Assembly: GCF_021389955.1 (NCBI RefSeq)
Contig: NZ_CP089980.1
Location: 3,777,001 to 3,841,000, forward strand
Source: Fulvivirga maritima
GTDB lineage: Bacteria; Bacteroidota; Bacteroidia; Cytophagales; Cyclobacteriaceae
DNA: 64,000 bases
Reading direction: 5' to 3'
In this document: positions 1-64,000 of the stretch, one piece after another
Layout of the letters: the number at the start of each line of letters is the position of its first letter
Numbering within the stretch: position 1 is the stretch's first letter
Notes under the pieces: model-generated
The model's input: the letters and a program-made list of their open reading frames with translations, nothing else
What the model was told of the DNA's origin: nothing
Databases searched by the model: none
Program-made: the position numbers and the translations under genes

Positions 1-999
1 GGGGAGTCCCACTTGTTCATTGATATAAGAAAAGGGCATGCCCAGTTCTACATAGGTTATTCCATTATTATGACCTAGCCACAGGTTATTTTGTAAGTCT
101 TCATAGAGGCAGAGTACTGTCCTATTATTGAGTCCCTGTCCCTTATTCAGGTGTAGTATTAATTCACCCTGAGGAGAAAGGATAAACAGGCCCTTGTTTT
201 GTGTTCCTATAGCAAAATTTCCATTTCGTAATCGCTGAGCGCATTTTATAGAGGCCTCCTTAAATATAGGAAGGCTGCCTTCCCACGGAGTTATAGTGTT
301 ATTGTTAGTAGTAAAAATACCATCGTTTTCAGTGGCTATCCAGAGGTTATCACCCGTGAGGGAGAGTACACTGGTAATTTTTATGTCTTTGAGTTTATTG
401 CCGAAGGGAAGTGGTGTGATCTGATGGTTATGTAGTGAAGAAAGCCCTATTTCTAATTGGTTGACATATAGCTGATGATTAACGAAGAAAATATTTTCGG
501 GTGGATATTCAGGTTCAATAATGTCAATTTTTCCATCCTCAGTATAAATAAAGATATGCTTGAAAGTGCCAAAAATTACTCTTTCATTATCAATAAACAC
601 TTTCCAGGTCTCATCAAAGTCTCTATATTCTTTTGGTAGACTGTCTGCTAATGATGTATAGGAAAGTTGGCCTGTTTTTGCGGGACATAAATAGCCAAAA
701 TCGCCCTGGCTGGCTACATAAATTTTGCCTTCATCATTTATAGCTATGTGCCTGGCCTTAGTCCCCTGTTTGTTTCCATAAATGGTCCACTTGGTGCCGT
801 CGTATTCAAGTATGCCGAAATTATTGGCGATATAGATCAATCCATATTTGTTTTGGGTAATAGACCAGTTTTGTATTCCGCCATGATATTCGTTAGTGGC
901 ATAATAACGAATGAAAGGAAGACCCAGGTTGTAGTTTTGAGAAATACATATTTTACTGGTTAAGACAACAAAAAGGAGAAAAAAGGCAATTTTTTTCAT
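1..999 (-). CDS. two-component-type propeller sensor protein, N-terminal part (cut by window edge)
   Basis: This frame runs open from an ATG at 999 to the window edge, giving 333 residues of a longer protein. It starts with a signal peptide (MKKIAFFLLFVVLTSKICISQ). It then has repeats of about 45 residues such as GLIYIANNFGILEYDGTKW, DNLWIATENDGIFTT and NNLWLGHNNGITYVE, which match the periplasmic sensor propeller ('Reg_prop') of Bacteroidota. Such propellers normally sit in front of a transmembrane segment and either a hybrid histidine kinase or a LuxR-type output domain; that part lies outside the window. The gene is divergent from the susC operon, so it may sense a glycan for that locus, which is inference. 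The family call is firm; the output domain is unknown. Confidence 0.85.
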   Translation of the reverse strand, partial: MKKIAFFLLFVVLTSKICISQNYNLGLPFIRYYATNEYHGGIQNWSITQNKYGLIYIANNFGILEYDGTKWTIYGNKQGTKARHIAINDEGKIYVASQGDFGYLCPAKTGQLSYTSLADSLPKEYRDFDETWKVFIDNERVIFGTFKHIFIYTEDGKIDIIEPEYPPENIFFVNHQLYVNQLEIGLSSLHNHQITPLPFGNKLKDIKITSVLSLTGDNLWIATENDGIFTTNNNTITPWEGSLPIFKEASIKCAQRLRNGNFAIGTQNKGLFILSPQGELILHLNKGQGLNNRTVLCLYEDLQNNLWLGHNNGITYVELGMPFSYINEQVGLP

Positions 1000-1226
1000 A
1001 ATTACATATCGCAATAATCTATTTAAGGTAGTAATATACTTGATGTATTTTGTAGTATTAAATGAGAAGATGTATAAATTCCATAAAATGTGTTTAAAGA
1101 GGAATTAGGTGTATTTTTATTCTTTATGATGAATTTTTTTTCATTGGTTTTGGATGGTTGATGTATTTATGATGTAGTATTTTTTTTGTGATATCAGGTT
1201 AAATCTAGTTGTTTGCAGCATGAATC

Positions 1227-1238
1227 GCAAACGATTGC
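1227..1238. promoter_or_regulatory. LacI/PurR-type operator-like palindrome upstream of susC
   Basis: The sequence GCAAACGATTGC is a near-perfect inverted repeat (GCAAnC|GnTTGC) with the central CG and GCAA/TTGC arms typical of LacI/GalR-family operators. It lies about 26 bases before the likely susC start. The remaining intergenic sequence (1000-1263) is AT-rich, and I see no clear TAnnTTTG promoter element in it. No LacI-family regulator gene is visible in the window, so binding is inferred from the motif only. Confidence 0.45.
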
Positions 1239-1263
1239 AAAAATCATTTCTCTAAATAACCTT

Positions 1264-4200
1264 ATGAATATGAAAAAAATCCTACTATTTAGTTTTCTCA
1301 TGCTTCTTGGCTGGGCCGGGTATAGCCAGACTCAGGTCTCAGGTACCGTCTCCGATGAAAATGGGGAGCCATTGCCAGGGGTAAGTATTTTGGTGAAGGG
1401 TACGACACAAGGTACTGTTACCGGAATGGATGGTGGCTATGTTATCAATATATCTAATGATAACGCAGTCTTAGTTTTTAGTTTCATTGGCTATGTTACC
1501 CGTGAGGTACCTCTCAATAGCCGAAATAAAATAGATGTAGAACTTTCAGAAGACATCACTTCATTGGAGGAGGTAGTGGTAATTGGTTATGGTACTCAGA
1601 AGAGGAGTTCTATTACCGGCTCCATTGCTTCAATCGATTCAGATGAAATTACGCAAGCGCCTGTTAGCCGTATAGAGCAATCTCTACAAGGTAAGGTAGC
1701 TGGTGTGCAGGTAACTAGTCAATCCGGTCAGCCAGGAGATAAGCCTACTATAAGAATTAGGGGAGCAGGTACTAACGGTAGTGCTGAGCCTATTTATATT
1801 GTGGATGGCTTTCAGGTGTCAGGAATTGATTATCTAAACCCTGGTGATATCGCTAAAATGGATATTTTAAAAGATGCCGCTTCTGCTGCTATCTATGGAG
1901 CCAGAGGTGCTAATGGTGTTGTGCTTATCACTACTAAATCAGGAAATGGTAAGCCTCTCATCCAATACAGTGGCTATTATGGTGTACAGAACGCCTGGAA
2001 AAAGCTAGATGTACTTAATGCACAAGAATATGCGGTAATGATGAACGAGGGAGCTGCCAATGCCGGACTTTCTCCTGTTTTTGCTAATACTGATCTTGGT
2101 GCTGGTACTGACTGGCAAGAAGAGGTGTATAATAAAAACGCCCCTATCACTAATCATCAGATTACTTTATCAGGATCTAATGATGTTTCTAAATATACCA
2201 CAGCGCTTTCTTATTATTCTCAAGAAGGTATTGTAGGAGGGGAGAAATCTAAGTTTGATCGTTATTCTGCCAGAATTAATTCAGATCATAAAGTGGGAGA
2301 TCACTTTACTTTCGGAGAAAATATATCTTACTCTTATATAACCAGAAATGCCATCTCTGCCAACCAGGAGTTTGGAGGAATAATGGGTAATGCCATTAAC
2401 CTTGATCCTGTAACTCCGGTTTACGAAGATAACCCTGACGCTGAATACTTCAATAATGATGCTGTTATGAATGGCGACCGCTACTATGCCATTTCAAATT
2501 ACATTGCTCAGGAAGTAGTAAACCCGCTGGCCAGGCTGGCAGTAACTCATGGAGATACCAGAGTAGATAAGTTTGTAGGTAATGTATATGGCGAATATGA
2601 AATCATTCCTAACCTGAAATTTAGAAGTAGTTTTGGTCTGGATCTCGGTTATGTGGTTACTGAAGGATATTCACCAGCATCTTACTTAAATTCAGCTACT
2701 ATTGTTCAAAATGCCTCTGTGAATAAAGAAATGCAGAGAACTTTTAACTGGCAGAATGAAAATACGCTTCAATACCAGAAGGACATAGAAGATCATTCTT
2801 TCACCTTCTTAATTGGTAACACCGTGAGAGAAGAAAAATACGAGCAGTTTGGTGGAGGTAAGCAAGGTCTTGTAGTTACTGATCCTGATCGCGTAAACCT
2901 GGCTTTTGCTACTGATCCGGAATCGGCTACCATAGGAGGTTATGAAGTGGAGAATGCCTTGGTATCTTTCTTTGGAAGGGTGATTTATAACTATCAGGAA
3001 AAATATTTGGTAACGGCCATTGTACGTAGAGATGGAAGTACCCGTTTTGGACCGGATAACCGTTATGGTACCTTCCCTTCAGTATCATTAGGTTGGGTAG
3101 CCAGTAGAGAAGAATTCTTCCCAGATCAGGAGATACTTACCTTTGCTAAGCTTAGAGCTTCTTGGGGACAAAATGGTAGTGATGCCATAGGTGATTACCG
3201 ATACGTTTCTTCTATTGCTACAGGAAGGGGATATACTTTTTATGATCCTTCAACCGGAGAAGCTTATGTAGACGGTGCGTCTCCAAGCTTTATAGCCAAC
3301 CCGGGCTTAAAGTGGGAAGCCTCAGAGCAGACTGATATTGGTTTAGATTTAGGCTTTTTTAATGAGAAGCTTTCTTTAAACTTTGATTATTACCGTAAGG
3401 AAACCAAAGACTTACTATTAGTGCCACCTGTACCGGGGATTGCCGGTAATGCGGCCGGAGCTTCTAACGTAGGAGGTGTGCTTAATGAAGGTATAGAGTT
3501 AGCCTTAAGTTATAATGGAAGTGTAGGTGATTTTTCTTACTCTATAGGTGGTAATTTAGCCACATTAAATAATGAAGTACTTACAGTAGATGGAAGCAAT
3601 GGAATACTTACCGGAGCATCTATTAGTACTTATGGAACAGTTTCCAGAATGGAAGCAGGCTATCCTATTGGCTATTTCTATGGATATAAAACCAATGGCC
3701 TTTTCCAAAATCAGGGAGAGGTAGATAGCTATACAAATACTGATGGAGAGCTGTTACAACCTAATGCGGTAGCAGGAGATGTTCGCTTTGTAGATTATAA
3801 TAATGATGGCGTAATTGACGATCAGGACAGAACTATGATTGGTAGCCCGCATCCTGATATAACTTATGGTTTTAATGGTTCAGCAAACTATAAAAACTTT
3901 TCATTAAGCTTCCTTTTCAATGGAGTTCATGGCAACGAAATTTTCAATGGAATAAGACGTCATGACTTACCACAATCTAATATGCCGGCCTATTTTATGG
4001 ATAGATGGACTGGCGAAGGTACTTCTAATGAGATTCCACGCTTTACCCTTAATGATACTAACGAAAACTACAGTAGAATAAGTGATTTGTACGTAGAGAG
4101 TGGTTCATTCCTCCGTTTGAGAAACGTCACTTTTGGCTACACACTGCCAGAAAATGTAAGAGGACCTTTTAAATCAGTAAGAATTTATGGTGCGGTAGAT

Positions 4201-4356
4201 AACTTATTTACCATTACTAATTACAGAGGTCTGGATCCTGAAGTGGGCTCAAGATTAAATAACAATGGTTCTTCTAACGTGCTGGATACCGGTATAGACC
4301 GTGGTATTTACCCTCAGCCCAGGACATTCAGAGTAGGAGTAGACTTATCACTTTAA
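1264..4356 (+). CDS. SusC/RagA-family TonB-linked outer membrane glycan transporter
   Basis: The 1030-residue protein imports oligosaccharides across the outer membrane with TonB energy. It has a signal peptide (MKKILLFSFLMLLGWAGYSQ), a carboxypeptidase-regulatory-like domain (about residues 22-105), the linker EEVVVIGYGTQKR that marks SusC proteins, a plug containing IRGAGTNGSAEPIYIVDG, and a long beta-barrel ending in aromatic/hydrophobic residues (FRVGVDLSL). The frame can be extended to a TTG at 1213, but that start would cover the operator-like palindrome and put 17 residues before the signal peptide. I therefore prefer ATG 1264 or 1270. susD follows directly. The GH16 gene downstream suggests a beta-1,3-glucan substrate. 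Confidence 0.95.
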   Translation: MNMKKILLFSFLMLLGWAGYSQTQVSGTVSDENGEPLPGVSILVKGTTQGTVTGMDGGYVINISNDNAVLVFSFIGYVTREVPLNSRNKIDVELSEDITSLEEVVVIGYGTQKRSSITGSIASIDSDEITQAPVSRIEQSLQGKVAGVQVTSQSGQPGDKPTIRIRGAGTNGSAEPIYIVDGFQVSGIDYLNPGDIAKMDILKDAASAAIYGARGANGVVLITTKSGNGKPLIQYSGYYGVQNAWKKLDVLNAQEYAVMMNEGAANAGLSPVFANTDLGAGTDWQEEVYNKNAPITNHQITLSGSNDVSKYTTALSYYSQEGIVGGEKSKFDRYSARINSDHKVGDHFTFGENISYSYITRNAISANQEFGGIMGNAINLDPVTPVYEDNPDAEYFNNDAVMNGDRYYAISNYIAQEVVNPLARLAVTHGDTRVDKFVGNVYGEYEIIPNLKFRSSFGLDLGYVVTEGYSPASYLNSATIVQNASVNKEMQRTFNWQNENTLQYQKDIEDHSFTFLIGNTVREEKYEQFGGGKQGLVVTDPDRVNLAFATDPESATIGGYEVENALVSFFGRVIYNYQEKYLVTAIVRRDGSTRFGPDNRYGTFPSVSLGWVASREEFFPDQEILTFAKLRASWGQNGSDAIGDYRYVSSIATGRGYTFYDPSTGEAYVDGASPSFIANPGLKWEASEQTDIGLDLGFFNEKLSLNFDYYRKETKDLLLVPPVPGIAGNAAGASNVGGVLNEGIELALSYNGSVGDFSYSIGGNLATLNNEVLTVDGSNGILTGASISTYGTVSRMEAGYPIGYFYGYKTNGLFQNQGEVDSYTNTDGELLQPNAVAGDVRFVDYNNDGVIDDQDRTMIGSPHPDITYGFNGSANYKNFSLSFLFNGVHGNEIFNGIRRHDLPQSNMPAYFMDRWTGEGTSNEIPRFTLNDTNENYSRISDLYVESGSFLRLRNVTFGYTLPENVRGPFKSVRIYGAVDNLFTITNYRGLDPEVGSRLNNNGSSNVLDTGIDRGIYPQPRTFRVGVDLSL

Positions 4357-4374
4357 AAAATGACAGATTATATC

Positions 4375-5943
4375 ATGAAAAAATATATAAATAAATATTG
4401 GTTGCTGGCATTTCTTCTGGTGACCTTAATCAGCTGCGAGGGCCTTTTAGATGATAAAGAGCCACTCGACAGCAGAAATGAAGAAGTATTTTATCAAACA
4501 GAAGGCGATGCTTTAGAAGCGCTGATTTCTGTTTACGATGTGCTTCAGTTAAATACAGTAATAGGTTATCACCCCTATCAAATGCTGCTGGATATTGCTT
4601 CTGATGATGCCTATGCCGGAGGAGCCAGCAGAAGTGATGCTCCTAATATTGTAGAGATAGATGAATTTGATATTTCTACCACTAACGGAGAAATATATGG
4701 TATGTACAAAAAGTATTATACTGGTATTTATAGAGCAAACAAGCTTTTAGCTGAAATTGATGGTATAGAGGATGGAGATCCTGCTAACCTGGCTAAGATG
4801 AAAGCTGAGGCTAAGTTTTTACGAGCATACTTTTACTTTGACTTGGTAAGGTTTTTTGAAAATGTGCCATTGGTATTACAACCTCTTAGCCCATCTGAGT
4901 ACAACCAGCCACAGGCTGATCCTGCTGATATTTATAATCAGATAGCTACAGACTTAGTAGAAGCCATACCGGATCTACCATCAGAGATACAAACAGATGG
5001 AAGGATTAGTGCCTGGGCAGCAAAATCATTATTGCCTAGAGTGTATTTGTTTTATCACGGTTTTTACGGAGGTGATCTTAATGCTGCTGGCGAAACTTAT
5101 AATGGTGCATCAGCCATGAATATGATTGATGACGTAATAGATAACAGTGGTCATGACTTAGTATCTAACTATGCGAGTTTATTTACGCTCGCTGGCGAAT
5201 TAAGTATAGAATCTGTATTTGAGATTCAATATTCTAACCTGGTAATCAGCTGTGATTTCAGTTATATACAAGGATGTGAAGGTAATATAGGGGTACAAAT
5301 GCAAGGCCCCAGGGTGCAAGATCCTGCAAGTGAAAACTATGTTGCCGGCTGGAGTTTCTGTACAGTTACTCAAGATTTATATGATGCATATGAAACCGGA
5401 GACCCAAGAAGAGATGCTACCATTCTTAGCATGAATGAGTTTAATGGAGATTTAACCATCGGTTATCAGCACACTGGTATGTTTACTCAGAAATATACTA
5501 CTAAGAAGGAGTTTCAGGCTGATCAGGGAGACCCTGTGCTGAACTGGGGTAATAACTACCATGCTATCCGATTTGCAGATGTTCTGCTAATGGGAGCAGA
5601 GTTGCATGCTACTAATGGTGGTGGAAGGGCTCAAGAGTATTTAGACAGGGTGAGAGACAGAGTGGGTATGCCAAGTGTTACGGCTAATCTTCCTAATATT
5701 TATCATGAAAGAAGAGTAGAGCTGGCGCTGGAAGGTCATAGATATTGGGATGTGCTTAGACGCGGACCTGCTGTGGCAGCTAGTGAGCTAACCTTAACTA
5801 ATCAGTCAGGTCCAGGCTTTCAAAATAGTGATCCTGAAGATTATGAGATACAGTTTAATGCCCAAACCCAAGGTTTCTTTCCTATTCCTCAGGAAGAAAG
5901 AGACTTGCTGGGAGGAAGCTTGAGTCAAAATGAAGGATATTAA
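4375..5943 (+). CDS. SusD/RagB-family outer membrane glycan-binding lipoprotein
   Basis: The 522-residue lipoprotein forms the lid of the SusC transporter and captures glycan at the cell surface. The start at 4375 gives a lipoprotein signal peptide with the lipobox LISC (residues 17-20); an in-frame ATG at 4360 would add five residues. Typical SusD features include the early AKFLRAYFYFDLVRFFENVPLV helix region, a C-terminal HERRVELALEGHRYWDVLR segment and an ending FFPIPQEERDL. It follows susC by 18 bases and is clearly co-transcribed. The ligand cannot be read from the sequence. Confidence 0.95.
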   Translation: MKKYINKYWLLAFLLVTLISCEGLLDDKEPLDSRNEEVFYQTEGDALEALISVYDVLQLNTVIGYHPYQMLLDIASDDAYAGGASRSDAPNIVEIDEFDISTTNGEIYGMYKKYYTGIYRANKLLAEIDGIEDGDPANLAKMKAEAKFLRAYFYFDLVRFFENVPLVLQPLSPSEYNQPQADPADIYNQIATDLVEAIPDLPSEIQTDGRISAWAAKSLLPRVYLFYHGFYGGDLNAAGETYNGASAMNMIDDVIDNSGHDLVSNYASLFTLAGELSIESVFEIQYSNLVISCDFSYIQGCEGNIGVQMQGPRVQDPASENYVAGWSFCTVTQDLYDAYETGDPRRDATILSMNEFNGDLTIGYQHTGMFTQKYTTKKEFQADQGDPVLNWGNNYHAIRFADVLLMGAELHATNGGGRAQEYLDRVRDRVGMPSVTANLPNIYHERRVELALEGHRYWDVLRRGPAVAASELTLTNQSGPGFQNSDPEDYEIQFNAQTQGFFPIPQEERDLLGGSLSQNEGY

Positions 5944-5953
5944 TAGATAAGAG

Positions 5954-7606
5954 ATGAAAAATTATATATACATATTTTTAAGTTTTGCATGGCTTGCGGT
6001 GGTCTCTTGTGATCCGCAGGAAGATGATGATTTCGGTCTGGGTACAGCTCCTACTACTGCTGATGTCCAGTTTTCTGTGGCACCTTCGGCTGAAAATGAG
6101 AATATTTTAGTGTTTACTAACCAATCACCAGGCTTTAAGGCCATTTGGGATTTTGGCAATGGCACCGGATCAGAAGGAGATGTAGTGCGGGGTACCTATC
6201 CTGTAGAAGGAACATATACCGTTACGTTAACCATATATACCTCAGGAGGTAGTGCTTCAAATACGCAGACTGTAGAGATAGCGGCCACAGATCCATCATT
6301 GCTAGATATTCCTATTTATAACATGCTTACCGGCGGCCCGGATAACTTAGAAGGTAAAACCTGGGTGGTAGATGCTAATAATGCAGGTCATTTCGGTGTA
6401 GGACCAGTAGATGGAGATAGCCCAAGTTATTACGCCGCTCCAGCTAATGATAAGGCAGGCTCTGGACTTTATAATGATGAATTTACTTTTACGCTAGACG
6501 GTTTTGGTTATGTTCAAGATACCAAAGGCGATGTTTTTATAAATACCCAGCAGGCCGGTAATTTCCCTGGAGCTTACGAAAATGCTGGTGATTTTACGGC
6601 ACCTTATGATGCTAATGAAGGGCTTACCTGGACTATTTCTGAAGGAGCAGATGGTATTCAAACAATGAGAATAAGTAATAATGGATTTATTGGGTACTAT
6701 ACCGGCGTGTCTACCTACCAGATCCTTAGCCTGGAAGAAGAAAGAATGGTGCTTAAGTTTGAAGATGCAGCTGATCCCTCACTTGCTTGGTTTGAAACAC
6801 TTATTCCATTAGATGTGGCCAATGCTACTCCTCCGGCTCCGGCTTTTTCTTATACTATTAACGGTTTGCAAATCAGCTTTACCAATAATACGGAAGAAGC
6901 CGATAGTTATACCTGGGATTTTGGAGACAATAATACTTCCACTGAAGAGAGCCCTGTTCATACTTACGCTTCAGAAGGTATGTATACAATAACTTTATCT
7001 GCCACTAATGCTAATGGTACTTCTACTACAGAAAGAACTATAATTTTGGCTACCACTAATACAGTTACTTTAAATCAGCTAGCAGGAGATGATTCTAAAA
7101 CCTGGAAGCTGCTTCCTGCAGCCGGTTCTTTTGGAGTAGGTCCATCAAAGGGAAGTACAGAGTGGTTTGGTAGTGCTGATATTTCTGGCGACAGACCTTG
7201 TTTATTTAATGATGAATTCATTTTCAGAACAGATAATAAGTATGTTTATAATGCTAGAGGCGATGTTTTCGCAGAAGAATACATGGGCGTAGGTGATGGG
7301 TGTATTGATGAATCAACTTTAGTAGGTACTAATGCTGAGCCTTGGATGTCTGGTACTCATGATTTTGTTTTAAATAATTCTGGAGGACCTTCAGTTATTA
7401 CTTTGCAGGGCGTAGGGGCTTTTATTGCTCTACCAAAAGCCTATAATGGAGGTGAATACGCAGGCGCTCCGCCTACAGAAAGTTCAGTAAGTTATGAGGT
7501 GATGTTCTATGTAAATGATGGTGAAAATGAGTTGCTCGGGATTACAATTGATATATCAGGTGTAGGAGGCTCTTTCTGGAGTTTTATTTTAAAAGCTGAA
7601 AATTAA
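5954..7606 (+). CDS. PKD-domain surface lipoprotein with an internal duplication
   Basis: The 550-residue lipoprotein (lipobox VVSC, cysteine at residue 19) has two PKD domains, at about 35-105 (core IWDFGNGTGS) and about 295-365 (core YTWDFGDNNTSTEESP). Each is followed by a similar module of roughly 160-180 residues that begins KTWVVD or KTWKLL and contains FGVGP, YNDEF or FNDEF, and KGDVF or RGDVF. The gene is therefore built from a tandem duplication. By position, after susD and before the glucanase, it is probably a surface glycan-binding protein that helps capture polysaccharide. No catalytic motif is recognised. Function is inferred from context. Confidence 0.8.
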   Translation: MKNYIYIFLSFAWLAVVSCDPQEDDDFGLGTAPTTADVQFSVAPSAENENILVFTNQSPGFKAIWDFGNGTGSEGDVVRGTYPVEGTYTVTLTIYTSGGSASNTQTVEIAATDPSLLDIPIYNMLTGGPDNLEGKTWVVDANNAGHFGVGPVDGDSPSYYAAPANDKAGSGLYNDEFTFTLDGFGYVQDTKGDVFINTQQAGNFPGAYENAGDFTAPYDANEGLTWTISEGADGIQTMRISNNGFIGYYTGVSTYQILSLEEERMVLKFEDAADPSLAWFETLIPLDVANATPPAPAFSYTINGLQISFTNNTEEADSYTWDFGDNNTSTEESPVHTYASEGMYTITLSATNANGTSTTERTIILATTNTVTLNQLAGDDSKTWKLLPAAGSFGVGPSKGSTEWFGSADISGDRPCLFNDEFIFRTDNKYVYNARGDVFAEEYMGVGDGCIDESTLVGTNAEPWMSGTHDFVLNNSGGPSVITLQGVGAFIALPKAYNGGEYAGAPPTESSVSYEVMFYVNDGENELLGITIDISGVGGSFWSFILKAEN

Positions 7607-7615
7607 TAATAGAGA

Positions 7616-8761
7616 ATGAAGAAGAATTTTTTAATAACGTGCTTGTGCCTTCTGTTCGTAGGGGCATGTGGGGAGGATAATGATGACCCAGAAGCAATGG
7701 CTCCCTCCGGACTAGAGCTTAATTATACGCTTTCAGGAGATGATAATGTGACTTTTACGGCTACTGCTGAAAATGCTAATTACTTCACTTTTCAATTTGG
7801 TGATGCTGAAAATGAGCCTGTCACCAGAGCGAATAATGGCATTGTATCACACACGTATACTGCATCAGGTGAATATGTAGTTACGGCTAGAGCCCATGCT
7901 TCCAGTTCGGTATACTCAGAAACTAGTGTTACTGTAGAAATAACATTGCCTAGAGATGACGACGATGATGATGATAGCGATGATGACTTTCAAATACCTA
8001 CTACAGGTTATACCACGCCAGAGAGTTATGATGGAATGGTTTTAGTTTGGAGCGATGAATTTGATGGTGATGAACTCAATACAGCAGACTGGACTTATGA
8101 AATTGGCAACGGAGTTGATGGTTGGGGTAACCAAGAGCTGGAGTATTATCAGGAAGATAACACAACGGTACAAGACGGAATGCTTATAATAGAAGCCAGA
8201 GAAGAAGCTCAAGGAGGTTATAATTATACTTCTTCAAGAATTATAACCAAAGATAAGCAGAGCTTTAGATATGGTAGAGTAGATATTCGTGCGGCACTTC
8301 CTCAAGGTCAAGGTATATGGCCCGCCTTATGGATGCTAGGGAGTAATATAGATGATGTAAGCTGGCCTAGATGTGGTGAAATAGATATCATGGAAATGGT
8401 GGGTGGATCTGTGGAAAATAGAGATGCCACCGTTCATAGTACCTTACACTGGTATGCGCAGAGTCAGGATATCAAGGCAGATTATGGTGGTTCTACAACA
8501 CTCTCTTCCGGCATATTTGCTGATGAATTTCATGTGTTTTCTATGGTCTGGGATGCTCAGTCTATGGTTTTCTTTGTAGATGATCAGCAGTTTTTTGTTA
8601 TAGATATCCAGCCTGAAGATCTCAATGAGTTTCATGAAAACTTCTTTTTCATCTTCAATGTGGCAGTAGGTGGTTTATGGCCGGGTAGTCCTGACGCTAC
8701 AACCGTCTTTCCCCAGCGCATGGTAGTGGATTATGTAAGAGTATTTCAACCAGAAGATTAG
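7616..8761 (+). CDS. GH16-family endo-beta-glucanase (laminarinase-type) lipoprotein
   Basis: The 381-residue protein has a lipoprotein signal (lipobox VGAC, cysteine 18), a PKD-like domain (about 30-112), an Asp-rich linker (114-124) and a GH16 catalytic domain (about 143-379). The GH16 signature GEIDIMEMVG holds the nucleophile E255, the helper D257 and the acid/base E260; WPALWMLG (235-242) is another family landmark. The EIDIME spacing with the bulging Met is typical of laminarinases and lichenases. It would cut beta-1,3- or mixed-linked glucans at the cell surface, and the products would enter through SusC/SusD. It is the last gene of the operon, before a strong hairpin. Confidence 0.93.
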   Translation: MKKNFLITCLCLLFVGACGEDNDDPEAMAPSGLELNYTLSGDDNVTFTATAENANYFTFQFGDAENEPVTRANNGIVSHTYTASGEYVVTARAHASSSVYSETSVTVEITLPRDDDDDDDSDDDFQIPTTGYTTPESYDGMVLVWSDEFDGDELNTADWTYEIGNGVDGWGNQELEYYQEDNTTVQDGMLIIEAREEAQGGYNYTSSRIITKDKQSFRYGRVDIRAALPQGQGIWPALWMLGSNIDDVSWPRCGEIDIMEMVGGSVENRDATVHSTLHWYAQSQDIKADYGGSTTLSSGIFADEFHVFSMVWDAQSMVFFVDDQQFFVIDIQPEDLNEFHENFFFIFNVAVGGLWPGSPDATTVFPQRMVVDYVRVFQPED

Positions 8762-8788
8762 TTTAGGTTAATAATTAGTAATAATGCC

Positions 8789-8819
8789 AGAGGCCGTACA
8801 GAGATGTATGGCCTCTTTT
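8789..8819 (+). terminator. intrinsic terminator of the glucan utilisation operon
   Basis: A 12-bp stem (AGAGGCCGTACA / TGTATGGCCTCT, one G-T pair) with a GAGA loop is followed by TTTTC. It lies 28 bases after the GH16 stop codon. Confidence 0.8.
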
Positions 8820-8882
8820 CATTAATATGATCATGGATTAATGGTATTATTTTTTTTAACTTGTCCCGAAAATATAAAACCA

Positions 8883-9428
8883 ATGAAAAAACTAATTACA
8901 TTATGCCTGTTGGCCACTATAATCTGGTCTTGTAATCCTAAATCTGAGCAAAATGCAGAGACAGAGGCTGATTCTACTGCCACGGCTTCAGTAGAAGAAG
9001 CTGAAGAAACTGAGGAAGAAGTTCAACTTACAGGTAATTTCGGAGAAGAAATTTCTGATGAGGGAGCTATACAAGCGGATGAATTATATGCTAAAATGGA
9101 ATCAACGGATTCTGTGGCCGTGAAAGTAGAAGGTGAAATATTAGCTACTTGTAAAATGAAAGGTTGCTGGATGACTCTTGATATTCCTGAAAAGGAAGCA
9201 TTGCGCGTAACCTTTAAAGACTATGGCTTCTTTGTGCCCAAAAGTGGTGTGGAAGGTAAAAAGGCCATAATAGATGGATATGCGAAAAAAGTAACTACTG
9301 ATGTAGAAACTCAAAAGCACTATGCAAAAGATGCTGGTAAGTCTCAAGAAGAGATTGATGCCATTACAGAACCAAAAACAGAAATTGCTTTCGTAGCTAC
9401 TGGCGTAATCATTAAAGATTCCAAATAA
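8883..9428 (+). CDS. DUF4920 domain lipoprotein
   Basis: The 181-residue protein starts best at ATG 8883, which gives a lipoprotein signal (MKKLITLCLLATIIWSC). A low-complexity Glu/Thr/Ala stretch (about 20-50) precedes a compact domain with the conserved core VEGEILATCKMKGCWMTLD, as in DUF4920 proteins of Bacteroidota. The paired cysteines in CKMKGC suggest metal or redox chemistry, but no function is established. The frame extends upstream to 8841, which would bury the signal peptide. Its stop abuts the stop of the convergent minus-strand gene with no spacer. Confidence 0.75.
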   Translation: MKKLITLCLLATIIWSCNPKSEQNAETEADSTATASVEEAEETEEEVQLTGNFGEEISDEGAIQADELYAKMESTDSVAVKVEGEILATCKMKGCWMTLDIPEKEALRVTFKDYGFFVPKSGVEGKKAIIDGYAKKVTTDVETQKHYAKDAGKSQEEIDAITEPKTEIAFVATGVIIKDSK

Positions 9429-9794
9429 TTACTGATAGTATATGTTGGAGCGCTTTTTTCTAAACAGGTTTCTGAAAAATGATCCTGATAAAGTGGAGAG
9501 CGCGCCCACTAGTCCGCCTATGGTGGCAGTAATAAATATTAGCTTATAGTTATTAGAGTAAAATAAAGGAGCCACCTTATCTGTAAGGTGAGAACTGGTT
9601 TCATAATCTATCCAAAAGGCTTGTATTCCCCATAGTAAAAAGATAGCTATGAAGCCAGAAAAGAAGGATACCCAGCCATTAAGATTAAACAAAAAGCCAA
9701 TGACAAAAGCCAGTATGGCCAATGACCAAAACGGGTAAAAGAGCCCTGCAATATAACCAGCGACTATTAATGCTACAATTTGTAATAATTTCAT
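9429..9794 (-). CDS. small integral membrane protein, unknown function
   Basis: The 121-residue protein has three to four predicted membrane helices (about 5-25, 27-45, 48-62 and 85-105) and ends in a basic tail (RNLFRKKRSN). It starts three bases after the penicillin-acylase-family gene and is probably translated from the same mRNA. I recognise no named family. Confidence 0.6.
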   Translation of the reverse strand: MKLLQIVALIVAGYIAGLFYPFWSLAILAFVIGFLFNLNGWVSFFSGFIAIFLLWGIQAFWIDYETSSHLTDKVAPLFYSNNYKLIFITATIGGLVGALSTLSGSFFRNLFRKKRSNIYYQ

Positions 9795-9797
9795 AAA

Positions 9798-12242
9798 TCA
9801 GGGGTTAAGTTGTTGGCTATAAATCATTTGATCTGACTTTCTTCCTCTAAATGAGGTAAATACTACGGGGAGATATTCCCGATCTCTCCAGTTATTAATC
9901 ATATTATCATAAAGAACGCTGCCAGGATTTCCAGATTGTCCTCCGGGGTAAATAACGTAAGCCTGTGGGGGTGAGGTCATTTCTACAATAAAACGCTGAG
10001 ACGGGCCATGATTTCTTTTCGTACTGTTAATAGCGTCGGCCACACCATCTACTTGAATATTATACCTGCTAAAGCCAGCCAGGCTGCCTCCTAAATCGGC
10101 CAGGTGTTTAATATAAGTGCCTTTGTAATTGCCCCAATTAGCATCAAGCCCTGTAGATTCTTGCCATTCACCCAAATCATCTTGTGATTTTTTAAAAGCA
10201 TAATTAATTAGATCGGTCAATGATTCCTTTTTATCAGTTGAATCTACATCAATAAATTTATAATCAGGAAAATGCTTTATAATATAGGTAGTAGTAAATT
10301 CATCAGGAGTGGTTAGTGCAACCTCCTTGGTGCTAAACTCATCCCATAAACAATTCATAAACAGCTTCCACCATGCTTGGAAGTAGGTCGGGGCATGGCT
10401 CTCTGCTTTATAATTATAGTCCCATTCTTGCAGCTGCTGCAAAGCTTTAATTTCATTTTTACTTAATTCTTCTAGTCGAATAGAGTCAAGAAACATCGGT
10501 AGAGTTTCTTCTGGTAAAAGACTATAACTATTGAGCTGCAGCTTCTTCATGTCTTCAACAGTAACCTGACTCATTTTATTGAGTTCGCGATTGATCATGC
10601 GGTTCCTGTAGTGCTCTTGAGAAGAATTATACACCCAATAAGGATATAAAGAATCCACTGAGAGTTGGTTAGCAGAACTAACAAAATTCCTTTCAGGGTT
10701 ATATTGATAAGGATTTTGAGTTTTAGGAATTTCATGCTGCCATTCGTGCAGCGGATTATTACCATCCATAAGAAATTTGCCCTGTCCAGGCCATTTGGCT
10801 ACATATTGCCCTTGTACTCTCAGTGCTATATCTCCGGAAGTAGAAGCAAAAACGATATTTTGAGGAGGCGCATCCCAGTTCTCAATTGCCTTCAGGTAGT
10901 CATCGTAATTTTTTCCTTTATTAAGATCAAGCAATGCCTTCTGTACCAAAGAAGGATCATGGCCAATCCAGCGGAGGGCATAATTTTTCTTAGCATCATT
11001 ATCTCCAAAGCTTTTGTCATACACTACTGGTCCCTGGCGAGTGTACACTACAGTATCATAGTAGGTTTCTGCCCCTCGTATTTTAATGGCTTCTATTCTT
11101 TTTTCAGTAGGTATCCACTGATCATCATACTTGTATTTGTTGGCGGAACTGTTTTGGAAGTTAATTTTATACCAATCCTTATTATCACGAGGAGCATTCG
11201 TAAATCCCCACGCAATAGAGTCATTAAAGCCTATGGTTACACCAGCAGCACCGGTAAATGTAAAGCCATAGACATTTACTTCAGGAGAGGATAATTGAAT
11301 CATAAACCATAACGAAGGTAGATTAAGCCCTAAGTGAGTGTCATTACAAAGTATCGGTTTGCCGCTGGCTGTTTTATTGCCAGAAACAGCCCAATTATTA
11401 CTGCCGTTATCAGGATCAGGCTTGGGTAAAATGTTCTTTATTAAGTCTGTTGGTAAGTCCGTAGCAGGAGGAGTGGCATTCACTTTTTGAAAGTCCCAAG
11501 GATTGTCATTCCCTGACGGGATTACGGGCACCATTCCTGGTAGTTTTTCAGGAAAGAGAAAATTGAAGGTCTCTAACCCAAATAAATTCAAAGCATTTGA
11601 GTTTTCAAAGTCGTCATCATGTCCTGTAAGCGCATCTATCATGTATTCCAAAATCAAGGCCGATTTCATAGGAGTCCATTCTTCAGGTTCATAACCCAAT
11701 AGTTTGTATTCGATAGGCAGTTGCTGATAAGATAAGGATTGAATGTAAGCATTAACACCATTAGCGTAAGCTTCAAGACAACTATTGACTAATGGATCTT
11801 TTTTCATAGCTTCATAAGTAATCTCAGCGCCATAAGTCATGCCTTTTCTTCTTTGCATTCGGTCAAATTCCAGTCCTCCTTCACCAATGATTTCAGAAAC
11901 CCTGCCTGCCGCTGCATGTGTCTGAAACTCCATCTGCCATAATCTATGTTGTGCTATAATAAATCCTTGAGCCATGTATAGGTCATGATTATTTTGAGCA
12001 TAGATATGAGGAACACCATTTTTATCATAGGTTACAGATACAGAATCTGTTAGCCCTTCAATATTGATTGATTTGGTATATTCTAATGAGTCTTTTTCAC
12101 TATTTCGCCAAAAACCTTGAGCAGGATCCAGGAATTTACCTAGTGGAGGGATAGGAGTATTTTGTATTACTAATCTTGTGTTTAATGAATAAACCAGCAA
12201 AATGGTAATAGAAAATATTAACAAAAACTTAAACAATTTCAT
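9798..12242 (-). CDS. penicillin acylase family amidohydrolase (Ntn-hydrolase)
   Basis: The 814-residue protein belongs to the penicillin/cephalosporin/acyl-homoserine-lactone acylase group, which hydrolyses amide bonds of acylated small molecules and is matured by self-cleavage. An N-terminal membrane segment or signal (residues 5-22) is followed by the alpha chain (YDKNGVPHIYAQNNHDLYMAQG is a family landmark). The cleavage site G280/S281 lies in NGSNNWAVSGNKTASGKPIL, with S281 as nucleophile. The beta chain follows with FVSSANQ and NHGPSQRFIVEM. Length matches the family. The substrate is unknown; turnover of N-acyl signals is one possibility. It is divergent from the polysaccharide locus. 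Confidence 0.9.
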   Translation of the reverse strand: MKLFKFLLIFSITILLVYSLNTRLVIQNTPIPPLGKFLDPAQGFWRNSEKDSLEYTKSINIEGLTDSVSVTYDKNGVPHIYAQNNHDLYMAQGFIIAQHRLWQMEFQTHAAAGRVSEIIGEGGLEFDRMQRRKGMTYGAEITYEAMKKDPLVNSCLEAYANGVNAYIQSLSYQQLPIEYKLLGYEPEEWTPMKSALILEYMIDALTGHDDDFENSNALNLFGLETFNFLFPEKLPGMVPVIPSGNDNPWDFQKVNATPPATDLPTDLIKNILPKPDPDNGSNNWAVSGNKTASGKPILCNDTHLGLNLPSLWFMIQLSSPEVNVYGFTFTGAAGVTIGFNDSIAWGFTNAPRDNKDWYKINFQNSSANKYKYDDQWIPTEKRIEAIKIRGAETYYDTVVYTRQGPVVYDKSFGDNDAKKNYALRWIGHDPSLVQKALLDLNKGKNYDDYLKAIENWDAPPQNIVFASTSGDIALRVQGQYVAKWPGQGKFLMDGNNPLHEWQHEIPKTQNPYQYNPERNFVSSANQLSVDSLYPYWVYNSSQEHYRNRMINRELNKMSQVTVEDMKKLQLNSYSLLPEETLPMFLDSIRLEELSKNEIKALQQLQEWDYNYKAESHAPTYFQAWWKLFMNCLWDEFSTKEVALTTPDEFTTTYIIKHFPDYKFIDVDSTDKKESLTDLINYAFKKSQDDLGEWQESTGLDANWGNYKGTYIKHLADLGGSLAGFSRYNIQVDGVADAINSTKRNHGPSQRFIVEMTSPPQAYVIYPGGQSGNPGSVLYDNMINNWRDREYLPVVFTSFRGRKSDQMIYSQQLNP

Positions 12243-12347
12243 ATAATAGAAGCTTGACTGATATCAATTAAGGTCTCATAATGGAAAATACGATTTAATC
12301 TAATTATAAAAGCTCTAATTATTAAAGGTAACAAAAAATAATCCTGT

Positions 12348-12355
12348 TATATTTG
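12348..12355 (+). promoter_or_regulatory. candidate -7 promoter element for the polysaccharide locus
   Basis: TATATTTG matches the Bacteroidota -7 consensus TAnnTTTG and lies 17 bases before the kdsC ATG. No convincing -33 TTG element is seen at the expected spacing, so the call is tentative. The surrounding 130-base spacer separates two divergent genes and must hold promoters for both. Confidence 0.35.
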
Positions 12356-12372
12356 GTCGATTTTATAAATGA

Positions 12373-12921
12373 ATGGAAATTATTTTGAAAAAATATACTC
12401 AATCTCAGATTGAGAAGGCGAAAAATATAAAGGCTTTTATTTTTGATGTGGATGGTGTACTTACTGATGGAGGTATTGTATACAGTAATTCAGGTGATGA
12501 AACTAAGGTTTTCAATGTAAAAGACGGAGCAATTATAAAGCACCTCAGGAATTCTGGCCTTATTGTAGGGGCGATCACCGGAAGGGAATCGGCATTGGTC
12601 GAAAGAAGATGCAAAGAATTAAAGTTAGATTTTTTTTACCAGGGGATTAAAGATAAATTTGAGGTATATAAAAATATCCTGTCTGAATATAATCTGTCAG
12701 ATGAGCAGGTAGCTTACATAGGGGATGATATCATAGATCTTAAGGTGATAATTAATGCAGGATTAGGCATTGCACCTGCAGACGGAGTTGAATATATAAA
12801 GGCTCAGGCTGACCTTATCACAGAGAAAGGTGGCGGCAGTGGAGTGGTTAGAGAAGCGGCAGATTTTATATTGTCAGCTCAAGGATTTTTAGAGAATATT
12901 ATAAATCAATATAAAGCGTGA
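12373..12921 (+). CDS. kdsC: 3-deoxy-D-manno-octulosonate 8-phosphate phosphatase
   Basis: The 182-residue HAD-family phosphatase releases phosphate from Kdo-8-phosphate to give Kdo. HAD motif I is FDVDGVLTDG with nucleophile D25 and D27, motif II is AITGRES, and motif IV is YIGDDIIDL. The short cap-less architecture and length match KdsC. It overlaps kdsA by four bases (GTGA), which indicates coupled translation. Kdo may feed LPS or a Kdo-containing capsule. The CMP-Kdo synthetase (KdsB) and the isomerase (KdsD) are not in the window. Confidence 0.92.
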   Translation: MEIILKKYTQSQIEKAKNIKAFIFDVDGVLTDGGIVYSNSGDETKVFNVKDGAIIKHLRNSGLIVGAITGRESALVERRCKELKLDFFYQGIKDKFEVYKNILSEYNLSDEQVAYIGDDIIDLKVIINAGLGIAPADGVEYIKAQADLITEKGGGSGVVREAADFILSAQGFLENIINQYKA

Positions 12922-13763
12922 GTTTAGAGAAGTCGAAGGAAAAGATGCACATTACTGATAAGGTAATATTAGGAGGGGAGCGAATGGTTCTTTTTGCCGG
13001 TCCATGTGCAGCTGAGAGTTATGATATATGTATGGAAACCGGAGAAAAGGTTAAATCCGTATGTAAGGAGTTAGATATCGATTATGTTTTTAAGGCTTCA
13101 TTTGATAAAGCTAATAGAACATCTGCAGGATCATATAGAGGTAAGGGTATTGAAGGAGGATTGCAGATTTTAGAACGAGTAAAGAAAGATCTTGGAGTAC
13201 CGGTAGTGACCGATATTCATGAATCATATCAGGCTGAGGAAGTAGCATCTGTAGTTGATGTACTCCAAATACCTGCATTTCTTTGTCGCCAAACTGATCT
13301 TTTGCTTGCAGCGGCCAATACAGGCAAAGCTGTAAAAGTAAAGAGAGGACAATTTATGGCTCCTGAAGATATGAAATACGCCATTGATAAAGTGAGAGGA
13401 GCAGGGAACAATAATGTGTGTTTAACGGAGCGTGGAGCTAGCTTTGGTTACCATAATTTAGTGGTAGATATGCGAGGATTGCCAGTGATGAGGCAATATT
13501 CTCCTGTTGTATTCGATGTTACTCATAGCGTACAGCAACCAGGAGGAGCAGGAGGAACATCAGGCGGACAAAGAGAATTTGCGCCGTTTTTAGCTAGAGC
13601 AGCTGCCGCAGCAGGTGTAGATGGATTCTTTATTGAAACTCACCCTAATCCTTCAGAAGCATTAAGTGATGGGCCAAATATGATTCCTCTGCATGAAATT
13701 GATGATTTTTTGAAAATGCTAAAAGAAATTTGGGCCGTAGGTAATAAATATACTCAACTTTAA
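12918..13763 (+). CDS. kdsA: 3-deoxy-8-phosphooctulonate (Kdo-8-P) synthase
   Basis: The 281-residue enzyme condenses arabinose-5-phosphate and phosphoenolpyruvate into Kdo-8-phosphate. Family motifs are FKASFDKANRTS, GLQILERVKKDLGVPVVTDIHE (abridged), LQIPAFLCRQTDLL, SPVVFDVTHSVQ and FIETHPNPSEALSDGPN. A GTG at 12918 overlaps the kdsC stop. An ATG at 12945, preceded by the purine-rich GAAGGAAAAG, is an equally good start and gives 272 residues, closer to typical KdsA length. Confidence 0.95.
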   Translation: MSLEKSKEKMHITDKVILGGERMVLFAGPCAAESYDICMETGEKVKSVCKELDIDYVFKASFDKANRTSAGSYRGKGIEGGLQILERVKKDLGVPVVTDIHESYQAEEVASVVDVLQIPAFLCRQTDLLLAAANTGKAVKVKRGQFMAPEDMKYAIDKVRGAGNNNVCLTERGASFGYHNLVVDMRGLPVMRQYSPVVFDVTHSVQQPGGAGGTSGGQREFAPFLARAAAAAGVDGFFIETHPNPSEALSDGPNMIPLHEIDDFLKMLKEIWAVGNKYTQL

Positions 13764-13797
13764 TTTTTTGAATAGCAATAAGTAAGAATAACTTTTT

Positions 13798-14757
13798 ATG
13801 AAAGTAATTGTAACCGGCGGGGCCGGATTTATTGGATCTAATTTAGTAGAAGCATTATTAAATGATTCTAGAGTAACCTCTGTTAGAGTGATTGATAACC
13901 TATCTAACGGTTATTATTCTAATATTGAAGAGTTTATTGATAACCCCAAGTTCTCATTTTTTCAGGAAGATATCCGTGATTATGAGAAGATGGTAGAACT
14001 AACTGAAGGTTTTGATGCAATATCTCATCAGGCTGCGTTAGGATCAGTACCTAGGTCTATCGAAAACCCGATGCTTTCAACAGAAGTGAATGTATTGGGA
14101 ACCGTTAACGTATTGCATGCGGCCGTTCAAAATAAAGTAGATAGAGTAGTATTAGCTTGTTCTTCAAGTACTTACGGAGATAGTAAAGCATTACCTAAGG
14201 TAGAAGACAATATAGGAAATCCGCTTAGTCCTTATGCTATCACCAAGTATGCTGTGGAGCTTTATGCAGACGTATTTAAGAAAACATATGGCCTTAATTA
14301 TGTAGGGTTTAGGTATTTCAATGTATTTGGACCAAAACAAAATCCTAAAAATCCATATGCTGCAGTAATACCATTATTTTGTCAGGCTTTTATTGAAGGC
14401 AATGAGCCCACAATTAATGGAGATGGACATACATCCAGAGATTTTACTTTTGTAGATAATGCTGTTCAGGCAAATGTTAAAGCTATCTTCACAGAAAATG
14501 ATGATGCACTTAATCAGGTATATAATGTAGCTTGCGGTGAGCAAACCAGTCTGAATGAGATGATTGAGATGCTTAAAGATATTTCAGAGAAAGATATTAA
14601 AGCCAACTATGGCCCTGAAAGAAAAGGAGATGTAAAACACTCTAAAGCAGATATAACCAAAATAACCACCGCCTTAGAATATGCTCCAAAAGTTAAATTT
14701 AAAGAGGGCTTGGCCTCTGTTTATAGTTGGTACGAAGATTTTTTAAAGAACAATTAA
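13798..14757 (+). CDS. NAD-dependent UDP-sugar epimerase (UDP-GlcNAc C4-epimerase, WbpP/TviC-like)
   Basis: This 319-residue extended short-chain dehydrogenase has the nucleotide-binding motif TGGAGFIGS (6-14), the catalytic residues S122-S124, Y146 and K150 (YAITK), and the segment FRYFNVFGPKQNPKNPYAAV seen in WbpP/TviC-type enzymes. These interconvert UDP-N-acetylhexosamines (or the uronates) to supply capsule precursors. It starts 34 bases after kdsA. Exact substrate choice between UDP-GlcNAc and its uronate is not determined. Confidence 0.82.
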   Translation: MKVIVTGGAGFIGSNLVEALLNDSRVTSVRVIDNLSNGYYSNIEEFIDNPKFSFFQEDIRDYEKMVELTEGFDAISHQAALGSVPRSIENPMLSTEVNVLGTVNVLHAAVQNKVDRVVLACSSSTYGDSKALPKVEDNIGNPLSPYAITKYAVELYADVFKKTYGLNYVGFRYFNVFGPKQNPKNPYAAVIPLFCQAFIEGNEPTINGDGHTSRDFTFVDNAVQANVKAIFTENDDALNQVYNVACGEQTSLNEMIEMLKDISEKDIKANYGPERKGDVKHSKADITKITTALEYAPKVKFKEGLASVYSWYEDFLKNN

Positions 14758-14776
14758 CTGACCCTAACCACTGAAG

Positions 14777-15574
14777 ATGAAGAGACTTCTATTCTATCTC
14801 TCGATAGCCTTACTAATCACCTCATGTGTTCCTAATAAAAAACTGGTTTACCTTCAAGAAAAAGATGAGCTCAAGCATTTAGATGAGATCCCCAAAGATT
14901 CAGTATTAAGAACGCATCAAATGGATGTTCAAGAATACAGAATACAGCCTTTGGATGTATTATACATCAATTTTGAGAGTATAACCGATGAAGAATATGA
15001 TTTTTTCTCAAAAGTCAATCCTAATAATAGCAACCTTGGTGGAGGTGGTGGGAATAATATGAGTTTGAGAGGTGTGATGGTTGATGTTAATGGTAATATT
15101 GAATACCCAGTCGTCGGAAAGGTAGAAGTAGCAGGGTTGACTGTTTTTGAAGCTCAAGATAAAATGCAGAAGATAGTCAATAAATACCTTTCAGATGCGG
15201 TTGTGAGAATAAGGCTTCTAAATTTCAGGTTTACTGTATTGGGTGAAATTAATGGGGAAAAGGTGGTTAATTCTCAAAATACCAGAGTGACCATGATGGA
15301 GGCTATAGGGCTTTCAGGAGGATTTACAGAGTTGGCAGATAGGAGTAATGTGAAAGTTATTAGACAAAGAGGAAATCGCTCCGAAATATTTTATGTGAAT
15401 TTGCTTGAGGAAGAATACATCGAGTCAGAGTACTACTATGTACAGCAAAATGATGTGATTATAGTTCCTCCTTTGAAGCAACGTGCATTCAAAAGATATT
15501 TTTCACAAAATTTAGGCGTAATTACCTCTACTGTTTCCGCTGTAGTTTTAGTTATAACCCTTTTAACTAGGTAA
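14777..15574 (+). CDS. wza: polysaccharide export outer membrane lipoprotein (Wza-type)
   Basis: The 265-residue lipoprotein (lipobox ITSC, cysteine 17) has a polysaccharide-export domain (YRIQPLDVLYINF, about 53-66), a Gly/Asn-rich insert (GGGGGNN), an SLBB-type domain (FTVLGEINGEK and following) and a C-terminal hydrophobic helix (about 241-262). It forms the periplasm-to-surface exit channel for polysaccharide with Wzc. The co-polymerase gene follows after seven bases. Confidence 0.92.
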   Translation: MKRLLFYLSIALLITSCVPNKKLVYLQEKDELKHLDEIPKDSVLRTHQMDVQEYRIQPLDVLYINFESITDEEYDFFSKVNPNNSNLGGGGGNNMSLRGVMVDVNGNIEYPVVGKVEVAGLTVFEAQDKMQKIVNKYLSDAVVRIRLLNFRFTVLGEINGEKVVNSQNTRVTMMEAIGLSGGFTELADRSNVKVIRQRGNRSEIFYVNLLEEEYIESEYYYVQQNDVIIVPPLKQRAFKRYFSQNLGVITSTVSAVVLVITLLTR

Positions 15575-15581
15575 TTGAGCT

Positions 15582-17981
15582 ATGAGTACTCCTGATTTCA
15601 ATGAGTTCGATGATACAGTGAAGCCTGTAAGTAGTGGGGCTGGTATCCAAATCAATTATTTAAGGGTTCTTACAAGTGCAGCAAAGCATTGGTATGTTTT
15701 TGTTCTGACACTTTTGATATCGCTTTCTTGTGCTTATTTGTACAATAGGTATAGTACTGATATTTATCCTGTAAAAGCATCAATAATTATTAAGGAAAGT
15801 GATGAAAATGCGGGAGCCAAGTTTCTTTACAATAATGCTTTGGTAAATCCTTACCGAAATTTTTATAATGAATTATATATTTTAAAATCATATCCGTTAC
15901 TACAGGGAGTTATTGAAGAGCTAGGTTTTACTGTTAGTTTCTATAGAGAAGGTAATATTAAAACGGTTGAACATTATGATTCTGATTTCCCTATTAAAAT
16001 TGAACCTATAGCAGATAAGAATGAACCTTGGGGTAAATCTTTAGGTTTTACCATTTTGGCTAATAATAAAGTTAGATTAGAGAAGATTAATGAGGATAAC
16101 AGTGCAAACATAATACTTAACGAAGGTGTTCATTATCGCGATACTGTAAATATTGATGGTTATAAATTAATTTTCCATAAGGTTGGTAACATGCATAAGT
16201 CTTTAATAGATAAGCTATTTATTATAAAATTTAATGATCCTTTAACCCAGGCAAAAAAATATGCAAATAAGCTAGATGCAAATTGGGCTCAACAAGGAGC
16301 ATCTGTTGTTAACCTGTCTATAAATGGATCTGTCCCATCAAAGGAAATTGCTTTTATCAGTAAATTCATTGAAAAATATCAGCAATATGATGTGGATAAA
16401 AAGAATTCGGTAGCCACAAAGTCAATAGCCTTCTTAGATGCACAGATAAAAGATATTAAGGATTCCTTACAATATTTTGAAGATGCTATTTTAAGATTTA
16501 AACAAGATAATTTACCAGTGAGTGTTGACGAGGAAACCACTAGGTTGTATGAAAGATTAGAGACATTAGAATCAAACAAGGTAAATTGGTTGTTGCAAAA
16601 TAGTTATTTTGATTACATTACTGATTATCTGAAGTCTGGACAGAATTATGATAAAATAGTGACACCTACTAGTGTAGGTATAACTGACGCGGTGCTTGTG
16701 GGCTTAATTAATGAATTAATTGAGGTGGAGGGGCAAATTACCGAGTTTAAGAATAGAGGTTTATATGATCAAAATCCCTTATTCAAGCAGAAATCTGAAA
16801 GAGTTTCACAACTAAGGAAAGCTATCCTTGAAGGGATAAAGAACTACAGGTCTACCCAAAGGATTAATCTTAATTTCGTTAATAATCAAATTGAATTATT
16901 AGAAAAGGAGATGAGGACTCTGCCTAGATTGGAGCAACAGCTCCTGACTATTCAGAGGAATTATTCTCTACAGGAAAATTTATATACTTTTTTATTGCAA
17001 AAGAGAGCAGAGGCAGGAATATCGAAAGCATCTACTACATCTGATATTATTGTTGTTAATCCTCCTATGATATCTGGGGGTAAATTAAGTCCAAAGCCAT
17101 TACAAATATTTGGTATTGCTGTTGCGATAGGTCTGATAGTTCCACTTTTGGTGTTTTTTATTATTGAGTTATTGAATAATAAAGTTCAATCAAAGGATGA
17201 CATAGAGAATATAACTACTATCCCTTTCATAGGCGGAATTGGGCACAACGGACTAAAGACTAACTTGGTAGTATATGAGAAACCGAAGTCTTCAGTAGCA
17301 GAAGCTTTTCGGGCCTTAAGGTCCAACTTAAACTATTTTACTCAGGGAATGGAGAAAAAAGTGTTTATGGTAAATAGTTCTATAAGTGGTGAAGGAAAAA
17401 CTTTCACAACCATCAATCTAGGAACTGTGCTATCTATTTCAGGTAAACGTACCTTGATAATTGGAGCAGACTTAAGAAAGCCAAGGTTATATGATGATCT
17501 TAAACTGACCAATCATATAGGTTTAAGTAACTACCTTTCAGGTATGAATACTTTTGAAGAAGTAGTTCAAAGTACTATTATCGATAACCTAGATTTATTA
17601 AGTGGAGGACCTATACCTCCAAATCCTAGTGAATTAATAATGAGTGAAAAGATGGACGCCCTAATGGCTTTGGCTATGGATAAATATGACTTTGTTATTT
17701 TAGATACACCACCTATTGCTTTGGTTACGGATGCTTTTATTTTGTCCAAATATGTAGATCATACCATATTTTTAGTACGTCAAAATTATACACCTAAGCC
17801 TGTTGTTAAAACGGCTCAGGAATTATATGAGCAAGGAAAGATACAAAAAATAAGTATACTATTTAATGATATTAAAAAGAGTGGACCAGGTTATGGTTAC
17901 GGCTATGGTTATGGCTATGGCTATGGTTATGGTTATGGCTATGGTCAAAAGGCAGATGGACAAGGTTATTATCATGATTAA
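15582..17981 (+). CDS. wzc: polysaccharide co-polymerase / tyrosine autokinase (Wzc-type)
   Basis: The 799-residue inner-membrane protein controls chain length and export. A Wzz domain with a first membrane helix (about 37-57) is followed by coiled-coil periplasmic segments (about 285-475), a second membrane helix (about 508-530) and a BY-kinase domain. The kinase has Walker A ISGEGKTFTT (about 600-609), Walker A' GADLRKPRLY (about 628) and Walker B VILDTPP (about 705). The C-terminal tyrosine cluster is unusual: nine Gly-Tyr units followed by GQGYYHD. This tail is the expected autophosphorylation site that sets oligomer state. Confidence 0.93.
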   Translation: MSTPDFNEFDDTVKPVSSGAGIQINYLRVLTSAAKHWYVFVLTLLISLSCAYLYNRYSTDIYPVKASIIIKESDENAGAKFLYNNALVNPYRNFYNELYILKSYPLLQGVIEELGFTVSFYREGNIKTVEHYDSDFPIKIEPIADKNEPWGKSLGFTILANNKVRLEKINEDNSANIILNEGVHYRDTVNIDGYKLIFHKVGNMHKSLIDKLFIIKFNDPLTQAKKYANKLDANWAQQGASVVNLSINGSVPSKEIAFISKFIEKYQQYDVDKKNSVATKSIAFLDAQIKDIKDSLQYFEDAILRFKQDNLPVSVDEETTRLYERLETLESNKVNWLLQNSYFDYITDYLKSGQNYDKIVTPTSVGITDAVLVGLINELIEVEGQITEFKNRGLYDQNPLFKQKSERVSQLRKAILEGIKNYRSTQRINLNFVNNQIELLEKEMRTLPRLEQQLLTIQRNYSLQENLYTFLLQKRAEAGISKASTTSDIIVVNPPMISGGKLSPKPLQIFGIAVAIGLIVPLLVFFIIELLNNKVQSKDDIENITTIPFIGGIGHNGLKTNLVVYEKPKSSVAEAFRALRSNLNYFTQGMEKKVFMVNSSISGEGKTFTTINLGTVLSISGKRTLIIGADLRKPRLYDDLKLTNHIGLSNYLSGMNTFEEVVQSTIIDNLDLLSGGPIPPNPSELIMSEKMDALMALAMDKYDFVILDTPPIALVTDAFILSKYVDHTIFLVRQNYTPKPVVKTAQELYEQGKIQKISILFNDIKKSGPGYGYGYGYGYGYGYGYGYGQKADGQGYYHD
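17889..17942 (+). repeat. tandem Gly-Tyr codon repeat in the wzc tail
   Basis: Nine direct 6-base units of GGY-TAY encode (GY)9. The third bases vary (TAT/TAC, GGT/GGC), so the repeat is not perfect at the DNA level. Unit gain or loss would change tyrosine number without breaking the frame. Confidence 0.95.
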
Positions 17982-17990
17982 ATAGTTAAT

Positions 17991-18539
17991 ATGAAGTCTC
18001 AACTAAGAAAACATCTAAAATTTGGAATATGGAATTTCCTTAGATTCTTTTGGCAAAAAGGAAGGCTAGGTGGGTTGGGAAAACGTGTACATTTTGATAA
18101 AGATGTGAGGTTGATGAGATATCCTAGCAATATTTTTATTTCAGATAATGTGGTTTTAAAAGAAGGAGTCAGAATTTGCTCTTGCAATAATAGAGCGAGT
18201 ATAAAAATAGGGAAAAGAACCACCATAGGTTATCACTGTTTCATTTTTTCATCTGAATCCATAACGATAGGAGATGATTGTCTCATAGCTCCATTTACAT
18301 ATTTTGTAGACTCCAATCATATGATAGATAAAAAGGAGCTTATAAATCGACAACCAAATGTTACATCTCCCATCACTGTAGGTAATGATGTTTGGATTGG
18401 TAGCAATGTGACAATATTGAAAGGAGTAAATATAGGTGATGGAGCGGTTATTGCCGCGAACTCGGTAGTTAATACTAATGTGCAGGAATACGAAATTTAT
18501 GGAGGTACTCCCGCAAAGAAAATAGGAGATAGGAAATGA
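17991..18539 (+). CDS. left-handed beta-helix acyltransferase (WcaF/NodL-like)
   Basis: The 182-residue protein has hexapeptide repeats such as IKIGKRTTIGYHCFIF and ITVGNDVWIGSNVTILKGV, ending in the classic GDGAVIAANSVV and GGTPAKKIG. Enzymes of this type move acetyl groups from acetyl-CoA to a sugar hydroxyl. It begins nine bases after wzc and overlaps the next gene by four bases (ATGA). The acceptor sugar is unknown. Confidence 0.88.
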   Translation: MKSQLRKHLKFGIWNFLRFFWQKGRLGGLGKRVHFDKDVRLMRYPSNIFISDNVVLKEGVRICSCNNRASIKIGKRTTIGYHCFIFSSESITIGDDCLIAPFTYFVDSNHMIDKKELINRQPNVTSPITVGNDVWIGSNVTILKGVNIGDGAVIAANSVVNTNVQEYEIYGGTPAKKIGDRK

Positions 18540-19228
18540 ATAAAGTAGGAGCAGTTGTTCTTTCAAGGTTCAATTCAAGTCGCTTGCCGGGAAAGGCACT
18601 GATGTCGATCAAAGAAAAACCTATTCTTTTATATATTTATGAAAGGCTGAGGCAGGTACTGCCTCCAGAGCAGATTATAATTGCCACTTCCGCCGAAGCT
18701 TCTGATGATCCTATTGCAGAGTTTTGCTTGTCTAATAATATTCAATGCTATAGAGGGGCACTTCATAATGTGGCTGAAAGATTTTATGAAGCAGGGGAAA
18801 GATTAAAATGTGATTACTTCATCAGAATCAATGGAGATAATATATTCCTGGATATAAAGTTATTGGCTAAAATTTACAAGTTATCAGAGGAGGCTAAGCA
18901 TGATTTCATTTCTAATGTGAAAGGTAGAACTTTTCCTAAGGGGATGAGTATAGAAGTGGTAAAGAGAGATTATTATCGTGGTATTCTCCCTGAAATCAAT
19001 AAGGATGATACTTACAAAGAGCATGTTACTTTACTTCTTTATGAAAAAAAAGATGATGATCATTTTTTCATTTATAATGAGAGTAATACAGAAATGGCTG
19101 GTATTCAGCTTGCTTTAGATACAGTAGAAGATTTTAAGAGAACGGAAAAAATAATCTACCAATTTTCTAAAGATCATAGAGAGTATGGTATGGAAGAAAT
19201 TAATGAAATACTGAAGGAGATAGAATAA
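18536..19228 (+). CDS. SpsF-type cytidylyltransferase-like protein
   Basis: The 230-residue protein starts VGAVVLSRFNSSRLPGKAL, the nucleotide-binding loop of the SpsF/COG1861 branch of CMP-sugar synthetases, and has FIRINGDNIFLD in the metal-binding region. These enzymes are thought to activate nonulosonic acids or similar sugars as CMP derivatives. It overlaps the acyltransferase before it by four bases and the NeuB-like gene by one, so the module is translationally coupled. The actual sugar is not known. Confidence 0.8.
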   Translation: MNKVGAVVLSRFNSSRLPGKALMSIKEKPILLYIYERLRQVLPPEQIIIATSAEASDDPIAEFCLSNNIQCYRGALHNVAERFYEAGERLKCDYFIRINGDNIFLDIKLLAKIYKLSEEAKHDFISNVKGRTFPKGMSIEVVKRDYYRGILPEINKDDTYKEHVTLLLYEKKDDDHFFIYNESNTEMAGIQLALDTVEDFKRTEKIIYQFSKDHREYGMEEINEILKEIE

Positions 19229-20241
19229 TGAACACATTTTTAGGTAAGCATGGCCCATTATTAATAGCTGAAATTGGAGGAAATCATGAAGGCGATTTTG
19301 AGTATGCTAAAAAGCTGACTCAATTAGCGATTGAATCAGATGCTGACTACATAAAATTTCAAATATATTCTGGAGATAGCCTTGTTTCAAGTAAAGAGAG
19401 CCCTGATAGAAACAAGCACTTTAAGAAATTTGAACTCACGCAATCACAACATCAGGAATTAGCCCAAATGGTTATTGATGCCGGAAAGCTGTATACTTCT
19501 TCTGTATGGGATGCAGATTCGCTGGATTGGATAGATAACTATATGTCTCTGTATAAGATCGGGAGTGGAGATTTAACTGCTTATCCGCTTCTAAAAAATA
19601 TTGCTAAAAGAGGTAAGCCCATTATAATTTCTACGGGATTATCTACAGAAAAGGAGGTGCTTGAAACTGTGGATTATGTTCAAAGTGTTAACTCAATCTA
19701 TAGTGATCCAAGCAAATTAGCTGTTTTACAATGTACAAGCATGTATCCCATAGAATCTTCAGATGCTCATTTGAATGTGATGCAGGTATTCAAAGAAAAA
19801 ACGGATCTCACTGTGGGATACTCTGATCATACGGAGGGAATCACGGCATTAAAATATGCGGTTTGCTTGGGGGCAGAGATTCTTGAGTTCCATTTCACTG
19901 ATGACAGAACTAATAAGAATTTTAGAGACCATAAGGTTTCTCTTACAAAAGAAGAGGTTCATGAGCTAATTGCAGAAATTAAATTAATTCAGTCATTGCA
20001 AGGAGATGCAACTAAGAGACCATTATCTATTGAAATGGATAATGGTCACGATGTTTCTTTTAGAAGAGCGGTGTATCCAAGTCGTGATATTTTGGCAGGA
20101 GAAGTACTATCAGAAGATAATCTCACGATATTGAGACCTAATCATGGAATCGATGCTAGAGAGTATTATAACCTTGTAGGAAAAAAAGCTAAAATGAAGA
20201 TAGAAAAGCATCAAAAATTAACTTGGGACTTATTTGAATGA
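19228..20241 (+). CDS. NeuB/SpsE-family nonulosonic acid synthase
   Basis: The 337-residue protein condenses phosphoenolpyruvate with an amino sugar to make a sialic-acid-like sugar. LIAEIGGNHEGD (12-23), YIKFQIY, YKIGSGDLT, QCTSMYPIE and VGYSDHTEG are the family's PEP and metal motifs. A C-terminal SAF/antifreeze-like domain (about 268-337) carries FRRAVYPSRDI and RPNHGID. The usual partner NeuC or SpsG is absent from the window. It overlaps both neighbours (one base before, four bases after). Confidence 0.9.
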   Translation: MNTFLGKHGPLLIAEIGGNHEGDFEYAKKLTQLAIESDADYIKFQIYSGDSLVSSKESPDRNKHFKKFELTQSQHQELAQMVIDAGKLYTSSVWDADSLDWIDNYMSLYKIGSGDLTAYPLLKNIAKRGKPIIISTGLSTEKEVLETVDYVQSVNSIYSDPSKLAVLQCTSMYPIESSDAHLNVMQVFKEKTDLTVGYSDHTEGITALKYAVCLGAEILEFHFTDDRTNKNFRDHKVSLTKEEVHELIAEIKLIQSLQGDATKRPLSIEMDNGHDVSFRRAVYPSRDILAGEVLSEDNLTILRPNHGIDAREYYNLVGKKAKMKIEKHQKLTWDLFE

Positions 20242-20861
20242 TAGCATTGACTCAGTATTATATTACTCAATTTCGGCCTAAAATCCGCGCTTTATTAACT
20301 CGTATTCTTTATGCAGGACGAGTAAAAATAGGTTCTGGCTTTAGGGCTGATAACGTGCCTAGAATTTTAGTTGATGAAGGGTGTACTTTGAGCATAGGAA
20401 ATAATGTTGAATTTAGAAGAAATGTGGAGATCCGAGTTCACGGTACTGCCTCGGTAATTATAGGGGATAATGTTAGAATTGATAGAGGCGTGAGAATTTT
20501 AGCAGCGAATAATTCACGAATTGAAATTTCCGATGGTGTTAGAATCGGTTTATATTCTGTCTTAAATGGAGGTGATAGCATATCGATTGGTCGTAAAAGT
20601 CTAGTATCTGGCTTTGTTTACCTTCAAACTAGTATGCATGGTTATGCCAAGCAAACTGAATCTATTCAAGAACAAGGATATGATCATGCCCCTGTAATCT
20701 TGGAAGAAGATACATGGCTAGGAACTCATGTGACCATCTTACCTGGAACTCATATCTTTAAAGGAGGGATAGTAGGAAGTAATGCTGTTGTGAATAAAAA
20801 TGTTGAACCGTATCAAGTGGTTGGGGGTGTTCCGGCTAAACCATTAAAAAACAGAGAATAA
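20238..20861 (+). CDS. left-handed beta-helix acyltransferase
   Basis: This 207-residue hexapeptide-repeat protein has segments LSIGNNVEFRRNVEIRV, VIIGDNVRIDRGVRI and EEDTWLGTHVTILPG and ends in GSNAVVNKNV and GGVPAKPLKN, as in O-acetyltransferases of polysaccharide loci. It overlaps the NeuB-like gene by four bases, suggesting that it acylates the sugar made by this module or a glycan that contains it. That link is inference. Confidence 0.85.
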   Translation: MIALTQYYITQFRPKIRALLTRILYAGRVKIGSGFRADNVPRILVDEGCTLSIGNNVEFRRNVEIRVHGTASVIIGDNVRIDRGVRILAANNSRIEISDGVRIGLYSVLNGGDSISIGRKSLVSGFVYLQTSMHGYAKQTESIQEQGYDHAPVILEEDTWLGTHVTILPGTHIFKGGIVGSNAVVNKNVEPYQVVGGVPAKPLKNRE

Positions 20862-22262
20862 ATGACAATGCCACTTGTAACTATATATATTACAAACTAT
20901 AACTACGCTAGTTATATAGAGGAATCTATTGAAAGTGTGTTGAATCAAAGTTGTCAGGATTTTGAGTTACTCATAATCGATGATGGTTCTACGGACAATA
21001 GCAAGGAAATAATTGAGCGATACAGGGATAACCCGAAGGTGTCCATTATTTATCAGAAGAATAAAGGGCTCAATATTACGAACAATGTTGCAATGAGAAC
21101 TTCCAATGGAAAATACATCATGAGGCTTGATGCCGATGATTTTCTGGAACCTCATGCAATATTAGAAATGAGTAGTGTACTCGAGGGAAATGATGAATTA
21201 GGACTTGTTTTCCCTGATTATTATTATGTTAATGCTCAAGGGGTAAGGACCGGTGTGGAAAAACGCCATAACTTCGAGAAGGAGGTTTCATTATATGATC
21301 AGCCGGCACATGGCGCCTGTACAATGATTAGGCTCGAGTTTTTGAAGAACCTTGGTGGGTATAATGAAAGTTTTACGTGCCAAGATGGGTATGATTTATG
21401 GATCAAGTTTATCCTAAATCATAAGGTTACAAATATCACGAGCCCATTATTTTCATACAGAAGGCATGGTAACAATTTAACTACCAATGAAGAACGTATT
21501 CTTGATACAAGAAAAAAGATTAAAGAATATTACGTAGAAAGACATTTAGATAGCAAGTCTACACTGGCAGTAATACCAGTGAGAAATTCATTTATTGGAA
21601 AGGTTAACTTACCCTTGTTTCAAGTGGATGAAGAAAGTGTAATAGAGAAAAAAATTAAGGTTTGCATCGATGCCAAAAAAATCGATTATGTCATCGTATC
21701 TACTTCGGATAGTGAGATATTTAATTTTTTACAACAAAAATATGCCAACAGTGATCGGGTGAGTATTATTCGACGTCCCGCAGCATTTTCTGATCCAAAT
21801 GAAACCTTATTTAGAACTATAGAGCATGCCTTGGATTATGTCAAAGAAAATGTAAATATGGAATTTGAGGCAATAATGACTGTTTCTCCTGAATACCCTT
21901 TCTTAAAATCTGACACGGTTGATGATGCCATTTATACTTTATCCTTATTTCAGTCAGATACTGTTTTAAGTGTTAGGCCAGACAATAGAACTTATTATCA
22001 GCACACGGGGCACACATTAAAGCCTATCTTGGACCAAGATAAATTTACTAAGTTAGAGAGAGAGGCTCTTTATAAAGGTGCTGGAGGAGTGGTTGTGTCA
22101 ACCATTGAAAATTTTAAAAAGAACAAGAAATTGGTGTCAGGAAGTATTAGTCATGTTGTTGTAGATGAGCAAACCGCATTTGGTATTTTTAATAGTTTTC
22201 ATTTCTCTGTCTATCGTACTCTAATGTCAGCAAAAGATCAATCTTCTGTTTTGCTTTCCTAA
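20862..22262 (+). CDS. fusion of a GT2 glycosyltransferase and a CMP-sialate-synthetase-like domain
   Basis: Residues 1-230 form a GT-A family 2 glycosyltransferase with TIYITNYNYASYIEESIESV, IDDGSTD (39-45), the metal motif RLDADD (88-93) and DGYDLWIKF (175-183). Residues 235-450 resemble NeuA: LAVIPVRNSFIGKVNLPL aligns with the IPARGGSKG loop, RRPAAFSDPNETLFRTIEHAL with the RP..LS.D..... .. HAL segment, and TVSPEYPFLKSDTVDDAI with the Q.TSPLR..DI..A motif. The Gly-Ser-Lys loop and the late Asp-x-Asp metal pair are not conserved. The C-terminal half may therefore bind a CMP-sugar without making it, or have changed specificity. An alternative start is ATG 20868. Confidence 0.82.
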   Translation: MTMPLVTIYITNYNYASYIEESIESVLNQSCQDFELLIIDDGSTDNSKEIIERYRDNPKVSIIYQKNKGLNITNNVAMRTSNGKYIMRLDADDFLEPHAILEMSSVLEGNDELGLVFPDYYYVNAQGVRTGVEKRHNFEKEVSLYDQPAHGACTMIRLEFLKNLGGYNESFTCQDGYDLWIKFILNHKVTNITSPLFSYRRHGNNLTTNEERILDTRKKIKEYYVERHLDSKSTLAVIPVRNSFIGKVNLPLFQVDEESVIEKKIKVCIDAKKIDYVIVSTSDSEIFNFLQQKYANSDRVSIIRRPAAFSDPNETLFRTIEHALDYVKENVNMEFEAIMTVSPEYPFLKSDTVDDAIYTLSLFQSDTVLSVRPDNRTYYQHTGHTLKPILDQDKFTKLEREALYKGAGGVVVSTIENFKKNKKLVSGSISHVVVDEQTAFGIFNSFHFSVYRTLMSAKDQSSVLLS

Positions 22263-22322
22263 ATCATTAGTGAAAATTTAAGCTCATTATTAGTTCTCTT
22301 ATAACGACCCTTCCAATCAAAT

Positions 22323-23738
22323 ATGTCCAAAGCTAAGAGTGTTTATAACGGCGTTTTATGGAGTTTTTTGCAGCTATTTATAGATAGAGGCCTATCCTTT
22401 ATCGTTAAAATCGTATTAGCCAAACTATTATTCCCAGAAGATTTTGGACTCATAGGTATGGCCGCTGTATTTATAGCATTTTTGCAGCCATTATCTGAAG
22501 TTGGTATGGCCTCTTATTTGATAAATAAAAAGGATCCGACCGAAACGGATTTATCAACTACCTTCTGGACAGGAATAGTTTGGGCAATAGTTTTATACAC
22601 CTTTGTCAATACAGTTGTAGCCAATTTTGCGGCATCATTTTATAATGAGCCGATTATAAAAACAATATTTCCGGTTTTATCTATCGGCGTTTTAACGAAC
22701 TCTTTGAATATGATCAAAAGAGTTAAGTTAGTCAAGAATTTGGACTTTAAAAGAATTGCGTTAGTTGAAAATATTTCAAATCTTATTTCGGCTGTTATAG
22801 CGCTTACCTTGGCTTTCTTAGACTTTGGGTTATGGGCCTTGGTAGCATACAATTCAGTAGCATTCTTAATAAGGTTAGTGATGTTTCATTCTTTAGTTCA
22901 ATGGCGCCCCAAGTTTATCTGGTCCAATGAGTCTTTCAAGAATATGTTTTCTTTCGGTCTATTTACATTGGGTACTGCCATGCTATCCAAAGTGGTGTCG
23001 CAGTTTGATTTTATGATAGTTGGAAAATTGCTTAATGCGACTCTTTTAGGGTATTATTCTTTCGCATTTCTAATTACAAGTACTTTACGAACACAAATTT
23101 CTTTTGCACTTACAAAGGTCATGTACCCGGTGTTTAGTCAGAATAAGTCGGATACCGCTAAGATGCACCAAATTTATGGCAAGCTAGTATTCTATAATTA
23201 TCTAATCCTTTTCCCAGTTCTGCTGGGATTATTTCTGTTTAGTGATGTATTGATAAATACTTTTTTTAGTAAGTGGGAGCCTACTATTGACATCATTAGA
23301 ATATTATCAGTGGGTGTCATGTTAGCCCTGTTCAATTCAGGGTCAGGAGTGTTTATAAGAGGATTTGGAAAGCCGAAAATTGAGTTTAGACTTTCCATAG
23401 CCAACTCTATATTATTCGTTATTATTATTTTCCTGGGAGTATACTTCTATGGCTTAATAGGACTTAGTGTTTCGTTTGTCATCTTTAATTTAGTAAGTGT
23501 AATAATTATCCAATTGGTATTGAAAATTTTCTTTGGATTAAGCTTTGTAACTTTGTTTAAGGCGATACAAAGGGTATTACTAATTGGGCTAATAAATTTA
23601 TCAGTATACTATGTTTTGCAATTCCTGGGAGGGGGGCGTTTAATCCTATTGGGAGTCTATTTGCTAATAAATATTAGTCTATATTTGCTTTGGTACAGGA
23701 AAGAATTCATGTTTTTAATAAAAAAAATAAGACCATAA
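22323..23738 (+). CDS. wzx: polysaccharide flippase (Wzx, MOP superfamily)
   Basis: The 471-residue, multi-helix membrane protein has the N-terminal pattern VYNGVLWSFLQLFIDRG and KLLFPEDFGLIGMAAVF shared by Wzx/RfbX-type exporters (about 12-14 helices). It moves undecaprenyl-linked repeat units across the inner membrane. It follows a 60-base gap after the fusion gene. It is the only flippase in the locus. Confidence 0.9.
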   Translation: MSKAKSVYNGVLWSFLQLFIDRGLSFIVKIVLAKLLFPEDFGLIGMAAVFIAFLQPLSEVGMASYLINKKDPTETDLSTTFWTGIVWAIVLYTFVNTVVANFAASFYNEPIIKTIFPVLSIGVLTNSLNMIKRVKLVKNLDFKRIALVENISNLISAVIALTLAFLDFGLWALVAYNSVAFLIRLVMFHSLVQWRPKFIWSNESFKNMFSFGLFTLGTAMLSKVVSQFDFMIVGKLLNATLLGYYSFAFLITSTLRTQISFALTKVMYPVFSQNKSDTAKMHQIYGKLVFYNYLILFPVLLGLFLFSDVLINTFFSKWEPTIDIIRILSVGVMLALFNSGSGVFIRGFGKPKIEFRLSIANSILFVIIIFLGVYFYGLIGLSVSFVIFNLVSVIIIQLVLKIFFGLSFVTLFKAIQRVLLIGLINLSVYYVLQFLGGGRLILLGVYLLINISLYLLWYRKEFMFLIKKIRP

Positions 23739-23758
23739 TTAATTGGTTAAAATAGTCT

Positions 23759-24580
23759 ATGTCACTTAAAACAAGAGTTGTCAGAACTTTTAAATATATC
23801 TCCAACCCTAGCTTTTACAAATTCTTTTTCCCTAATCTAAAAACATATTTACGATTTGACGGAATGCCAATTGTAATGTGCGGATGTCCACGTTCGGGAA
23901 CCACTCTCTTAATGTCAATATTAGATTCTCATCCTGAAATTCAGGTTATTCCTTTTGAAACGTCACTGTTGAGAAGTAGGCCAGCTGAAAAGAGAATAGT
24001 TAGGAACATTAGGCTCAATAGAAAAGTGGTTAAATTTCAAATATTGATGATGTTATTCTCTTCTAAAGTCAAACCATCGGCCAAAAGATGGGCGGAAAAG
24101 ACTCCTTTAAATATTATGAATGTAGAGGAGATAGATAAGATGTACAAGGGTAAAGTCCGATTTATCAATATTATTCGAGATGGTAGAGCTACTGTAAGTT
24201 CATACCATAGAGAATTGGGGTACATGGTGAATCCCAGATTGTGGTATAAATGTACCACTGAGGGATTGAGGTTTAATGATAAAGAGAATTTTCTGACTTT
24301 GAAGTATGAAGATTTATTAAGAGATAAAGAGACCAGCTTTGAAATAATATCGAAATTTCTACACTTAAAGGAGCCTTTTCCTACTAATTGGTTTGATAAA
24401 ACTAATATTAAAGGAAATGTTAAAAAAATGCTTTCAAAAAATATTGAGGGTTCTACTGTAGAAAGTGATATAGTAAAGGATAAAAAAAATACATGGCAAG
24501 AATCAGAAAGCCCGCATTTGAAAGATTTTATCGATGATCCGAAATGTATGGAATTGAATAGAGAAATGGGATATCATTAA
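23759..24580 (+). CDS. PAPS-dependent sulfotransferase family protein
   Basis: The 273-residue protein has the 5'-phosphosulfate loop CPRSGTTLL (43-51) and the 3'-phosphate motif INIIRDGRATVSSYHREL (about 136-153), both diagnostic of sulfotransferases that use 3'-phosphoadenosine 5'-phosphosulfate. It would add sulfate to a sugar, possibly making the polysaccharide sulfated. No PAPS synthesis genes are in the window. Its stop overlaps the next gene's ATG by one base. Confidence 0.87.
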   Translation: MSLKTRVVRTFKYISNPSFYKFFFPNLKTYLRFDGMPIVMCGCPRSGTTLLMSILDSHPEIQVIPFETSLLRSRPAEKRIVRNIRLNRKVVKFQILMMLFSSKVKPSAKRWAEKTPLNIMNVEEIDKMYKGKVRFINIIRDGRATVSSYHRELGYMVNPRLWYKCTTEGLRFNDKENFLTLKYEDLLRDKETSFEIISKFLHLKEPFPTNWFDKTNIKGNVKKMLSKNIEGSTVESDIVKDKKNTWQESESPHLKDFIDDPKCMELNREMGYH

Positions 24581-25680
24581 TGAGTAAACTAGATAAGAAA
24601 GTTATAACCATTGTTATTGGTTCTTTCAAAATTGGAGGGGCTGAAAGAATGGCTATCAATATAGGAGAAGAATTGCTTCAGAGAGGGTATGATGTTCATT
24701 TTGCGCTTTTAAGGCCAATATTCGAAATACCTAATCAAATCCCGGATGATAGAATTCATCTGTTGAGTAAAAGAAAGGGACGTTCTAGTAAGATGCAACA
24801 TGTGTCCAATTTGTTTAACTTATTTAAGTTAAACCTGACCTTAAAGTCTGATTTTGTAGTAGGCTTTACCTATTTCAGTAGTTTCGTTGCTTGTTTTTCT
24901 TTATGCAATAAAGTAATAGCAACATTTGATGTCTTTCCTTATCAATTTGCTAAAAAGAGAGCTAGAGTAGCGAATTTTGTGATAAAATGGCCATATGTCA
25001 AAAAGATAGTGTGTCCTTCGCAGGGGCTTTTGGATCAAGTCGTAGATTATAAGCCTTCTTTTGCTAAAAAAGGCACATATATTTACAATACATTGGACTA
25101 TGAAGGTATATGGTCCAAAAGCAATGCTGAACTGGACATTACACCTAATTTGCCTCAAAAGTATATTGTAGCAATGGGAAGGTTCTCTAAGCAGAAGAAT
25201 TTCGGTTTGTTACTTGAAGCTTATGCGAAAAGTAAGATAAGAGAGCAGTTCAAATTAGTTTTGATTGGTGATGGTCCTTTAAAATCAGATATCCACGAAA
25301 TTATAGATAAGTATAGTTTGAATAAGGATGTGTATTTAACTGGCTTTTTGCCTAATCCTTTTCAAGTTATTAAGAATGCTAAGTTATTCATCAATACTTC
25401 AGACTATGAAAGTTTTTGTATGGTAATATTAGAGTCTCTCAGTTTAAATGTGCCAGTTATTGCTGCAGATTGTAAGTCTGGCCCTTCAGAAATGGTACAA
25501 AGCGGTTTGAATGGGATGTTATTTCCTGTTGGAAAGGTTGACCACTTAATAAGCATTCTGAACCAAATAACAGATGCTCCGGAAATTGTTGATATGTGGA
25601 GAAATAACATTTCAGAGTCAATTAAGAAATTTCGTATAGAGGCTATTGTGGATAAGTGGGAAGCTGAAATCTTTAATTAA
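24580..25680 (+). CDS. GT4-family glycosyltransferase
   Basis: The 366-residue GT-B enzyme starts VITIVIGSFKIGGAERMAINIGEEL, the acceptor-side glycine-rich loop of GT4. It carries the donor-binding region AMGRFSKQKNFGLLLEA, IGDGPLKS and the EX7E-like segment DYESFCMVILESLSLNVPV. It would add one sugar of the repeat unit from a nucleotide donor. The sugar and linkage are not predictable. Confidence 0.9.
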   Translation: MSKLDKKVITIVIGSFKIGGAERMAINIGEELLQRGYDVHFALLRPIFEIPNQIPDDRIHLLSKRKGRSSKMQHVSNLFNLFKLNLTLKSDFVVGFTYFSSFVACFSLCNKVIATFDVFPYQFAKKRARVANFVIKWPYVKKIVCPSQGLLDQVVDYKPSFAKKGTYIYNTLDYEGIWSKSNAELDITPNLPQKYIVAMGRFSKQKNFGLLLEAYAKSKIREQFKLVLIGDGPLKSDIHEIIDKYSLNKDVYLTGFLPNPFQVIKNAKLFINTSDYESFCMVILESLSLNVPVIAADCKSGPSEMVQSGLNGMLFPVGKVDHLISILNQITDAPEIVDMWRNNISESIKKFRIEAIVDKWEAEIFN

Positions 25681-25717
25681 GATATTATACTCAATATATA
25701 GGTTATTATTTTTTAAC

Positions 25718-27133
25718 ATGGACAGCGAAAATAAATTGAATAAAAGAATTTTTATTTATGAATTTGTATGGTCAGAAGATTTAATAAGACATATAATTCA
25801 ACTTTGTGATAAAAAGGGCATTGAAATATGTGGTTGGGCAATTAGGAGAAAGGATTTTGAAATTCTTTTGAAGGTATGGCCGGAAGCTCCCGTTTTTGAA
25901 GCTCCTCTTCCTAAAAAATTGGAAGTAATAGACTATAATACTGATCTGACTAATGGATTTAGCTTTGGAGAAGAAGAAAATATACGGTTCTTGCTTGATA
26001 GAGAAGGAAGTTATCAAAATAATATGCACTCGAGTCAGGTGCGGTATCAGATACAATCATGGGCCGAAGGGTTACTAAAACTAACTCAGCCGGATTGGCT
26101 GCTATTTCCAGACGTTCCTCATAATATATTTACATATCTACTTCATTTGTGTGGTGAGAGAAGAGGTGTTAATAGTTTGATGGTTCGCAGAGATCTTGCT
26201 CCTCATTTTTTTAATTTAAGCAAAACTGTAAAGAGAGAAGCTGTATCTATACCTAATGATTTAGATATTAAGAATTTGTCTCCTCAAACCTCTGAATATT
26301 TAGATTCTTTAAGGTCAGATGATGATACTTCTCCTACCTACATGCGTAAGCAGAAACAAAATTCTAAACTTTTTCAAATCATTAAAAGAGCCTTAGGGAA
26401 GGGCTTGAATTTGTTTACTAAGAAGTCTATCGGGGCGGTGGGCACATATAGGAATAGAGGAAAACTGAAAAAAACATACGAAAGCTACAGTGAAATTAAG
26501 GTGAATTCAAAACATACGAAGCCTTATATTGTCGTTTTTTTGATGCTTCAACCGGAAAGATCTAGTATACCAGAAGGTGGCATCTTTGCACAGCAGTGGT
26601 TAATGATACAGATGCTGTCTAAATTCTGTACCTCGTTAGGATGGAACCTTTACGTCAAAGAGCACCCTTCTACCTTTATGATCGGTCCTAAACTTTATCG
26701 GGGTAAATGGTTTTATGACGGTTTAAAGGCGATGCCGAATGTCTCCATAGTTTCAGTAGGAGTGAGTTCAGCCAAAATATTGAAGGATGCAAAAGCAATC
26801 GCCACAATTACCGGTACAGTGGGGATAGAAGCGGTAGCCAAGGGTGTGCCAGCTTTGCTTTTTGGAGAATCCCCTTATACTGGTTGTGCAGGCACATTTA
26901 AAATAAAAGATGAGTCAGATTTAGACGCTGCCATGTCATCAATTAAAGATGGTGTACACATCAATTTTGATGATGTTAAAAGATTTTTTGGTGCCTGTGA
27001 AAAGGATAAATATTGCCTTAATACGGGTCTTTCTAGAAAAGAAGATCATGTGGCCCCATGGATGAAAGGTATTCCTCAATCTAAAATGTTTACTAAGATT
27101 GTTGAATTTATTGAAGATGATCAACTATCCTAA
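25718..27133 (+). CDS. capsule polysaccharide biosynthesis protein (KpsC/KpsS-like)
   Basis: The frame opens at 25646 inside the preceding gene. ATG 25718 lies after that gene's stop and gives 471 residues, which I prefer. The C-terminal half contains LYVKEHPS, GKWFYDGLKAMPNV, IATITGTVGIEAVAKG and PALLFGESPY, the pattern of the capsule-synthesis family that includes Kdo-transferring KpsC/KpsS. The N-terminal 250 residues have no motif I recognise. Given kdsA/kdsC at the head of the locus, Kdo transfer is possible but unproven. Confidence 0.7.
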   Translation: MDSENKLNKRIFIYEFVWSEDLIRHIIQLCDKKGIEICGWAIRRKDFEILLKVWPEAPVFEAPLPKKLEVIDYNTDLTNGFSFGEEENIRFLLDREGSYQNNMHSSQVRYQIQSWAEGLLKLTQPDWLLFPDVPHNIFTYLLHLCGERRGVNSLMVRRDLAPHFFNLSKTVKREAVSIPNDLDIKNLSPQTSEYLDSLRSDDDTSPTYMRKQKQNSKLFQIIKRALGKGLNLFTKKSIGAVGTYRNRGKLKKTYESYSEIKVNSKHTKPYIVVFLMLQPERSSIPEGGIFAQQWLMIQMLSKFCTSLGWNLYVKEHPSTFMIGPKLYRGKWFYDGLKAMPNVSIVSVGVSSAKILKDAKAIATITGTVGIEAVAKGVPALLFGESPYTGCAGTFKIKDESDLDAAMSSIKDGVHINFDDVKRFFGACEKDKYCLNTGLSRKEDHVAPWMKGIPQSKMFTKIVEFIEDDQLS

Positions 27134-27161
27134 TATCTAATTAAGAATAAATTTTCTAAAA

Positions 27162-27209
27162 ATGGATTTTGCCGATTTCCTTTACAGACTAATATATTGT
27201 CAAATCCAT
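27162..27209. other. inverted repeat in the 107-base gap before the pyruvyltransferase gene
   Basis: ATGGATTT at 27162-27169 is complementary to AAATCCAT at 27202-27209 with a 32-base loop. No T-run follows on the plus strand. It may be a weak attenuator or a chance repeat in the largest gap of this part of the locus. Confidence 0.3.
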
Positions 27210-27240
27210 AGCCAATTATAAAATGATAACATTACGCTAA

Positions 27241-28281
27241 ATGAACAATATTAATTTATATAAGAGCATTATTGAAAATCAACAAAATCTGCTTTATAAC
27301 TGTCTAAGTAAATTATTAAGTAAAGATATGAAAGTGGCGCTGTTAGACTTTCCAAATCATAATAACGTAGGCGATAATGCTATTTGGTTAGGAGAGAAGG
27401 CTGCTTTAAAGAAAATAGGGGTTGAAGTGGTTTACCAGTGCGATATATATGGTTTTTCAGAGCGAGCTATGAGGAAGCATCTGGCAGATAAGGGAATAGT
27501 ATTACTTCATGGCGGCGGAAATTTGGGAAGTGTGTGGCCTGAACATCAGAGATTTAGAGAACGTATTATTCAGTCATTGCCTGATATGACGATAATACAG
27601 TTGCCACAAAGTGTATTTTTTGATAATGATGTTGAGTTAAAATCGTTTGGAAATATAGCTAGAGAACATCAAAAACTTCACATTCTGGTACGGGATAAGG
27701 TAAGCTTTAGAATGCTGCATGAGTTAAAGTTAAACGTGGAGCTTTGCCCTGATATGGCTTTTGCTATAGGAGCAATTCCTCAGGTAGGTAGCCCGAAGGT
27801 TGATGTAGTTTGGTTATCAAGATCAGACCATGAGTCCGCAGGTTATAATATTGATGATACTAACTTTAAAATAGAAAAACTAGATTGGCTTCAAGGTGAG
27901 CCCGGTAGATACTATTCTAAATTCAGTCCGAAAATAACAGTTAGAATTAGAAGAATGGTACAGCGCATTTTTCGTAAGTCCTCGTTTGTTCGTAATCGTT
28001 GTTGGAAATTAAATACTACCTTTTTTGATGCTTTGGCACAAAGAAGGTTGAATCGAGGTGTACGTATTCTTAGTAGAGGGAAGATTGTAGTTACAGATAG
28101 GCTGCACGGTCATATAATTTCTACTTTGTTAGGCAAGCCTCAAATTTTATTTGATAATCACTATAAAAAAATTGGTAATTATAGAGATTGTTTTGAGCCT
28201 GAACATGAAGCAATATTCTATGATTTAGATGACAAATCAAACGTTGAGACAAATATATCCAAGGCTATAAGCTTTTCTTGA
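27241..28281 (+). CDS. polysaccharide pyruvyltransferase family protein
   Basis: The 346-residue protein has DFPNHNNVGDNAIWLGEKAAL near the N-terminus, VLLHGGGNLGSVWPEHQ in the middle and VTDRLHGHIISTLLGKPQI near the C-terminus. These are hallmarks of the PS_pyruv_trans family, which adds a pyruvate ketal from PEP to sugars. This adds a negative charge to the glycan. It begins after a 107-base gap, possibly with its own promoter. Confidence 0.88.
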   Translation: MNNINLYKSIIENQQNLLYNCLSKLLSKDMKVALLDFPNHNNVGDNAIWLGEKAALKKIGVEVVYQCDIYGFSERAMRKHLADKGIVLLHGGGNLGSVWPEHQRFRERIIQSLPDMTIIQLPQSVFFDNDVELKSFGNIAREHQKLHILVRDKVSFRMLHELKLNVELCPDMAFAIGAIPQVGSPKVDVVWLSRSDHESAGYNIDDTNFKIEKLDWLQGEPGRYYSKFSPKITVRIRRMVQRIFRKSSFVRNRCWKLNTTFFDALAQRRLNRGVRILSRGKIVVTDRLHGHIISTLLGKPQILFDNHYKKIGNYRDCFEPEHEAIFYDLDDKSNVETNISKAISFS

Positions 28282-28285
28282 ATTT

Positions 28286-29506
28286 ATGATAAAAACTAAA
28301 ATATCAATTCCTCTTTTTGTTCCTAGTTTTAGTCGTTTAAAGGCTGATGCTGTTTGGGTAACAATAGCCAATTGGGCAGAAGGGCTTGAAGATAGATATG
28401 GGGATGCTGAAGTAATAGCGGGTGAGTCTTCTTATTCTTCTGAAGAAATTAGAAATAGGTGTTTTGTTTTAAGTAACAGTAATAAGAAAACGATTAGCCC
28501 CCTACGTAAGACTTATATAGCCAAACTACTTGAAATTCTAGTAAAAGATATTAGGTGGTTTAGGGAGGATAGGAAGGTCTTAAGTGTGACTGTTGATAAA
28601 TTTAAAAACGTCCCATTTGTATGGCAACATCATGATTTATTTCAAACACAAGGTTTACGAATTGCTAAAAAACTAGGAGTTCCTTCAGTTTTATTTGTGG
28701 ATGCTCCTTATGTATGGGAATCAAAGAAGTGGGGAGTCCATCGCTTTGGATGGGAATGGTTCTCAAAACGCTGGGGAGATGCTAATCCATGTAAACAGGC
28801 AGATCTGGTTCTGGCAGTTAGTGAAGAGGTAAAGCAGGCTGTTTTAGCTTTAGGTGTGGATGAAAAAAAAGTTATAGTAACGCCATGTACAGTTTCCGCT
28901 AAAAGATTTGATAATGTCGATGGAAATGAAGTTCGTCATTCTTTAGGTCTAAAAGATGACTTTGTGATAGGGTGGGTAGGCAGTTTTCGAAAATTTCATT
29001 CTCTTGATCTCTTAATTGAGTCATTCAAAGGTGTTGCAACTCAGTTGCCACAAGCAAAACTCCTGTTGGTTGGTGATGGTCCCGAGCGAGCTGCAATTCA
29101 AGAAATGGTGAAACAAATGGGGTTGCATGATAAGGTGATTTTTACTGGTAATATTCCTCATAAGGATGTCAATTCTTATATAAAAGCTTTTGATATATCA
29201 ATTTTACCCTCTAAGTCTACTGAAGGTTTTCATTATTCTCCATTAAAATTGAGAGAATTCTTTGCGGCAGGTGTACCTGTTATTGCATCTGCTGTAGGAG
29301 ATGTGAAGAAAGTGATTATGGAAAGTGAAGGTGGATGGCTTGTTTCACCGGGCTCTAAAGATTCTATTTCAGAAATGATCTTAAAAATGGAATCAAATAG
29401 AGAGGCGGTTAAGGTTGCAAGTTCAAACGCTAGAAATTATTCCATTAATGAGATGGGTATTTTAAAGCAAATTGATATGATCGAGTCTTATTTTGCTAAA
29501 TATTGA
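28286..29506 (+). CDS. GT4-family glycosyltransferase
   Basis: The 406-residue GT-B enzyme has the donor-binding half GWVGSFRKFHSLDLLIESF, LVGDGPERAAIQEM, a KVIFTGNIPH turn and the region TEGFHYSPLKLREFFAAGVPVIA, typical of GT4. The N-terminal acceptor half is divergent. It starts four bases after the pyruvyltransferase gene. Confidence 0.85.
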   Translation: MIKTKISIPLFVPSFSRLKADAVWVTIANWAEGLEDRYGDAEVIAGESSYSSEEIRNRCFVLSNSNKKTISPLRKTYIAKLLEILVKDIRWFREDRKVLSVTVDKFKNVPFVWQHHDLFQTQGLRIAKKLGVPSVLFVDAPYVWESKKWGVHRFGWEWFSKRWGDANPCKQADLVLAVSEEVKQAVLALGVDEKKVIVTPCTVSAKRFDNVDGNEVRHSLGLKDDFVIGWVGSFRKFHSLDLLIESFKGVATQLPQAKLLLVGDGPERAAIQEMVKQMGLHDKVIFTGNIPHKDVNSYIKAFDISILPSKSTEGFHYSPLKLREFFAAGVPVIASAVGDVKKVIMESEGGWLVSPGSKDSISEMILKMESNREAVKVASSNARNYSINEMGILKQIDMIESYFAKY

Positions 29507-29563
29507 TCATATTAAAACTGATTCTATACTTGAGATATATGTTTTAACTAAGCGACTTAGCCA

Positions 29564-30640
29564 TTGAAAATCCTTCAAATCATACAGAAACCTCAACTCA
29601 GAGGAGCAGAAATATTTGCTTCCCAATTATCAGTAGAACTTGAAAAGTTAGGTCATAAAGTAGATGTCTTATATCTTTTTGATATGCCAGAAATTGCTCT
29701 AAAATATCCACTGAATTACTTTGGACTGAATGGCAATATCAAAAAACGATTCACTGATTTTAAAGCGTACAAAAAATTAGCGTTAATTATTAAAGATGGC
29801 GGGTATGATATTGTGCAAGCTAATGCTGGCGATACACTTAAGTATGCGGCCTTATCAAGGCTGATTTTTGGTTGGAAGAACACATTGGTATTTAGGAATG
29901 CCAATAAAATGGGGGCGTTTATAAAATCTTCTATTCATAAGAAGTTAAATCAATTTTTTTTGAGACAAGTGGATCATTTTATATCTGTTTCAGAAAACTG
30001 TCGGCAGGATCTTATTCAGTTATATAAGCATGCTGAGAAATGTTCAACAACTATTACCATAGGGACCTATTTATTTGATGAAATAAAGCCCATTCCAAAG
30101 TATGCAGAAAAAGTATGGATTAATGTTGGAAGTTTTGTGCCTGAAAAGAATCATTCTTTTCTGATTGAGGTCTTTGCCAAGTATGTTGAGGAAAATGAAA
30201 ATGCACAACTGTGGTTGGTTGGAGATGGTAAATTAAGAAAAAAACTAGAGACAAAGGTAAGTGAGTTAGATTTGACTCATTCAATAAAGTTTTTAGGCTT
30301 TCGTAATGATGTTATATCACTTATAAAAGCAGCAGACATAATGGTTATGCCCTCAAAGATAGAGGGACTTCCTGGGGTTATTCTTGAAGCCATGTCATGT
30401 AAAGTTCCTGTTGTTGCGTCAAATGTCGGAGGTATTCCAGAAGTAATTATTGATGGTAAAACTGGCTACGTATTAAGAGAATTTAAAGCAATTAATTATT
30501 TAAATATAATCAATATACTAGATCAGTCAGATGTGTATCAGAAAGTACAATCAAACCAACGAAGAATGATTCAGAAAACATTTTTGATGGATAAGATTTC
30601 TAATGAATTTGAATCTCTTTATTTTAAAATATTTAGATAA
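29564..30640 (+). CDS. GT4-family glycosyltransferase
   Basis: The 358-residue enzyme starts KILQIIQKPQLRGAEIFASQL and has NVGSFVPEKNHSFLIEVF, LVGDGKLRKKLE and the donor segment MPSKIEGLPGVILEAMSCKVPVVAS. The best start is TTG 29564, since no ATG precedes the conserved N-terminus. It is a typical repeat-unit glycosyltransferase of unknown sugar specificity. Confidence 0.87.
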   Translation: MKILQIIQKPQLRGAEIFASQLSVELEKLGHKVDVLYLFDMPEIALKYPLNYFGLNGNIKKRFTDFKAYKKLALIIKDGGYDIVQANAGDTLKYAALSRLIFGWKNTLVFRNANKMGAFIKSSIHKKLNQFFLRQVDHFISVSENCRQDLIQLYKHAEKCSTTITIGTYLFDEIKPIPKYAEKVWINVGSFVPEKNHSFLIEVFAKYVEENENAQLWLVGDGKLRKKLETKVSELDLTHSIKFLGFRNDVISLIKAADIMVMPSKIEGLPGVILEAMSCKVPVVASNVGGIPEVIIDGKTGYVLREFKAINYLNIINILDQSDVYQKVQSNQRRMIQKTFLMDKISNEFESLYFKIFR

Positions 30641-31418
30641 AACCTATTTCTCGAATAACTTCTGATGTTTGCAGAAAATCGAGCCCTAAAAATAGCCTTA
30701 TGCTCTTTAACTCACTGGATTTTGCCATATTTCTTCCTATAGTATTTGTGTTATATTGGTTTGTTGTCAATCATAACCTGAAATTACAAAACATGCTAAT
30801 CCTAATAGCTAGTTACGTTTTCTATGGATGGTGGGACTGGCACTTTTTGTCATTGATTTTTTTTAGCACAATTGTGGATTATTATGTTGGAATCTTCTTA
30901 AATGATCAAAGTAGTATCATTAAAAGGAGGATGTTACTTTTGATTAGTGTTGTTGTAAATTTAGGATTTCTTGGATATTTTAAGTATTGTAATTTTTTCT
31001 TAGATAGTTTTACGTCAGCTTTTACATTTTTTGGAGGATCTTTACACGTAGATACTTTAAAGATAATTCTTCCAGTTGGCATAAGTTTTTATACTTTTCA
31101 AACATTGAGTTATTCTATTGATGTTTATAGAGGAGAATTACGACCAACCAAAGATTTTATCGCATTTGGTGCATTTGTTAGCTTCTTTCCCCAATTGGTC
31201 GCTGGACCCATTGAAAGAGCTTCACACTTACTTCCTCAGTTTTATAGAAAGAGAAGGTTTGATTATGAAAAGGCAATTGACGGTTTACGTCAAATTTTGT
31301 GGGGGTTAGTTAAGAAAATAGTGATTGCTGATAATTGTGCTGAATTTGCTAATCAAATATTTGACAAATATGATCGTCTAAGTGGAAGTACCCTAGTCTT
31401 GGGGGCTGTATTTTTTAC

Positions 31419-31440
31419 ATTTCAAATCACTAGTGTCCGA
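31419..31440. repeat. left target duplication (9 bp) and left inverted repeat (13 bp) of the IS4-family element
   Basis: ATTTCAAAT (31419-31427) is the target duplicate and CACTAGTGTCCGA (31428-31440) the terminal inverted repeat. The first eight bases of the repeat are themselves palindromic. Confidence 0.95.
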
Positions 31441-32819
31441 GAAAAAAGATAGGGGCCTCTGAATAATTTCAAGAGTGCCCCATAATGTGTATTTTCGGTT
31501 TACCACAACAAAAAATCACACATGAGTAAAAATACATATTTCTACGGACAGCCAATCTTTTCTCAACTATTATCGCTGATAGATAAATCGGTGTTAAATC
31601 AAATAATATCAAAATACCAATCTGACAGATATTACAAGAAATTGAATACTTGGCATCACCTAGTAAGCATGTTATACTGCTGTTTCAGTGGGGCAAGTGC
31701 TCTCAGAGAGCTTACTACGGGGCTTTTGGCCTGCCAAAACAAGCTGATCCATTTAGGTATTCAATTTATACCCAGACGTTCCACTTTATCAGATAGCAAC
31801 AAAAAACGCAGTAGTATAGTCTTTGCAGACATTTACATGAAATTGTTTAAAAAGTATCGGCACCTTTTGCCGGACAGCCGCTTGAGAATGGAAGTTCTCA
31901 ATAAACTTTATATTGTTGATTCAACGATTATTAGTCTGTTTAAAGATATTCTCAAGGTAGCAGGACGCCCTAGAAAAGATGGCAAAAGCAAGGGAGGCAT
32001 TAAAGCTCATGTAATGATTCATGCGGCAGAATTAATGCCATGTTTAGTACGGTTGACCAAGGGAAGTCAGCATGATCATACATTTTTAAAGCAATTACAA
32101 CTCCCAGAAGGATCCTATGTGGTGATGGATAAAGGGTATATCGATTATAGACAATACGCACAATGGAGTCATCAAGGGATATTTTACATTACTAGAATGA
32201 AGGAAAATGCCAGATATCAATCAATAGATGAGCTAGAACTGCCTGAAGATAAAGACTTTTGTGTACTTAAGGATGAAAAAGTTGTTATCAGTTTCAAGAC
32301 TGATGGACAAGTGCAAGAGCTTCAAAATAGAAGAATAGCCTATTATGATGACCTCAATAATAAATTATTAGTGTTTATGACCAATAATATGGAGTTGGAA
32401 GCAGCCACAATAGCGGCCATTTATAAATACCGATGGCAGATAGAGCTTTTATTTAAAAAGCTGAAGCAGAACTTTCCTCTCAAATATTTTCTGGGGGACA
32501 ACCAAAATGCTATTGAGATCCAAATTTGGAGTGCCCTGATCTGTCTATTATTGATGGAAGTAGTCCGAAAACAGATCAAAAAAAGATGGGCCTTCTCTAA
32601 TATGGTCTCATTGGTAAGGTTTCACTTGATGGCCTATGTTCACCTTACCCGCTTTCTAAACAATCCAGACCTAGAACTTCAAAAAACAATATATAAAACC
32701 AATCAATACCCTTTATTTAGTCCATAGAGGGCTCACTTTTCCAGATTAGAAGAAAACCACTTTATTTTTGCTTAGAATCGCTAAAATTTCTTAGACCAGA
32801 GTTTAGTCGGACACTAGTG
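31428..32819 (+). mobile_element. IS4-family insertion sequence, complete (1392 bp)
   Basis: Thirteen-base perfect inverted repeats bound the element and 9-bp direct repeats (ATTTCAAAT) flank it. One full-length transposase gene fills it. Duplication length and transposase motifs fit the IS4 family. The perfect target repeats and the intact split host gene indicate a recent insertion. The transposase is on the same strand as the disrupted gene. Confidence 0.95.
31522..32727 (+). CDS. IS4-family transposase (DUF4372 type N-terminus)
   Basis: The 401-residue DDE transposase has an N-terminal helical domain like DUF4372 (YFYGQPIFSQLLSLID). The catalytic aspartates lie in YIVDSTIISLF and VVMDKGYIDYRQYAQW, and the IS4 signature Y-x2-R-x3-E-x6-K is intact in YKYRWQIELLFKKLK. 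No frameshift or stop interrupts it, so it may be active. Confidence 0.94.
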   Translation: MSKNTYFYGQPIFSQLLSLIDKSVLNQIISKYQSDRYYKKLNTWHHLVSMLYCCFSGASALRELTTGLLACQNKLIHLGIQFIPRRSTLSDSNKKRSSIVFADIYMKLFKKYRHLLPDSRLRMEVLNKLYIVDSTIISLFKDILKVAGRPRKDGKSKGGIKAHVMIHAAELMPCLVRLTKGSQHDHTFLKQLQLPEGSYVVMDKGYIDYRQYAQWSHQGIFYITRMKENARYQSIDELELPEDKDFCVLKDEKVVISFKTDGQVQELQNRRIAYYDDLNNKLLVFMTNNMELEAATIAAIYKYRWQIELLFKKLKQNFPLKYFLGDNQNAIEIQIWSALICLLLMEVVRKQIKKRWAFSNMVSLVRFHLMAYVHLTRFLNNPDLELQKTIYKTNQYPLFSP

Positions 32820-32828
32820 ATTTCAAAT
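32807..32828. repeat. right inverted repeat (13 bp) and right target duplication (9 bp) of the IS4-family element
   Basis: TCGGACACTAGTG (32807-32819) is the exact reverse complement of the left end. ATTTCAAAT (32820-32828) repeats the left target copy. Confidence 0.95.
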
Positions 32829-33551
32829 TTATGGTGATTTTTCAGGATATTCAGATATGGCGATAGGCATATCTAGGTTGTTTGGATTCAACCTAATGCA
32901 AAACTTTAATTATCCTTATTTTTCAAGGGACGTGGCTGAGTTTTGGAGAAGGTGGCATATTTCATTATCTACCTGGTTTAGAGATTATCTGTATATACCG
33001 TTAGGGGGAAGTAGGGGAGGTAGATGGATGCAAATTCGAAATACATTTATAATCTTTTTAGTTAGTGGCCTTTGGCATGGTGCTAATTGGACTTTTATTA
33101 TATGGGGTTTTTTAAATGCTTGCTATTTTTTACCTCTTTTATTAACCAAAAAAAACAGATTGAATCTTGGGGTAATTTCGGAAGGACGAATTTTGCCTTC
33201 TTATAAAGATATTGTTTCTATAACATTTACCTTTTCTATGACTGTATTTGCTTGGATTTTTTTTAGATCTGAAGACTTATATCAAGCACTAAATTATATT
33301 TCAAGAATGTTTTCTTCTACTCTATTTTCTTTTCCAAAATTTACAGATATGGGGCATGCTTTTGAGACATTAGTATTAATAATTGTTTTTTTGATGATTG
33401 AATGGAATGGTAGAAATGAGAGATATGCTATTGCTAAATTAGGCTTCAAGTGGCGGAGAACTACGCGTTTGGCGATTTATTATGCTTTGGTCATAGCAAT
33501 ATTTTGGTATTGGGGAAATGGGCAAGAGTTTATTTATTTTCAGTTTTAAAT

Positions 33552-34418
33552 ATGAAAAAATTTATTAGAAAGTTTAGTTTTTTTTGTTTCTCATTAGCAA
33601 TTTATTTTTCAACTAACTGTATTGTTAATATTATTCTGATCAAAAGAAGTGTTCCTAAATTGACATATACTAATATTTTAATAGTAGGTGATTCGCATAC
33701 ACAAAAGAGCCTGAATCCCAAATTATTAGGTAGTGCTCAAAATATCTCTCAACCTGCAGAACCATACGTGTTAACATTTTGGAAACTAAAACAAATTTTT
33801 AAATCATATAAGCCAGATACTTTAATTTTAGGATTTGCACACCATAACATTTCATTGTTTTATGATTTGAAATTTTCAGATAGGAATTGGGCGCCGGAAA
33901 TGTTTAGAAGAAGTTATACAATGCAACGTTACAATGATATTGATTGCTGCGTGAAAATTGATTATAATTTATACTACCAAACGTTGTTTCATCAAATAGG
34001 TTTTTACCCTAAAACCGATCATGTTCAATATATAGGTAAATATTCTAATTCAAATAAGAATAAAGTGAATGATTGGAAAATTGCTGCAAATCGGCATTTT
34101 TATTATGAAAATGGGAGCAGTTATGAAACTTCTACAATAATGTTAAACTACCTCGATTCAATAGTTAATTTTACTTTGGAGAATAATGTGAAATTGATCA
34201 TGGTAAGTAATCCCTTAGATACTAACTATAGGAATCAAATACCACATGATATTGATAAGGTTTATGAGCAGTTGAAGTTTTATTATGGAAAAAAAGCAAT
34301 AATTTACGATAAAAGTAACGATTCATATCCAGACACATATTTTTTGAATGCCGATCATTTAAATTCAAGAGGAGCTGAAATGTTTACCAAAGGTCTAATT
34401 GAGTATTTAAAAAAATAG
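33552..34418 (+). CDS. SGNH-hydrolase-like protein, probable partner of the MBOAT acyltransferase
   Basis: The frame extends to 33450 inside the MBOAT gene. ATG 33552, two bases after that gene's stop, gives 288 residues with an N-terminal membrane anchor (about 5-27). ILIVGDSHTQKSLNP holds the GDSH block and ADHLNSRGAEMF the C-terminal D-x-x-N/H-type block of SGNH-fold proteins. MBOAT and SGNH proteins commonly work together in periplasmic O-acetylation (AlgI with AlgJ/X). Its partner is now broken, and its transcription may be affected by the insertion upstream. Confidence 0.72.
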   Translation: MKKFIRKFSFFCFSLAIYFSTNCIVNIILIKRSVPKLTYTNILIVGDSHTQKSLNPKLLGSAQNISQPAEPYVLTFWKLKQIFKSYKPDTLILGFAHHNISLFYDLKFSDRNWAPEMFRRSYTMQRYNDIDCCVKIDYNLYYQTLFHQIGFYPKTDHVQYIGKYSNSNKNKVNDWKIAANRHFYYENGSSYETSTIMLNYLDSIVNFTLENNVKLIMVSNPLDTNYRNQIPHDIDKVYEQLKFYYGKKAIIYDKSNDSYPDTYFLNADHLNSRGAEMFTKGLIEYLKK

Positions 34419-34467
34419 TGAGAACAATATTTGAGGCTTAGCCATTAGCTTTTATTATCTTCGAACC

Positions 34468-35580
34468 ATGAAAATCAAGGTGCTGCATGTTATTAAGTCT
34501 TTAGGTAGAGGCGGAGCTGAAATGCTTTTACCAGAGACTTTGGCTTTACATAATAAAAATCAATTCGAATTTCATTATATATATTTTCTTCCTTGGAAAG
34601 ATCAAATGGTGGAGAGCATTGAGCGAGAAGGTGGAGCGATTACATGCTTTAATGCCAGCAATAATATTAAGCTTATAGCAAAAAGGAGCGAATTGGTTCA
34701 ATATGTAAAACAGAATGGAATTCAGCTTATCCATGCTCATTTGCCTTGGGCTGGTTTTCTTTCTAGGCTAGTAAATAAGCTTAATGGAATACCTGTTATT
34801 TATACTGAGCATAATAAGCAGGAGAGATATCACAAAATTACTTTTGCATTAAATAAAATCACCTTTCCTTGGCAAAATAAAGTTTTGGCGGTTTCTGGTG
34901 ATGTGCATGAATCTATACTTAAAAATATAGGAGAGAGAACTAAAATAGAGACTCTACTTAATGGAGTAAATACTGATAAATTCAAGCGCTTACCAATAGA
35001 AGTACAAAAGTCTTTTAGGCAAGAGCACGGGATCCCGGAATCAGCATTAGTAGTAGGAACAGTGGCTGTTTTTAGATTTCAAAAACGTTTGAAAGAATGG
35101 ATGGAAGTTTTTAGTGAGGCGGCAAAGTCCAATCCTAATTTATACGGAGTTATAGTGGGAGATGGCCCTTTAAAAGATGAGCTTCTAGAGGAAAGAAAGA
35201 GATTGGGGTTGGAAGATAGAATCCTAATGCCAGGGCTTCAGATTAATACTCGTGATTGGTTTTCGATTATGGATATTTTTATGATGACATCTGTTTTTGA
35301 GGGGTTACCAATTGCATTGTTAGAAGCAATGAGTATGGAATGTGCAGTATTGACTACTGATGCAGGTGGCATAAAAGAAGTAATTGAAGCCGATGAATCA
35401 GGTGTGATGGTAAGCGTTGATAATTGGAGCCAATTATCAAATTCATTAAAAGACATTAATACGTCGCAAATTGAAAAGTTAGGTAAAAATGCCAGGCAAA
35501 GAGTTATTGATCATTTCAGCCTGAATAATATGGTAAGTCGGTTGGAGCAAATTTATAAAGAAGAGTCTAATGGAAATTAG
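34468..35580 (+). CDS. GT4-family glycosyltransferase
   Basis: The 370-residue enzyme begins KVLHVIKSLGRGGAEMLLPETL. It has TEHNKQERYH, GTVAVFRFQKRLKEWMEVF, IVGDGPLKDELLEE and the donor block MTSVFEGLPIALLEAMSMECAV, all standard for GT4. It overlaps the following acetyltransferase gene by 11 bases, indicating coupled translation. Confidence 0.9.
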   Translation: MKIKVLHVIKSLGRGGAEMLLPETLALHNKNQFEFHYIYFLPWKDQMVESIEREGGAITCFNASNNIKLIAKRSELVQYVKQNGIQLIHAHLPWAGFLSRLVNKLNGIPVIYTEHNKQERYHKITFALNKITFPWQNKVLAVSGDVHESILKNIGERTKIETLLNGVNTDKFKRLPIEVQKSFRQEHGIPESALVVGTVAVFRFQKRLKEWMEVFSEAAKSNPNLYGVIVGDGPLKDELLEERKRLGLEDRILMPGLQINTRDWFSIMDIFMMTSVFEGLPIALLEAMSMECAVLTTDAGGIKEVIEADESGVMVSVDNWSQLSNSLKDINTSQIEKLGKNARQRVIDHFSLNNMVSRLEQIYKEESNGN

Positions 35581-36514
35581 GAAGGCTATTAAAGAAGATA
35601 TTGAAGAGGTTGTCAGTTTATTGAAATTAAGCCTAGGAGAGTCTTTAATGCCGAAGTCAGTGGAGTATTGGACATGGAAGCATATAAATAATCCGTTTGG
35701 TAAGTCCCCAGTATTGCTTGCAATAGAAGATGGAAAAATTATTGGTGTAAGAGCATTTATGAATTGGCAGTGGAAAAATGGCGAAAAGATTTATAAAGCA
35801 ATTAGAGCGGTAGATACAGCCACTCATCCAGAACATCAAGGAAAAGGAATATTTAAAAAGTTAACTTTAGGCTTGCTAGATGATTGTAAGCAACAGGGAG
35901 TAGATTTTGTTTTCAATACTCCGAATAGCAAGAGCAAGCCGGGGTACTTGAAAATGGGCTGGAAAGAGGTGGGTAAATTGCCCGTGAGACTAGGCTTTAA
36001 AAGGCCCATTAACATAGTCAAAAATAAATTGTTTGGAGGAGCAGTGACCGATTTTATCCCCGTTAAAGATAAAAAGTTTGATATAGCAAAGTCGATTGAT
36101 CAATATGAGTTATCAGTTTCTAAATCTTCTAAAGGCTGGAAAAGTAATTATTCGAAAGCATATTTACATTGGAGATATGTGGATATCCCATTAATTAAAT
36201 ATGGAGGCTTAGGCAGTGAAGAAGCATTAGTGATATTTCGGCTTAAACAAGGAGGTTTTGGAATTGAATTACGTATTTGTGAAGCTTTTGGCTCTTCTAA
36301 AGAGGTTGAAAGTATAATTCAGACGATATATAAAAATTGTAATTTTGATTACATATCAATAGATGCATTTAGTTCTTATAAATTGCCTTCTCTAATTAAT
36401 AAGGTGTTAGGTAATGGTCCAGATGTTACCGTTAGACCTTTAAATGGAGAAGTGACTGATTTTGAACAATATAAGCTATGGAGCCCGGTGTTAGGTGACT
36501 TAGAAGTATTTTAG
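35570..36514 (+). CDS. GNAT-family N-acetyltransferase
   Basis: The 314-residue protein has an N-terminal GNAT fold with acetyl-CoA motif A in AVDTATHPEHQGKGIFKKLT (about 81-100) and FVFNTPNSKSKPGYLKMGW further on. The C-terminal 150 residues have no motif I recognise. It may acylate an amino sugar used in this locus. It overlaps the preceding glycosyltransferase gene. Confidence 0.75.
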   Translation: MEIRKAIKEDIEEVVSLLKLSLGESLMPKSVEYWTWKHINNPFGKSPVLLAIEDGKIIGVRAFMNWQWKNGEKIYKAIRAVDTATHPEHQGKGIFKKLTLGLLDDCKQQGVDFVFNTPNSKSKPGYLKMGWKEVGKLPVRLGFKRPINIVKNKLFGGAVTDFIPVKDKKFDIAKSIDQYELSVSKSSKGWKSNYSKAYLHWRYVDIPLIKYGGLGSEEALVIFRLKQGGFGIELRICEAFGSSKEVESIIQTIYKNCNFDYISIDAFSSYKLPSLINKVLGNGPDVTVRPLNGEVTDFEQYKLWSPVLGDLEVF

Positions 36515-36530
36515 GGAAATAGGTAGAAGA

Positions 36531-37751
36531 TTGCTTTACGGTATACTAATTATATTCATTTCATATTTTTTATCTCAACTGATAATCAATAAGGTGTATC
36601 CTCCCGTTAGAGGAAATGAAAGAGATCGATTGATTTTAAATCGTTTATTCTTCTATCACCTTTTTTTGTCTTTTGTTTACTATTTATATGCAGTTCTCAA
36701 TCCCTCAGATTCCAACTATTATTATCAGAAGGTAATAACTTATTTTAGAGGCCCAAATTGGTCAGATTTCTATGGTACAAGTACTACTTTTATAGAATGG
36801 ACAGGTTATCCATTCATAAACTATTTGGGCTTTAGCTATGAAGCTATTATGGCTTTATTTGCTTTCTTTGGCTGGATAGGCTTTATTTATTTTTATAAAT
36901 TTTTCAGAGAGCAGATTTCATTTCGAAATGAAATTTTCGGGTATGATTTGCTTGTATTAGTGTTTTTGTTGCCTAATCTTCATTTTTGGTCAGGATCATT
37001 TGGGAAAGGTTCATTTATTTTTTTAGGTATAGGACTTATGTTTTATGGCTTAGGAAATATAAAAAGTAGAATGCTATATATTGTATTAGGAGGAGCACTT
37101 ACTTACCATATTAGACCCCATATTATGTTGGTGGTTCTTATCTCAGCCATTATAGGCTTTACTTTTAGTAATAAAGGGGTTGGTTTAGGTTTGAAAATAT
37201 TAATGATTGCCATAGCAGTGGCAGCTTTTGCTTTTATTTATCAGGATGTTCTAAGTATGGTAGGGATAGAGCAAGGAGAAGAGTTAACGCAAGGTCTTGA
37301 TCTGACACATAGAGCTACTGAGCTTCAAAAAGCTACTTCAGGAGTTGATATAACCAATTACAGTCTACCGCTACAGGTGTTTACTTTTCTTTTCAGACCA
37401 TTGTTTTTTGATGCTCCTGGTATGTTGGGGTTAATTGTTTCGTTTGAGAATGTCTTTTTGCTATATATTGCTGTAATATTTCTTACTCAAGGAGGCTTGA
37501 CCTTTTTAATAAAAGGAGATTTTCTTGTGAAAACAGCTTTTCTCAGTTTTATAACTGTATCCATAGCGCTGGCCCAAATCTCAGGTAATCTGGGCATAGC
37601 AATCAGGCAGAAAAGCCAGGTAATGATGCTTTTTCTTTTTGTGATCATTAAGCTGATGGATGAAAAGAAAATGAAGGATTATAAAAGAAGATATGCTAAT
37701 TGGAAAAGAAAACAACTGATAACTCAACAACAGGAGGCGCTGCAACAATGA
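36531..37751 (+). CDS. multi-pass membrane protein, probable polysaccharide polymerase (Wzy/EpsG-like)
   Basis: The 406-residue protein has roughly ten hydrophobic helices and a central segment LPNLHFWSGSFGKGSFIFLG followed by TYHIRPHIMLVV, similar in layout to EpsG/Wzy-type polymerases. No other polymerase candidate is present in the locus, which supports the call. The likely start is TTG 36531, preceded by the purine-rich AGGTAGAAGA. Its stop overlaps the next ATG (ATGA). The assignment rests on topology and context. Confidence 0.6.
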   Translation: MLYGILIIFISYFLSQLIINKVYPPVRGNERDRLILNRLFFYHLFLSFVYYLYAVLNPSDSNYYYQKVITYFRGPNWSDFYGTSTTFIEWTGYPFINYLGFSYEAIMALFAFFGWIGFIYFYKFFREQISFRNEIFGYDLLVLVFLLPNLHFWSGSFGKGSFIFLGIGLMFYGLGNIKSRMLYIVLGGALTYHIRPHIMLVVLISAIIGFTFSNKGVGLGLKILMIAIAVAAFAFIYQDVLSMVGIEQGEELTQGLDLTHRATELQKATSGVDITNYSLPLQVFTFLFRPLFFDAPGMLGLIVSFENVFLLYIAVIFLTQGGLTFLIKGDFLVKTAFLSFITVSIALAQISGNLGIAIRQKSQVMMLFLFVIIKLMDEKKMKDYKRRYANWKRKQLITQQQEALQQ

Positions 37752-38743
37752 AGGGTGGAACTTTAGTAATTTCTTTGGATTTTGAATTGCACTGGGGAGG
37801 TTCTGAAAAATGGACCTTAAATGATTCTAAAAAACAATATTTTGAGAATACAAGGAAATGCATTCCAACTCTACTCACCCTTTTTGAAAGTTCAGGAATA
37901 AGTGTAACCTGGGCCACAGTAGGTTTTCTCTTTTTTAAGGAGAAAAAGGAATTGTTAGCGAATCTGCCTGAAGTGGAACCAACTTATAATGATAGTTCTA
38001 TCTCAGCGTATAATTACCTGAAAAATAATTGGGTAGGTGATACAGAAGAAGAAGATCCATTTCATTTTGCTCACTCTCTTTTAGACTTGGTTAAAGCCTC
38101 TAGAGGTCAAGAGATAAGTACCCATTCATTTTCTCATTATTATTGTAATGAAGATGGACAAACAGCCGAGCAGTTTTATTCAGATCTAAAAGCAGCAGAT
38201 GGGGCGGCTCAAAAATTTGATGTTATACCTAAGTCTTTAGTGTTTCCTCGAAACCAATATAATGCAGAGTATCTAAAAGCTTGCAAAAGAGCTGGAATTG
38301 AGATAGTTAGAGTAAACCCTTTGGATTGGTGGTGGCAAATTGATAGTACTCAATCGGAATCCAAGTGGAAAAGGTTAAATAGAGGAGCAGATGCTTATTT
38401 TTCAATAGGAGGTAAAACTTCATTTTCACTGAGTCAAATTAAAAAAGAGGAGGGGGTATGGTTATTACCCGCAAGTCGTTTATTGAGACCTTATAACCCT
38501 AAGGAGCTCTTTTTGAATGATTTAAAAATAAAGAAAATCAAAAAGGAGATGACCTTGGCAGCTAAAAATAATGAGGTCTATCATTTATGGTGGCACCCCC
38601 ATAATTTTGGAAACTATACTCAAGAAAATATCAATGGACTAGTTGAAATTGTTAATCACTATCAGTTTTTGCATAAGGAGTATGGTATGAATAGCAAAAG
38701 TATGGGAGAAATGGCTACAATTTTGAATAATCAACATGGCTAA
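37748..38743 (+). CDS. polysaccharide deacetylase family protein
   Basis: The frame is open from 37700, but ATG 37748 overlaps the previous stop by four bases and has AGGAGG about ten bases upstream, so this start is well supported (331 residues). The NodB-type motifs are LVISLDFELHWGG (metal Asp), STHSFSHYYC (metal His pair) and FPRNQYN. These enzymes remove N-acetyl groups from sugars. Here it may act on a precursor or on the finished glycan. No signal peptide is seen, so action in the cytoplasm is likely. Confidence 0.83.
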   Translation: MKGGTLVISLDFELHWGGSEKWTLNDSKKQYFENTRKCIPTLLTLFESSGISVTWATVGFLFFKEKKELLANLPEVEPTYNDSSISAYNYLKNNWVGDTEEEDPFHFAHSLLDLVKASRGQEISTHSFSHYYCNEDGQTAEQFYSDLKAADGAAQKFDVIPKSLVFPRNQYNAEYLKACKRAGIEIVRVNPLDWWWQIDSTQSESKWKRLNRGADAYFSIGGKTSFSLSQIKKEEGVWLLPASRLLRPYNPKELFLNDLKIKKIKKEMTLAAKNNEVYHLWWHPHNFGNYTQENINGLVEIVNHYQFLHKEYGMNSKSMGEMATILNNQHG

Positions 38744-39884
38744 CAAGTTACTTAGAATTACTACCGTTCCTATTTCTCTTAACATTCTTCTTAAAGGTCA
38801 ACTCAAGTTTATGAGAGAAAATGGCTTTGAAGTAATAACTACTAGTGCGGATGGAGTGGAGGTAGCAGAAGTGAAGGAAAGGGAGGGTGTAAGTCATATC
38901 ATAATTCCGTTTACACGTGCAATTACGCCATTTCAAGACTTGAAATGTCTTCGTATGCTGGTTAAGGTTATTAAAGAAGAGGCTCCGGATATTGTACATA
39001 GTCATACTCCTAAGGCAGGGTTGTTAGGCATGATGGCAGCAAAAATCGCAGGAATCAAGCACCGATTACATACTGTTGCAGGTTTGCCGTTAATGGAAGC
39101 AACTGGGGGTAAAAGAAGTATTTTGAAATTCACTGAAGCAATTACTTATGCATGTGCTTCGAAGGTTTATCCTAATTCATATAAGCTTCAGGAATATATT
39201 TTGAATAACTTGTCTATAAATAAGGATAAGTTGAAAGTAATAGGGAAGGGAAGTACCAATGGAATTGATTTAAACGTCTTTAATAAGTCTTTAGAAATTA
39301 TCGATAAAGGAGAACGGTGGAAGAGTGAACTAAATATTCCAAATGAAGCCTTTGTTTATTTATTTATAGGAAGAATTGTTGGAGATAAAGGGATAAATGA
39401 ATTGGTTAAGGCATTTATACAATTAAATGATGAATCATCTTATCTTGTGTTGGTGGGGCCTTTAGAAGAGCTGGATCCGCTATCGAAAGAAACCATGGAT
39501 GCTATTGCCAACAATAAAAATATTATTGCTCCCGGTTTTCAATCAGACGTAAGACCATTTTTAGCATTTACAGATGTTTTTGTTTTTCCTAGTTATAGGG
39601 AAGGATTCCCTAATGTGGTTTTGCAAGCCTCTGCTATGGGAGTGCCAACAATCGCTTCTGATATTAATGGGTGTAATGAGATAATAAATCATGAAGAATC
39701 AGGATTACTCATACCTACAAAGCAAGTGCCGCCATTATACAAGGCAATGCAATTACTTAGAGATGATGAAAGGAAAAGAACTGAAATGGCGGGAGTTGCC
39801 TTAAAAAATGTTCATGAAAATTATGATCAGCAATTTGTTTGGAGCTGTTTAATTAAAGAGTATAAAGAACTACTTCATGTATAA
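38736..39884 (+). CDS. GT4-family glycosyltransferase
   Basis: The 382-residue enzyme has IVHSHTPKAGLLGMMAAKIAG and HTVAGLPLMEATGGK in the acceptor half, as in capsule enzymes acting early on a lipid-linked bacillosamine-type sugar (PglA/WbpT-like). The donor half has LFIGRIVGDKGINELVKAF and FPSYREGFPNVVLQASAMGVP. It overlaps both neighbours by eight bases and precedes the initiating transferase. It may therefore add the second sugar; that is inference. Confidence 0.87.
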   Translation: MANKLLRITTVPISLNILLKGQLKFMRENGFEVITTSADGVEVAEVKEREGVSHIIIPFTRAITPFQDLKCLRMLVKVIKEEAPDIVHSHTPKAGLLGMMAAKIAGIKHRLHTVAGLPLMEATGGKRSILKFTEAITYACASKVYPNSYKLQEYILNNLSINKDKLKVIGKGSTNGIDLNVFNKSLEIIDKGERWKSELNIPNEAFVYLFIGRIVGDKGINELVKAFIQLNDESSYLVLVGPLEELDPLSKETMDAIANNKNIIAPGFQSDVRPFLAFTDVFVFPSYREGFPNVVLQASAMGVPTIASDINGCNEIINHEESGLLIPTKQVPPLYKAMQLLRDDERKRTEMAGVALKNVHENYDQQFVWSCLIKEYKELLHV

Positions 39885-40482
39885 GCAATTCCTAAAACCA
39901 TTAGCTGATCGGCTCGTAGCTTTAATAGCATTTATTTGTTTGTTTCCTGTCTTCGCGATAGTGACGCTGCTTTTAATTGTGGCAAATAAAGGAGACGCTT
40001 TTTTTACGCAAGCAAGACCAGGTTATAAAAATCGGATTTTTAAAGTCATTAAGTTCAAAACTATGACTGATGAGCGAGATACAGATGGTAACTTGCTGCC
40101 AGATAAAGATCGTCTTACGGCTGTGGGCAGTTTTGTAAGGAAAACCTCATTAGATGAAATTCCTCAGCTTATCAATGTAATTAAAGGCGATATGTCATTT
40201 GTCGGTCCTCGTCCATTATTGGTGGAGTATCTTGAGTTATATGATGAGGCTCAAATCAGACGACATGATGTAAAACCGGGTATTACTGGTTGGGCACAGG
40301 TCAACGGGCGCAATGCCATAAGTTGGCAACAGAAATTTGCTTATGATGTATGGTATGTAGAGCATCAATCGTTTTGGTTAGATATAAAAGTCTTATTTTT
40401 GACTGTCTTCAAGGTCTTTAAAGCAGAGGGTATTTCTGCTGAAGGGCAAGTGACAATCGAAAAATTTAAAGGTAATAATTGA
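39877..40482 (+). CDS. pglC: initiating sugar phosphotransferase (PglC-like)
   Basis: The 201-residue monotopic phosphoglycosyl transferase moves a sugar phosphate from UDP-diacetamido-sugar to undecaprenyl phosphate. It has an N-terminal re-entrant helix (about 8-33), FKVIKFKTMTDERD, the catalytic Asp-Glu pair in TSLDEIPQLINVIKGDMSFV, and GPRPLL, GITGWAQVNGRN and YDVWYVEH. Small size matches PglC rather than the long WbaP form. PglD, PglE and PglF homologs in the same cluster support bacillosamine as the first sugar. Confidence 0.9.
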   Translation: MYKQFLKPLADRLVALIAFICLFPVFAIVTLLLIVANKGDAFFTQARPGYKNRIFKVIKFKTMTDERDTDGNLLPDKDRLTAVGSFVRKTSLDEIPQLINVIKGDMSFVGPRPLLVEYLELYDEAQIRRHDVKPGITGWAQVNGRNAISWQQKFAYDVWYVEHQSFWLDIKVLFLTVFKVFKAEGISAEGQVTIEKFKGNN

Positions 40483-41087
40483 TGTTTTTATTTGGTGCCA
40501 GTGGCCATGCTAAGGTAATTACTGAAATGATTCAGCTTAATGGGGGTAATGTGTCTGGTTTTTATGATGATGACCCGCAAAAAACTTCCCTTATGGATAT
40601 TCCTGTTTTAGGGAATACTGAGGCGTATAAATCTGGCAATGAAAAGTCTTTGATAAGTATTGGTAATAACCGAATAAGGAAGAAGGTTACTGAACAAATA
40701 GAAGCTACATATGGACAAGTAATTCACCCCAAAGCTGTTGTTTCTGAAACCGTTGAAATAGGAGAAGGAACCGTGGTTATGGCCGGGGCAGTAATTAATC
40801 CATATACCAAAATTGGGAAACATGTTATTATTAATACTGCAGCATCTGTAGATCATGATTGCCATGTGAGTGATTTCGTTCACATAGCTCCTAAATCCAC
40901 TTTATGTGGAGGTATATCTATTGGCGAAGGTACCTTGGTAGGTAGTGGTTCCGTAATTATACCAAATACCAAGGTAGGAAAATGGGTGACCATTGGAGCT
41001 GGAAGTGTTGTTATTGAAGATGTGCCAGACTACGCTGTAGTGGTGGGAAACCCCGCTAGAATTATAAAGTATAACTCTGAGCGATGA
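40479..41087 (+). CDS. pglD: PglD/NeuD-family sugar O/N-acetyltransferase
   Basis: The 202-residue protein has an N-terminal Rossmann-like part (FLFGASGHAKVI) and a left-handed beta-helix with the catalytic histidine in AASVDHDCHVSDFVHIAPK and a final GAGSVVIEDVPDYAVVVGNPAR. PglD acetylates the 4-amino group of the UDP-sugar made by PglF and PglE. It overlaps pglC and the next gene by four bases each. Confidence 0.88.
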   Translation: MMFLFGASGHAKVITEMIQLNGGNVSGFYDDDPQKTSLMDIPVLGNTEAYKSGNEKSLISIGNNRIRKKVTEQIEATYGQVIHPKAVVSETVEIGEGTVVMAGAVINPYTKIGKHVIINTAASVDHDCHVSDFVHIAPKSTLCGGISIGEGTLVGSGSVIIPNTKVGKWVTIGAGSVVIEDVPDYAVVVGNPARIIKYNSER

Positions 41088-41698
41088 AAAAAATAGCTAT
41101 ATATGGAGCTGGTGGGTTAGGAAGAGAAGTGCTTACCATCATAAATGCCATTAATTCTGAAAAAGCAACTTGGGATTTTATTGGTTTTTTTGATGATAGC
41201 GCACCCAATGTTTTAGGAGGAATTAATGAACTTAATAGTTGGAGGGAGCCTCTTTCTCTTATTATTGCTATAGGTAATCCTTCTGTTAAGAAAGGTTTGG
41301 AAACTCATATTGAGAATGATTTCATTGATTATGCCACCCTCATACACCCCAGAGCTATTTTAGCGGATGATAACATTGAAGTGGGCAAAGGTTCTGTAGT
41401 TGGTGCTGGGGCTATACTTACTACCAATATTGAAATAGGAGATCATGTTTTGTTGAATTTAAATGTAACTATTGGGCATGATTGCCAAATAGGTTCTTTC
41501 TGTTCTATCATGCCAGGAGCTAATATCTCCGGTCAGGTTACATTAGATGAGGCTGTTTTGGTAGGATCCGGAGCTAATATACTCAATGGTATAATGGTTG
41601 GGCGAAAAGCTAAAGTAGGATCAGGTGCAACAGTAACTAAAAACGTACCTTCGAAAATTACAGTGGTAGGGGTTCCTGCTAAACCCATTCAAAAATGA
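41084..41698 (+). CDS. second PglD/NeuD-family acetyltransferase
   Basis: The 204-residue protein has the same architecture as the gene before it: IAIYGAGGLGREVLTIINA, then NLNVTIGHDCQIGSFCSIMPG with the catalytic histidine, and GVPAKPIQK at the end. It is clearly diverged from its neighbour. It may acylate a different amino sugar or position. It overlaps xrtF by four bases (ATGA). Confidence 0.87.
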   Translation: MKKIAIYGAGGLGREVLTIINAINSEKATWDFIGFFDDSAPNVLGGINELNSWREPLSLIIAIGNPSVKKGLETHIENDFIDYATLIHPRAILADDNIEVGKGSVVGAGAILTTNIEIGDHVLLNLNVTIGHDCQIGSFCSIMPGANISGQVTLDEAVLVGSGANILNGIMVGRKAKVGSGATVTKNVPSKITVVGVPAKPIQK

Positions 41699-42231
41699 AT
41701 ATCTCTGAGTTTAAGCCAGCTATACTATTTATAGTAAAGTTTCTAGTGTTATATCTGGGGCTAAACTTATTATACGGTTTTTATATTGATACCTACTCAC
41801 CCTCACCAGACCCAATTACAGTAATTGTTACCAATCAGGTGTCTGGCGTAATGTCTGTTTTTGACAATGGTGTGGAAGCATCAGATAATCAGGAGAAGCC
41901 TTCTGTGTTTTTGAGTTTAAATGGCTATAACATACTTTCAGTTTATGAAGGGTGCAATGGACTCAATGTAATGATAGTATTTCTTGTATTTCTATTATCA
42001 TATGGTAAACCAATAAGAAAGCTTTTATGGTTTATACCATTAGGTTTGGTTAGTATTCACTTATTTAACCTTATACGTATAATATTACTTTTTTGGGTAG
42101 CACAAGACTTCCCCGAAATGATGTATTTTGCTCATAAATATTTATTTACGGCATTTCTTTACATTATAGTGTTCTTAATGTGGTTCTGGTGGGTTGTGAA
42201 ATTATATAAAATACCAAGTGAAGAATCTTAA
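41695..42231 (+). CDS. xrtF: exosortase F family protein
   Basis: The 178-residue membrane protein has the exosortase catalytic triad: C87 in VYEGCNGLNV, R128 in HLFNLIRIILL and H147 in YFAHKYLF, each at the edge of a hydrophobic helix. Exosortases cleave C-terminal sorting signals of surface proteins and are linked to exopolysaccharide production. The small size and the partner gene downstream fit XrtF of Bacteroidota. It overlaps the acetyltransferase before it by four bases and its partner by 14, so it is part of the glycan operon. Confidence 0.88.
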   Translation: MNISEFKPAILFIVKFLVLYLGLNLLYGFYIDTYSPSPDPITVIVTNQVSGVMSVFDNGVEASDNQEKPSVFLSLNGYNILSVYEGCNGLNVMIVFLVFLLSYGKPIRKLLWFIPLGLVSIHLFNLIRIILLFWVAQDFPEMMYFAHKYLFTAFLYIIVFLMWFWWVVKLYKIPSEES

Positions 42232-42634
42232 CTTCAGACCATCTCAATACATAGTCTTAGTATTGGCTTCTACGGGATTACTTTTAGTTTATCTATTTCA
42301 AAAGAATCTTGATCAAATTATAGGCGCTTACATAGAGGATCATTATTGGTCATTTGTATTGACTAAATCTATTAGGTTTATATTAAATGACTTATTAATG
42401 ATAGCCATAATATACGCTCTTTTTTTAAAGAGGAAATATGTGGTTTTTGCATTTTATGTACAGTTAGTAGGAGTTATTTTTATACTATCGCCATATCTTA
42501 TTATAAAGTCTCAAACTTCTTATAATGGTCCCCTAGTTTCGTACCTTCACAGGCTGGTAGTTAACCCGCTATTAATGCTATTATTAATACCTGCAATTTT
42601 TTATCAGGAGAATATTACAAAACAGAAATCTTAA
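42218..42634 (+). CDS. exosortase F system-associated membrane protein
   Basis: The 138-residue protein with four hydrophobic helices contains SIRFILNDLLMIAIIYALF and YLHRLVVNPLLMLLLIPAIFY. These match the small membrane protein regularly found next to exosortase F. The start is GTG 42218, inside the end of xrtF. Its molecular role is unknown; it is probably a subunit or helper of the exosortase. Confidence 0.8.
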   Translation: MKNLNFRPSQYIVLVLASTGLLLVYLFQKNLDQIIGAYIEDHYWSFVLTKSIRFILNDLLMIAIIYALFLKRKYVVFAFYVQLVGVIFILSPYLIIKSQTSYNGPLVSYLHRLVVNPLLMLLLIPAIFYQENITKQKS

Positions 42635-42655
42635 TCTATTTATACTTCGTAAATC

Positions 42656-43777
42656 ATGGAAAGAGTTTATTTATCATCGCCGCATATGGGTGGAACAGAA
42701 TTAAAATATATTCAAGAAGCGTTTGATGCCAACTGGATATCTCCGGTCGGGCCTAATATTGCGGCCTTTGAAAATGATTTAGCTTCTTACACCGGTAGAG
42801 AGCATGCCGCTGCCCTTAGTTCTGGTACAGCTGCTATACATGTGGCATTAATATTACTTGGAGTTAAAGCTGGTGATGAAGTGATGTGTAGTTCATTTAC
42901 CTTTGCAGGTACTTGTAACCCAATAGTTTATCAAGGGGCACATCCTGTATTTGTAGATTCTGAAGAAGATACATGGAATATGGATCCTGAGTTGCTAAAA
43001 GAAGGTATTGAAGATAGGATAAAGTCAGGAAAAAAGCCGAAGGCAATTATTGTAGTCCATTTATATGGTATGCCAGCTAAAATGGATTTGATTATGAAGG
43101 TGGCGAGGGAGTTTGATATTCCTGTCATAGAGGATGCTGCCGAAGGGCTAGGAGCCTCTTATGATGGGAAAAAGTTGGGCTCCTTTGGAGACTTGAGTAT
43201 TTTGTCTTTTAATGGAAACAAAATCATTACCACTTCAGGGGGAGGAGCACTGCTTTCTAATAATAAGGAATATATTGATAAAGCTAAGTTTTTAGCTACT
43301 CAGGCTCGAGATAATGCTCCTCATTATGAACATAGCTCTATAGGATATAATTACAGACTTAGTAATATCAGTGCAGGTATAGGACGAGGGCAAATGGAGG
43401 TATTAGAGCAGCGTGTTAACAGGAAACGAGAAATATTTGAATATTACAAAAATGAGTTATCTGATATTGATAATATTCAATTTTTAGAAGAGTTTGATAA
43501 ATGCTTTTCAAATAGATGGTTGACCACTATTTTGGTTGATGGCACTAATGGTGCAAAGGTGAAAGATGATGTAAGAATATTGCTTGAAAAAAATAATATT
43601 GAGTCAAGACCACTGTGGAAACCAATGCACATGCAGCCTGTTTTTGAAGGATCACGTGCCTATTTGAACGGCGTTTCGGAGAAATTATTTGAAATTGGTC
43701 TTTGTTTGCCATCAGGAACTAACACTACAGATGCTGATTTATCACGTACTATTGAGTTAATAAAAGAATGTTTTTAG
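42656..43777 (+). CDS. pglE: DegT/DnrJ/EryC1 aminotransferase (PglE-like)
   Basis: The 373-residue PLP enzyme has SSPHMGGTELKYIQEAFDANW at the N-terminus, the SSGTAAIHVAL cofactor loop, VIEDAAEGLGA, and the PLP lysine K189 in SFNGNKIITTSGGG. This pattern is that of aminotransferases making UDP-4-amino-4,6-dideoxy sugars, acting after PglF and before PglD. It lies 21 bases after the exosortase partner. Confidence 0.9.
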   Translation: MERVYLSSPHMGGTELKYIQEAFDANWISPVGPNIAAFENDLASYTGREHAAALSSGTAAIHVALILLGVKAGDEVMCSSFTFAGTCNPIVYQGAHPVFVDSEEDTWNMDPELLKEGIEDRIKSGKKPKAIIVVHLYGMPAKMDLIMKVAREFDIPVIEDAAEGLGASYDGKKLGSFGDLSILSFNGNKIITTSGGGALLSNNKEYIDKAKFLATQARDNAPHYEHSSIGYNYRLSNISAGIGRGQMEVLEQRVNRKREIFEYYKNELSDIDNIQFLEEFDKCFSNRWLTTILVDGTNGAKVKDDVRILLEKNNIESRPLWKPMHMQPVFEGSRAYLNGVSEKLFEIGLCLPSGTNTTDADLSRTIELIKECF

Positions 43778-43823
43778 GTTACTTCAGTTAGCCTATAGGT
43801 ATCTATATCAATGTTATTATAAT

Positions 43824-43831
43824 TATATTTG
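43824..43831 (+). promoter_or_regulatory. candidate -7 promoter element for the large T9SS protein
   Basis: TATATTTG matches TAnnTTTG and lies 38 bases before the ATG at 43870, in the 92-base gap after pglE. A -33 element is not evident. An internal promoter here would let the surface protein and exosortase substrate be expressed apart from the glycan enzymes. Confidence 0.4.
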
Positions 43832-43869
43832 TTGCGAGATATTGGTTGTAAGGTTTTAACAAATTACTC

Positions 43870-46800
43870 ATGAGGTTATTTTTACTATTAGTTTTATATA
43901 TAAGCGTCAATTTTGGGCTAAGTGCTCAGACTATTCAATCTGCACAAAGTGGGAATTGGAATGACCCAAGTACTTGGGTTGGAGGAGTTGTGCCTACTGC
44001 AGCAAATTCATCTGGTATAATTATTAATAATGGCCATTCTGTAGCTGCCAATTCTAACGTGTCAGCAGATCAGATGATTATTAATGATGGAGGTGAATTA
44101 ATAATAAATTCTGGCATTACTTTTACTGTTGGAGCGGGTACGGGTGATGATCTGACGGTTAATAGTGGTGGAATTCTTGAAATCAGTTCAGGTGCAATTT
44201 TAAATATTCAACGTATTGTTAGTCCACCTCCTCCAAGAGTTGCTTTTATACGAGTATATGGGATAGTAAATAATTCAGGTACGATTAATAATGCTTCATC
44301 AACTAGTATGATCTTTGAAGCAGGTTCGATATATAATCATGAATTTACAACAACTAGTGGTGTTATCCCTTCAGCTAGCTGGAATGTTCAATCGACTTGT
44401 GTCATTTCAGGGTATACTACTAATACAGCAGCTCCTACGGGCTTAAGTCAGGCTTTTGGTAACTTTACGTGGGATACGCCAAATTTAACTGAATACATTG
44501 ACCTTCAAGGAGCTTTGACGGATGTAAATGGAGACTTATTATTTCAAAATCTTACGGGAAATTATGTTTACCTGACCTCGCTCAACGATTATACATTAAA
44601 TGTTGGAGGTGATTTTATTATTGATAATTCTAATTTTGGTATTAACTCTTCAGCCATTGTATCTTTAAATGTAACAGGCGACGTAAGCTTTATAAATAAT
44701 GTTGACTTAACTTTTGTTTATGATGGAACATCAAGTTTAAATATTGGAGGAAATTTAACTGTTTCTGGTGGATCTGTCAATTTGACCTATGAAGGACCTG
44801 GATCTATAAGCATTGATTTAGACGGAGATTTTTCACTAATATCATCTCCATTTATTAGTAATGGAGGATCGGGACTATATGAGTTTGCTTTCAGTGGTGT
44901 AGAGCAAATTTTTACAGGTGAACAAGGTTTTCCAGGTTTCAATTATACCATTTCTAGTAGCAGTTTAGAAATCCCTGTTAATAGTTATCTTAGAGGTAAT
45001 GATTTTTTATTGGAAACAGGAAGTGAGCTGAGGGTTGGTTCTACCGCTGCTAACGGAGCTATTCAAACAGGAACATCAGCAGGAAATATAAGGGTTAGCG
45101 GAGTAAGAGCATTTCAATCTGGCTCTACCATTGCTTATAATGGAACGTCTGCTCAATTTATAGGAGCTGGTCATCCTACTTCTTCAGGGGTTAACCTTAC
45201 AATAAACAATAGTAGTGGGGTTACTATGGTTTCAAACCTTACTGTAGGTAATGCTTTAAATCTTCAATCAGGTAATTTATCTGTGGGGAATAATACATTG
45301 ACATTAGATGATGGTATATCAGGAGCAGGGCGTATAGCCGTTTCGTTAAACTCCAACATAGTGTTGAATGGTAATAATGCAGATGATACCTTCCCTTTTG
45401 AAGGTGCCGCCAATTTCAACAATTTCACGCTAAATAGATCTGGAGGATCTGTTACATTTGATAGAGAAGTAACGATTAATGGTGCATTAACTTTATCAAA
45501 TGGTGATCTGATATTTGATAATCAGATTTTACATTTAAATGGAACGTTAAGCAATGTAAGTGGTTTGCTTTATTCAAACAGTGCTAGCGAATTAGATATA
45601 ACTGGTTCGGATGCGTTTGGATCACTTGCTTTCAATACTAGTGGTAATAATTTACGTAAGTTAACGATTAATAGGGTAGAGGGAGAGGTGGATCTGGTAG
45701 GCACTCTTAATGTTGTTGATTCTTTACTTTTAAATCAGGGTACTTTTAATAATACAAATGGGACACTTGCTTTTAGTAATGGTACTGATTTAATTAAGAA
45801 TGCAACAGGTGCGTTAATTGGAAATTCTCCTGAGGTTGTTTCACCAAGTACCTACAATGTTGTTTACGAAGGAGCTTCGCAAACTACAGGTGCAGAATTG
45901 CCAAGCTCTCTTAATGTAGATGATTTAGGTGATTTAACGATCTTAGCCGCTGAGACTGTTACCCTTTCTCAAAGCCTTCAGGTTAACGGAACTACCACAC
46001 TTGGCTCAGGAGTTTTCAATATCGGAGCCAATACTTTAAATATTCAGGGAAATTGGGTGCGAAATAATGGTTCATTAGCTAATTATTCTGGTACAGTTTT
46101 GTTTGGTGGTAATACTACCATTACGGCTAATTCAACTCCTACTTTTAGAAATATTACTGTTTCTGAAAATGGAATATTATCTATGCCTAATACTAATGTC
46201 AATTTTGCGGCTAATATATTGGTAGAGCCAGGGGGTACACTTAATGCTAACTCTGGCACAATAGTTATGACCGGAACAAATGGTCAAACGGCTTCATTTG
46301 CTAATTCCACTTTGAATAACTTAACTATTGATAAAAGTTCTGGCACGGTGAGTTTAACTAGTGCACTAAATGTAAGAGGAAGAGTAAATTTCACCAATAC
46401 CAGTGTAGCTACACTGGCATCTGGTGGTAACTTAACTTTATTGTCTACAGCCGACAATGGATCAGGAGATGCGTGGGTAAGTGAGATACCTTCAGGTTCA
46501 TTAGTTTCTGGGAATGTTACCGTTCAAAGGTTTATTAGCTCAAATGCAAGTGGAGATATATATAGGTATATTGGATCTTCTGTAGCTGGAGCTACAGTTG
46601 CTGATTTAAGTGCTGATATTAGAGTAGTTAATGGTTCATTGTTCTACTATGATGAGACGGTGAGTGGTGAATCTGCTAACGGGTGGGTAAGAAAAACTTC
46701 TGGGACATTAGATGTAGGAAGAGGATATTCGGCTTATATTTTTAGTAGTAATACATCAAAAACAATAAGCTTAACCGGTGTTTTGAATCAAGGAGCTATA

Positions 46801-47991
46801 AATTTACCTGTTTCCTATACTGTAAGTTCTCCTGAAAATGATGCAGATGGATGGAACTTAGTGGCTAATCCATACCCTTCACCTATCTTTTGGGGGAGCA
46901 CTGAAGGTTGGACTAAAACAAATATTGATGGGAGCATTTATCTGACAGATAATGAAGATGAGATTTACAGATATTGGAATGGTACAGAAGGGAATATAAT
47001 CTCAGGTCGAATTGCTAAAGGACAATCTTTTTGGGTACAAGCCTCAGGTGCATCTCCTCAGTTATCCATTAATGAAAAGGCAAAATCGAATAGTACAGCG
47101 GCATTTTACCGTGAAGCCGAAAAAGATGCTATTGAATCATTAGAAATTGTTCTAATAGATGTAGAAGGCAAGCAAGACTATGCTTACTTCGGTTTTAAAG
47201 AAGGAGCTACTAATGTATTCGATAATGCGTATGATGCCATAAAAATGAATAATCAGATATTTGATTTGTCAACCGTAGATGGAGATGGTAGACAGATGGC
47301 AATTAATATATTTTCTGCGTTAAGCTGTTCTGATTCATTGAAAATAAACATTAAGGATGCTCCTCAGGGAACTTATAATATTAGGTTTAATGATTTGGGA
47401 GTATTCTTTGATAATTATAGTTTTCAGCTCTATGATAGCTATTTAAATCATATGGAAGAAGTTGCAGATCAAAGTGTGTATTCATTTAGTATTGATGAAA
47501 ATAGTAAATCTACAGGTAATAGGTTTTTCCTTTTGCCAAAAGCGGAGCCTCCGGTAATTTCTTTATCAGAAGGAAATTTGGAGTCTAGTCAGGAAGGTGG
47601 TAATAAATGGTATTTTAATGGTCAATTGATATCCGAAGACGATTTCATTTATCCGGAGCAAGCAGGTATATATACATTAGACGTTTGTAATGGAAGTACT
47701 ACCTATGAATATATCATTACAGGAATTGATGATTATGTAAATCAAGGTATTAGAATTTATCCTAATCCATTAATTGATAGTGAAGAGTTAAATGTACATA
47801 TAGATGAGGGAATAATCGACTATTCTAACGCTAAACTCCAATTAATTGATTCCAAAGGGCGTGTTGTTGATGCGAAGGAAATTACTAACAATTTCGTTAA
47901 ATTGAATGTTAATTCATTACCTAGTGGTGTATATTTGTTAAATATATCCGATAATAGTACAAGTACAATACAAAGGATAATTAAACTTTAA
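43870..47991 (+). CDS. large repetitive surface protein with T9SS type A sorting domain
   Basis: The 1373-residue protein has a signal peptide (MRLFLLLVLYISVNFGLSAQ) and then SAQSGNWNDPSTWVGGVVPT, a common opening of Bacteroidota surface proteins. About 900 residues of Asn/Gly/Ser/Thr-rich repeats follow (patterns such as LTINNSSGVTMVSNLTVGNALNL and LNNLTIDKSSGTVSLTSALNV), suggesting a beta-helix or stacked-strand adhesin. The last 80 residues (GIRIYPNPL ... SGVYLLNISD ... IQRIIKL) are a T9SS type A C-terminal signal, so it should be exported by the type IX system and attached to the surface. Two cysteines occur late (SALSCSDS and LDVCNGS). Its place inside the pgl cluster suggests a link to the glycan. 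Confidence 0.88.
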   Translation: MRLFLLLVLYISVNFGLSAQTIQSAQSGNWNDPSTWVGGVVPTAANSSGIIINNGHSVAANSNVSADQMIINDGGELIINSGITFTVGAGTGDDLTVNSGGILEISSGAILNIQRIVSPPPPRVAFIRVYGIVNNSGTINNASSTSMIFEAGSIYNHEFTTTSGVIPSASWNVQSTCVISGYTTNTAAPTGLSQAFGNFTWDTPNLTEYIDLQGALTDVNGDLLFQNLTGNYVYLTSLNDYTLNVGGDFIIDNSNFGINSSAIVSLNVTGDVSFINNVDLTFVYDGTSSLNIGGNLTVSGGSVNLTYEGPGSISIDLDGDFSLISSPFISNGGSGLYEFAFSGVEQIFTGEQGFPGFNYTISSSSLEIPVNSYLRGNDFLLETGSELRVGSTAANGAIQTGTSAGNIRVSGVRAFQSGSTIAYNGTSAQFIGAGHPTSSGVNLTINNSSGVTMVSNLTVGNALNLQSGNLSVGNNTLTLDDGISGAGRIAVSLNSNIVLNGNNADDTFPFEGAANFNNFTLNRSGGSVTFDREVTINGALTLSNGDLIFDNQILHLNGTLSNVSGLLYSNSASELDITGSDAFGSLAFNTSGNNLRKLTINRVEGEVDLVGTLNVVDSLLLNQGTFNNTNGTLAFSNGTDLIKNATGALIGNSPEVVSPSTYNVVYEGASQTTGAELPSSLNVDDLGDLTILAAETVTLSQSLQVNGTTTLGSGVFNIGANTLNIQGNWVRNNGSLANYSGTVLFGGNTTITANSTPTFRNITVSENGILSMPNTNVNFAANILVEPGGTLNANSGTIVMTGTNGQTASFANSTLNNLTIDKSSGTVSLTSALNVRGRVNFTNTSVATLASGGNLTLLSTADNGSGDAWVSEIPSGSLVSGNVTVQRFISSNASGDIYRYIGSSVAGATVADLSADIRVVNGSLFYYDETVSGESANGWVRKTSGTLDVGRGYSAYIFSSNTSKTISLTGVLNQGAINLPVSYTVSSPENDADGWNLVANPYPSPIFWGSTEGWTKTNIDGSIYLTDNEDEIYRYWNGTEGNIISGRIAKGQSFWVQASGASPQLSINEKAKSNSTAAFYREAEKDAIESLEIVLIDVEGKQDYAYFGFKEGATNVFDNAYDAIKMNNQIFDLSTVDGDGRQMAINIFSALSCSDSLKINIKDAPQGTYNIRFNDLGVFFDNYSFQLYDSYLNHMEEVADQSVYSFSIDENSKSTGNRFFLLPKAEPPVISLSEGNLESSQEGGNKWYFNGQLISEDDFIYPEQAGIYTLDVCNGSTTYEYIITGIDDYVNQGIRIYPNPLIDSEELNVHIDEGIIDYSNAKLQLIDSKGRVVDAKEITNNFVKLNVNSLPSGVYLLNISDNSTSTIQRIIKL

Positions 47992-48002
47992 ACTTAAGTA
48001 CT

Positions 48003-48197
48003 GTGAATCAATTTTTTAAAATAGGCGTATTGTTTCTGCTGATTGCCATATATCCTTGTGTGGTATTTGCACAGGGAGGTGGAGTGCCACCACCCAATCC
48101 ACCTGCACCTGTTCCCATAGGAGGAATAGAGTTATTATTAATGGCTGGTGGAGCGTTAGGGCTTAAGAAGATTATCTCTTCTCGAAAAAAGAAATAA
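48003..48197 (+). CDS. small secreted protein with an exosortase-type C-terminal sorting signal
   Basis: The 64-residue protein has a signal peptide (residues 1-24, ending VVFAQ), a short Pro-rich stretch (GGGVPPPNPPAPVP), the motif PIGG (38-41), a hydrophobic helix (42-54) and a basic tail (SSRKKK). This tripartite end is that of PEP-CTERM-like exosortase substrates; small Pro-rich proteins with a P-I-D/G-G motif accompany exosortase F. The mature part would be only about a dozen residues. The start is GTG 48003, 11 bases after the T9SS gene, and pglF follows at once. Confidence 0.75.
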   Translation: MNQFFKIGVLFLLIAIYPCVVFAQGGGVPPPNPPAPVPIGGIELLLMAGGALGLKKIISSRKKK

Positions 48198-48198
48198 T

Positions 48199-50124
48199 GT
48201 GATAACTAGATTTTTTATACAATTAAGAATCCTTCCAAGATGGATAATCATTCTCTTGGATGTGGTTATAGTTGGATTTTCTACATTTCTTGGCTATTTA
48301 CTAAGGTTTAATTTTGAGTTTAGTGAACTGAGTGAATTTAATTTCGCTTTGGGTATACTCATTAATATGCTGGCTTGTCTTATTGCGTTGCTAACAACTA
48401 AAAGTTATGCTGGTATTGTAAGATATACTGGTATGCATGATGGGTTTAGAGTGCTTGTAACACTTGTTGCTACTCATGTTATCAGTTCCTTGGTGAACGT
48501 TGGTTATTTCATGTCTATTGGGAGTAACCTATTTCCATATTCGGTTATTCTTATTTCATTTTTGGCATCCTTTGTATTCTTATTACAATACAGACTGCTC
48601 ATAAAAAATATATTCTCATACTATAGAAGTCCTCGTAAAGCTGATAAAATGCGTGTAGCAATCTTCGGAGCGGGTCAGCTAGGTATGATTACTAAGCAGG
48701 TGTTAGATAACAGTGTTGAGCCAAATTATCGTGTGGTAGCTTTTATTGAGGATGATTTAACCAAAGTGGGAAAGGTTATCAATGGAACTCAGATATATGA
48801 CGGAGCAACTGATCTCTCATCTATTATTAAATCCCTAGATATAAAAGAATTAATCATTGCAGCTACTAATTTATCTCTTGATAGGAAAAATGAGGTGGTA
48901 GATGTCTGTTTAGCCTTGAATGTGAGGGTCAGAACTATTCCGGAGGTAGATGATTGGGTGAAGGGTGAGCTTAGCTTAAATCAGATAAAACAAGTTAATA
49001 TAGAGGATCTCTTGGGCAGAGAGTCTATTGAACTGAATAATAGACAAGTATTGGATCAATTGAAAGGGAAGAGAGTTTGCATTACAGGTGCTGCAGGTTC
49101 TATTGGTAGTGAGCTTGTAAGGCAAGTCGCACATTTTGATCCTGAATTACTAGTGCTAATTGATCAGGCGGAGTCTGCGTTATATGAAGTAGAACGAGAG
49201 ATGACCAGCTCTGAGCGGGATGCCAGGTTTAAGTTTTATGTAGCAGACGTTACCAATCATAAGCGGATAAGTGAAATTTTTGAAGAAAACAAACCTGAAA
49301 TAATATTTCATGCCGCAGCTTATAAGCATGTGCCTATGATGGAGCGCAATCCGTCTGAAGCAGTCCTTTGTAATATTATAGGAACCAGAAACATAGCCAA
49401 TTTAGCAGTTGAGTTTGGAGTTGAGAAATTTGTGATGGTTTCTACTGACAAAGCAGTAAATCCAACTAATGTGATGGGATGCTCAAAGAGGATTGCTGAA
49501 ATCTATGTGCGAGCTTTAAATAAGAAGCTGAGGCAGACAGGGTCTAATAAAACTTCTTTTGTAACTACCAGATTTGGTAATGTGCTTGGGTCTAACGGCT
49601 CTGTGATTCCATTTTTTCAAAAGCAAATTAGTGATGGGGGACCTGTAACGGTAACACACCCTGAGATTACAAGGTACTTTATGACCATAACAGAGGCCTG
49701 TCAGCTAGTGCTGGAAGCCGGTGCAATGGGTAATGGTGGTGAGATCTTTATTTTTGATATGGGACAGTCTGTAAAGATTGTAGACCTTGCTAAGAAGATG
49801 ATCCGCTTATCTGGCCTGGAGTTAGATAAGGATATCGAAATTGTATTTACTGGTCTAAGGCAAGGAGAGAAACTGTATGAAGAGCTATTAGCTAGTAAGG
49901 AGAATACTGTGCCTACTCATCATGAAAAGATCATGATTGCAAAGGTGTTAGAATATGATTTTGATAGAATAAATAATAGTCTTGACCAACTTAAGCAATT
50001 ATCGGTTGCCTCTGCGGATAGATACAAGATTGTAGGCCTAATGAAGGAAATTGTTCCTGAATATAAGAGTATGAGCTCTGAATATCAAATATTGGATAAA
50101 CAGCTAGCTCAGAAAGTGGGATAA
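48199..50124 (+). CDS. pglF: membrane UDP-GlcNAc 4,6-dehydratase (PglF/CapD-like)
   Basis: The 641-residue protein has four N-terminal membrane helices (about 10-140), a first Rossmann-like domain (VAIFGAGQLGMIT) and a C-terminal dehydratase domain with VCITGAAGSIGSELVRQV (about 291-308), FHAAAYKHVPMMERNP and STDKAVNPTNVMGCSKR. Met in place of the usual catalytic Tyr is a known trait of PglF-type enzymes. It makes UDP-4-keto-6-deoxy-GlcNAc for PglE and PglD. The start is GTG 48199. It is the last gene of the polysaccharide locus, followed by a terminator. Confidence 0.92.
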   Translation: MITRFFIQLRILPRWIIILLDVVIVGFSTFLGYLLRFNFEFSELSEFNFALGILINMLACLIALLTTKSYAGIVRYTGMHDGFRVLVTLVATHVISSLVNVGYFMSIGSNLFPYSVILISFLASFVFLLQYRLLIKNIFSYYRSPRKADKMRVAIFGAGQLGMITKQVLDNSVEPNYRVVAFIEDDLTKVGKVINGTQIYDGATDLSSIIKSLDIKELIIAATNLSLDRKNEVVDVCLALNVRVRTIPEVDDWVKGELSLNQIKQVNIEDLLGRESIELNNRQVLDQLKGKRVCITGAAGSIGSELVRQVAHFDPELLVLIDQAESALYEVEREMTSSERDARFKFYVADVTNHKRISEIFEENKPEIIFHAAAYKHVPMMERNPSEAVLCNIIGTRNIANLAVEFGVEKFVMVSTDKAVNPTNVMGCSKRIAEIYVRALNKKLRQTGSNKTSFVTTRFGNVLGSNGSVIPFFQKQISDGGPVTVTHPEITRYFMTITEACQLVLEAGAMGNGGEIFIFDMGQSVKIVDLAKKMIRLSGLELDKDIEIVFTGLRQGEKLYEELLASKENTVPTHHEKIMIAKVLEYDFDRINNSLDQLKQLSVASADRYKIVGLMKEIVPEYKSMSSEYQILDKQLAQKVG

Positions 50125-50157
50125 GGGATAACTCTTGAAATTAAAAAATATATCATT

Positions 50158-50192
50158 AAAAGCCTTTTCGAAATTAACGAAAGGGCTTTTTT
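50158..50192 (+). terminator. intrinsic terminator of the polysaccharide locus
   Basis: A 13-bp stem (AAAAGCCTTTTCG / CGAAAGGGCTTTT, one wobble pair) with a 7-base loop is followed by TT. It lies 33 bases after the pglF stop. Confidence 0.85.
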
Positions 50193-50367
50193 ATGAGCGG
50201 ATGTAATGGATTGTACTGCTTGTATTGAATGTGTTATGTAATCTTAGGAAAATAGTATTGGCCTTCCCGTAAGGGCTAGTTCTTTGAGATTAGAATTGCG
50301 GCTATTTTCTTTTGAAGAAAGGCTACATACGGTTAAATGACAGATTTAGACTTAAGAGGAAGTGTAA
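50193..50367. other. non-coding stretch with nested inverted repeats
   Basis: This stretch has no credible gene. GAAAATAG (50248-50255) pairs with CTATTTTC (50302-50309), and between them CCTT-CCCGT-AAGG forms a small inner hairpin. It could be a structured RNA or the remains of an older element. I recognise no known RNA family. Confidence 0.3.
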
Positions 50368-50385
50368 CTATATTAGGCCTCCCTT
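50368..50385. repeat. left target duplication (8 bp) and left inverted repeat (10 bp) of the second insertion sequence
   Basis: CTATATTA (50368-50375) is the duplicate and GGCCTCCCTT (50376-50385) the terminal repeat. Confidence 0.9.
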
Positions 50386-50413
50386 GATAATTACATAAAT
50401 CAAAACAAGATAT

Positions 50414-50445
50414 AAAAGCTGGACTGATTAAGTCCAGCTTTTTTT
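50414..50445. terminator. hairpin terminator inside the left end of the second insertion sequence
   Basis: A 12-bp perfect stem (AAAAGCTGGACT / AGTCCAGCTTTT) with loop GATTA is followed by a T-run on the plus strand and by TTTTATATC on the minus strand. It can stop both read-through from pglF and the transposase transcript. Confidence 0.85.
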
Positions 50446-50582
50446 GTTATAAATCTGAACACCTTCCGCTTTAGCGTCTTCGAAAAGTGCAAAATCGTGA
50501 GTGGTTTTATTAATAAATCTGAAGGAATATCGATTTAGAATAGTATAGACACACCGATCCCTAAGGCTTTTCTGATTTAGGT

Positions 50583-51920
50583 TTAGGCGGCCTGAAGTAG
50601 TGGTATGTTTTCTGATTTCTTTTTGCTCATCTTAACAGCATTGGCCATCATAACGGCAAAGAATACATGTATCATTTCTCGTTTTTCTCCCTTAACCTTG
50701 ATTTTATTCAGGCCGTAAGCCGTTTTATGGGTACCAAAACTTCCCTCCATCACGGTTGCTCTCTGGTTAGAGATGAGGCTTCTGAGTTTGCTTTCCTCAG
50801 GTTTGTTTATCTTGGGGCCTTTCTTTGGAAAGCAAGTGAACACTTTCCTTACTGTTAAATACTTTCTGTTGGCATTAGTGGCATAAATGCGATCTGCCCC
50901 CAGCTGATGAAGGGAGCCAAATATCGATCTATGTTTTAAACTACTTATTTTTAGTCTGGTACTTTCATTGAATGCCCTGAACTCCATGGCATCAATAAAG
51001 CAGATGTCGTCAACCTGAAGCATGTGGGCTTTCATTCCAAACTCAACCCTTTTAGTTTCTTTGCCTCTTACGATAGGCCTGACATAAGGTCTGGGAAGCG
51101 ATACTATCCTGTTTTTCAATTCTTTAGCTGGATGATGCTGCAAGAATTGCTGTTGCCCAAGTACCTTCTGTATTGTTTTTAGGTATGCTCGCTCTTGAAA
51201 GTGAAGCTGTATTTGTGGGTTTTCATTGAGTAAGTACTGCAGCTGTCCAAGCCCTTTGGACAGTAGATATATCAATGCCTTTTTACGCTTGCGTCCAGCT
51301 TTGTATGTCTTTTTTCGACTACGATCGTAAGACATCTGCTTGCGTTTTTGATCTATATATTTGGAGCGAGGCCGTTTTACACCTAATATTTTACTCCATC
51401 TGTAAAGCTGTTTTTCAAACACCCATTGACAGCTTTCCCAAAGTAGTTTTACATCGGTAGGAAAACGAATATAACTTTCATAGCAAGTGGCATCCATTAA
51501 GAGAACATGCGTATTATTCATATCTCTTTTCCAATGATGAATGAGTACTTCCTGAAGTTGTTGCCAATCAGTATTATCAGCCATATACGTCCTGATTCTA
51601 CTTAAAATGGCCTTATCCTTAATTCTTTGGTTATCATCCAACAATTTATTGCAAAAAAGCTGAAGGCTCCAGTCAGTATTAAATCGTTCTATTAACTTCT
51701 CGTCACTCAGGTTTAAATAAGATTTTAGAAACATTAGACCAAACATGCCTTGGGCCGAAAACCAGCGGGGTGCGCCTGGGCCTCTATTTTCCTTTGGCAA
51801 ACATTCTGAAAGTTGACTCCAAGGAATAGTATTATAAACTTTCCTCAAGGTGCTATTCTTGAATAAGTACCATTTTGGAGTTAAGTAATCTTGCGGTTGG
51901 AAAAGCTCTTGATCTCTCAT
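50583..51920 (-). CDS. transposase with DUF772-type N-terminus (IS5/IS1182-like)
   Basis: The 445-residue protein opens with the helical DUF772-like region (APRWFSAQGMFGLMFLKSYL) and has DDE-type blocks VLLMDATCYESYIRF, GADRIYATNANRKYL and VMEGSFGTHKTAYGLNKIK. The last holds the catalytic Glu. A basic linker (about 185-215) precedes the second part of the catalytic domain. The frame is intact. Family IS5 versus IS1182 cannot be settled by eye. Confidence 0.88.
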   Translation of the reverse strand: MRDQELFQPQDYLTPKWYLFKNSTLRKVYNTIPWSQLSECLPKENRGPGAPRWFSAQGMFGLMFLKSYLNLSDEKLIERFNTDWSLQLFCNKLLDDNQRIKDKAILSRIRTYMADNTDWQQLQEVLIHHWKRDMNNTHVLLMDATCYESYIRFPTDVKLLWESCQWVFEKQLYRWSKILGVKRPRSKYIDQKRKQMSYDRSRKKTYKAGRKRKKALIYLLSKGLGQLQYLLNENPQIQLHFQERAYLKTIQKVLGQQQFLQHHPAKELKNRIVSLPRPYVRPIVRGKETKRVEFGMKAHMLQVDDICFIDAMEFRAFNESTRLKISSLKHRSIFGSLHQLGADRIYATNANRKYLTVRKVFTCFPKKGPKINKPEESKLRSLISNQRATVMEGSFGTHKTAYGLNKIKVKGEKREMIHVFFAVMMANAVKMSKKKSENIPLLQAA

Positions 51921-51966
51921 ATATTGCAGTGTTAATTGTGATTAGGCACTACAATTTAACAAATCA

Positions 51967-52008
51967 AAAACCCCGAAAAAAGCTTTATATAGCTAATTTC
52001 GGGGTTTT
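51967..52008. terminator. hairpin terminator inside the right end of the second insertion sequence
   Basis: AAAACCCCGAAA pairs with TTTCGGGGTTTT, with AGCT repeats in the loop. On the minus strand it is followed by a T-run, so it would stop transcripts coming from the DUF6089 gene before they reach the transposase. It also reads as a terminator on the plus strand. Confidence 0.8.
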
Positions 52009-52060
52009 ATTTTATGCTTTAATACTGATAAGTAACTGTATTTCAGTGTTTTTTATTTAA

Positions 52061-52078
52061 AAGGGAGGCCCTATATTA
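52061..52078. repeat. right inverted repeat (10 bp) and right target duplication (8 bp) of the second insertion sequence
   Basis: AAGGGAGGCC (52061-52070) mirrors the left end and CTATATTA (52071-52078) repeats the left target copy. Confidence 0.9.
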
Positions 52079-52192
52079 CAGGCAAGAGTTATTAAGTTAT
52101 GTAACTTAGAGTAAGCCTGCATAGAAATATACTTTTTTAATTAATAGTAGACATTTAGAGACGATTTAACCCTGGAAGCATATCAATAAAAA

Positions 52193-52219
52193 GCCAACCT
52201 GAGTGAATCTAAGATTGGC
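52193..52219 (-). terminator. probable terminator of the DUF6089 gene
   Basis: On the minus strand GCCAATC pairs with GGTTGGC (one wobble) across a 13-base loop, followed by TTTTTATT. It lies 28 bases after the stop codon. The rest of 52079-52192 shows only a short palindrome (AAGTTATGTAACTT) and no gene. Confidence 0.6.
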
Positions 52220-52246
52220 CTTATACTAATGTTTTTCTGATACTGT

Positions 52247-53149
52247 TTATCTCCGTTTGGCTCTTTTATATCGGCCTTTACCTCTTTTATTTTTATGTGA
52301 ACTCAAGAAGGTAGGAGGAAGGTAATATTCTAGTTTTATACTCAGCATGAAATAACCATCATTGTCATCAGGGTTTCCTCTTATGTGATTCTCTTCTAGG
52401 CCTAGAGGGGATTGAGGAGGATCTAGTTCATGCCTTCTATCTGCCATTGCTTGAGCAAGATAATCGTCACCAAATGAATTATGATCTCTATATACTGTGC
52501 TTACATCATCTAGGTAGTCTGTGAAGGTAAGTCTATAACCTCCTTCAATACCTAAGTTGAGAAATGGATTGAGTTTATATTTGAAACCAGCTCCAAATGG
52601 AACTACTATAGCTATTCTGCTGTAATTTTCACCTTCTGTGTTCAGAGGTTGTAAGGCTACATATTTCCCTGCATCAGGTAAAGGATTGCCATTCCAATCT
52701 GTAACAGGAACCTGTCCTTTAGGATTAAAATATAATGCTCCTATACCTACAAAAGCGTAAGGATTAATGGTGGGCCTTTGGTAGAATTTAATTCCTTGAG
52801 GGAAAGCATGTATTACTGCTGCTACATTAAATTCTATATTGTCCGATCTGAAAGATAGGTTTCTTCGATTTTTTCCTTCAAAGTCAGAATCTTGGTCATC
52901 ACCACTGATTCTGAAGTAGCTTAGCTCTGCACGGCCAGATATATTTGGGTGAAAGAAATATTGAAGGCCTAAGTTAATGTTCAATTTAGGGTCAATATAG
53001 TCACCATTATCCTTTAAATCTCCAAAGTAAGTGGTGGTTCCAGTACCAAAAGAGGCAATGATATCTCTCTGATTTCTAAATCTATAGAAGCTTTGTGCTA
53101 CCAAGCTTTCTGAGAATGCCAAAAATAGAAGTAGTAAAACTATTCGCAT
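52247..53149 (-). CDS. DUF6089-type outer membrane beta-barrel protein
   Basis: The 300-residue protein has a signal peptide (MRIVLLLLFLAFSESLVAQ) followed by RDIIASFGTGTTTYFGDLKDNG, the opening of DUF6089-type proteins of Bacteroidota. Alternating hydrophobic strands follow (LNINLGLQYFFHPNISGRAEL, FGAGFKYKLNPFLNLGIEGGY) that fit a small outer-membrane barrel. The C-terminus is strongly basic (KNKRGKGRYKRAKRR), which is unusual for an outer membrane protein. Function is unknown. Confidence 0.78.
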   Translation of the reverse strand: MRIVLLLLFLAFSESLVAQSFYRFRNQRDIIASFGTGTTTYFGDLKDNGDYIDPKLNINLGLQYFFHPNISGRAELSYFRISGDDQDSDFEGKNRRNLSFRSDNIEFNVAAVIHAFPQGIKFYQRPTINPYAFVGIGALYFNPKGQVPVTDWNGNPLPDAGKYVALQPLNTEGENYSRIAIVVPFGAGFKYKLNPFLNLGIEGGYRLTFTDYLDDVSTVYRDHNSFGDDYLAQAMADRRHELDPPQSPLGLEENHIRGNPDDNDGYFMLSIKLEYYLPPTFLSSHKNKRGKGRYKRAKRR

Positions 53150-53234
53150 AAGTTGTATTGTAGTGGTACTTTTAGAACCTGAATTTAGTAATAATGTTTA
53201 TTTTTAAAAAATTGTTGGACTAAAAACAGTAATT

Positions 53235-53266
53235 AAAAAAATAGCTTCACTCTATAAAGTGAAGCT
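53235..53266 (-). terminator. terminator of the tRNA-Arg gene
   Basis: On the minus strand AGCTTCACT pairs with AGTGAAGCT (9 bp, 6-base loop) and is followed by seven T's. It begins three bases after the tRNA 3' end. Confidence 0.85.
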
Positions 53267-53268
53267 AG

Positions 53269-53342
53269 TGCGCCCGGAAGGATTCGAACCCTCAACCCCC
53301 AGAGCCGAAATCTGGTATTCTATCCAGTTGAACTACGGACGC
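53269..53342 (-). tRNA. tRNA-Arg (anticodon TCG)
   Basis: The minus strand folds as a tRNA: acceptor stem GCGTCCG/CGGGCGC, D arm GTTC..GAAT, anticodon stem CCAGA/TCTGG with loop TTTCGGC (anticodon TCG, reading CGA), and T arm GAGGG-TTCGAAT-CCTTC with discriminator A. CCA is not encoded. Confidence 0.95.
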
Positions 53343-53351
53343 CAGTTTTAT

Positions 53352-54563
53352 TTAAGATAAAACCTCTTTAACTTTTGATGCAGCATCTTTAAGTAATATT
53401 GCAGACGCTACTTTTAAGCCTGATTCTTCAATTATTTTAGCTCCCTCTTCAGCATTAGTACCTTGAAGTCTTACAATAATTGGAATGTCGATATTGCCAA
53501 TTTTCTTATAAGCCTCTACAACACCATTAGCTACACGGTCACATCTTACAATACCACCAAAGATATTGATCAGAATAGCCTTTACATTAGGGTCTTTTAA
53601 GATAATTCTAAAACCTGCTTCTACAGTTTCAGCGTTAGCACCACCACCTACATCTAGGAAGTTAGCAGGCTCACCACCTGAAAGCTTAATGATATCCATA
53701 GTGGCCATGGCTAAACCAGCACCGTTTACCATACAGCCAACGTTACCGTCTAGTTTTACATAGCTTAAACCAGATTTACCAGCTTCTACTTCAGCAGGAT
53801 CTTCTTCGCTAAGGTCTCTAAGCTCTAACAGATCTTTGTGTCTGTAAAGGGCGTTGTCATCTAGATTTACTTTAGCATCAACAGCTAAAATTTTGTCATC
53901 AGATGTTTTTAACACAGGATTAATCTCAAACATTGAAGAGTCAGAACCTTCATATGCTTTATATAGAGAAAAGATGAACTTAACCATTTCTTTGAAGGCA
54001 TTACCTTCAAGGCCAAGAGCGAAGGCAATTTTTCTGGCTTGGAATCCTTGAAGTCCAACAGCAGGGTCAATCCATTCTTTTACAATCTTTTCAGGAGTGT
54101 TTGCTGCCACGTCTTCGATGTCCATACCACCTTCTGTAGAGGCCATAATTACGTTACAGCTCTTTGATCTGTCTAAAAGGATACTTAGATAGTATTCCTT
54201 AGGTTCAGATGCTCCAGGATAGTATACATCTTCAGCAATAAGTACTTTGCTTACTTTTTTACCTTCTTCTCCAGTTTGGTGAGTAACTAAAGTTCCTCCT
54301 AATATATTTTTAGCTTTCTCAGGTACTTCGTCCAATGATTTTGCCAAAACCACACCATTTGAACCCGTCTCTTGTATCTTTCCTTTACCTCTTCCGCCTG
54401 CGTGTATCTGAGCTTTAACTACAAACCATTCCGTTCCGGTTTCGGCATTAAGTTGTTTTGCCGCCTCTTGTGCTTTTGAAGGATCGTCCACTACAACTCC
54501 GGTTTGTACCCTTACGCTGTAGCTTTTCAATATTTCTTTCGCTTGATATTCGTGGATATTCAT
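53352..54563 (-). CDS. sucC: succinyl-CoA synthetase (ADP-forming) beta subunit
   Basis: The 403-residue protein has [20 protein letters not shown] at the start, the ATP-grasp region [40 protein letters not shown] and [17 protein letters not shown], all standard for SucC. It is the nucleotide-binding subunit of the TCA-cycle enzyme that converts succinyl-CoA to succinate. The alpha subunit (sucD) is not adjacent. A candidate promoter lies just upstream. Confidence 0.96.
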
Positions 54564-54580
54564 GCTCTAAAATTTTTGCA

Positions 54581-54612
54581 CGAAAGTAGGAGATTTGGCT
54601 TTATATTTCAAG
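54581..54612 (-). promoter_or_regulatory. candidate promoter of sucC
   Basis: On the minus strand CTTG (-33 type) is followed after 20 bases by TACTTTCG, close to TAnnTTTG, ending 17 bases before the sucC ATG. Spacing fits the Bacteroidota pattern. Confidence 0.45.
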
Positions 54613-54691
54613 TAATCGATATTTTAATATCTGTAATCGTTAACATCTATTTAAATTTATTATGTTTGAGCCAAAAATAAATCTATATAAC

Positions 54692-55342
54692 ATGCTAAAA
54701 GCGACAGGCATAAGGAAAACTTACGGTGAGTTATTTGTATTGAAAGGGATTGATTTGCATGTTAGAAAAAAGGAAGTCATTTCTATAGTAGGTGCTTCTG
54801 GTGCGGGAAAAAGTACCTTACTTCATATCTTGGGAACGCTGGATAAACCTGATGCTGGTAGCCTTGAGATAGGGGATAAGCCAGTGAATAGATTGAACAG
54901 TAAAGAAAAGGCTGCTTTTAGAAATAAAAACATTGGATTTATCTTTCAATTTCATAATCTGTTACCTGAATTTACCGCGTTGGAAAATGTATGCCTCCCA
55001 GCGTATATTGGTAAAAGAAAACAATCAGATATTTCGGCGAAAGCCAAGTATTTGTTTGATATTTTAGGTATTGCCAGCCGTAAAGATCATAAACCTTCTG
55101 AGCTATCAGGAGGGGAGCAGCAACGTGTGGCCGTAGCTCGAGCCCTGATAAATGATCCTGCTATTATTTTTGCCGATGAACCTAGTGGTAATTTAGATTC
55201 AAAAAATGCTATGGAGTTACACAATCTGTTCTTTAAACTCAGAGATGAATTGGAACAGACTTTCGTTATCGTAACTCATAACGAACAGCTGGCTGAAATG
55301 GCAGACAGAAAGCTGGAAATAAAAGATGGTATAATTTACTGA
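54692..55342 (+). CDS. ABC transporter ATP-binding protein (LolD-like)
   Basis: From ATG 54692 (an upstream in-frame ATG at 54662 adds 10 residues) the 216-residue ATPase has Walker [10 protein letters not shown], the Q-loop [18 protein letters not shown], signature LSGGEQQR, Walker [13 protein letters not shown] and switch His in VIVTHN. This order and the short length match LolD/MacB-type ATPases that extract lipoproteins or drive efflux. No permease is next to it. It converges on mtaB with one base between stops. Confidence 0.87.
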
Positions 55343-55343
55343 G

Positions 55344-56663
55344 TTAGTGAGCGAGAACTTCCTGATCTATCTCTTCCACCTCAGCGTAGCCATCAGCATT
55401 AATTGAGGTGATTTTAACCCTTTTCAATTCATTTACTAATACAGGATCATACTTTACAGCTACTCTCACATAGTTATTAGTAAAACCGTGCATTTTGCCA
55501 TCCTCAATATCTTCTTCAAAAAGTACAGTGTCTATACGGCCAATGTTTTGCTCGTAGAAATGCCTTTTTTTCTTCTCAGATAGTGAGCGTAGCATTTTAG
55601 ATCTTTTGTTTCTTACTTTCATTGGTACCACTTCATTCATTTCGGTGGCCAAAGTATTGGCTCTCTCAGAATAGGTAAAAACATGAAGGTAAGAAATGTC
55701 TAACTCATTAAGGAACTGATAGGTTTCCAGAAAGTCTTCATCTGTTTCTCCAGGGAAACCAACTATCACATCCACACCTATACAGCAATGAGGCATAAGC
55801 TCTTTTATTTTGGCTACTCTGTCCTTATAAAGCTGGCTGAGGTATCTTCTTCTCATTAGTTTGAGAATTTTATCTGAGCCAGATTGTAAGGGAATATGAA
55901 AATGAGGAACGAACTTATCAGATTGAGCGACAAACTCAATGATTTCGTTATGGAGTAGGTTGGGTTCTATAGATGATATTCTTACTCTTTCCAAGTCTTC
56001 AACCTGATCAAGAGCTATAACAAGATCTAGAAAGCGATCTTCTCTTTTACCATTTCTAATACCGAAGTCACCAGTGTTAACTCCGGTGAGCACTATTTCT
56101 TTTACTCCTGAAGCTACTATTTCATTGGCAGAAGCCATGATATTTTCAATAGTGTTACTTCTGCTTTTTCCGCGCGCCATAGGTATGGTGCAGAAGGTGC
56201 ATCCATAATCACAGCCATCCTGTACTTTTAGGAAAGTACGGGTTCTGTCATTAATTGAGAAGGCATTATTGAAAGAAGTAGCGGTTTCTATTTCAGAAGC
56301 AAGCACCTTAGGCTGTTCCGGTCTTACAAAATCATCTAGTAAATCTATAAGACGGAATTTTTCTGCAGCGCCTAATACAGCATCTACTCCCGGTATCTCT
56401 GAAATTTCTTTGGGTTTTAACTGAGCATAGCAACCGATGATGGTTACATAAGCATTAGGAGAGATTTTACGTGCTTCCCTCACTATTTTCTTACACTTTT
56501 TATCTGCATTTTCAGTTACAGAACAAGTGTTGATTATAAAAATATCAGGAGTATCTGTGAACTCCACTTTTTTATATCCTTTTTCTTCAAACATCCTTGA
56601 TATAGAGGACGTTTCAGAAAAATTTAATTTGCAGCCCAGTGTGTAAAACGCAACTTTTCTCAT
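55344..56663 (-). CDS. mtaB: tRNA N6-threonylcarbamoyladenosine methylthiotransferase
   Basis: The 439-residue radical-SAM enzyme has the N-terminal UPF0004 domain with TLGCKLNFSETSSI, FIINTCSVT and IIGCYAQ (cluster cysteines), the radical-SAM triad DGCDYGCTFCTIP, and a C-terminal TRAM-like domain. The GCKLNFSE signature separates MtaB from MiaB and RimO. It adds a methylthio group to t6A37 of tRNA. It lies downstream of the phosphomutase gene. Confidence 0.93.
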   Translation of the reverse strand: MRKVAFYTLGCKLNFSETSSISRMFEEKGYKKVEFTDTPDIFIINTCSVTENADKKCKKIVREARKISPNAYVTIIGCYAQLKPKEISEIPGVDAVLGAAEKFRLIDLLDDFVRPEQPKVLASEIETATSFNNAFSINDRTRTFLKVQDGCDYGCTFCTIPMARGKSRSNTIENIMASANEIVASGVKEIVLTGVNTGDFGIRNGKREDRFLDLVIALDQVEDLERVRISSIEPNLLHNEIIEFVAQSDKFVPHFHIPLQSGSDKILKLMRRRYLSQLYKDRVAKIKELMPHCCIGVDVIVGFPGETDEDFLETYQFLNELDISYLHVFTYSERANTLATEMNEVVPMKVRNKRSKMLRSLSEKKKRHFYEQNIGRIDTVLFEEDIEDGKMHGFTNNYVRVAVKYDPVLVNELKRVKITSINADGYAEVEEIDQEVLAH

Positions 56664-56670
56664 TGGGCTG

Positions 56671-56703
56671 CAAATATAGGTAGTTTAGTCCATCTAAACT
56701 ACC
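56671..56703 (-). promoter_or_regulatory. perfect 10-bp palindrome abutting a -7 promoter element of mtaB
   Basis: GGTAGTTTAG-TCCAT-CTAAACTACC (56679-56703) is a perfect inverted repeat. On the minus strand it is followed at once by TATATTTG (56678-56671), matching TAnnTTTG, seven bases before the mtaB ATG. No T-run follows, so an operator is more likely than a terminator. Confidence 0.45.
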
Positions 56704-56731
56704 ATATAGTTATAATACTGTTTCTGAGAGC

Positions 56732-58453
56732 TTATAAGCTCATTAAATCAGATTCTATACTTTCTATCTGACTGTTAAGCTCAGCTTCTGTTTTTTCGAA
56801 ATCAGCTTTGCTAGCCAAAGGCTTGTTTACGCTGATATAAAACTTGATCTTAGGTTCTGTTCCTGATGGTCTGGCACTGATTTTAGACCCATCTTCAGTG
56901 AAGAATTGTAGCACATTGGATTTTTCATAATCAATGCTGGTTTTCTTAAGCGCTACTAAGTCAGTATCTGTGCTGTTTTGGTAATCTACCACTCTCACTA
57001 CTTTAGAGCCACCAAAAGATTCAGGTGGTGTTTCTCTGAAGTTGAGCATCATTTGTTGAATTTCTTCAGCACCTTGTTTTCCTTTTTTAGTAATTGAGAT
57101 AAGCTTTTCTTTATAAAAACCACACTCTTCATAAATTTCTATAAGAAGTTCATATACCGTTTTGCCTTCAGAAGCTGCATAAGCACACATTTCAGCAATC
57201 ATAGCACAGCTGGCTACAGCGTCTTTATCTCTTACAAATTCTCCTACCAGGTAGCCGTAGCTCTCTTCTCCACCAGCTATGAAAGTTCTCTTGCCTTCGT
57301 TTTCTCTGATAATAGAAGCGATGTATTTGAAACCAGTAAGTGTATCGTAAGAATCTACATTGAATCGCTCAGCTATTTTCTTGATGAGCTCAGTAGTAAC
57401 AATGGTTTTTACAATATACTCACCTCCTTTGTAGCGGCTTAGCTCAGTCCATCTTTTTAGGATGTAATAGATAAGTAAACTACCAGTTTGGTTTCCGTTT
57501 AATAATTGGAATTCACCTTTAAGGTTTTTAACAGCTATACCTACTCTATCTGCGTCAGGGTCAGTAGCCATTACCAAATCGGCATCTACCTCGCGAGCTT
57601 TGCTTAAAGCTATTTTCAGGGCTTCTGCTTCTTCAGGGTTAGGGTAAACTACAGTAGGAAAGTTACCATTAGGTTCAGATTGCTCTTCTACCACGTACAC
57701 ATTTTCAAAACCATATTGTTTTAAACACTGTGGTACTACCGTAACTCCGGTCCCGTGGATAGGAGAGTATACTATTTTTAAGTTTTTCTGACTTTGAACA
57801 ATTTCAGGAGACAAAGAAAGGTCTTTGATTTCACCTAGGTATAATTGATCTATTTCCGCGCCAATGCTATGGATAAGCTCTTCTTTAGCCTCAAACTTCA
57901 CTTCATCAGCAGAGTGAATTTTGTTTACTTCAGCTATCACATTTTTATCATGAGGAGCTACCATTTGAGCACCATCATTCCAGTATGCCTTGTAACCGTT
58001 ATATTCTTTAGGGTTGTGAGAAGCCGTAAGAACCACACCAGTGTGACAGTTAAGGTGTCTGATAGCAAAAGATAGTTCAGGAGTAGGTCTAAGTTCTTCA
58101 AACAAGAAAACTTCTATACCATTAGCAGAAAATACTGCGGCAGTAGTTTCAGCGAAGAAACGACTGTTATTTCTACTGTCATGAGCAATAGCGGCTTTGA
58201 TTTGTTCATTTGGGTAAGTTTGGATCAAATAGTTGGCTAATCCCTGCGTGGCCATACCCACTGTGTATTTATTCATACGGTTAGATCCCATTCCCATAAT
58301 ACCTCTTAAACCGCCGGTTCCAAATTCCAGGTCTTTGTAGAAGGCTTCAGTAAGGGCCTCTTCATCGTTTAATAAATCCTGAATTTGTTTTTTAGATTCT
58401 TCATCTATTTTGCTGTCAAGCCATCTTTGGGCTTTTTCTTTTACTTCGCTCAT
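56732..58453 (-). CDS. phosphoglucomutase/phosphomannomutase family protein
   Basis: The 573-residue alpha-D-phosphohexomutase has EFGTGGLRGIMG, the phosphoserine loop with S145 in TASHNPKEYNG, the metal loop ATDPDADRVG, the sugar-binding loop GGEESYGY and the phosphate-binding loop RPSGTEPKIKFY. It interconverts hexose 1- and 6-phosphates and so supplies sugar nucleotides. Length fits the longer PgmB/PGM2-like group. Glucose versus mannose preference is not determined. Confidence 0.92.
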   Translation of the reverse strand: MSEVKEKAQRWLDSKIDEESKKQIQDLLNDEEALTEAFYKDLEFGTGGLRGIMGMGSNRMNKYTVGMATQGLANYLIQTYPNEQIKAAIAHDSRNNSRFFAETTAAVFSANGIEVFLFEELRPTPELSFAIRHLNCHTGVVLTASHNPKEYNGYKAYWNDGAQMVAPHDKNVIAEVNKIHSADEVKFEAKEELIHSIGAEIDQLYLGEIKDLSLSPEIVQSQKNLKIVYSPIHGTGVTVVPQCLKQYGFENVYVVEEQSEPNGNFPTVVYPNPEEAEALKIALSKAREVDADLVMATDPDADRVGIAVKNLKGEFQLLNGNQTGSLLIYYILKRWTELSRYKGGEYIVKTIVTTELIKKIAERFNVDSYDTLTGFKYIASIIRENEGKRTFIAGGEESYGYLVGEFVRDKDAVASCAMIAEMCAYAASEGKTVYELLIEIYEECGFYKEKLISITKKGKQGAEEIQQMMLNFRETPPESFGGSKVVRVVDYQNSTDTDLVALKKTSIDYEKSNVLQFFTEDGSKISARPSGTEPKIKFYISVNKPLASKADFEKTEAELNSQIESIESDLMSL

Positions 58454-58588
58454 GGATGTAAGTATGTTAGTTAATGTGTTTATGTTCGATAATTCAACGC
58501 TTGCCGAATTAAATAAATCTTATTCGATTAAATATTAATCAGCGGCTAATTATATGTCTTATTAAAACCGCAGGTCAAAATAAATGTT

Positions 58589-59683
58589 TTATAAGTTTCC
58601 GCGCAACTCTTGTTCTCTTTCAATGGCTTCGAAAAGTGCTTTAAAGTTACCTTTGCCAAATGATTTTGCTCCTTTTCGCTGTATTATTTCATAAAACACT
58701 GTAGGCCGATCTTGTACTGGCTTAGTAAATATCTGTAAAAGATAGCCTTCCTCGTCTCTATCTACTAAAATGTTTAAATCTTTTAGTTGTTTAATGTCTT
58801 CATCAATTTCGCCTACTCTTTCGGTGAGTTCATTGTAATAATTATCCGGGACTATCAGGAATTCCACTCCTCTGGAGCGTAGTTCGGAAACGGTGTGAAT
58901 GATGTCATCTGTAGCTATGGCGATGTGTTGTACACCGGCTCCATGATAAAAATCTATGTACTCTTCTATTTGAGATTTCTTCTTGCCCTTAGCAGGTTCA
59001 TTAATAGGGAATTTAATATAACCATTGCCATTAGAAACCACTTTAGACATTAAAGCACTGTATTCAGTAGATATATCTTTGTCATCAAAAGTGATGAGTA
59101 GCTTAAAGCCCATTACTTCTTCATAAAATTGCACCCACTTATTCATTTCGCCCCAGCCTACATTACCTACGCAGTGGTCTACATACTTTAAGCCTATGGG
59201 CTTAATTTTGATTAAGCTGCTTTTTTCAATAAAGCCTGGGAGAAAAGGACCTGTATAATTCTTTCTTTCTATAAAGGTATGTATTGTTTCTCCATAAGTT
59301 TGGATCGATGAATAAATCATGGTGCCGAATTCATCAGAGATAGAAGTGGGAGGGTGCACAGGCGAGGCTCCGCGTTTAGTAGTTTCTTCGAAAGAAGCAG
59401 TGGCATCATCTACCCAAAGAGCCAGCACTTTAACGCCATCACCATGTTTATTTACGTGTTCTGAAATAGGCGTGTCCGGCTTTAAGGAGGAAGTGAGTAC
59501 TAGTTTTATTTTACCTTGTTGCAGTACATAACTGGTTCTGTCCTTAAGGCCGGTTTCTAGTCCTGCATAGGCAATGAGCTGATAGCCAAAGGCCGTTTGA
59601 TAATACATGGCGGATTGTTTGGCGTTGCCTACATAAAATTCAATGTAATCGGTGCCCAGAATGGGTAAGAAATCTTGTTCCAT
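58589..59683 (-). CDS. hppD: 4-hydroxyphenylpyruvate dioxygenase
   Basis: The 364-residue non-heme iron enzyme converts 4-hydroxyphenylpyruvate to homogentisate in tyrosine breakdown. The iron ligands are H170 (VDHCVGNV), H253 (VQHIAIATDDI) and E332 (VFYEIIQRKGAKSFGKGNF). The C-terminal signature GKGNFKALFEAIEREQ matches the family. Other tyrosine-pathway genes are not in the window. Confidence 0.96.
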   Translation of the reverse strand: MEQDFLPILGTDYIEFYVGNAKQSAMYYQTAFGYQLIAYAGLETGLKDRTSYVLQQGKIKLVLTSSLKPDTPISEHVNKHGDGVKVLALWVDDATASFEETTKRGASPVHPPTSISDEFGTMIYSSIQTYGETIHTFIERKNYTGPFLPGFIEKSSLIKIKPIGLKYVDHCVGNVGWGEMNKWVQFYEEVMGFKLLITFDDKDISTEYSALMSKVVSNGNGYIKFPINEPAKGKKKSQIEEYIDFYHGAGVQHIAIATDDIIHTVSELRSRGVEFLIVPDNYYNELTERVGEIDEDIKQLKDLNILVDRDEEGYLLQIFTKPVQDRPTVFYEIIQRKGAKSFGKGNFKALFEAIEREQELRGNL

Positions 59684-59776
59684 AGTAGTAGCATTTTTAT
59701 TTGGTCTCTTAGTAAATTTACAGGATACGATAGTCTTTAAAAATTATTTTAGGCTTCGCTGTTAGATTTCAAATGA

Positions 59777-59784
59777 TATTTTTG
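59777..59784 (+). promoter_or_regulatory. candidate -7 element for the acidic protein gene
   Basis: TATTTTTG matches TAnnTTTG about 50-60 bases before the start. A small hairpin (GGAGC/GCTCC, 59804-59818) lies in the leader. No -33 element is clear. Confidence 0.35.
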
Positions 59785-59831
59785 GAACTTATAATCAGTC
59801 TCTGGAGCTTTGTGCTCCTTTAAAAAAATCA

Positions 59832-60242
59832 ATGCAAATGGACATTAGCAAATTAGATAAAGACCTTGTAGCACTAATAGAAAAGAAAATAGAACTTAGT
59901 AAGCTGGATTATAGTAGTGAGCACTACGATGATCTGGAAGAGGAGCTACATGACCTGGAAGATGACTTTCTGGAAAACTATGGTGATTATTTAGAAGATG
60001 CGCTGCATGAAGTGCATGATGAGTTTTGTCCGGATAGCGATGTTTTATTGCCAATTGCTTATTTACCGAAAGAAATCAAAAAGACCGCTGATGGGTACGA
60101 TATTGATTTTAAGCAGGGTGTATATGTGGAAGTGGATGATTATGCTGGCAAGGAAACCAAGCTTGTATTACTACCGAAGCCTACAAGAATAATATTGCAA
60201 ATAGATGCTAATAGCAGAGACATAGTCTGGACTGCTAAGTAA
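59832..60242 (+). CDS. acidic protein of unknown function
   Basis: The 136-residue protein is rich in Asp and Glu in its first half (YDDLEEELHDLEDDF) with likely helices, followed by a strand-rich half (VYVEVDDYAGKETKLVLLP). It has no signal peptide and is probably cytoplasmic. ATG 59838 is an alternative start. I recognise no family. It ends at a strong bidirectional terminator shared with trpS. Confidence 0.65.
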   Translation: MQMDISKLDKDLVALIEKKIELSKLDYSSEHYDDLEEELHDLEDDFLENYGDYLEDALHEVHDEFCPDSDVLLPIAYLPKEIKKTADGYDIDFKQGVYVEVDDYAGKETKLVLLPKPTRIILQIDANSRDIVWTAK

Positions 60243-60251
60243 AAAAGTGAT

Positions 60252-60288
60252 AAAAAAAGGCGTTGATTCTGAATCAACGCCTTTTTTT
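60252..60288. terminator. bidirectional terminator between the acidic protein gene and trpS
   Basis: GGCGTTGATTC and GAATCAACGCC form a near-continuous palindrome flanked by A-runs and T-runs, so it works for both convergent genes. Confidence 0.9.
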
Positions 60289-60292
60289 ATGT

Positions 60293-61261
60293 TTAAAAAC
60301 CTAGTTTTTCTCTCACTCTAGCCAATACTTTGATGGCTATTTCCCTGGCCTTCTCTTCGCCTTTTTTTAGCTTGGCGTCTAGCTCTTCCGGGTTTTCCAT
60401 GTAGTAGTTAAATATTTTTCTTGGTTCTTCATATTTAGCTACCAGTAGCTCATATAGCTCTTGTTTGGCATGGCCATAGCCAAAATTACCACCCAAATAT
60501 TTTTGGCGTAGTGCCTCTGTTTGTTCAGGAGTAGCCACTAGCTTGTAGATAGCAAAAACATTACAGGTATCCGGATCTTTAGGCTCTTCGAGTGGAGTAC
60601 TATCAGTTACGATAGCCATTACTCGTTTTCTTAATGGCTTGTCAGCCAAAAAGATATCAATAGTATTGCCGTAAGACTTGCTCATCTTTTGCCCGTCAGT
60701 ACCGGGTATGGTCATTACGTTTTCATCTATTCTAGGCTCAGGCAGTACAAAAGTTTCGCCATACTGATTATTAAATGAGCTGGCTATATCTCTTGACATT
60801 TCTAAGTGCTGCTTCTGGTCTTTACCTACTGGCACCTGCTCTGCGTCATAAAGTAAAATATCAGCAGCCATAAGCACCGGGTAAGTAAATAAACCTGAAT
60901 TTACATCAGAAAGCTTGTCAGATTTTTCTTTAAATGAATGAGCATTAGCCAGCATAGGGTAAGGAGTGTGGCAGTTAAGGTACCACGTTAACTCGCATAC
61001 TTCAGGTATTTTAGACTGGCGATAGAATATATTTTTATCAGTATCGAAACCAAAAGCAAGCCATGCTGCCGCAATAGCGTTTACATTTTCAATTCTCAAC
61101 TTAGCATCTTTAATGGTAGTGAGGGAATGAAAATCAGCAATGAAAAACAATGATTCGTTACTTTCTATTTTTGATAGTTCAATGGCCGGCTTTATGGCTC
61201 CCAATATATTTCCCAAGTGGGGCCTTCCGCTACTCTGGATGCCGGTTAAAATTCTTGCCAT
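60293..61261 (-). CDS. trpS: tryptophanyl-tRNA synthetase
   Basis: The class I synthetase has TGIQSSGRPHLGNILGAIKP (HIGH-like PHLGN), NCHTPYPMLANAHSFKEKSD, LYDAEQVPVGKDQKQHLE and the KMSKS loop in GQKMSKSYGN. ATG 61261 gives 322 residues beginning MARILTG, normal for TrpS. An upstream in-frame start at 61288 would add nine residues with no family support. Confidence 0.96.
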   Translation of the reverse strand: MARILTGIQSSGRPHLGNILGAIKPAIELSKIESNESLFFIADFHSLTTIKDAKLRIENVNAIAAAWLAFGFDTDKNIFYRQSKIPEVCELTWYLNCHTPYPMLANAHSFKEKSDKLSDVNSGLFTYPVLMAADILLYDAEQVPVGKDQKQHLEMSRDIASSFNNQYGETFVLPEPRIDENVMTIPGTDGQKMSKSYGNTIDIFLADKPLRKRVMAIVTDSTPLEEPKDPDTCNVFAIYKLVATPEQTEALRQKYLGGNFGYGHAKQELYELLVAKYEEPRKIFNYYMENPEELDAKLKKGEEKAREIAIKVLARVREKLGF

Positions 61262-61459
61262 AATATGTTTATGAATATTTTTTGGCAAATAAACGCAATC
61301 CTTTTTAAAAATGCCGAATTTGTAATGGCTTAGATTCAGATAACCCGTTTAGCAATAGGTTACATGCACTCTTAAATTGTTATCAACATGTTAAAGAATG
61401 ACGTTTATTTATAACTCATTTGCATTTTTATTACCTTTACAGAAAATAAATCTTCGTTT

Positions 61460-62566
61460 ATGATGAAATCCAGAATACTTTTATTGGTTCTATTGAGTTG
61501 GGTATCCGTACATGTTTTTGCTCAGCAGGAAGAAGAAATAGTTTTTAGTGAGAAAACCTTTGATTTCGGAACCATAAAGGAAGAGGATGGCGCGGCTATT
61601 CATCAGTTTAGTTTTATTAACAAAGGGCTTCAACCGATCAAAATCAGTTCGGTAAAAGCCTCTTGCGGCTGCACCACCCCAGACTGGACTAAAGAAGAGG
61701 TGAAGCCAGGAGAAACCGGATTTATTCAGGCGAAATATAATACTCATAATAGACCAGGGTCATTTAATAAGAGTCTTACGGTTATGCTAGATGGTCAAGC
61801 TTCTCCGGTGAGATTATACATAAGAGGAAATGTTACTCCTACGCCTCAGTCTATGGATGAAGACCTTCCTACTGCTATGGGTAAATTGAGAGTGAAGTAC
61901 CGATCTTTTAACATGGGCAAGGTGCTTACTTCAGAAGAGCCCACTACTAAGAAATTTGATGTTTACAATTCAGGAAGTGAGCCTATTGTTTTTGAAAAGG
62001 AATTTGTTGCACCTGAGTTTATAAAGTTGAAATTTAGCCCTCAAATATTATTGCCTAAAGAAAGTGGTGAGATAGAAGTAATTTATGATGGTAAGGCCAA
62101 CAATAATTTAGGTTTTAACTCTGATAACGTTACTTTCTATACTGATGAGGAAGGTGATGATGCTACTAAATCAATATCGGTTTACGCTACTGTAATGGAG
62201 TATTTCCCTCCTTTATCTCAAGAGGATTTGGCTAAAGCGCCAAGACTGAAAATCTCTTCTCCTGTGCATGACTTCGGCAAAATAAAGCAAGGCGAAAAAG
62301 TGACTACCAGCTTTCAGTTATATAACGCAGGTAAAACTGAATTAAAAATAAGAGAAGCGAAATCTAACTGCTCTTGTGCTGATGCTTCAGTGAAAAAGGG
62401 AACTTTAAAACCTGGTGAAAGTACAGAAGTAAAAATTACTTTCAATTCCAATGGAAGACGCGGAAATCAGCAAAAGTCAGTAACAATATTTAGTAATGAC
62501 CCTACTGCTTCTGCTCAGAGAGTAACCGTAAAGGCTTATGTAGAAGCCGAAGGAGAGTTTAAATAA
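61460..62566 (+). CDS. DUF1573 repeat protein, secreted
   Basis: The 368-residue protein has a signal peptide (residues 1-22, ending VFAQ) and three Ig-like DUF1573-type domains of about 100 residues. Domains 1 and 3 carry FDFGTIKEEDGA / HDFGKIKQGEK and ASCGCTTPDW / SNCSCADASV. Domain 2 is more divergent and lacks the cysteine pair. Such proteins are common in the Bacteroidota periplasm, with no known reaction. Confidence 0.88.
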   Translation: MMKSRILLLVLLSWVSVHVFAQQEEEIVFSEKTFDFGTIKEEDGAAIHQFSFINKGLQPIKISSVKASCGCTTPDWTKEEVKPGETGFIQAKYNTHNRPGSFNKSLTVMLDGQASPVRLYIRGNVTPTPQSMDEDLPTAMGKLRVKYRSFNMGKVLTSEEPTTKKFDVYNSGSEPIVFEKEFVAPEFIKLKFSPQILLPKESGEIEVIYDGKANNNLGFNSDNVTFYTDEEGDDATKSISVYATVMEYFPPLSQEDLAKAPRLKISSPVHDFGKIKQGEKVTTSFQLYNAGKTELKIREAKSNCSCADASVKKGTLKPGESTEVKITFNSNGRRGNQQKSVTIFSNDPTASAQRVTVKAYVEAEGEFK

Positions 62567-62616
62567 TCGGCAGTAGCTACTAAATCCTAATCATTTTTTA
62601 AGTTTTAAATTGATTC

Positions 62617-63078
62617 ATGTACACACGTGAACAAGTGGCCAGGTTGAAGGAGGAGTTCTGGACTACATTTGGTCAATATATAGCCCCTCATTTATCAGCT
62701 GAAGGTCTTAAAGTTAACTGGGTAAATTATAAGACCGGACTGAAAGATGTGTATTTCCGAATGGAAGCCGATAAGAAAAAGGCTTACATAGGTATAGAAA
62801 TTACACATGCCGATGAGGGAATCCGGCAGTTGTTTTATGAGCAATTACAGGAGCTACACCTTATGCTGGCTGCTGCCATGAATGAAAACTGGGAGTGGGA
62901 AGAGGAGTATCACAATGAATACGGGCAGCAAATTAGCAGGGTATACATTGAGAAAAGTGGGGTGAATGTTTTTAATAAAGACACTTGGCCTGATATCATT
63001 TCCTTTCTTAAACCCAGAATAATAGCACTAGATGAATTTTGGAGTGATGGAAAATATGCTTTTGAAGCCCTAAGGTAG
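62617..63078 (+). CDS. DUF4268 domain protein
   Basis: The 153-residue protein has FWTTFGQYIAPHLSAEG, WVNYKTGLKDVYFRMEAD and the C-terminal WPDIISFLKPRIIALDEFW, as in stand-alone DUF4268 proteins. Some DUF4268 domains occur with nuclease or methylase domains, but this one stands alone. No catalytic role can be assigned. It lies 50 bases after the DUF1573 gene. Confidence 0.8.
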   Translation: MYTREQVARLKEEFWTTFGQYIAPHLSAEGLKVNWVNYKTGLKDVYFRMEADKKKAYIGIEITHADEGIRQLFYEQLQELHLMLAAAMNENWEWEEEYHNEYGQQISRVYIEKSGVNVFNKDTWPDIISFLKPRIIALDEFWSDGKYAFEALR

Positions 63079-63099
63079 CTCCAAAAGCATATGAGTTTT

Positions 63100-64000
63100 T
63101 TACTTGGCGAAATAGGCTTTTATTTCACTTTTAATATTATCCCACTGGCTGTCATCACCTTCTAATGCTAAAATGGCTTCTTTAGCTTTTGATTTGGTAA
63201 ATCCATACGCCTGCTCCAGTGTAATCTTAGGAGGCAGGGTAAGTGCACCAGAAGAAACTATGGCATCAATTACGAAAGGTTTAGGAGACTCAATCGCCTT
63301 TTTGATAGCAATAGGAATGTCTTCTGCTTTTTCTACTTTCATACCATCAGCTCCGCAGGCTTTAGCATAAGCCACAAAATCAGGGTTTTCTAATTTTAAT
63401 GATTCATTGGCCATAGGGAAGCCCGCTTCTTCCATTTCCATTTTCACAAAGCTCAACTCACTGTTATTGAAAACTATCATTTTAACAGGATAGTTGTACC
63501 TAACAGCGGTGATCAGGTCATGCATAGACATGCCGAAGGCGCCATCTCCAACCAGTCCCCAAACTTGTCTGCCAGGGAATGCTGCTTGTGCACCCAGGCA
63601 AGCGGGTAAGCCAACAGCCATAGAACCGTGATTGAAACTACCTATTATTCTACGATCGTTATTAAATGTGATGTAGCGTACGCCCCAAACTACAGATTCA
63701 CCTGTGTCCATAGCGAAAACTGCATCTGTGGCTGCTTGCCTGTTGATCTCAGCGGCAAATAGGCTGGGCAATAGTGGCGTTTTATCATTTTCAAGATCGC
63801 TTTCCTTTTGCATTTTCTCTAACCATTTTCGGTGAGATTTCTTGTGGCTATCCATGAATGAGGCATTTTCATTCGGAGAGATTTTGGCAGTAATCCTGCT
63901 AACCGTATCTGCAGCATCTCCTACTATTCCATGGGTGATGTGTGTTCTGTTACCCAAATTCTCTGGCCTGATGTCAATTTGAATAACTTCCTTATCATGA
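63100..64000 (-). CDS. thiamine-pyrophosphate enzyme, pyruvate oxidase (PoxB)-like, cut by window edge
   Basis: The frame continues unbroken through 64000 (EVIQIDIRPENLGNRTHITHG precedes the first in-window TTG), so the N-terminus lies outside. The visible 300 residues cover the end of the central domain and the TPP-binding domain: GDGAFGMSMHDLITAVRYN and FNNSELSFVKMEMEEAGFP are the diphosphate and Mg region. The C-terminal LPPKITLEQAYGFTKSK resembles PoxB. PoxB-type enzymes oxidise pyruvate to acetate and CO2 with FAD. An acetolactate-synthase-like relative is the alternative. Confidence 0.85.
   Translation of the reverse strand, partial: HDKEVIQIDIRPENLGNRTHITHGIVGDAADTVSRITAKISPNENASFMDSHKKSHRKWLEKMQKESDLENDKTPLLPSLFAAEINRQAATDAVFAMDTGESVVWGVRYITFNNDRRIIGSFNHGSMAVGLPACLGAQAAFPGRQVWGLVGDGAFGMSMHDLITAVRYNYPVKMIVFNNSELSFVKMEMEEAGFPMANESLKLENPDFVAYAKACGADGMKVEKAEDIPIAIKKAIESPKPFVIDAIVSSGALTLPPKITLEQAYGFTKSKAKEAILALEGDDSQWDNIKSEIKAYFAK

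Follow-up and report, generated by a model that had tools for sequence, protein, structure and literature searches.

The exosortase XrtF encoded in a 64,000-nucleotide stretch of Fulvivirga maritima DNA (the window) very likely acts on a small CTERM protein of 64 residues encoded nearby. This assignment was made from sequence and follows from the architecture of the small protein, its co-occurrence with XrtF, the linkage of the genes and a published phenotype shared by what are probably the corresponding mutants of F. johnsoniae. XrtF and its membrane partner would form a dedicated exosortase for this tiny protein. In the available text of two reports (PMC10936215, PMC12188702; one from 2025), XrtF targets in Bacteroidota are treated as unknown, and the window locus points to the tiny CTERM protein family as these targets.

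The XrtF locus and its exopolysaccharide setting

Ten genes form the 3' end of an exopolysaccharide cluster of roughly 35 kb that contains Wza, Wzc and Wzx types, glycosyltransferases, NeuB and a cytidylyltransferase, with two transposase genes within or beside it. The ten genes are as follows.

38736..39884, + strand, GT4 glycosyltransferase, sharing 8 bp with the PglC gene
39877..40482, + strand, PglC-type phosphoglycosyl transferase (Bac_transf; Pfam PF02397, 209.9 bits)
40479..41087, + strand, NeuD/PglD-type sugar acetyltransferase 1 (TIGR03570, 231.9 bits, cut-off 160.8; nearest PDB entry 4ea7, next 4m98)
41084..41698, + strand, NeuD/PglD-type sugar acetyltransferase 2 (TIGR03570, 184 bits, cut-off 160.8; nearest PDB entries 4m9c, 7txp)
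41695..42231, + strand, exosortase XrtF (TIGR04128, 124.2 bits, cut-off 90; Cys87, Arg128, His147)
42218..42634, + strand, XrtF-associated membrane protein, GTG start (TIGR04127, 46.8 bits, cut-off 35)
42656..43777, + strand, PglE/LegC-type aminotransferase (LegC, 404 bits, slightly under the cut-off of 420; PDB 1o61, 4ztc)
43870..47991, + strand, giant T9SS type A cargo protein of 1373 aa (TIGR04183, 42.2 bits, cut-off 23)
48003..48197, + strand, small CTERM protein of 64 aa, proposed XrtF substrate (architecture from sequence and alignment)
48199..50124, + strand, PglF-type 4,6-dehydratase of 641 aa (PF02719, 404.7 bits)

The coordinates give overlaps of 8 bp (GT4/PglC), 4 bp each (PglC/NeuD-1, NeuD-1/NeuD-2 and NeuD-2/XrtF) and 14 bp (XrtF/partner). 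Gaps of 21, 92, 11 and 1 bp separate the partner from the PglE-like gene, the PglE-like gene from the giant gene, the giant gene from the small gene and the small gene from the PglF gene, respectively. The gene order, overlaps and families of the original prediction were all recovered.

Both XrtF and the adjoining partner score over the curated cut-offs of their families. Cys87 and Arg128 of XrtF are kept in 54 of 54 aligned sequences and His147 in 51 of 54; these residues, which we take to be catalytic, are also kept in exosortase types more distant than XrtF. Residues R53, N57, R112 and P117 of the partner are kept in 39 of 39 sequences. The predicted structure of XrtF has a model pLDDT of 94. 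The giant protein carries a T9SS type A C-terminal sorting domain.

The small CTERM protein and its association with XrtF

Inspection by eye of the 64-residue protein indicated a signal peptide to A23, a Pro/Gly-rich stretch, the motif VPIGGIE, a hydrophobic segment and a KKK tail, a PID-CTERM-like architecture of signal peptide and motif, hydrophobic helix and basic tail. The mature peptide is predicted to span Q24-P38. An alignment of 18 members showed invariant Q24, V37-P38, G41, G49 and G53, and the predicted mature peptides of the small proteins from the window's family are 12-18 residues long in all 21 cases. The search returned one single match in the window's own genome. The 64-residue protein by itself matched no NCBIfam or Pfam model at the thresholds applied, and PID_CTERM (NF046080) gave 11.5 bits (E 3.1), under the cut-off of 26. 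With a threshold loose enough to admit this match, 9 of 14 control genomes match as well, so that the match of the 64-residue protein by itself is no evidence. Among the 18 members, 14 reach an E value of 1 or lower with PID_CTERM (best 2.7e-6). Curated models mostly miss the tiny CTERM family or score its members below cut-off. Profile-profile comparison of the small-protein sets of the window's family and Flavobacterium showed a probability of 98.2 over 31 C-terminal columns.

In an even sample of 98 genomes of the window's family, with score lists compiled by hand and relatedness uncorrected, a strong XrtF is present in 22, of which all but one encode a strong homologue of the small protein as well (21 genomes); the 22nd (G515) has a match of 44.6 bits. 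Weak matches were left out of this count (an XrtF match of 21 bits in G513 and small-protein matches of 18-19 bits in long ORFs of G464 and G456). Two strong small-protein matches lie in genomes lacking XrtF, both drafts (570 and 270 contigs). The small protein had been proposed as substrate-like, and both its architecture and its distribution, which tracks XrtF, agree with this.

The giant gene, to which the original prediction gave no weight, is the most constant neighbour of the small gene. All 21 family loci examined have the small gene immediately 3' of a giant T9SS-type gene (gaps of -14 to +79). It keeps this place even in G485, where xrtF lies on a different contig, and in G454, where xrtF is ~27 kb away. 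This fixed place, together with the frequent overlap, would suit a protein that is not cut but serves XrtF or the giant protein as an assembly factor or accessory membrane subunit. However, the architecture is that of a tripartite sorting signal with a conserved boundary, 14 of the 18 aligned members match PID_CTERM at the E values given above, and the small gene tracks XrtF in Flavobacterium, where no giant gene was recognised beside it in the loci examined (L253-L263). An accessory role therefore appears improbable, and processing by XrtF is preferred.

The co-occurrence extends to Flavobacterium. In an even sample of 398 genomes, with the table compiled by hand and relatedness uncorrected, 340 encode XrtF together with a small CTERM protein of related type, 36 have neither, 12 have XrtF only and 10 have the small protein only. 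Up to 17 of the 398 supplied sequences for the search profile (A4), so that their own matches to it are built in. All ten genomes with the small protein only consist of at least 130 contigs. Among the 12 with XrtF only, two are near-complete (G569, G707) and two have a marginal XrtF (E 4-6e-4; G867, G871). Single genomes contain up to seven small-protein matches, so the pairing is not strictly one-to-one. Five of 15 Flavobacterium genomes had two or three matches, and the one on the porZ contig, if any, was paired with porZ. The two genes are unlinked in the Flavobacterium loci examined. The window cluster is a general polysaccharide island with many glycosyltransferases and, in it or next to it, two transposase genes; xrtF and the small gene could have come together there by hitchhiking with no functional link. 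This explanation is already disfavoured and highly improbable, since the co-occurrence holds in Flavobacterium despite the unlinked genes and the C-terminal signal is common to two divergent small-protein sets.

The genome that we infer to be F. johnsoniae UW101 (G671) has one small CTERM gene, for a protein of 80-88 aa with a PIN motif, located where Fjoh_0651 is expected; ORF counting places it at 646 to 651, varying with the length cut-off. This gene is likely Fjoh_0651, the F. johnsoniae counterpart of the window's small protein. According to the available text of PMC10936215, deletions of xrtF, of the partner Fjoh_1449 and of Fjoh_0651 have identical phenotype rows with a biofilm defect, and the same row is common to deletions of porU, porZ and the aminotransferase Fjoh_0334, indicating that the phenotype is not specific to XrtF. 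Fjoh_0651 is the likely XrtF substrate in F. johnsoniae, and its deletion strain already exists beside those of xrtF and the partner.

Proposed cleavage, possible fate of the peptide and the pgl genes

The small protein would be exported via its signal peptide, with the C-terminal helix and the basic tail keeping it in the inner membrane. XrtF, using Cys87, Arg128 and His147, would cut at the VP-(I/L)-x-G boundary or close to it. The resulting Q/P/G/D-rich peptide of 12-18 residues would then be transferred to a molecule of the cell surface that the exopolysaccharide cluster either makes or exports along with its own product. This peptide system would, in the window's family, act jointly with the giant T9SS-type protein of the cell surface, whose gene lies immediately upstream. 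A predicted product this short would be unusual for a sorting system and would bring it nearer to the grafting of peptides than to the sorting of proteins. Our confidence in transfer of the peptide rather than its release is slightly more than half of that in the substrate assignment.

The peptide could instead be released by cleavage only, as a secreted signal or matrix component with no transfer to an acceptor. The shortness of the predicted product and its N-terminal Gln, which can cyclise, are compatible with release, as is the lack of recognised glycan neighbours at the flavobacterial xrtF and small genes, one PglF-like gene excepted. However, the exopolysaccharide setting suggests an anchored product, and exosortases have been proposed to link the newly formed C terminus to another compound (available part of PMC7468200). 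Release only is rather unlikely.

All enzyme types of a bacillosamine pathway, at the level of families, are present in the window block: dehydratase, 4-aminotransferase, N-acetyltransferase and phosphoglycosyl transferase. In a special case of the transfer model, XrtF would attach the small protein only to a glycan that is initiated with bacillosamine and made by the co-translated Pgl enzymes. The overlaps of the PglC, NeuD/PglD and XrtF genes are in line with this, as is gene retention in the window's family: among 23 XrtF-type family loci (window included), PglC is found in 18, PglF in 18 and a PglE-like gene in 20, and a NeuD gene is the next annotated gene 5' of xrtF in 21. This association exceeds chance, and partial pgl sets occur in other families (L138, L139, L140, L046). 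However, 11 flavobacterial-type XrtF loci (L123-L133; families f74, f42 and f26) do not contain the pgl set, with a sole PglF-like gene in L123, yet small CTERM genes are located elsewhere in most of these genomes. PglC, NeuD and aminotransferase types occur together in only 5 of 60 order-level loci examined (L034-L037, L046). The initiating transferase also varies within the window's family (genes upstream of xrtF score 119 to 334 bits with the PglC query), and the NeuB and cytidylyltransferase genes suggest that the 4-amino sugar may have a different use. Among the loci examined, the pgl set occurs mostly in the window's family, and the idea of a bacillosamine acceptor is thus only partly supported; we regard it as a minority reading. 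The predicted linkage of xrtF and pgl genes stands in the window's family and is not absent from all relatives, whereas a bacillosamine-initiated glycan as the acceptor is not supported in the form proposed.

A more specific extension of the transfer model can be imagined, and we consider it a long shot. A pyroglutamate-capped Pro/Gly/Asp peptide of 12-18 residues, cut from its precursor, would be joined through its C terminus by XrtF to lipid-linked, here bacillosamine-primed, exopolysaccharide, and the peptidyl-glycan would be a docking site holding the giant T9SS-type adhesin at the cell surface. If true, docking would explain the place of the small gene behind the giant gene in all 21 family loci examined, as well as the biofilm phenotype that F. 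johnsoniae mutants in xrtF, the partner, the small gene, the T9SS and the sugar aminotransferase have in common.

Comparison with known systems

The window block resembles the Campylobacter-type PglC/D/E/F pathway in its PglC, NeuD/PglD and PglF types and in its aminotransferase, which is nearest to PDB entries 1o61 (E 7e-113) and 4ztc (E 4.5e-112). It differs in having two NeuD-type genes and no oligosaccharyltransferase among its ten genes.

The PEP-CTERM/XrtA (EpsH) system likewise has its exosortase within an exopolysaccharide cluster, and the window encodes homologues of the Wza, Wzc and GT4 families that accompany XrtA. However, the window's small protein has no PEP motif, and XrtA-system models matched in the window far below cut-off (for example TIGR03027, 44.4 against 180; TIGR03018, 125.2 against 230.65).

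The overall architecture of the small protein is shared with PID-CTERM/XrtX systems. Ten other order-level loci, called XrtX-type because their exosortases score below the XrtF cut-off, have a small gene whose start lies 184-369 bp upstream of the start of the exosortase gene, with the boundary PIDGG or PFDGG. The pgl set is absent from all ten; a PglC-type match occurs in two and a weak NeuD match in one. In contrast, the window signal is VPIGGIE and lies below the NF046080 cut-off, and the window exosortase scores 115.2 bits with the XrtX model (NF046081), below its cut-off of 170.

The window pair also resembles the F. johnsoniae Fjoh_1448/1449 pair, which is also over the TIGR04128 and TIGR04127 cut-offs, with overlapping genes and the Cys/Arg/His residues. 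Whereas the XrtF pairs of the flavobacterial loci examined lie apart from a pgl set and from the substrate-like gene, the window pair sits in a pgl/exopolysaccharide operon together with its probable substrate gene.

Gene block around xrtF and a small-protein gene

The block of the original prediction, which ends with a PglF-type dehydratase gene and counts ten genes with the GT4 glycosyltransferase gene at its 5' end, was found in full. Overlaps of 4, 4, 4 and 14 bp, within the range originally given, join the genes of PglC, two hexapeptide acetyltransferases (NeuD-1 and NeuD-2), XrtF and the XrtF-associated membrane protein (the partner). The GT4 gene upstream overlaps the PglC gene by 8 bp. 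The positions referred to here are as follows:

38736 to 50124, the block from the GT4 glycosyltransferase to the PglF-type dehydratase
42218-42634, the partner
43870..47991, the giant gene (T9SS type A)
48003..48197, the small gene, encoding a CTERM-like protein of 64 residues

The small gene lies 11 bp 3' of the giant gene and 1 bp 5' of the PglF gene. XrtF and the partner pass the curated cut-offs of the NCBIfam profiles TIGR04128 and TIGR04127, respectively, and XrtX (NF046081), the second-best model for the exosortase, falls below its own cut-off. The TIGR04128 match is the single one in the one-contig genome of 6.39 Mb; sub-cut-off matches occur in two of 14 control genomes, both archaea. 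By sequence, XrtF is supported as a peptidase-type exosortase bearing Cys87, Arg128 and His147, with a confidently predicted fold (pLDDT 94.3), and the candidate substrate is tripartite. R53, N57, R112 and P117 of the partner are kept in 39/39 sequences, which hints at a role beyond that of a scaffold.

The small protein of the window has no match of its own among the NCBIfam and Pfam models; its score against PID_CTERM (NF046080), 11.5 bits, is at a level where 9/14 control genomes give matches as well. Among 18 aligned homologues, Q24, V37, P38, G41, G49 and G53 are invariant; at E <= 1 (best 2.7e-6), PID_CTERM recovers 14 of these 18. We read the protein as a divergent PID-CTERM relative, with a family motif that is mostly VP(I/L/F)xG(I/L/V)E. 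A profile of the family matched 1187 proteins at E <= 1e-3 among 7991 candidates scored. In all 21 family members, the stretch from the Gln, before which signal peptidase is expected to cut, to the VP boundary measures 12-18 residues (36% Pro, 23% Gly, 13% Asp), both cut sites being predictions read off the sequence.

Conservation in the Cyclobacteriaceae and Cytophagales

XrtF-like matches occur in 56/148 genomes of the order Cytophagales, 19 of them over the cut-off, and matches to the window XrtF in 35/98 genomes of the family Cyclobacteriaceae (22 strong, >= 117 bits, and 13 weak). Annotation by similarity to the window proteins was carried out for 23 XrtF-type loci of the family, window included. 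On the 5' side, the annotated gene closest to xrtF is NeuD in 21/23, and the partner follows xrtF in 21/23; the exceptions are L183, where the stretch ends 224 bp past xrtF, and L185, where none was found. A PglE-like gene is present in 20/23 loci, PglC in 18/23 and PglF in 18/23.

The small gene was placed in 21 family genomes, in three of them (G078, G485 and G454) outside the stretch first read. Directly 5' of it in 21/21 is a gene for a giant protein similar to that of the window (928 to 2281 residues), at a gap of -14 to +79 bp. The three giants scanned (window, L174 and L187) all have a profile-confirmed T9SS C-terminal domain, and of all 21 giants, 17 have (Y/F)PNP close to the C-terminus. 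The tightness of this gene pair suggests that, in this family, the peptide works jointly with the T9SS-type protein at the cell surface.

With thresholds of 40 bits (exosortase) and 25 bits (small protein), each was found in 34 of the 98 family genomes, both in 31, the exosortase alone in three and the small protein alone in another three (Fisher 1e-18); this count leaves out two small-protein matches of 18-19 bits within long ORFs and one exosortase match of 21 bits. Restricted to strong matches, the exosortase is in 22, the small protein in 23 and both in 21. In one family genome, G438, twelve small CTERM matches stand beside a single weak match to the exosortase (53.8 bits), which may represent a many-to-one version of the system.

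The family profile matched 49 of 55 further genomes positive for TIGR04128/TIGR04127 at E <= 0.1 (45 at E <= 1e-4), some weak matches falling in long ORFs. In at least 10 of 60 order-level loci, a gene starting 184-369 bp 5' of the exosortase gene encodes a small protein that carries PIDGG or PFDGG. Three loci from several sets (L089, L192 and L268) show the order T9-like giant, small PID-type gene and weakly XrtF-like exosortase; thus, the association of giant, small protein and exosortase extends beyond the pgl-linked form. PglC, NeuD and aminotransferase types are jointly present in only 5 of the 60 order-level loci (L034-L037 and L046).

Flavobacteria and a candidate gene in F. johnsoniae

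TIGR04127 matches were found in 25/295 genomes of the class. Eleven loci, L123-L133 (seven from family f74, two from f42 and two from f26), contain XrtF and the partner; no small gene was found within 10 kb, and a single PglF-like gene was the only sign of the pgl set. In L133 (G167), the TIGR04127 match is broken into two parts, the first of which contains a TGA; this genome has XrtF, yet the family profile found no small CTERM protein in it at E <= 0.1. Most of these genomes carry small CTERM genes elsewhere, unlinked to xrtF, and the flavobacterial profile aligns with that of the Cytophagales proteins over 31 C-terminal columns (probability 98.2). In UniRef, two flavobacterial small CTERM proteins, P0123 and P0128, bear the name 'Signal peptidase', which is probably an annotation error passed on between records.

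The flavobacterial profile (A4) was run against 398 genomes of one genus, taken to be Flavobacterium, up to 17 of which had contributed sequences to it. The genus name rests on a match in G245 whose contig number and position are those found in G524, a genome reached through Flavobacterium sp. HBTb2-11-1. It matched 350, and TIGR04128 matched 352 (347 over the cut-off). Both were present in 340, XrtF only in 12, the small protein only in 10 and neither in 36 (Fisher 1e-31, ignoring relatedness). The 36 genomes lacking both show that A4 does not merely catch any small membrane protein. The small CTERM family, mostly missed by curated models, is a well-supported candidate substrate.

In G671, which we infer to be F. 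johnsoniae UW101, the porZ ORF is 2283 bp and the XrtF-partner ORF 447 bp, exactly the lengths of the published pCP0707 and pCP1449 fragments (PMC10936215). PorZ is Fjoh_0707 (PMC10936215) and OmpA is Fjoh_0697 (PMC12611786); both anchors are Pfam-confirmed in G671. The sole A4 match there is a minus-strand ORF at 710501-710767 (80-88 residues by the start chosen), which ends in GLPINQDLPYLIAAGLLLGTAVIYRNKIKKASI and matches no NCBIfam or Pfam model. Its index, counted from either anchor, depends on the minimum ORF length: 651 at 90 or 100 codons, 650 at 70 or 80, and 646-647 at 60. Nearby genes include those for riboflavin synthase, PdxA, a DNA methylase and Vsr. The one other ORF below 130 codons listed within ~4 kb, of 64 residues at 707916, is presumably ribosomal protein L32. 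Among 15 related genomes, 14 have a small gene 44-77 kb from porZ and on its strand; the remaining one has the two on separate contigs.

The counterpart would be the hypothetical gene Fjoh_0651. This gene was deleted in frame, as were xrtF (Fjoh_1448) and Fjoh_1449, and its complementation fragment measured 434 bp, presumed promoter included (PMC10936215). The three deletions have identical rows in Table 2 of that study: less sand colonization, much less biofilm and no zorbs (PMC10936215). The row is not unique to them, since strains lacking porU, porZ or the Fjoh_0334 aminotransferase gene have it too (PMC10936215). In the accessible text, the authors state that substrates are yet to be studied and draw no link between Fjoh_0651 and XrtF (PMC10936215).

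Sugar genes and a possible fate of the predicted peptide

The closest PDB sequences to the PglE-like aminotransferase are 1o61 and 4ztc, the latter being Campylobacter PglE. NeuD-1 is closest to perosamine and pilin-glycosylation acetyltransferases, and NeuD-2 to 4m9c and VioB. Judged by gene families, the cell could plausibly follow a bacillosamine-type route. The block is preceded by an exopolysaccharide cluster that holds Wza, Wzc and Wzx types together with numerous glycosyltransferases. The cluster includes cytidylyltransferase (PF02348) and NeuB (PF03102) genes at 18536-20241, which point to a nonulosonic acid, an alternative possible product, as part of the polysaccharide. At 30700-33549, an MBOAT-type O-acyltransferase gene is apparently split by a DDE transposase gene (31522-32727; PF01609, PF14294); its 3' part (32857-33549) matches PF03062, and its 5' part (30700-31452) had no match in the Pfam search. 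A second transposase-type gene (50583-51920, minus strand; PF05598) follows PglF at the cluster end.

XrtF would cut the small protein near VP-I, and in the reading that we favour the short peptide would then be handed to a surface carrier. The linkage of xrtF to pgl-type genes proposed in the original prediction held in most of the 23 family loci; the pgl set is missing from the eleven flavobacterial-type loci and from 55/60 order-level loci, which speaks against a bacillosamine-primed glycan, a candidate carrier, as the general rule. The kind of enzyme is known and its setting is new, and the laboratory strain of F. johnsoniae offers a named candidate substrate gene that is likely and testable.
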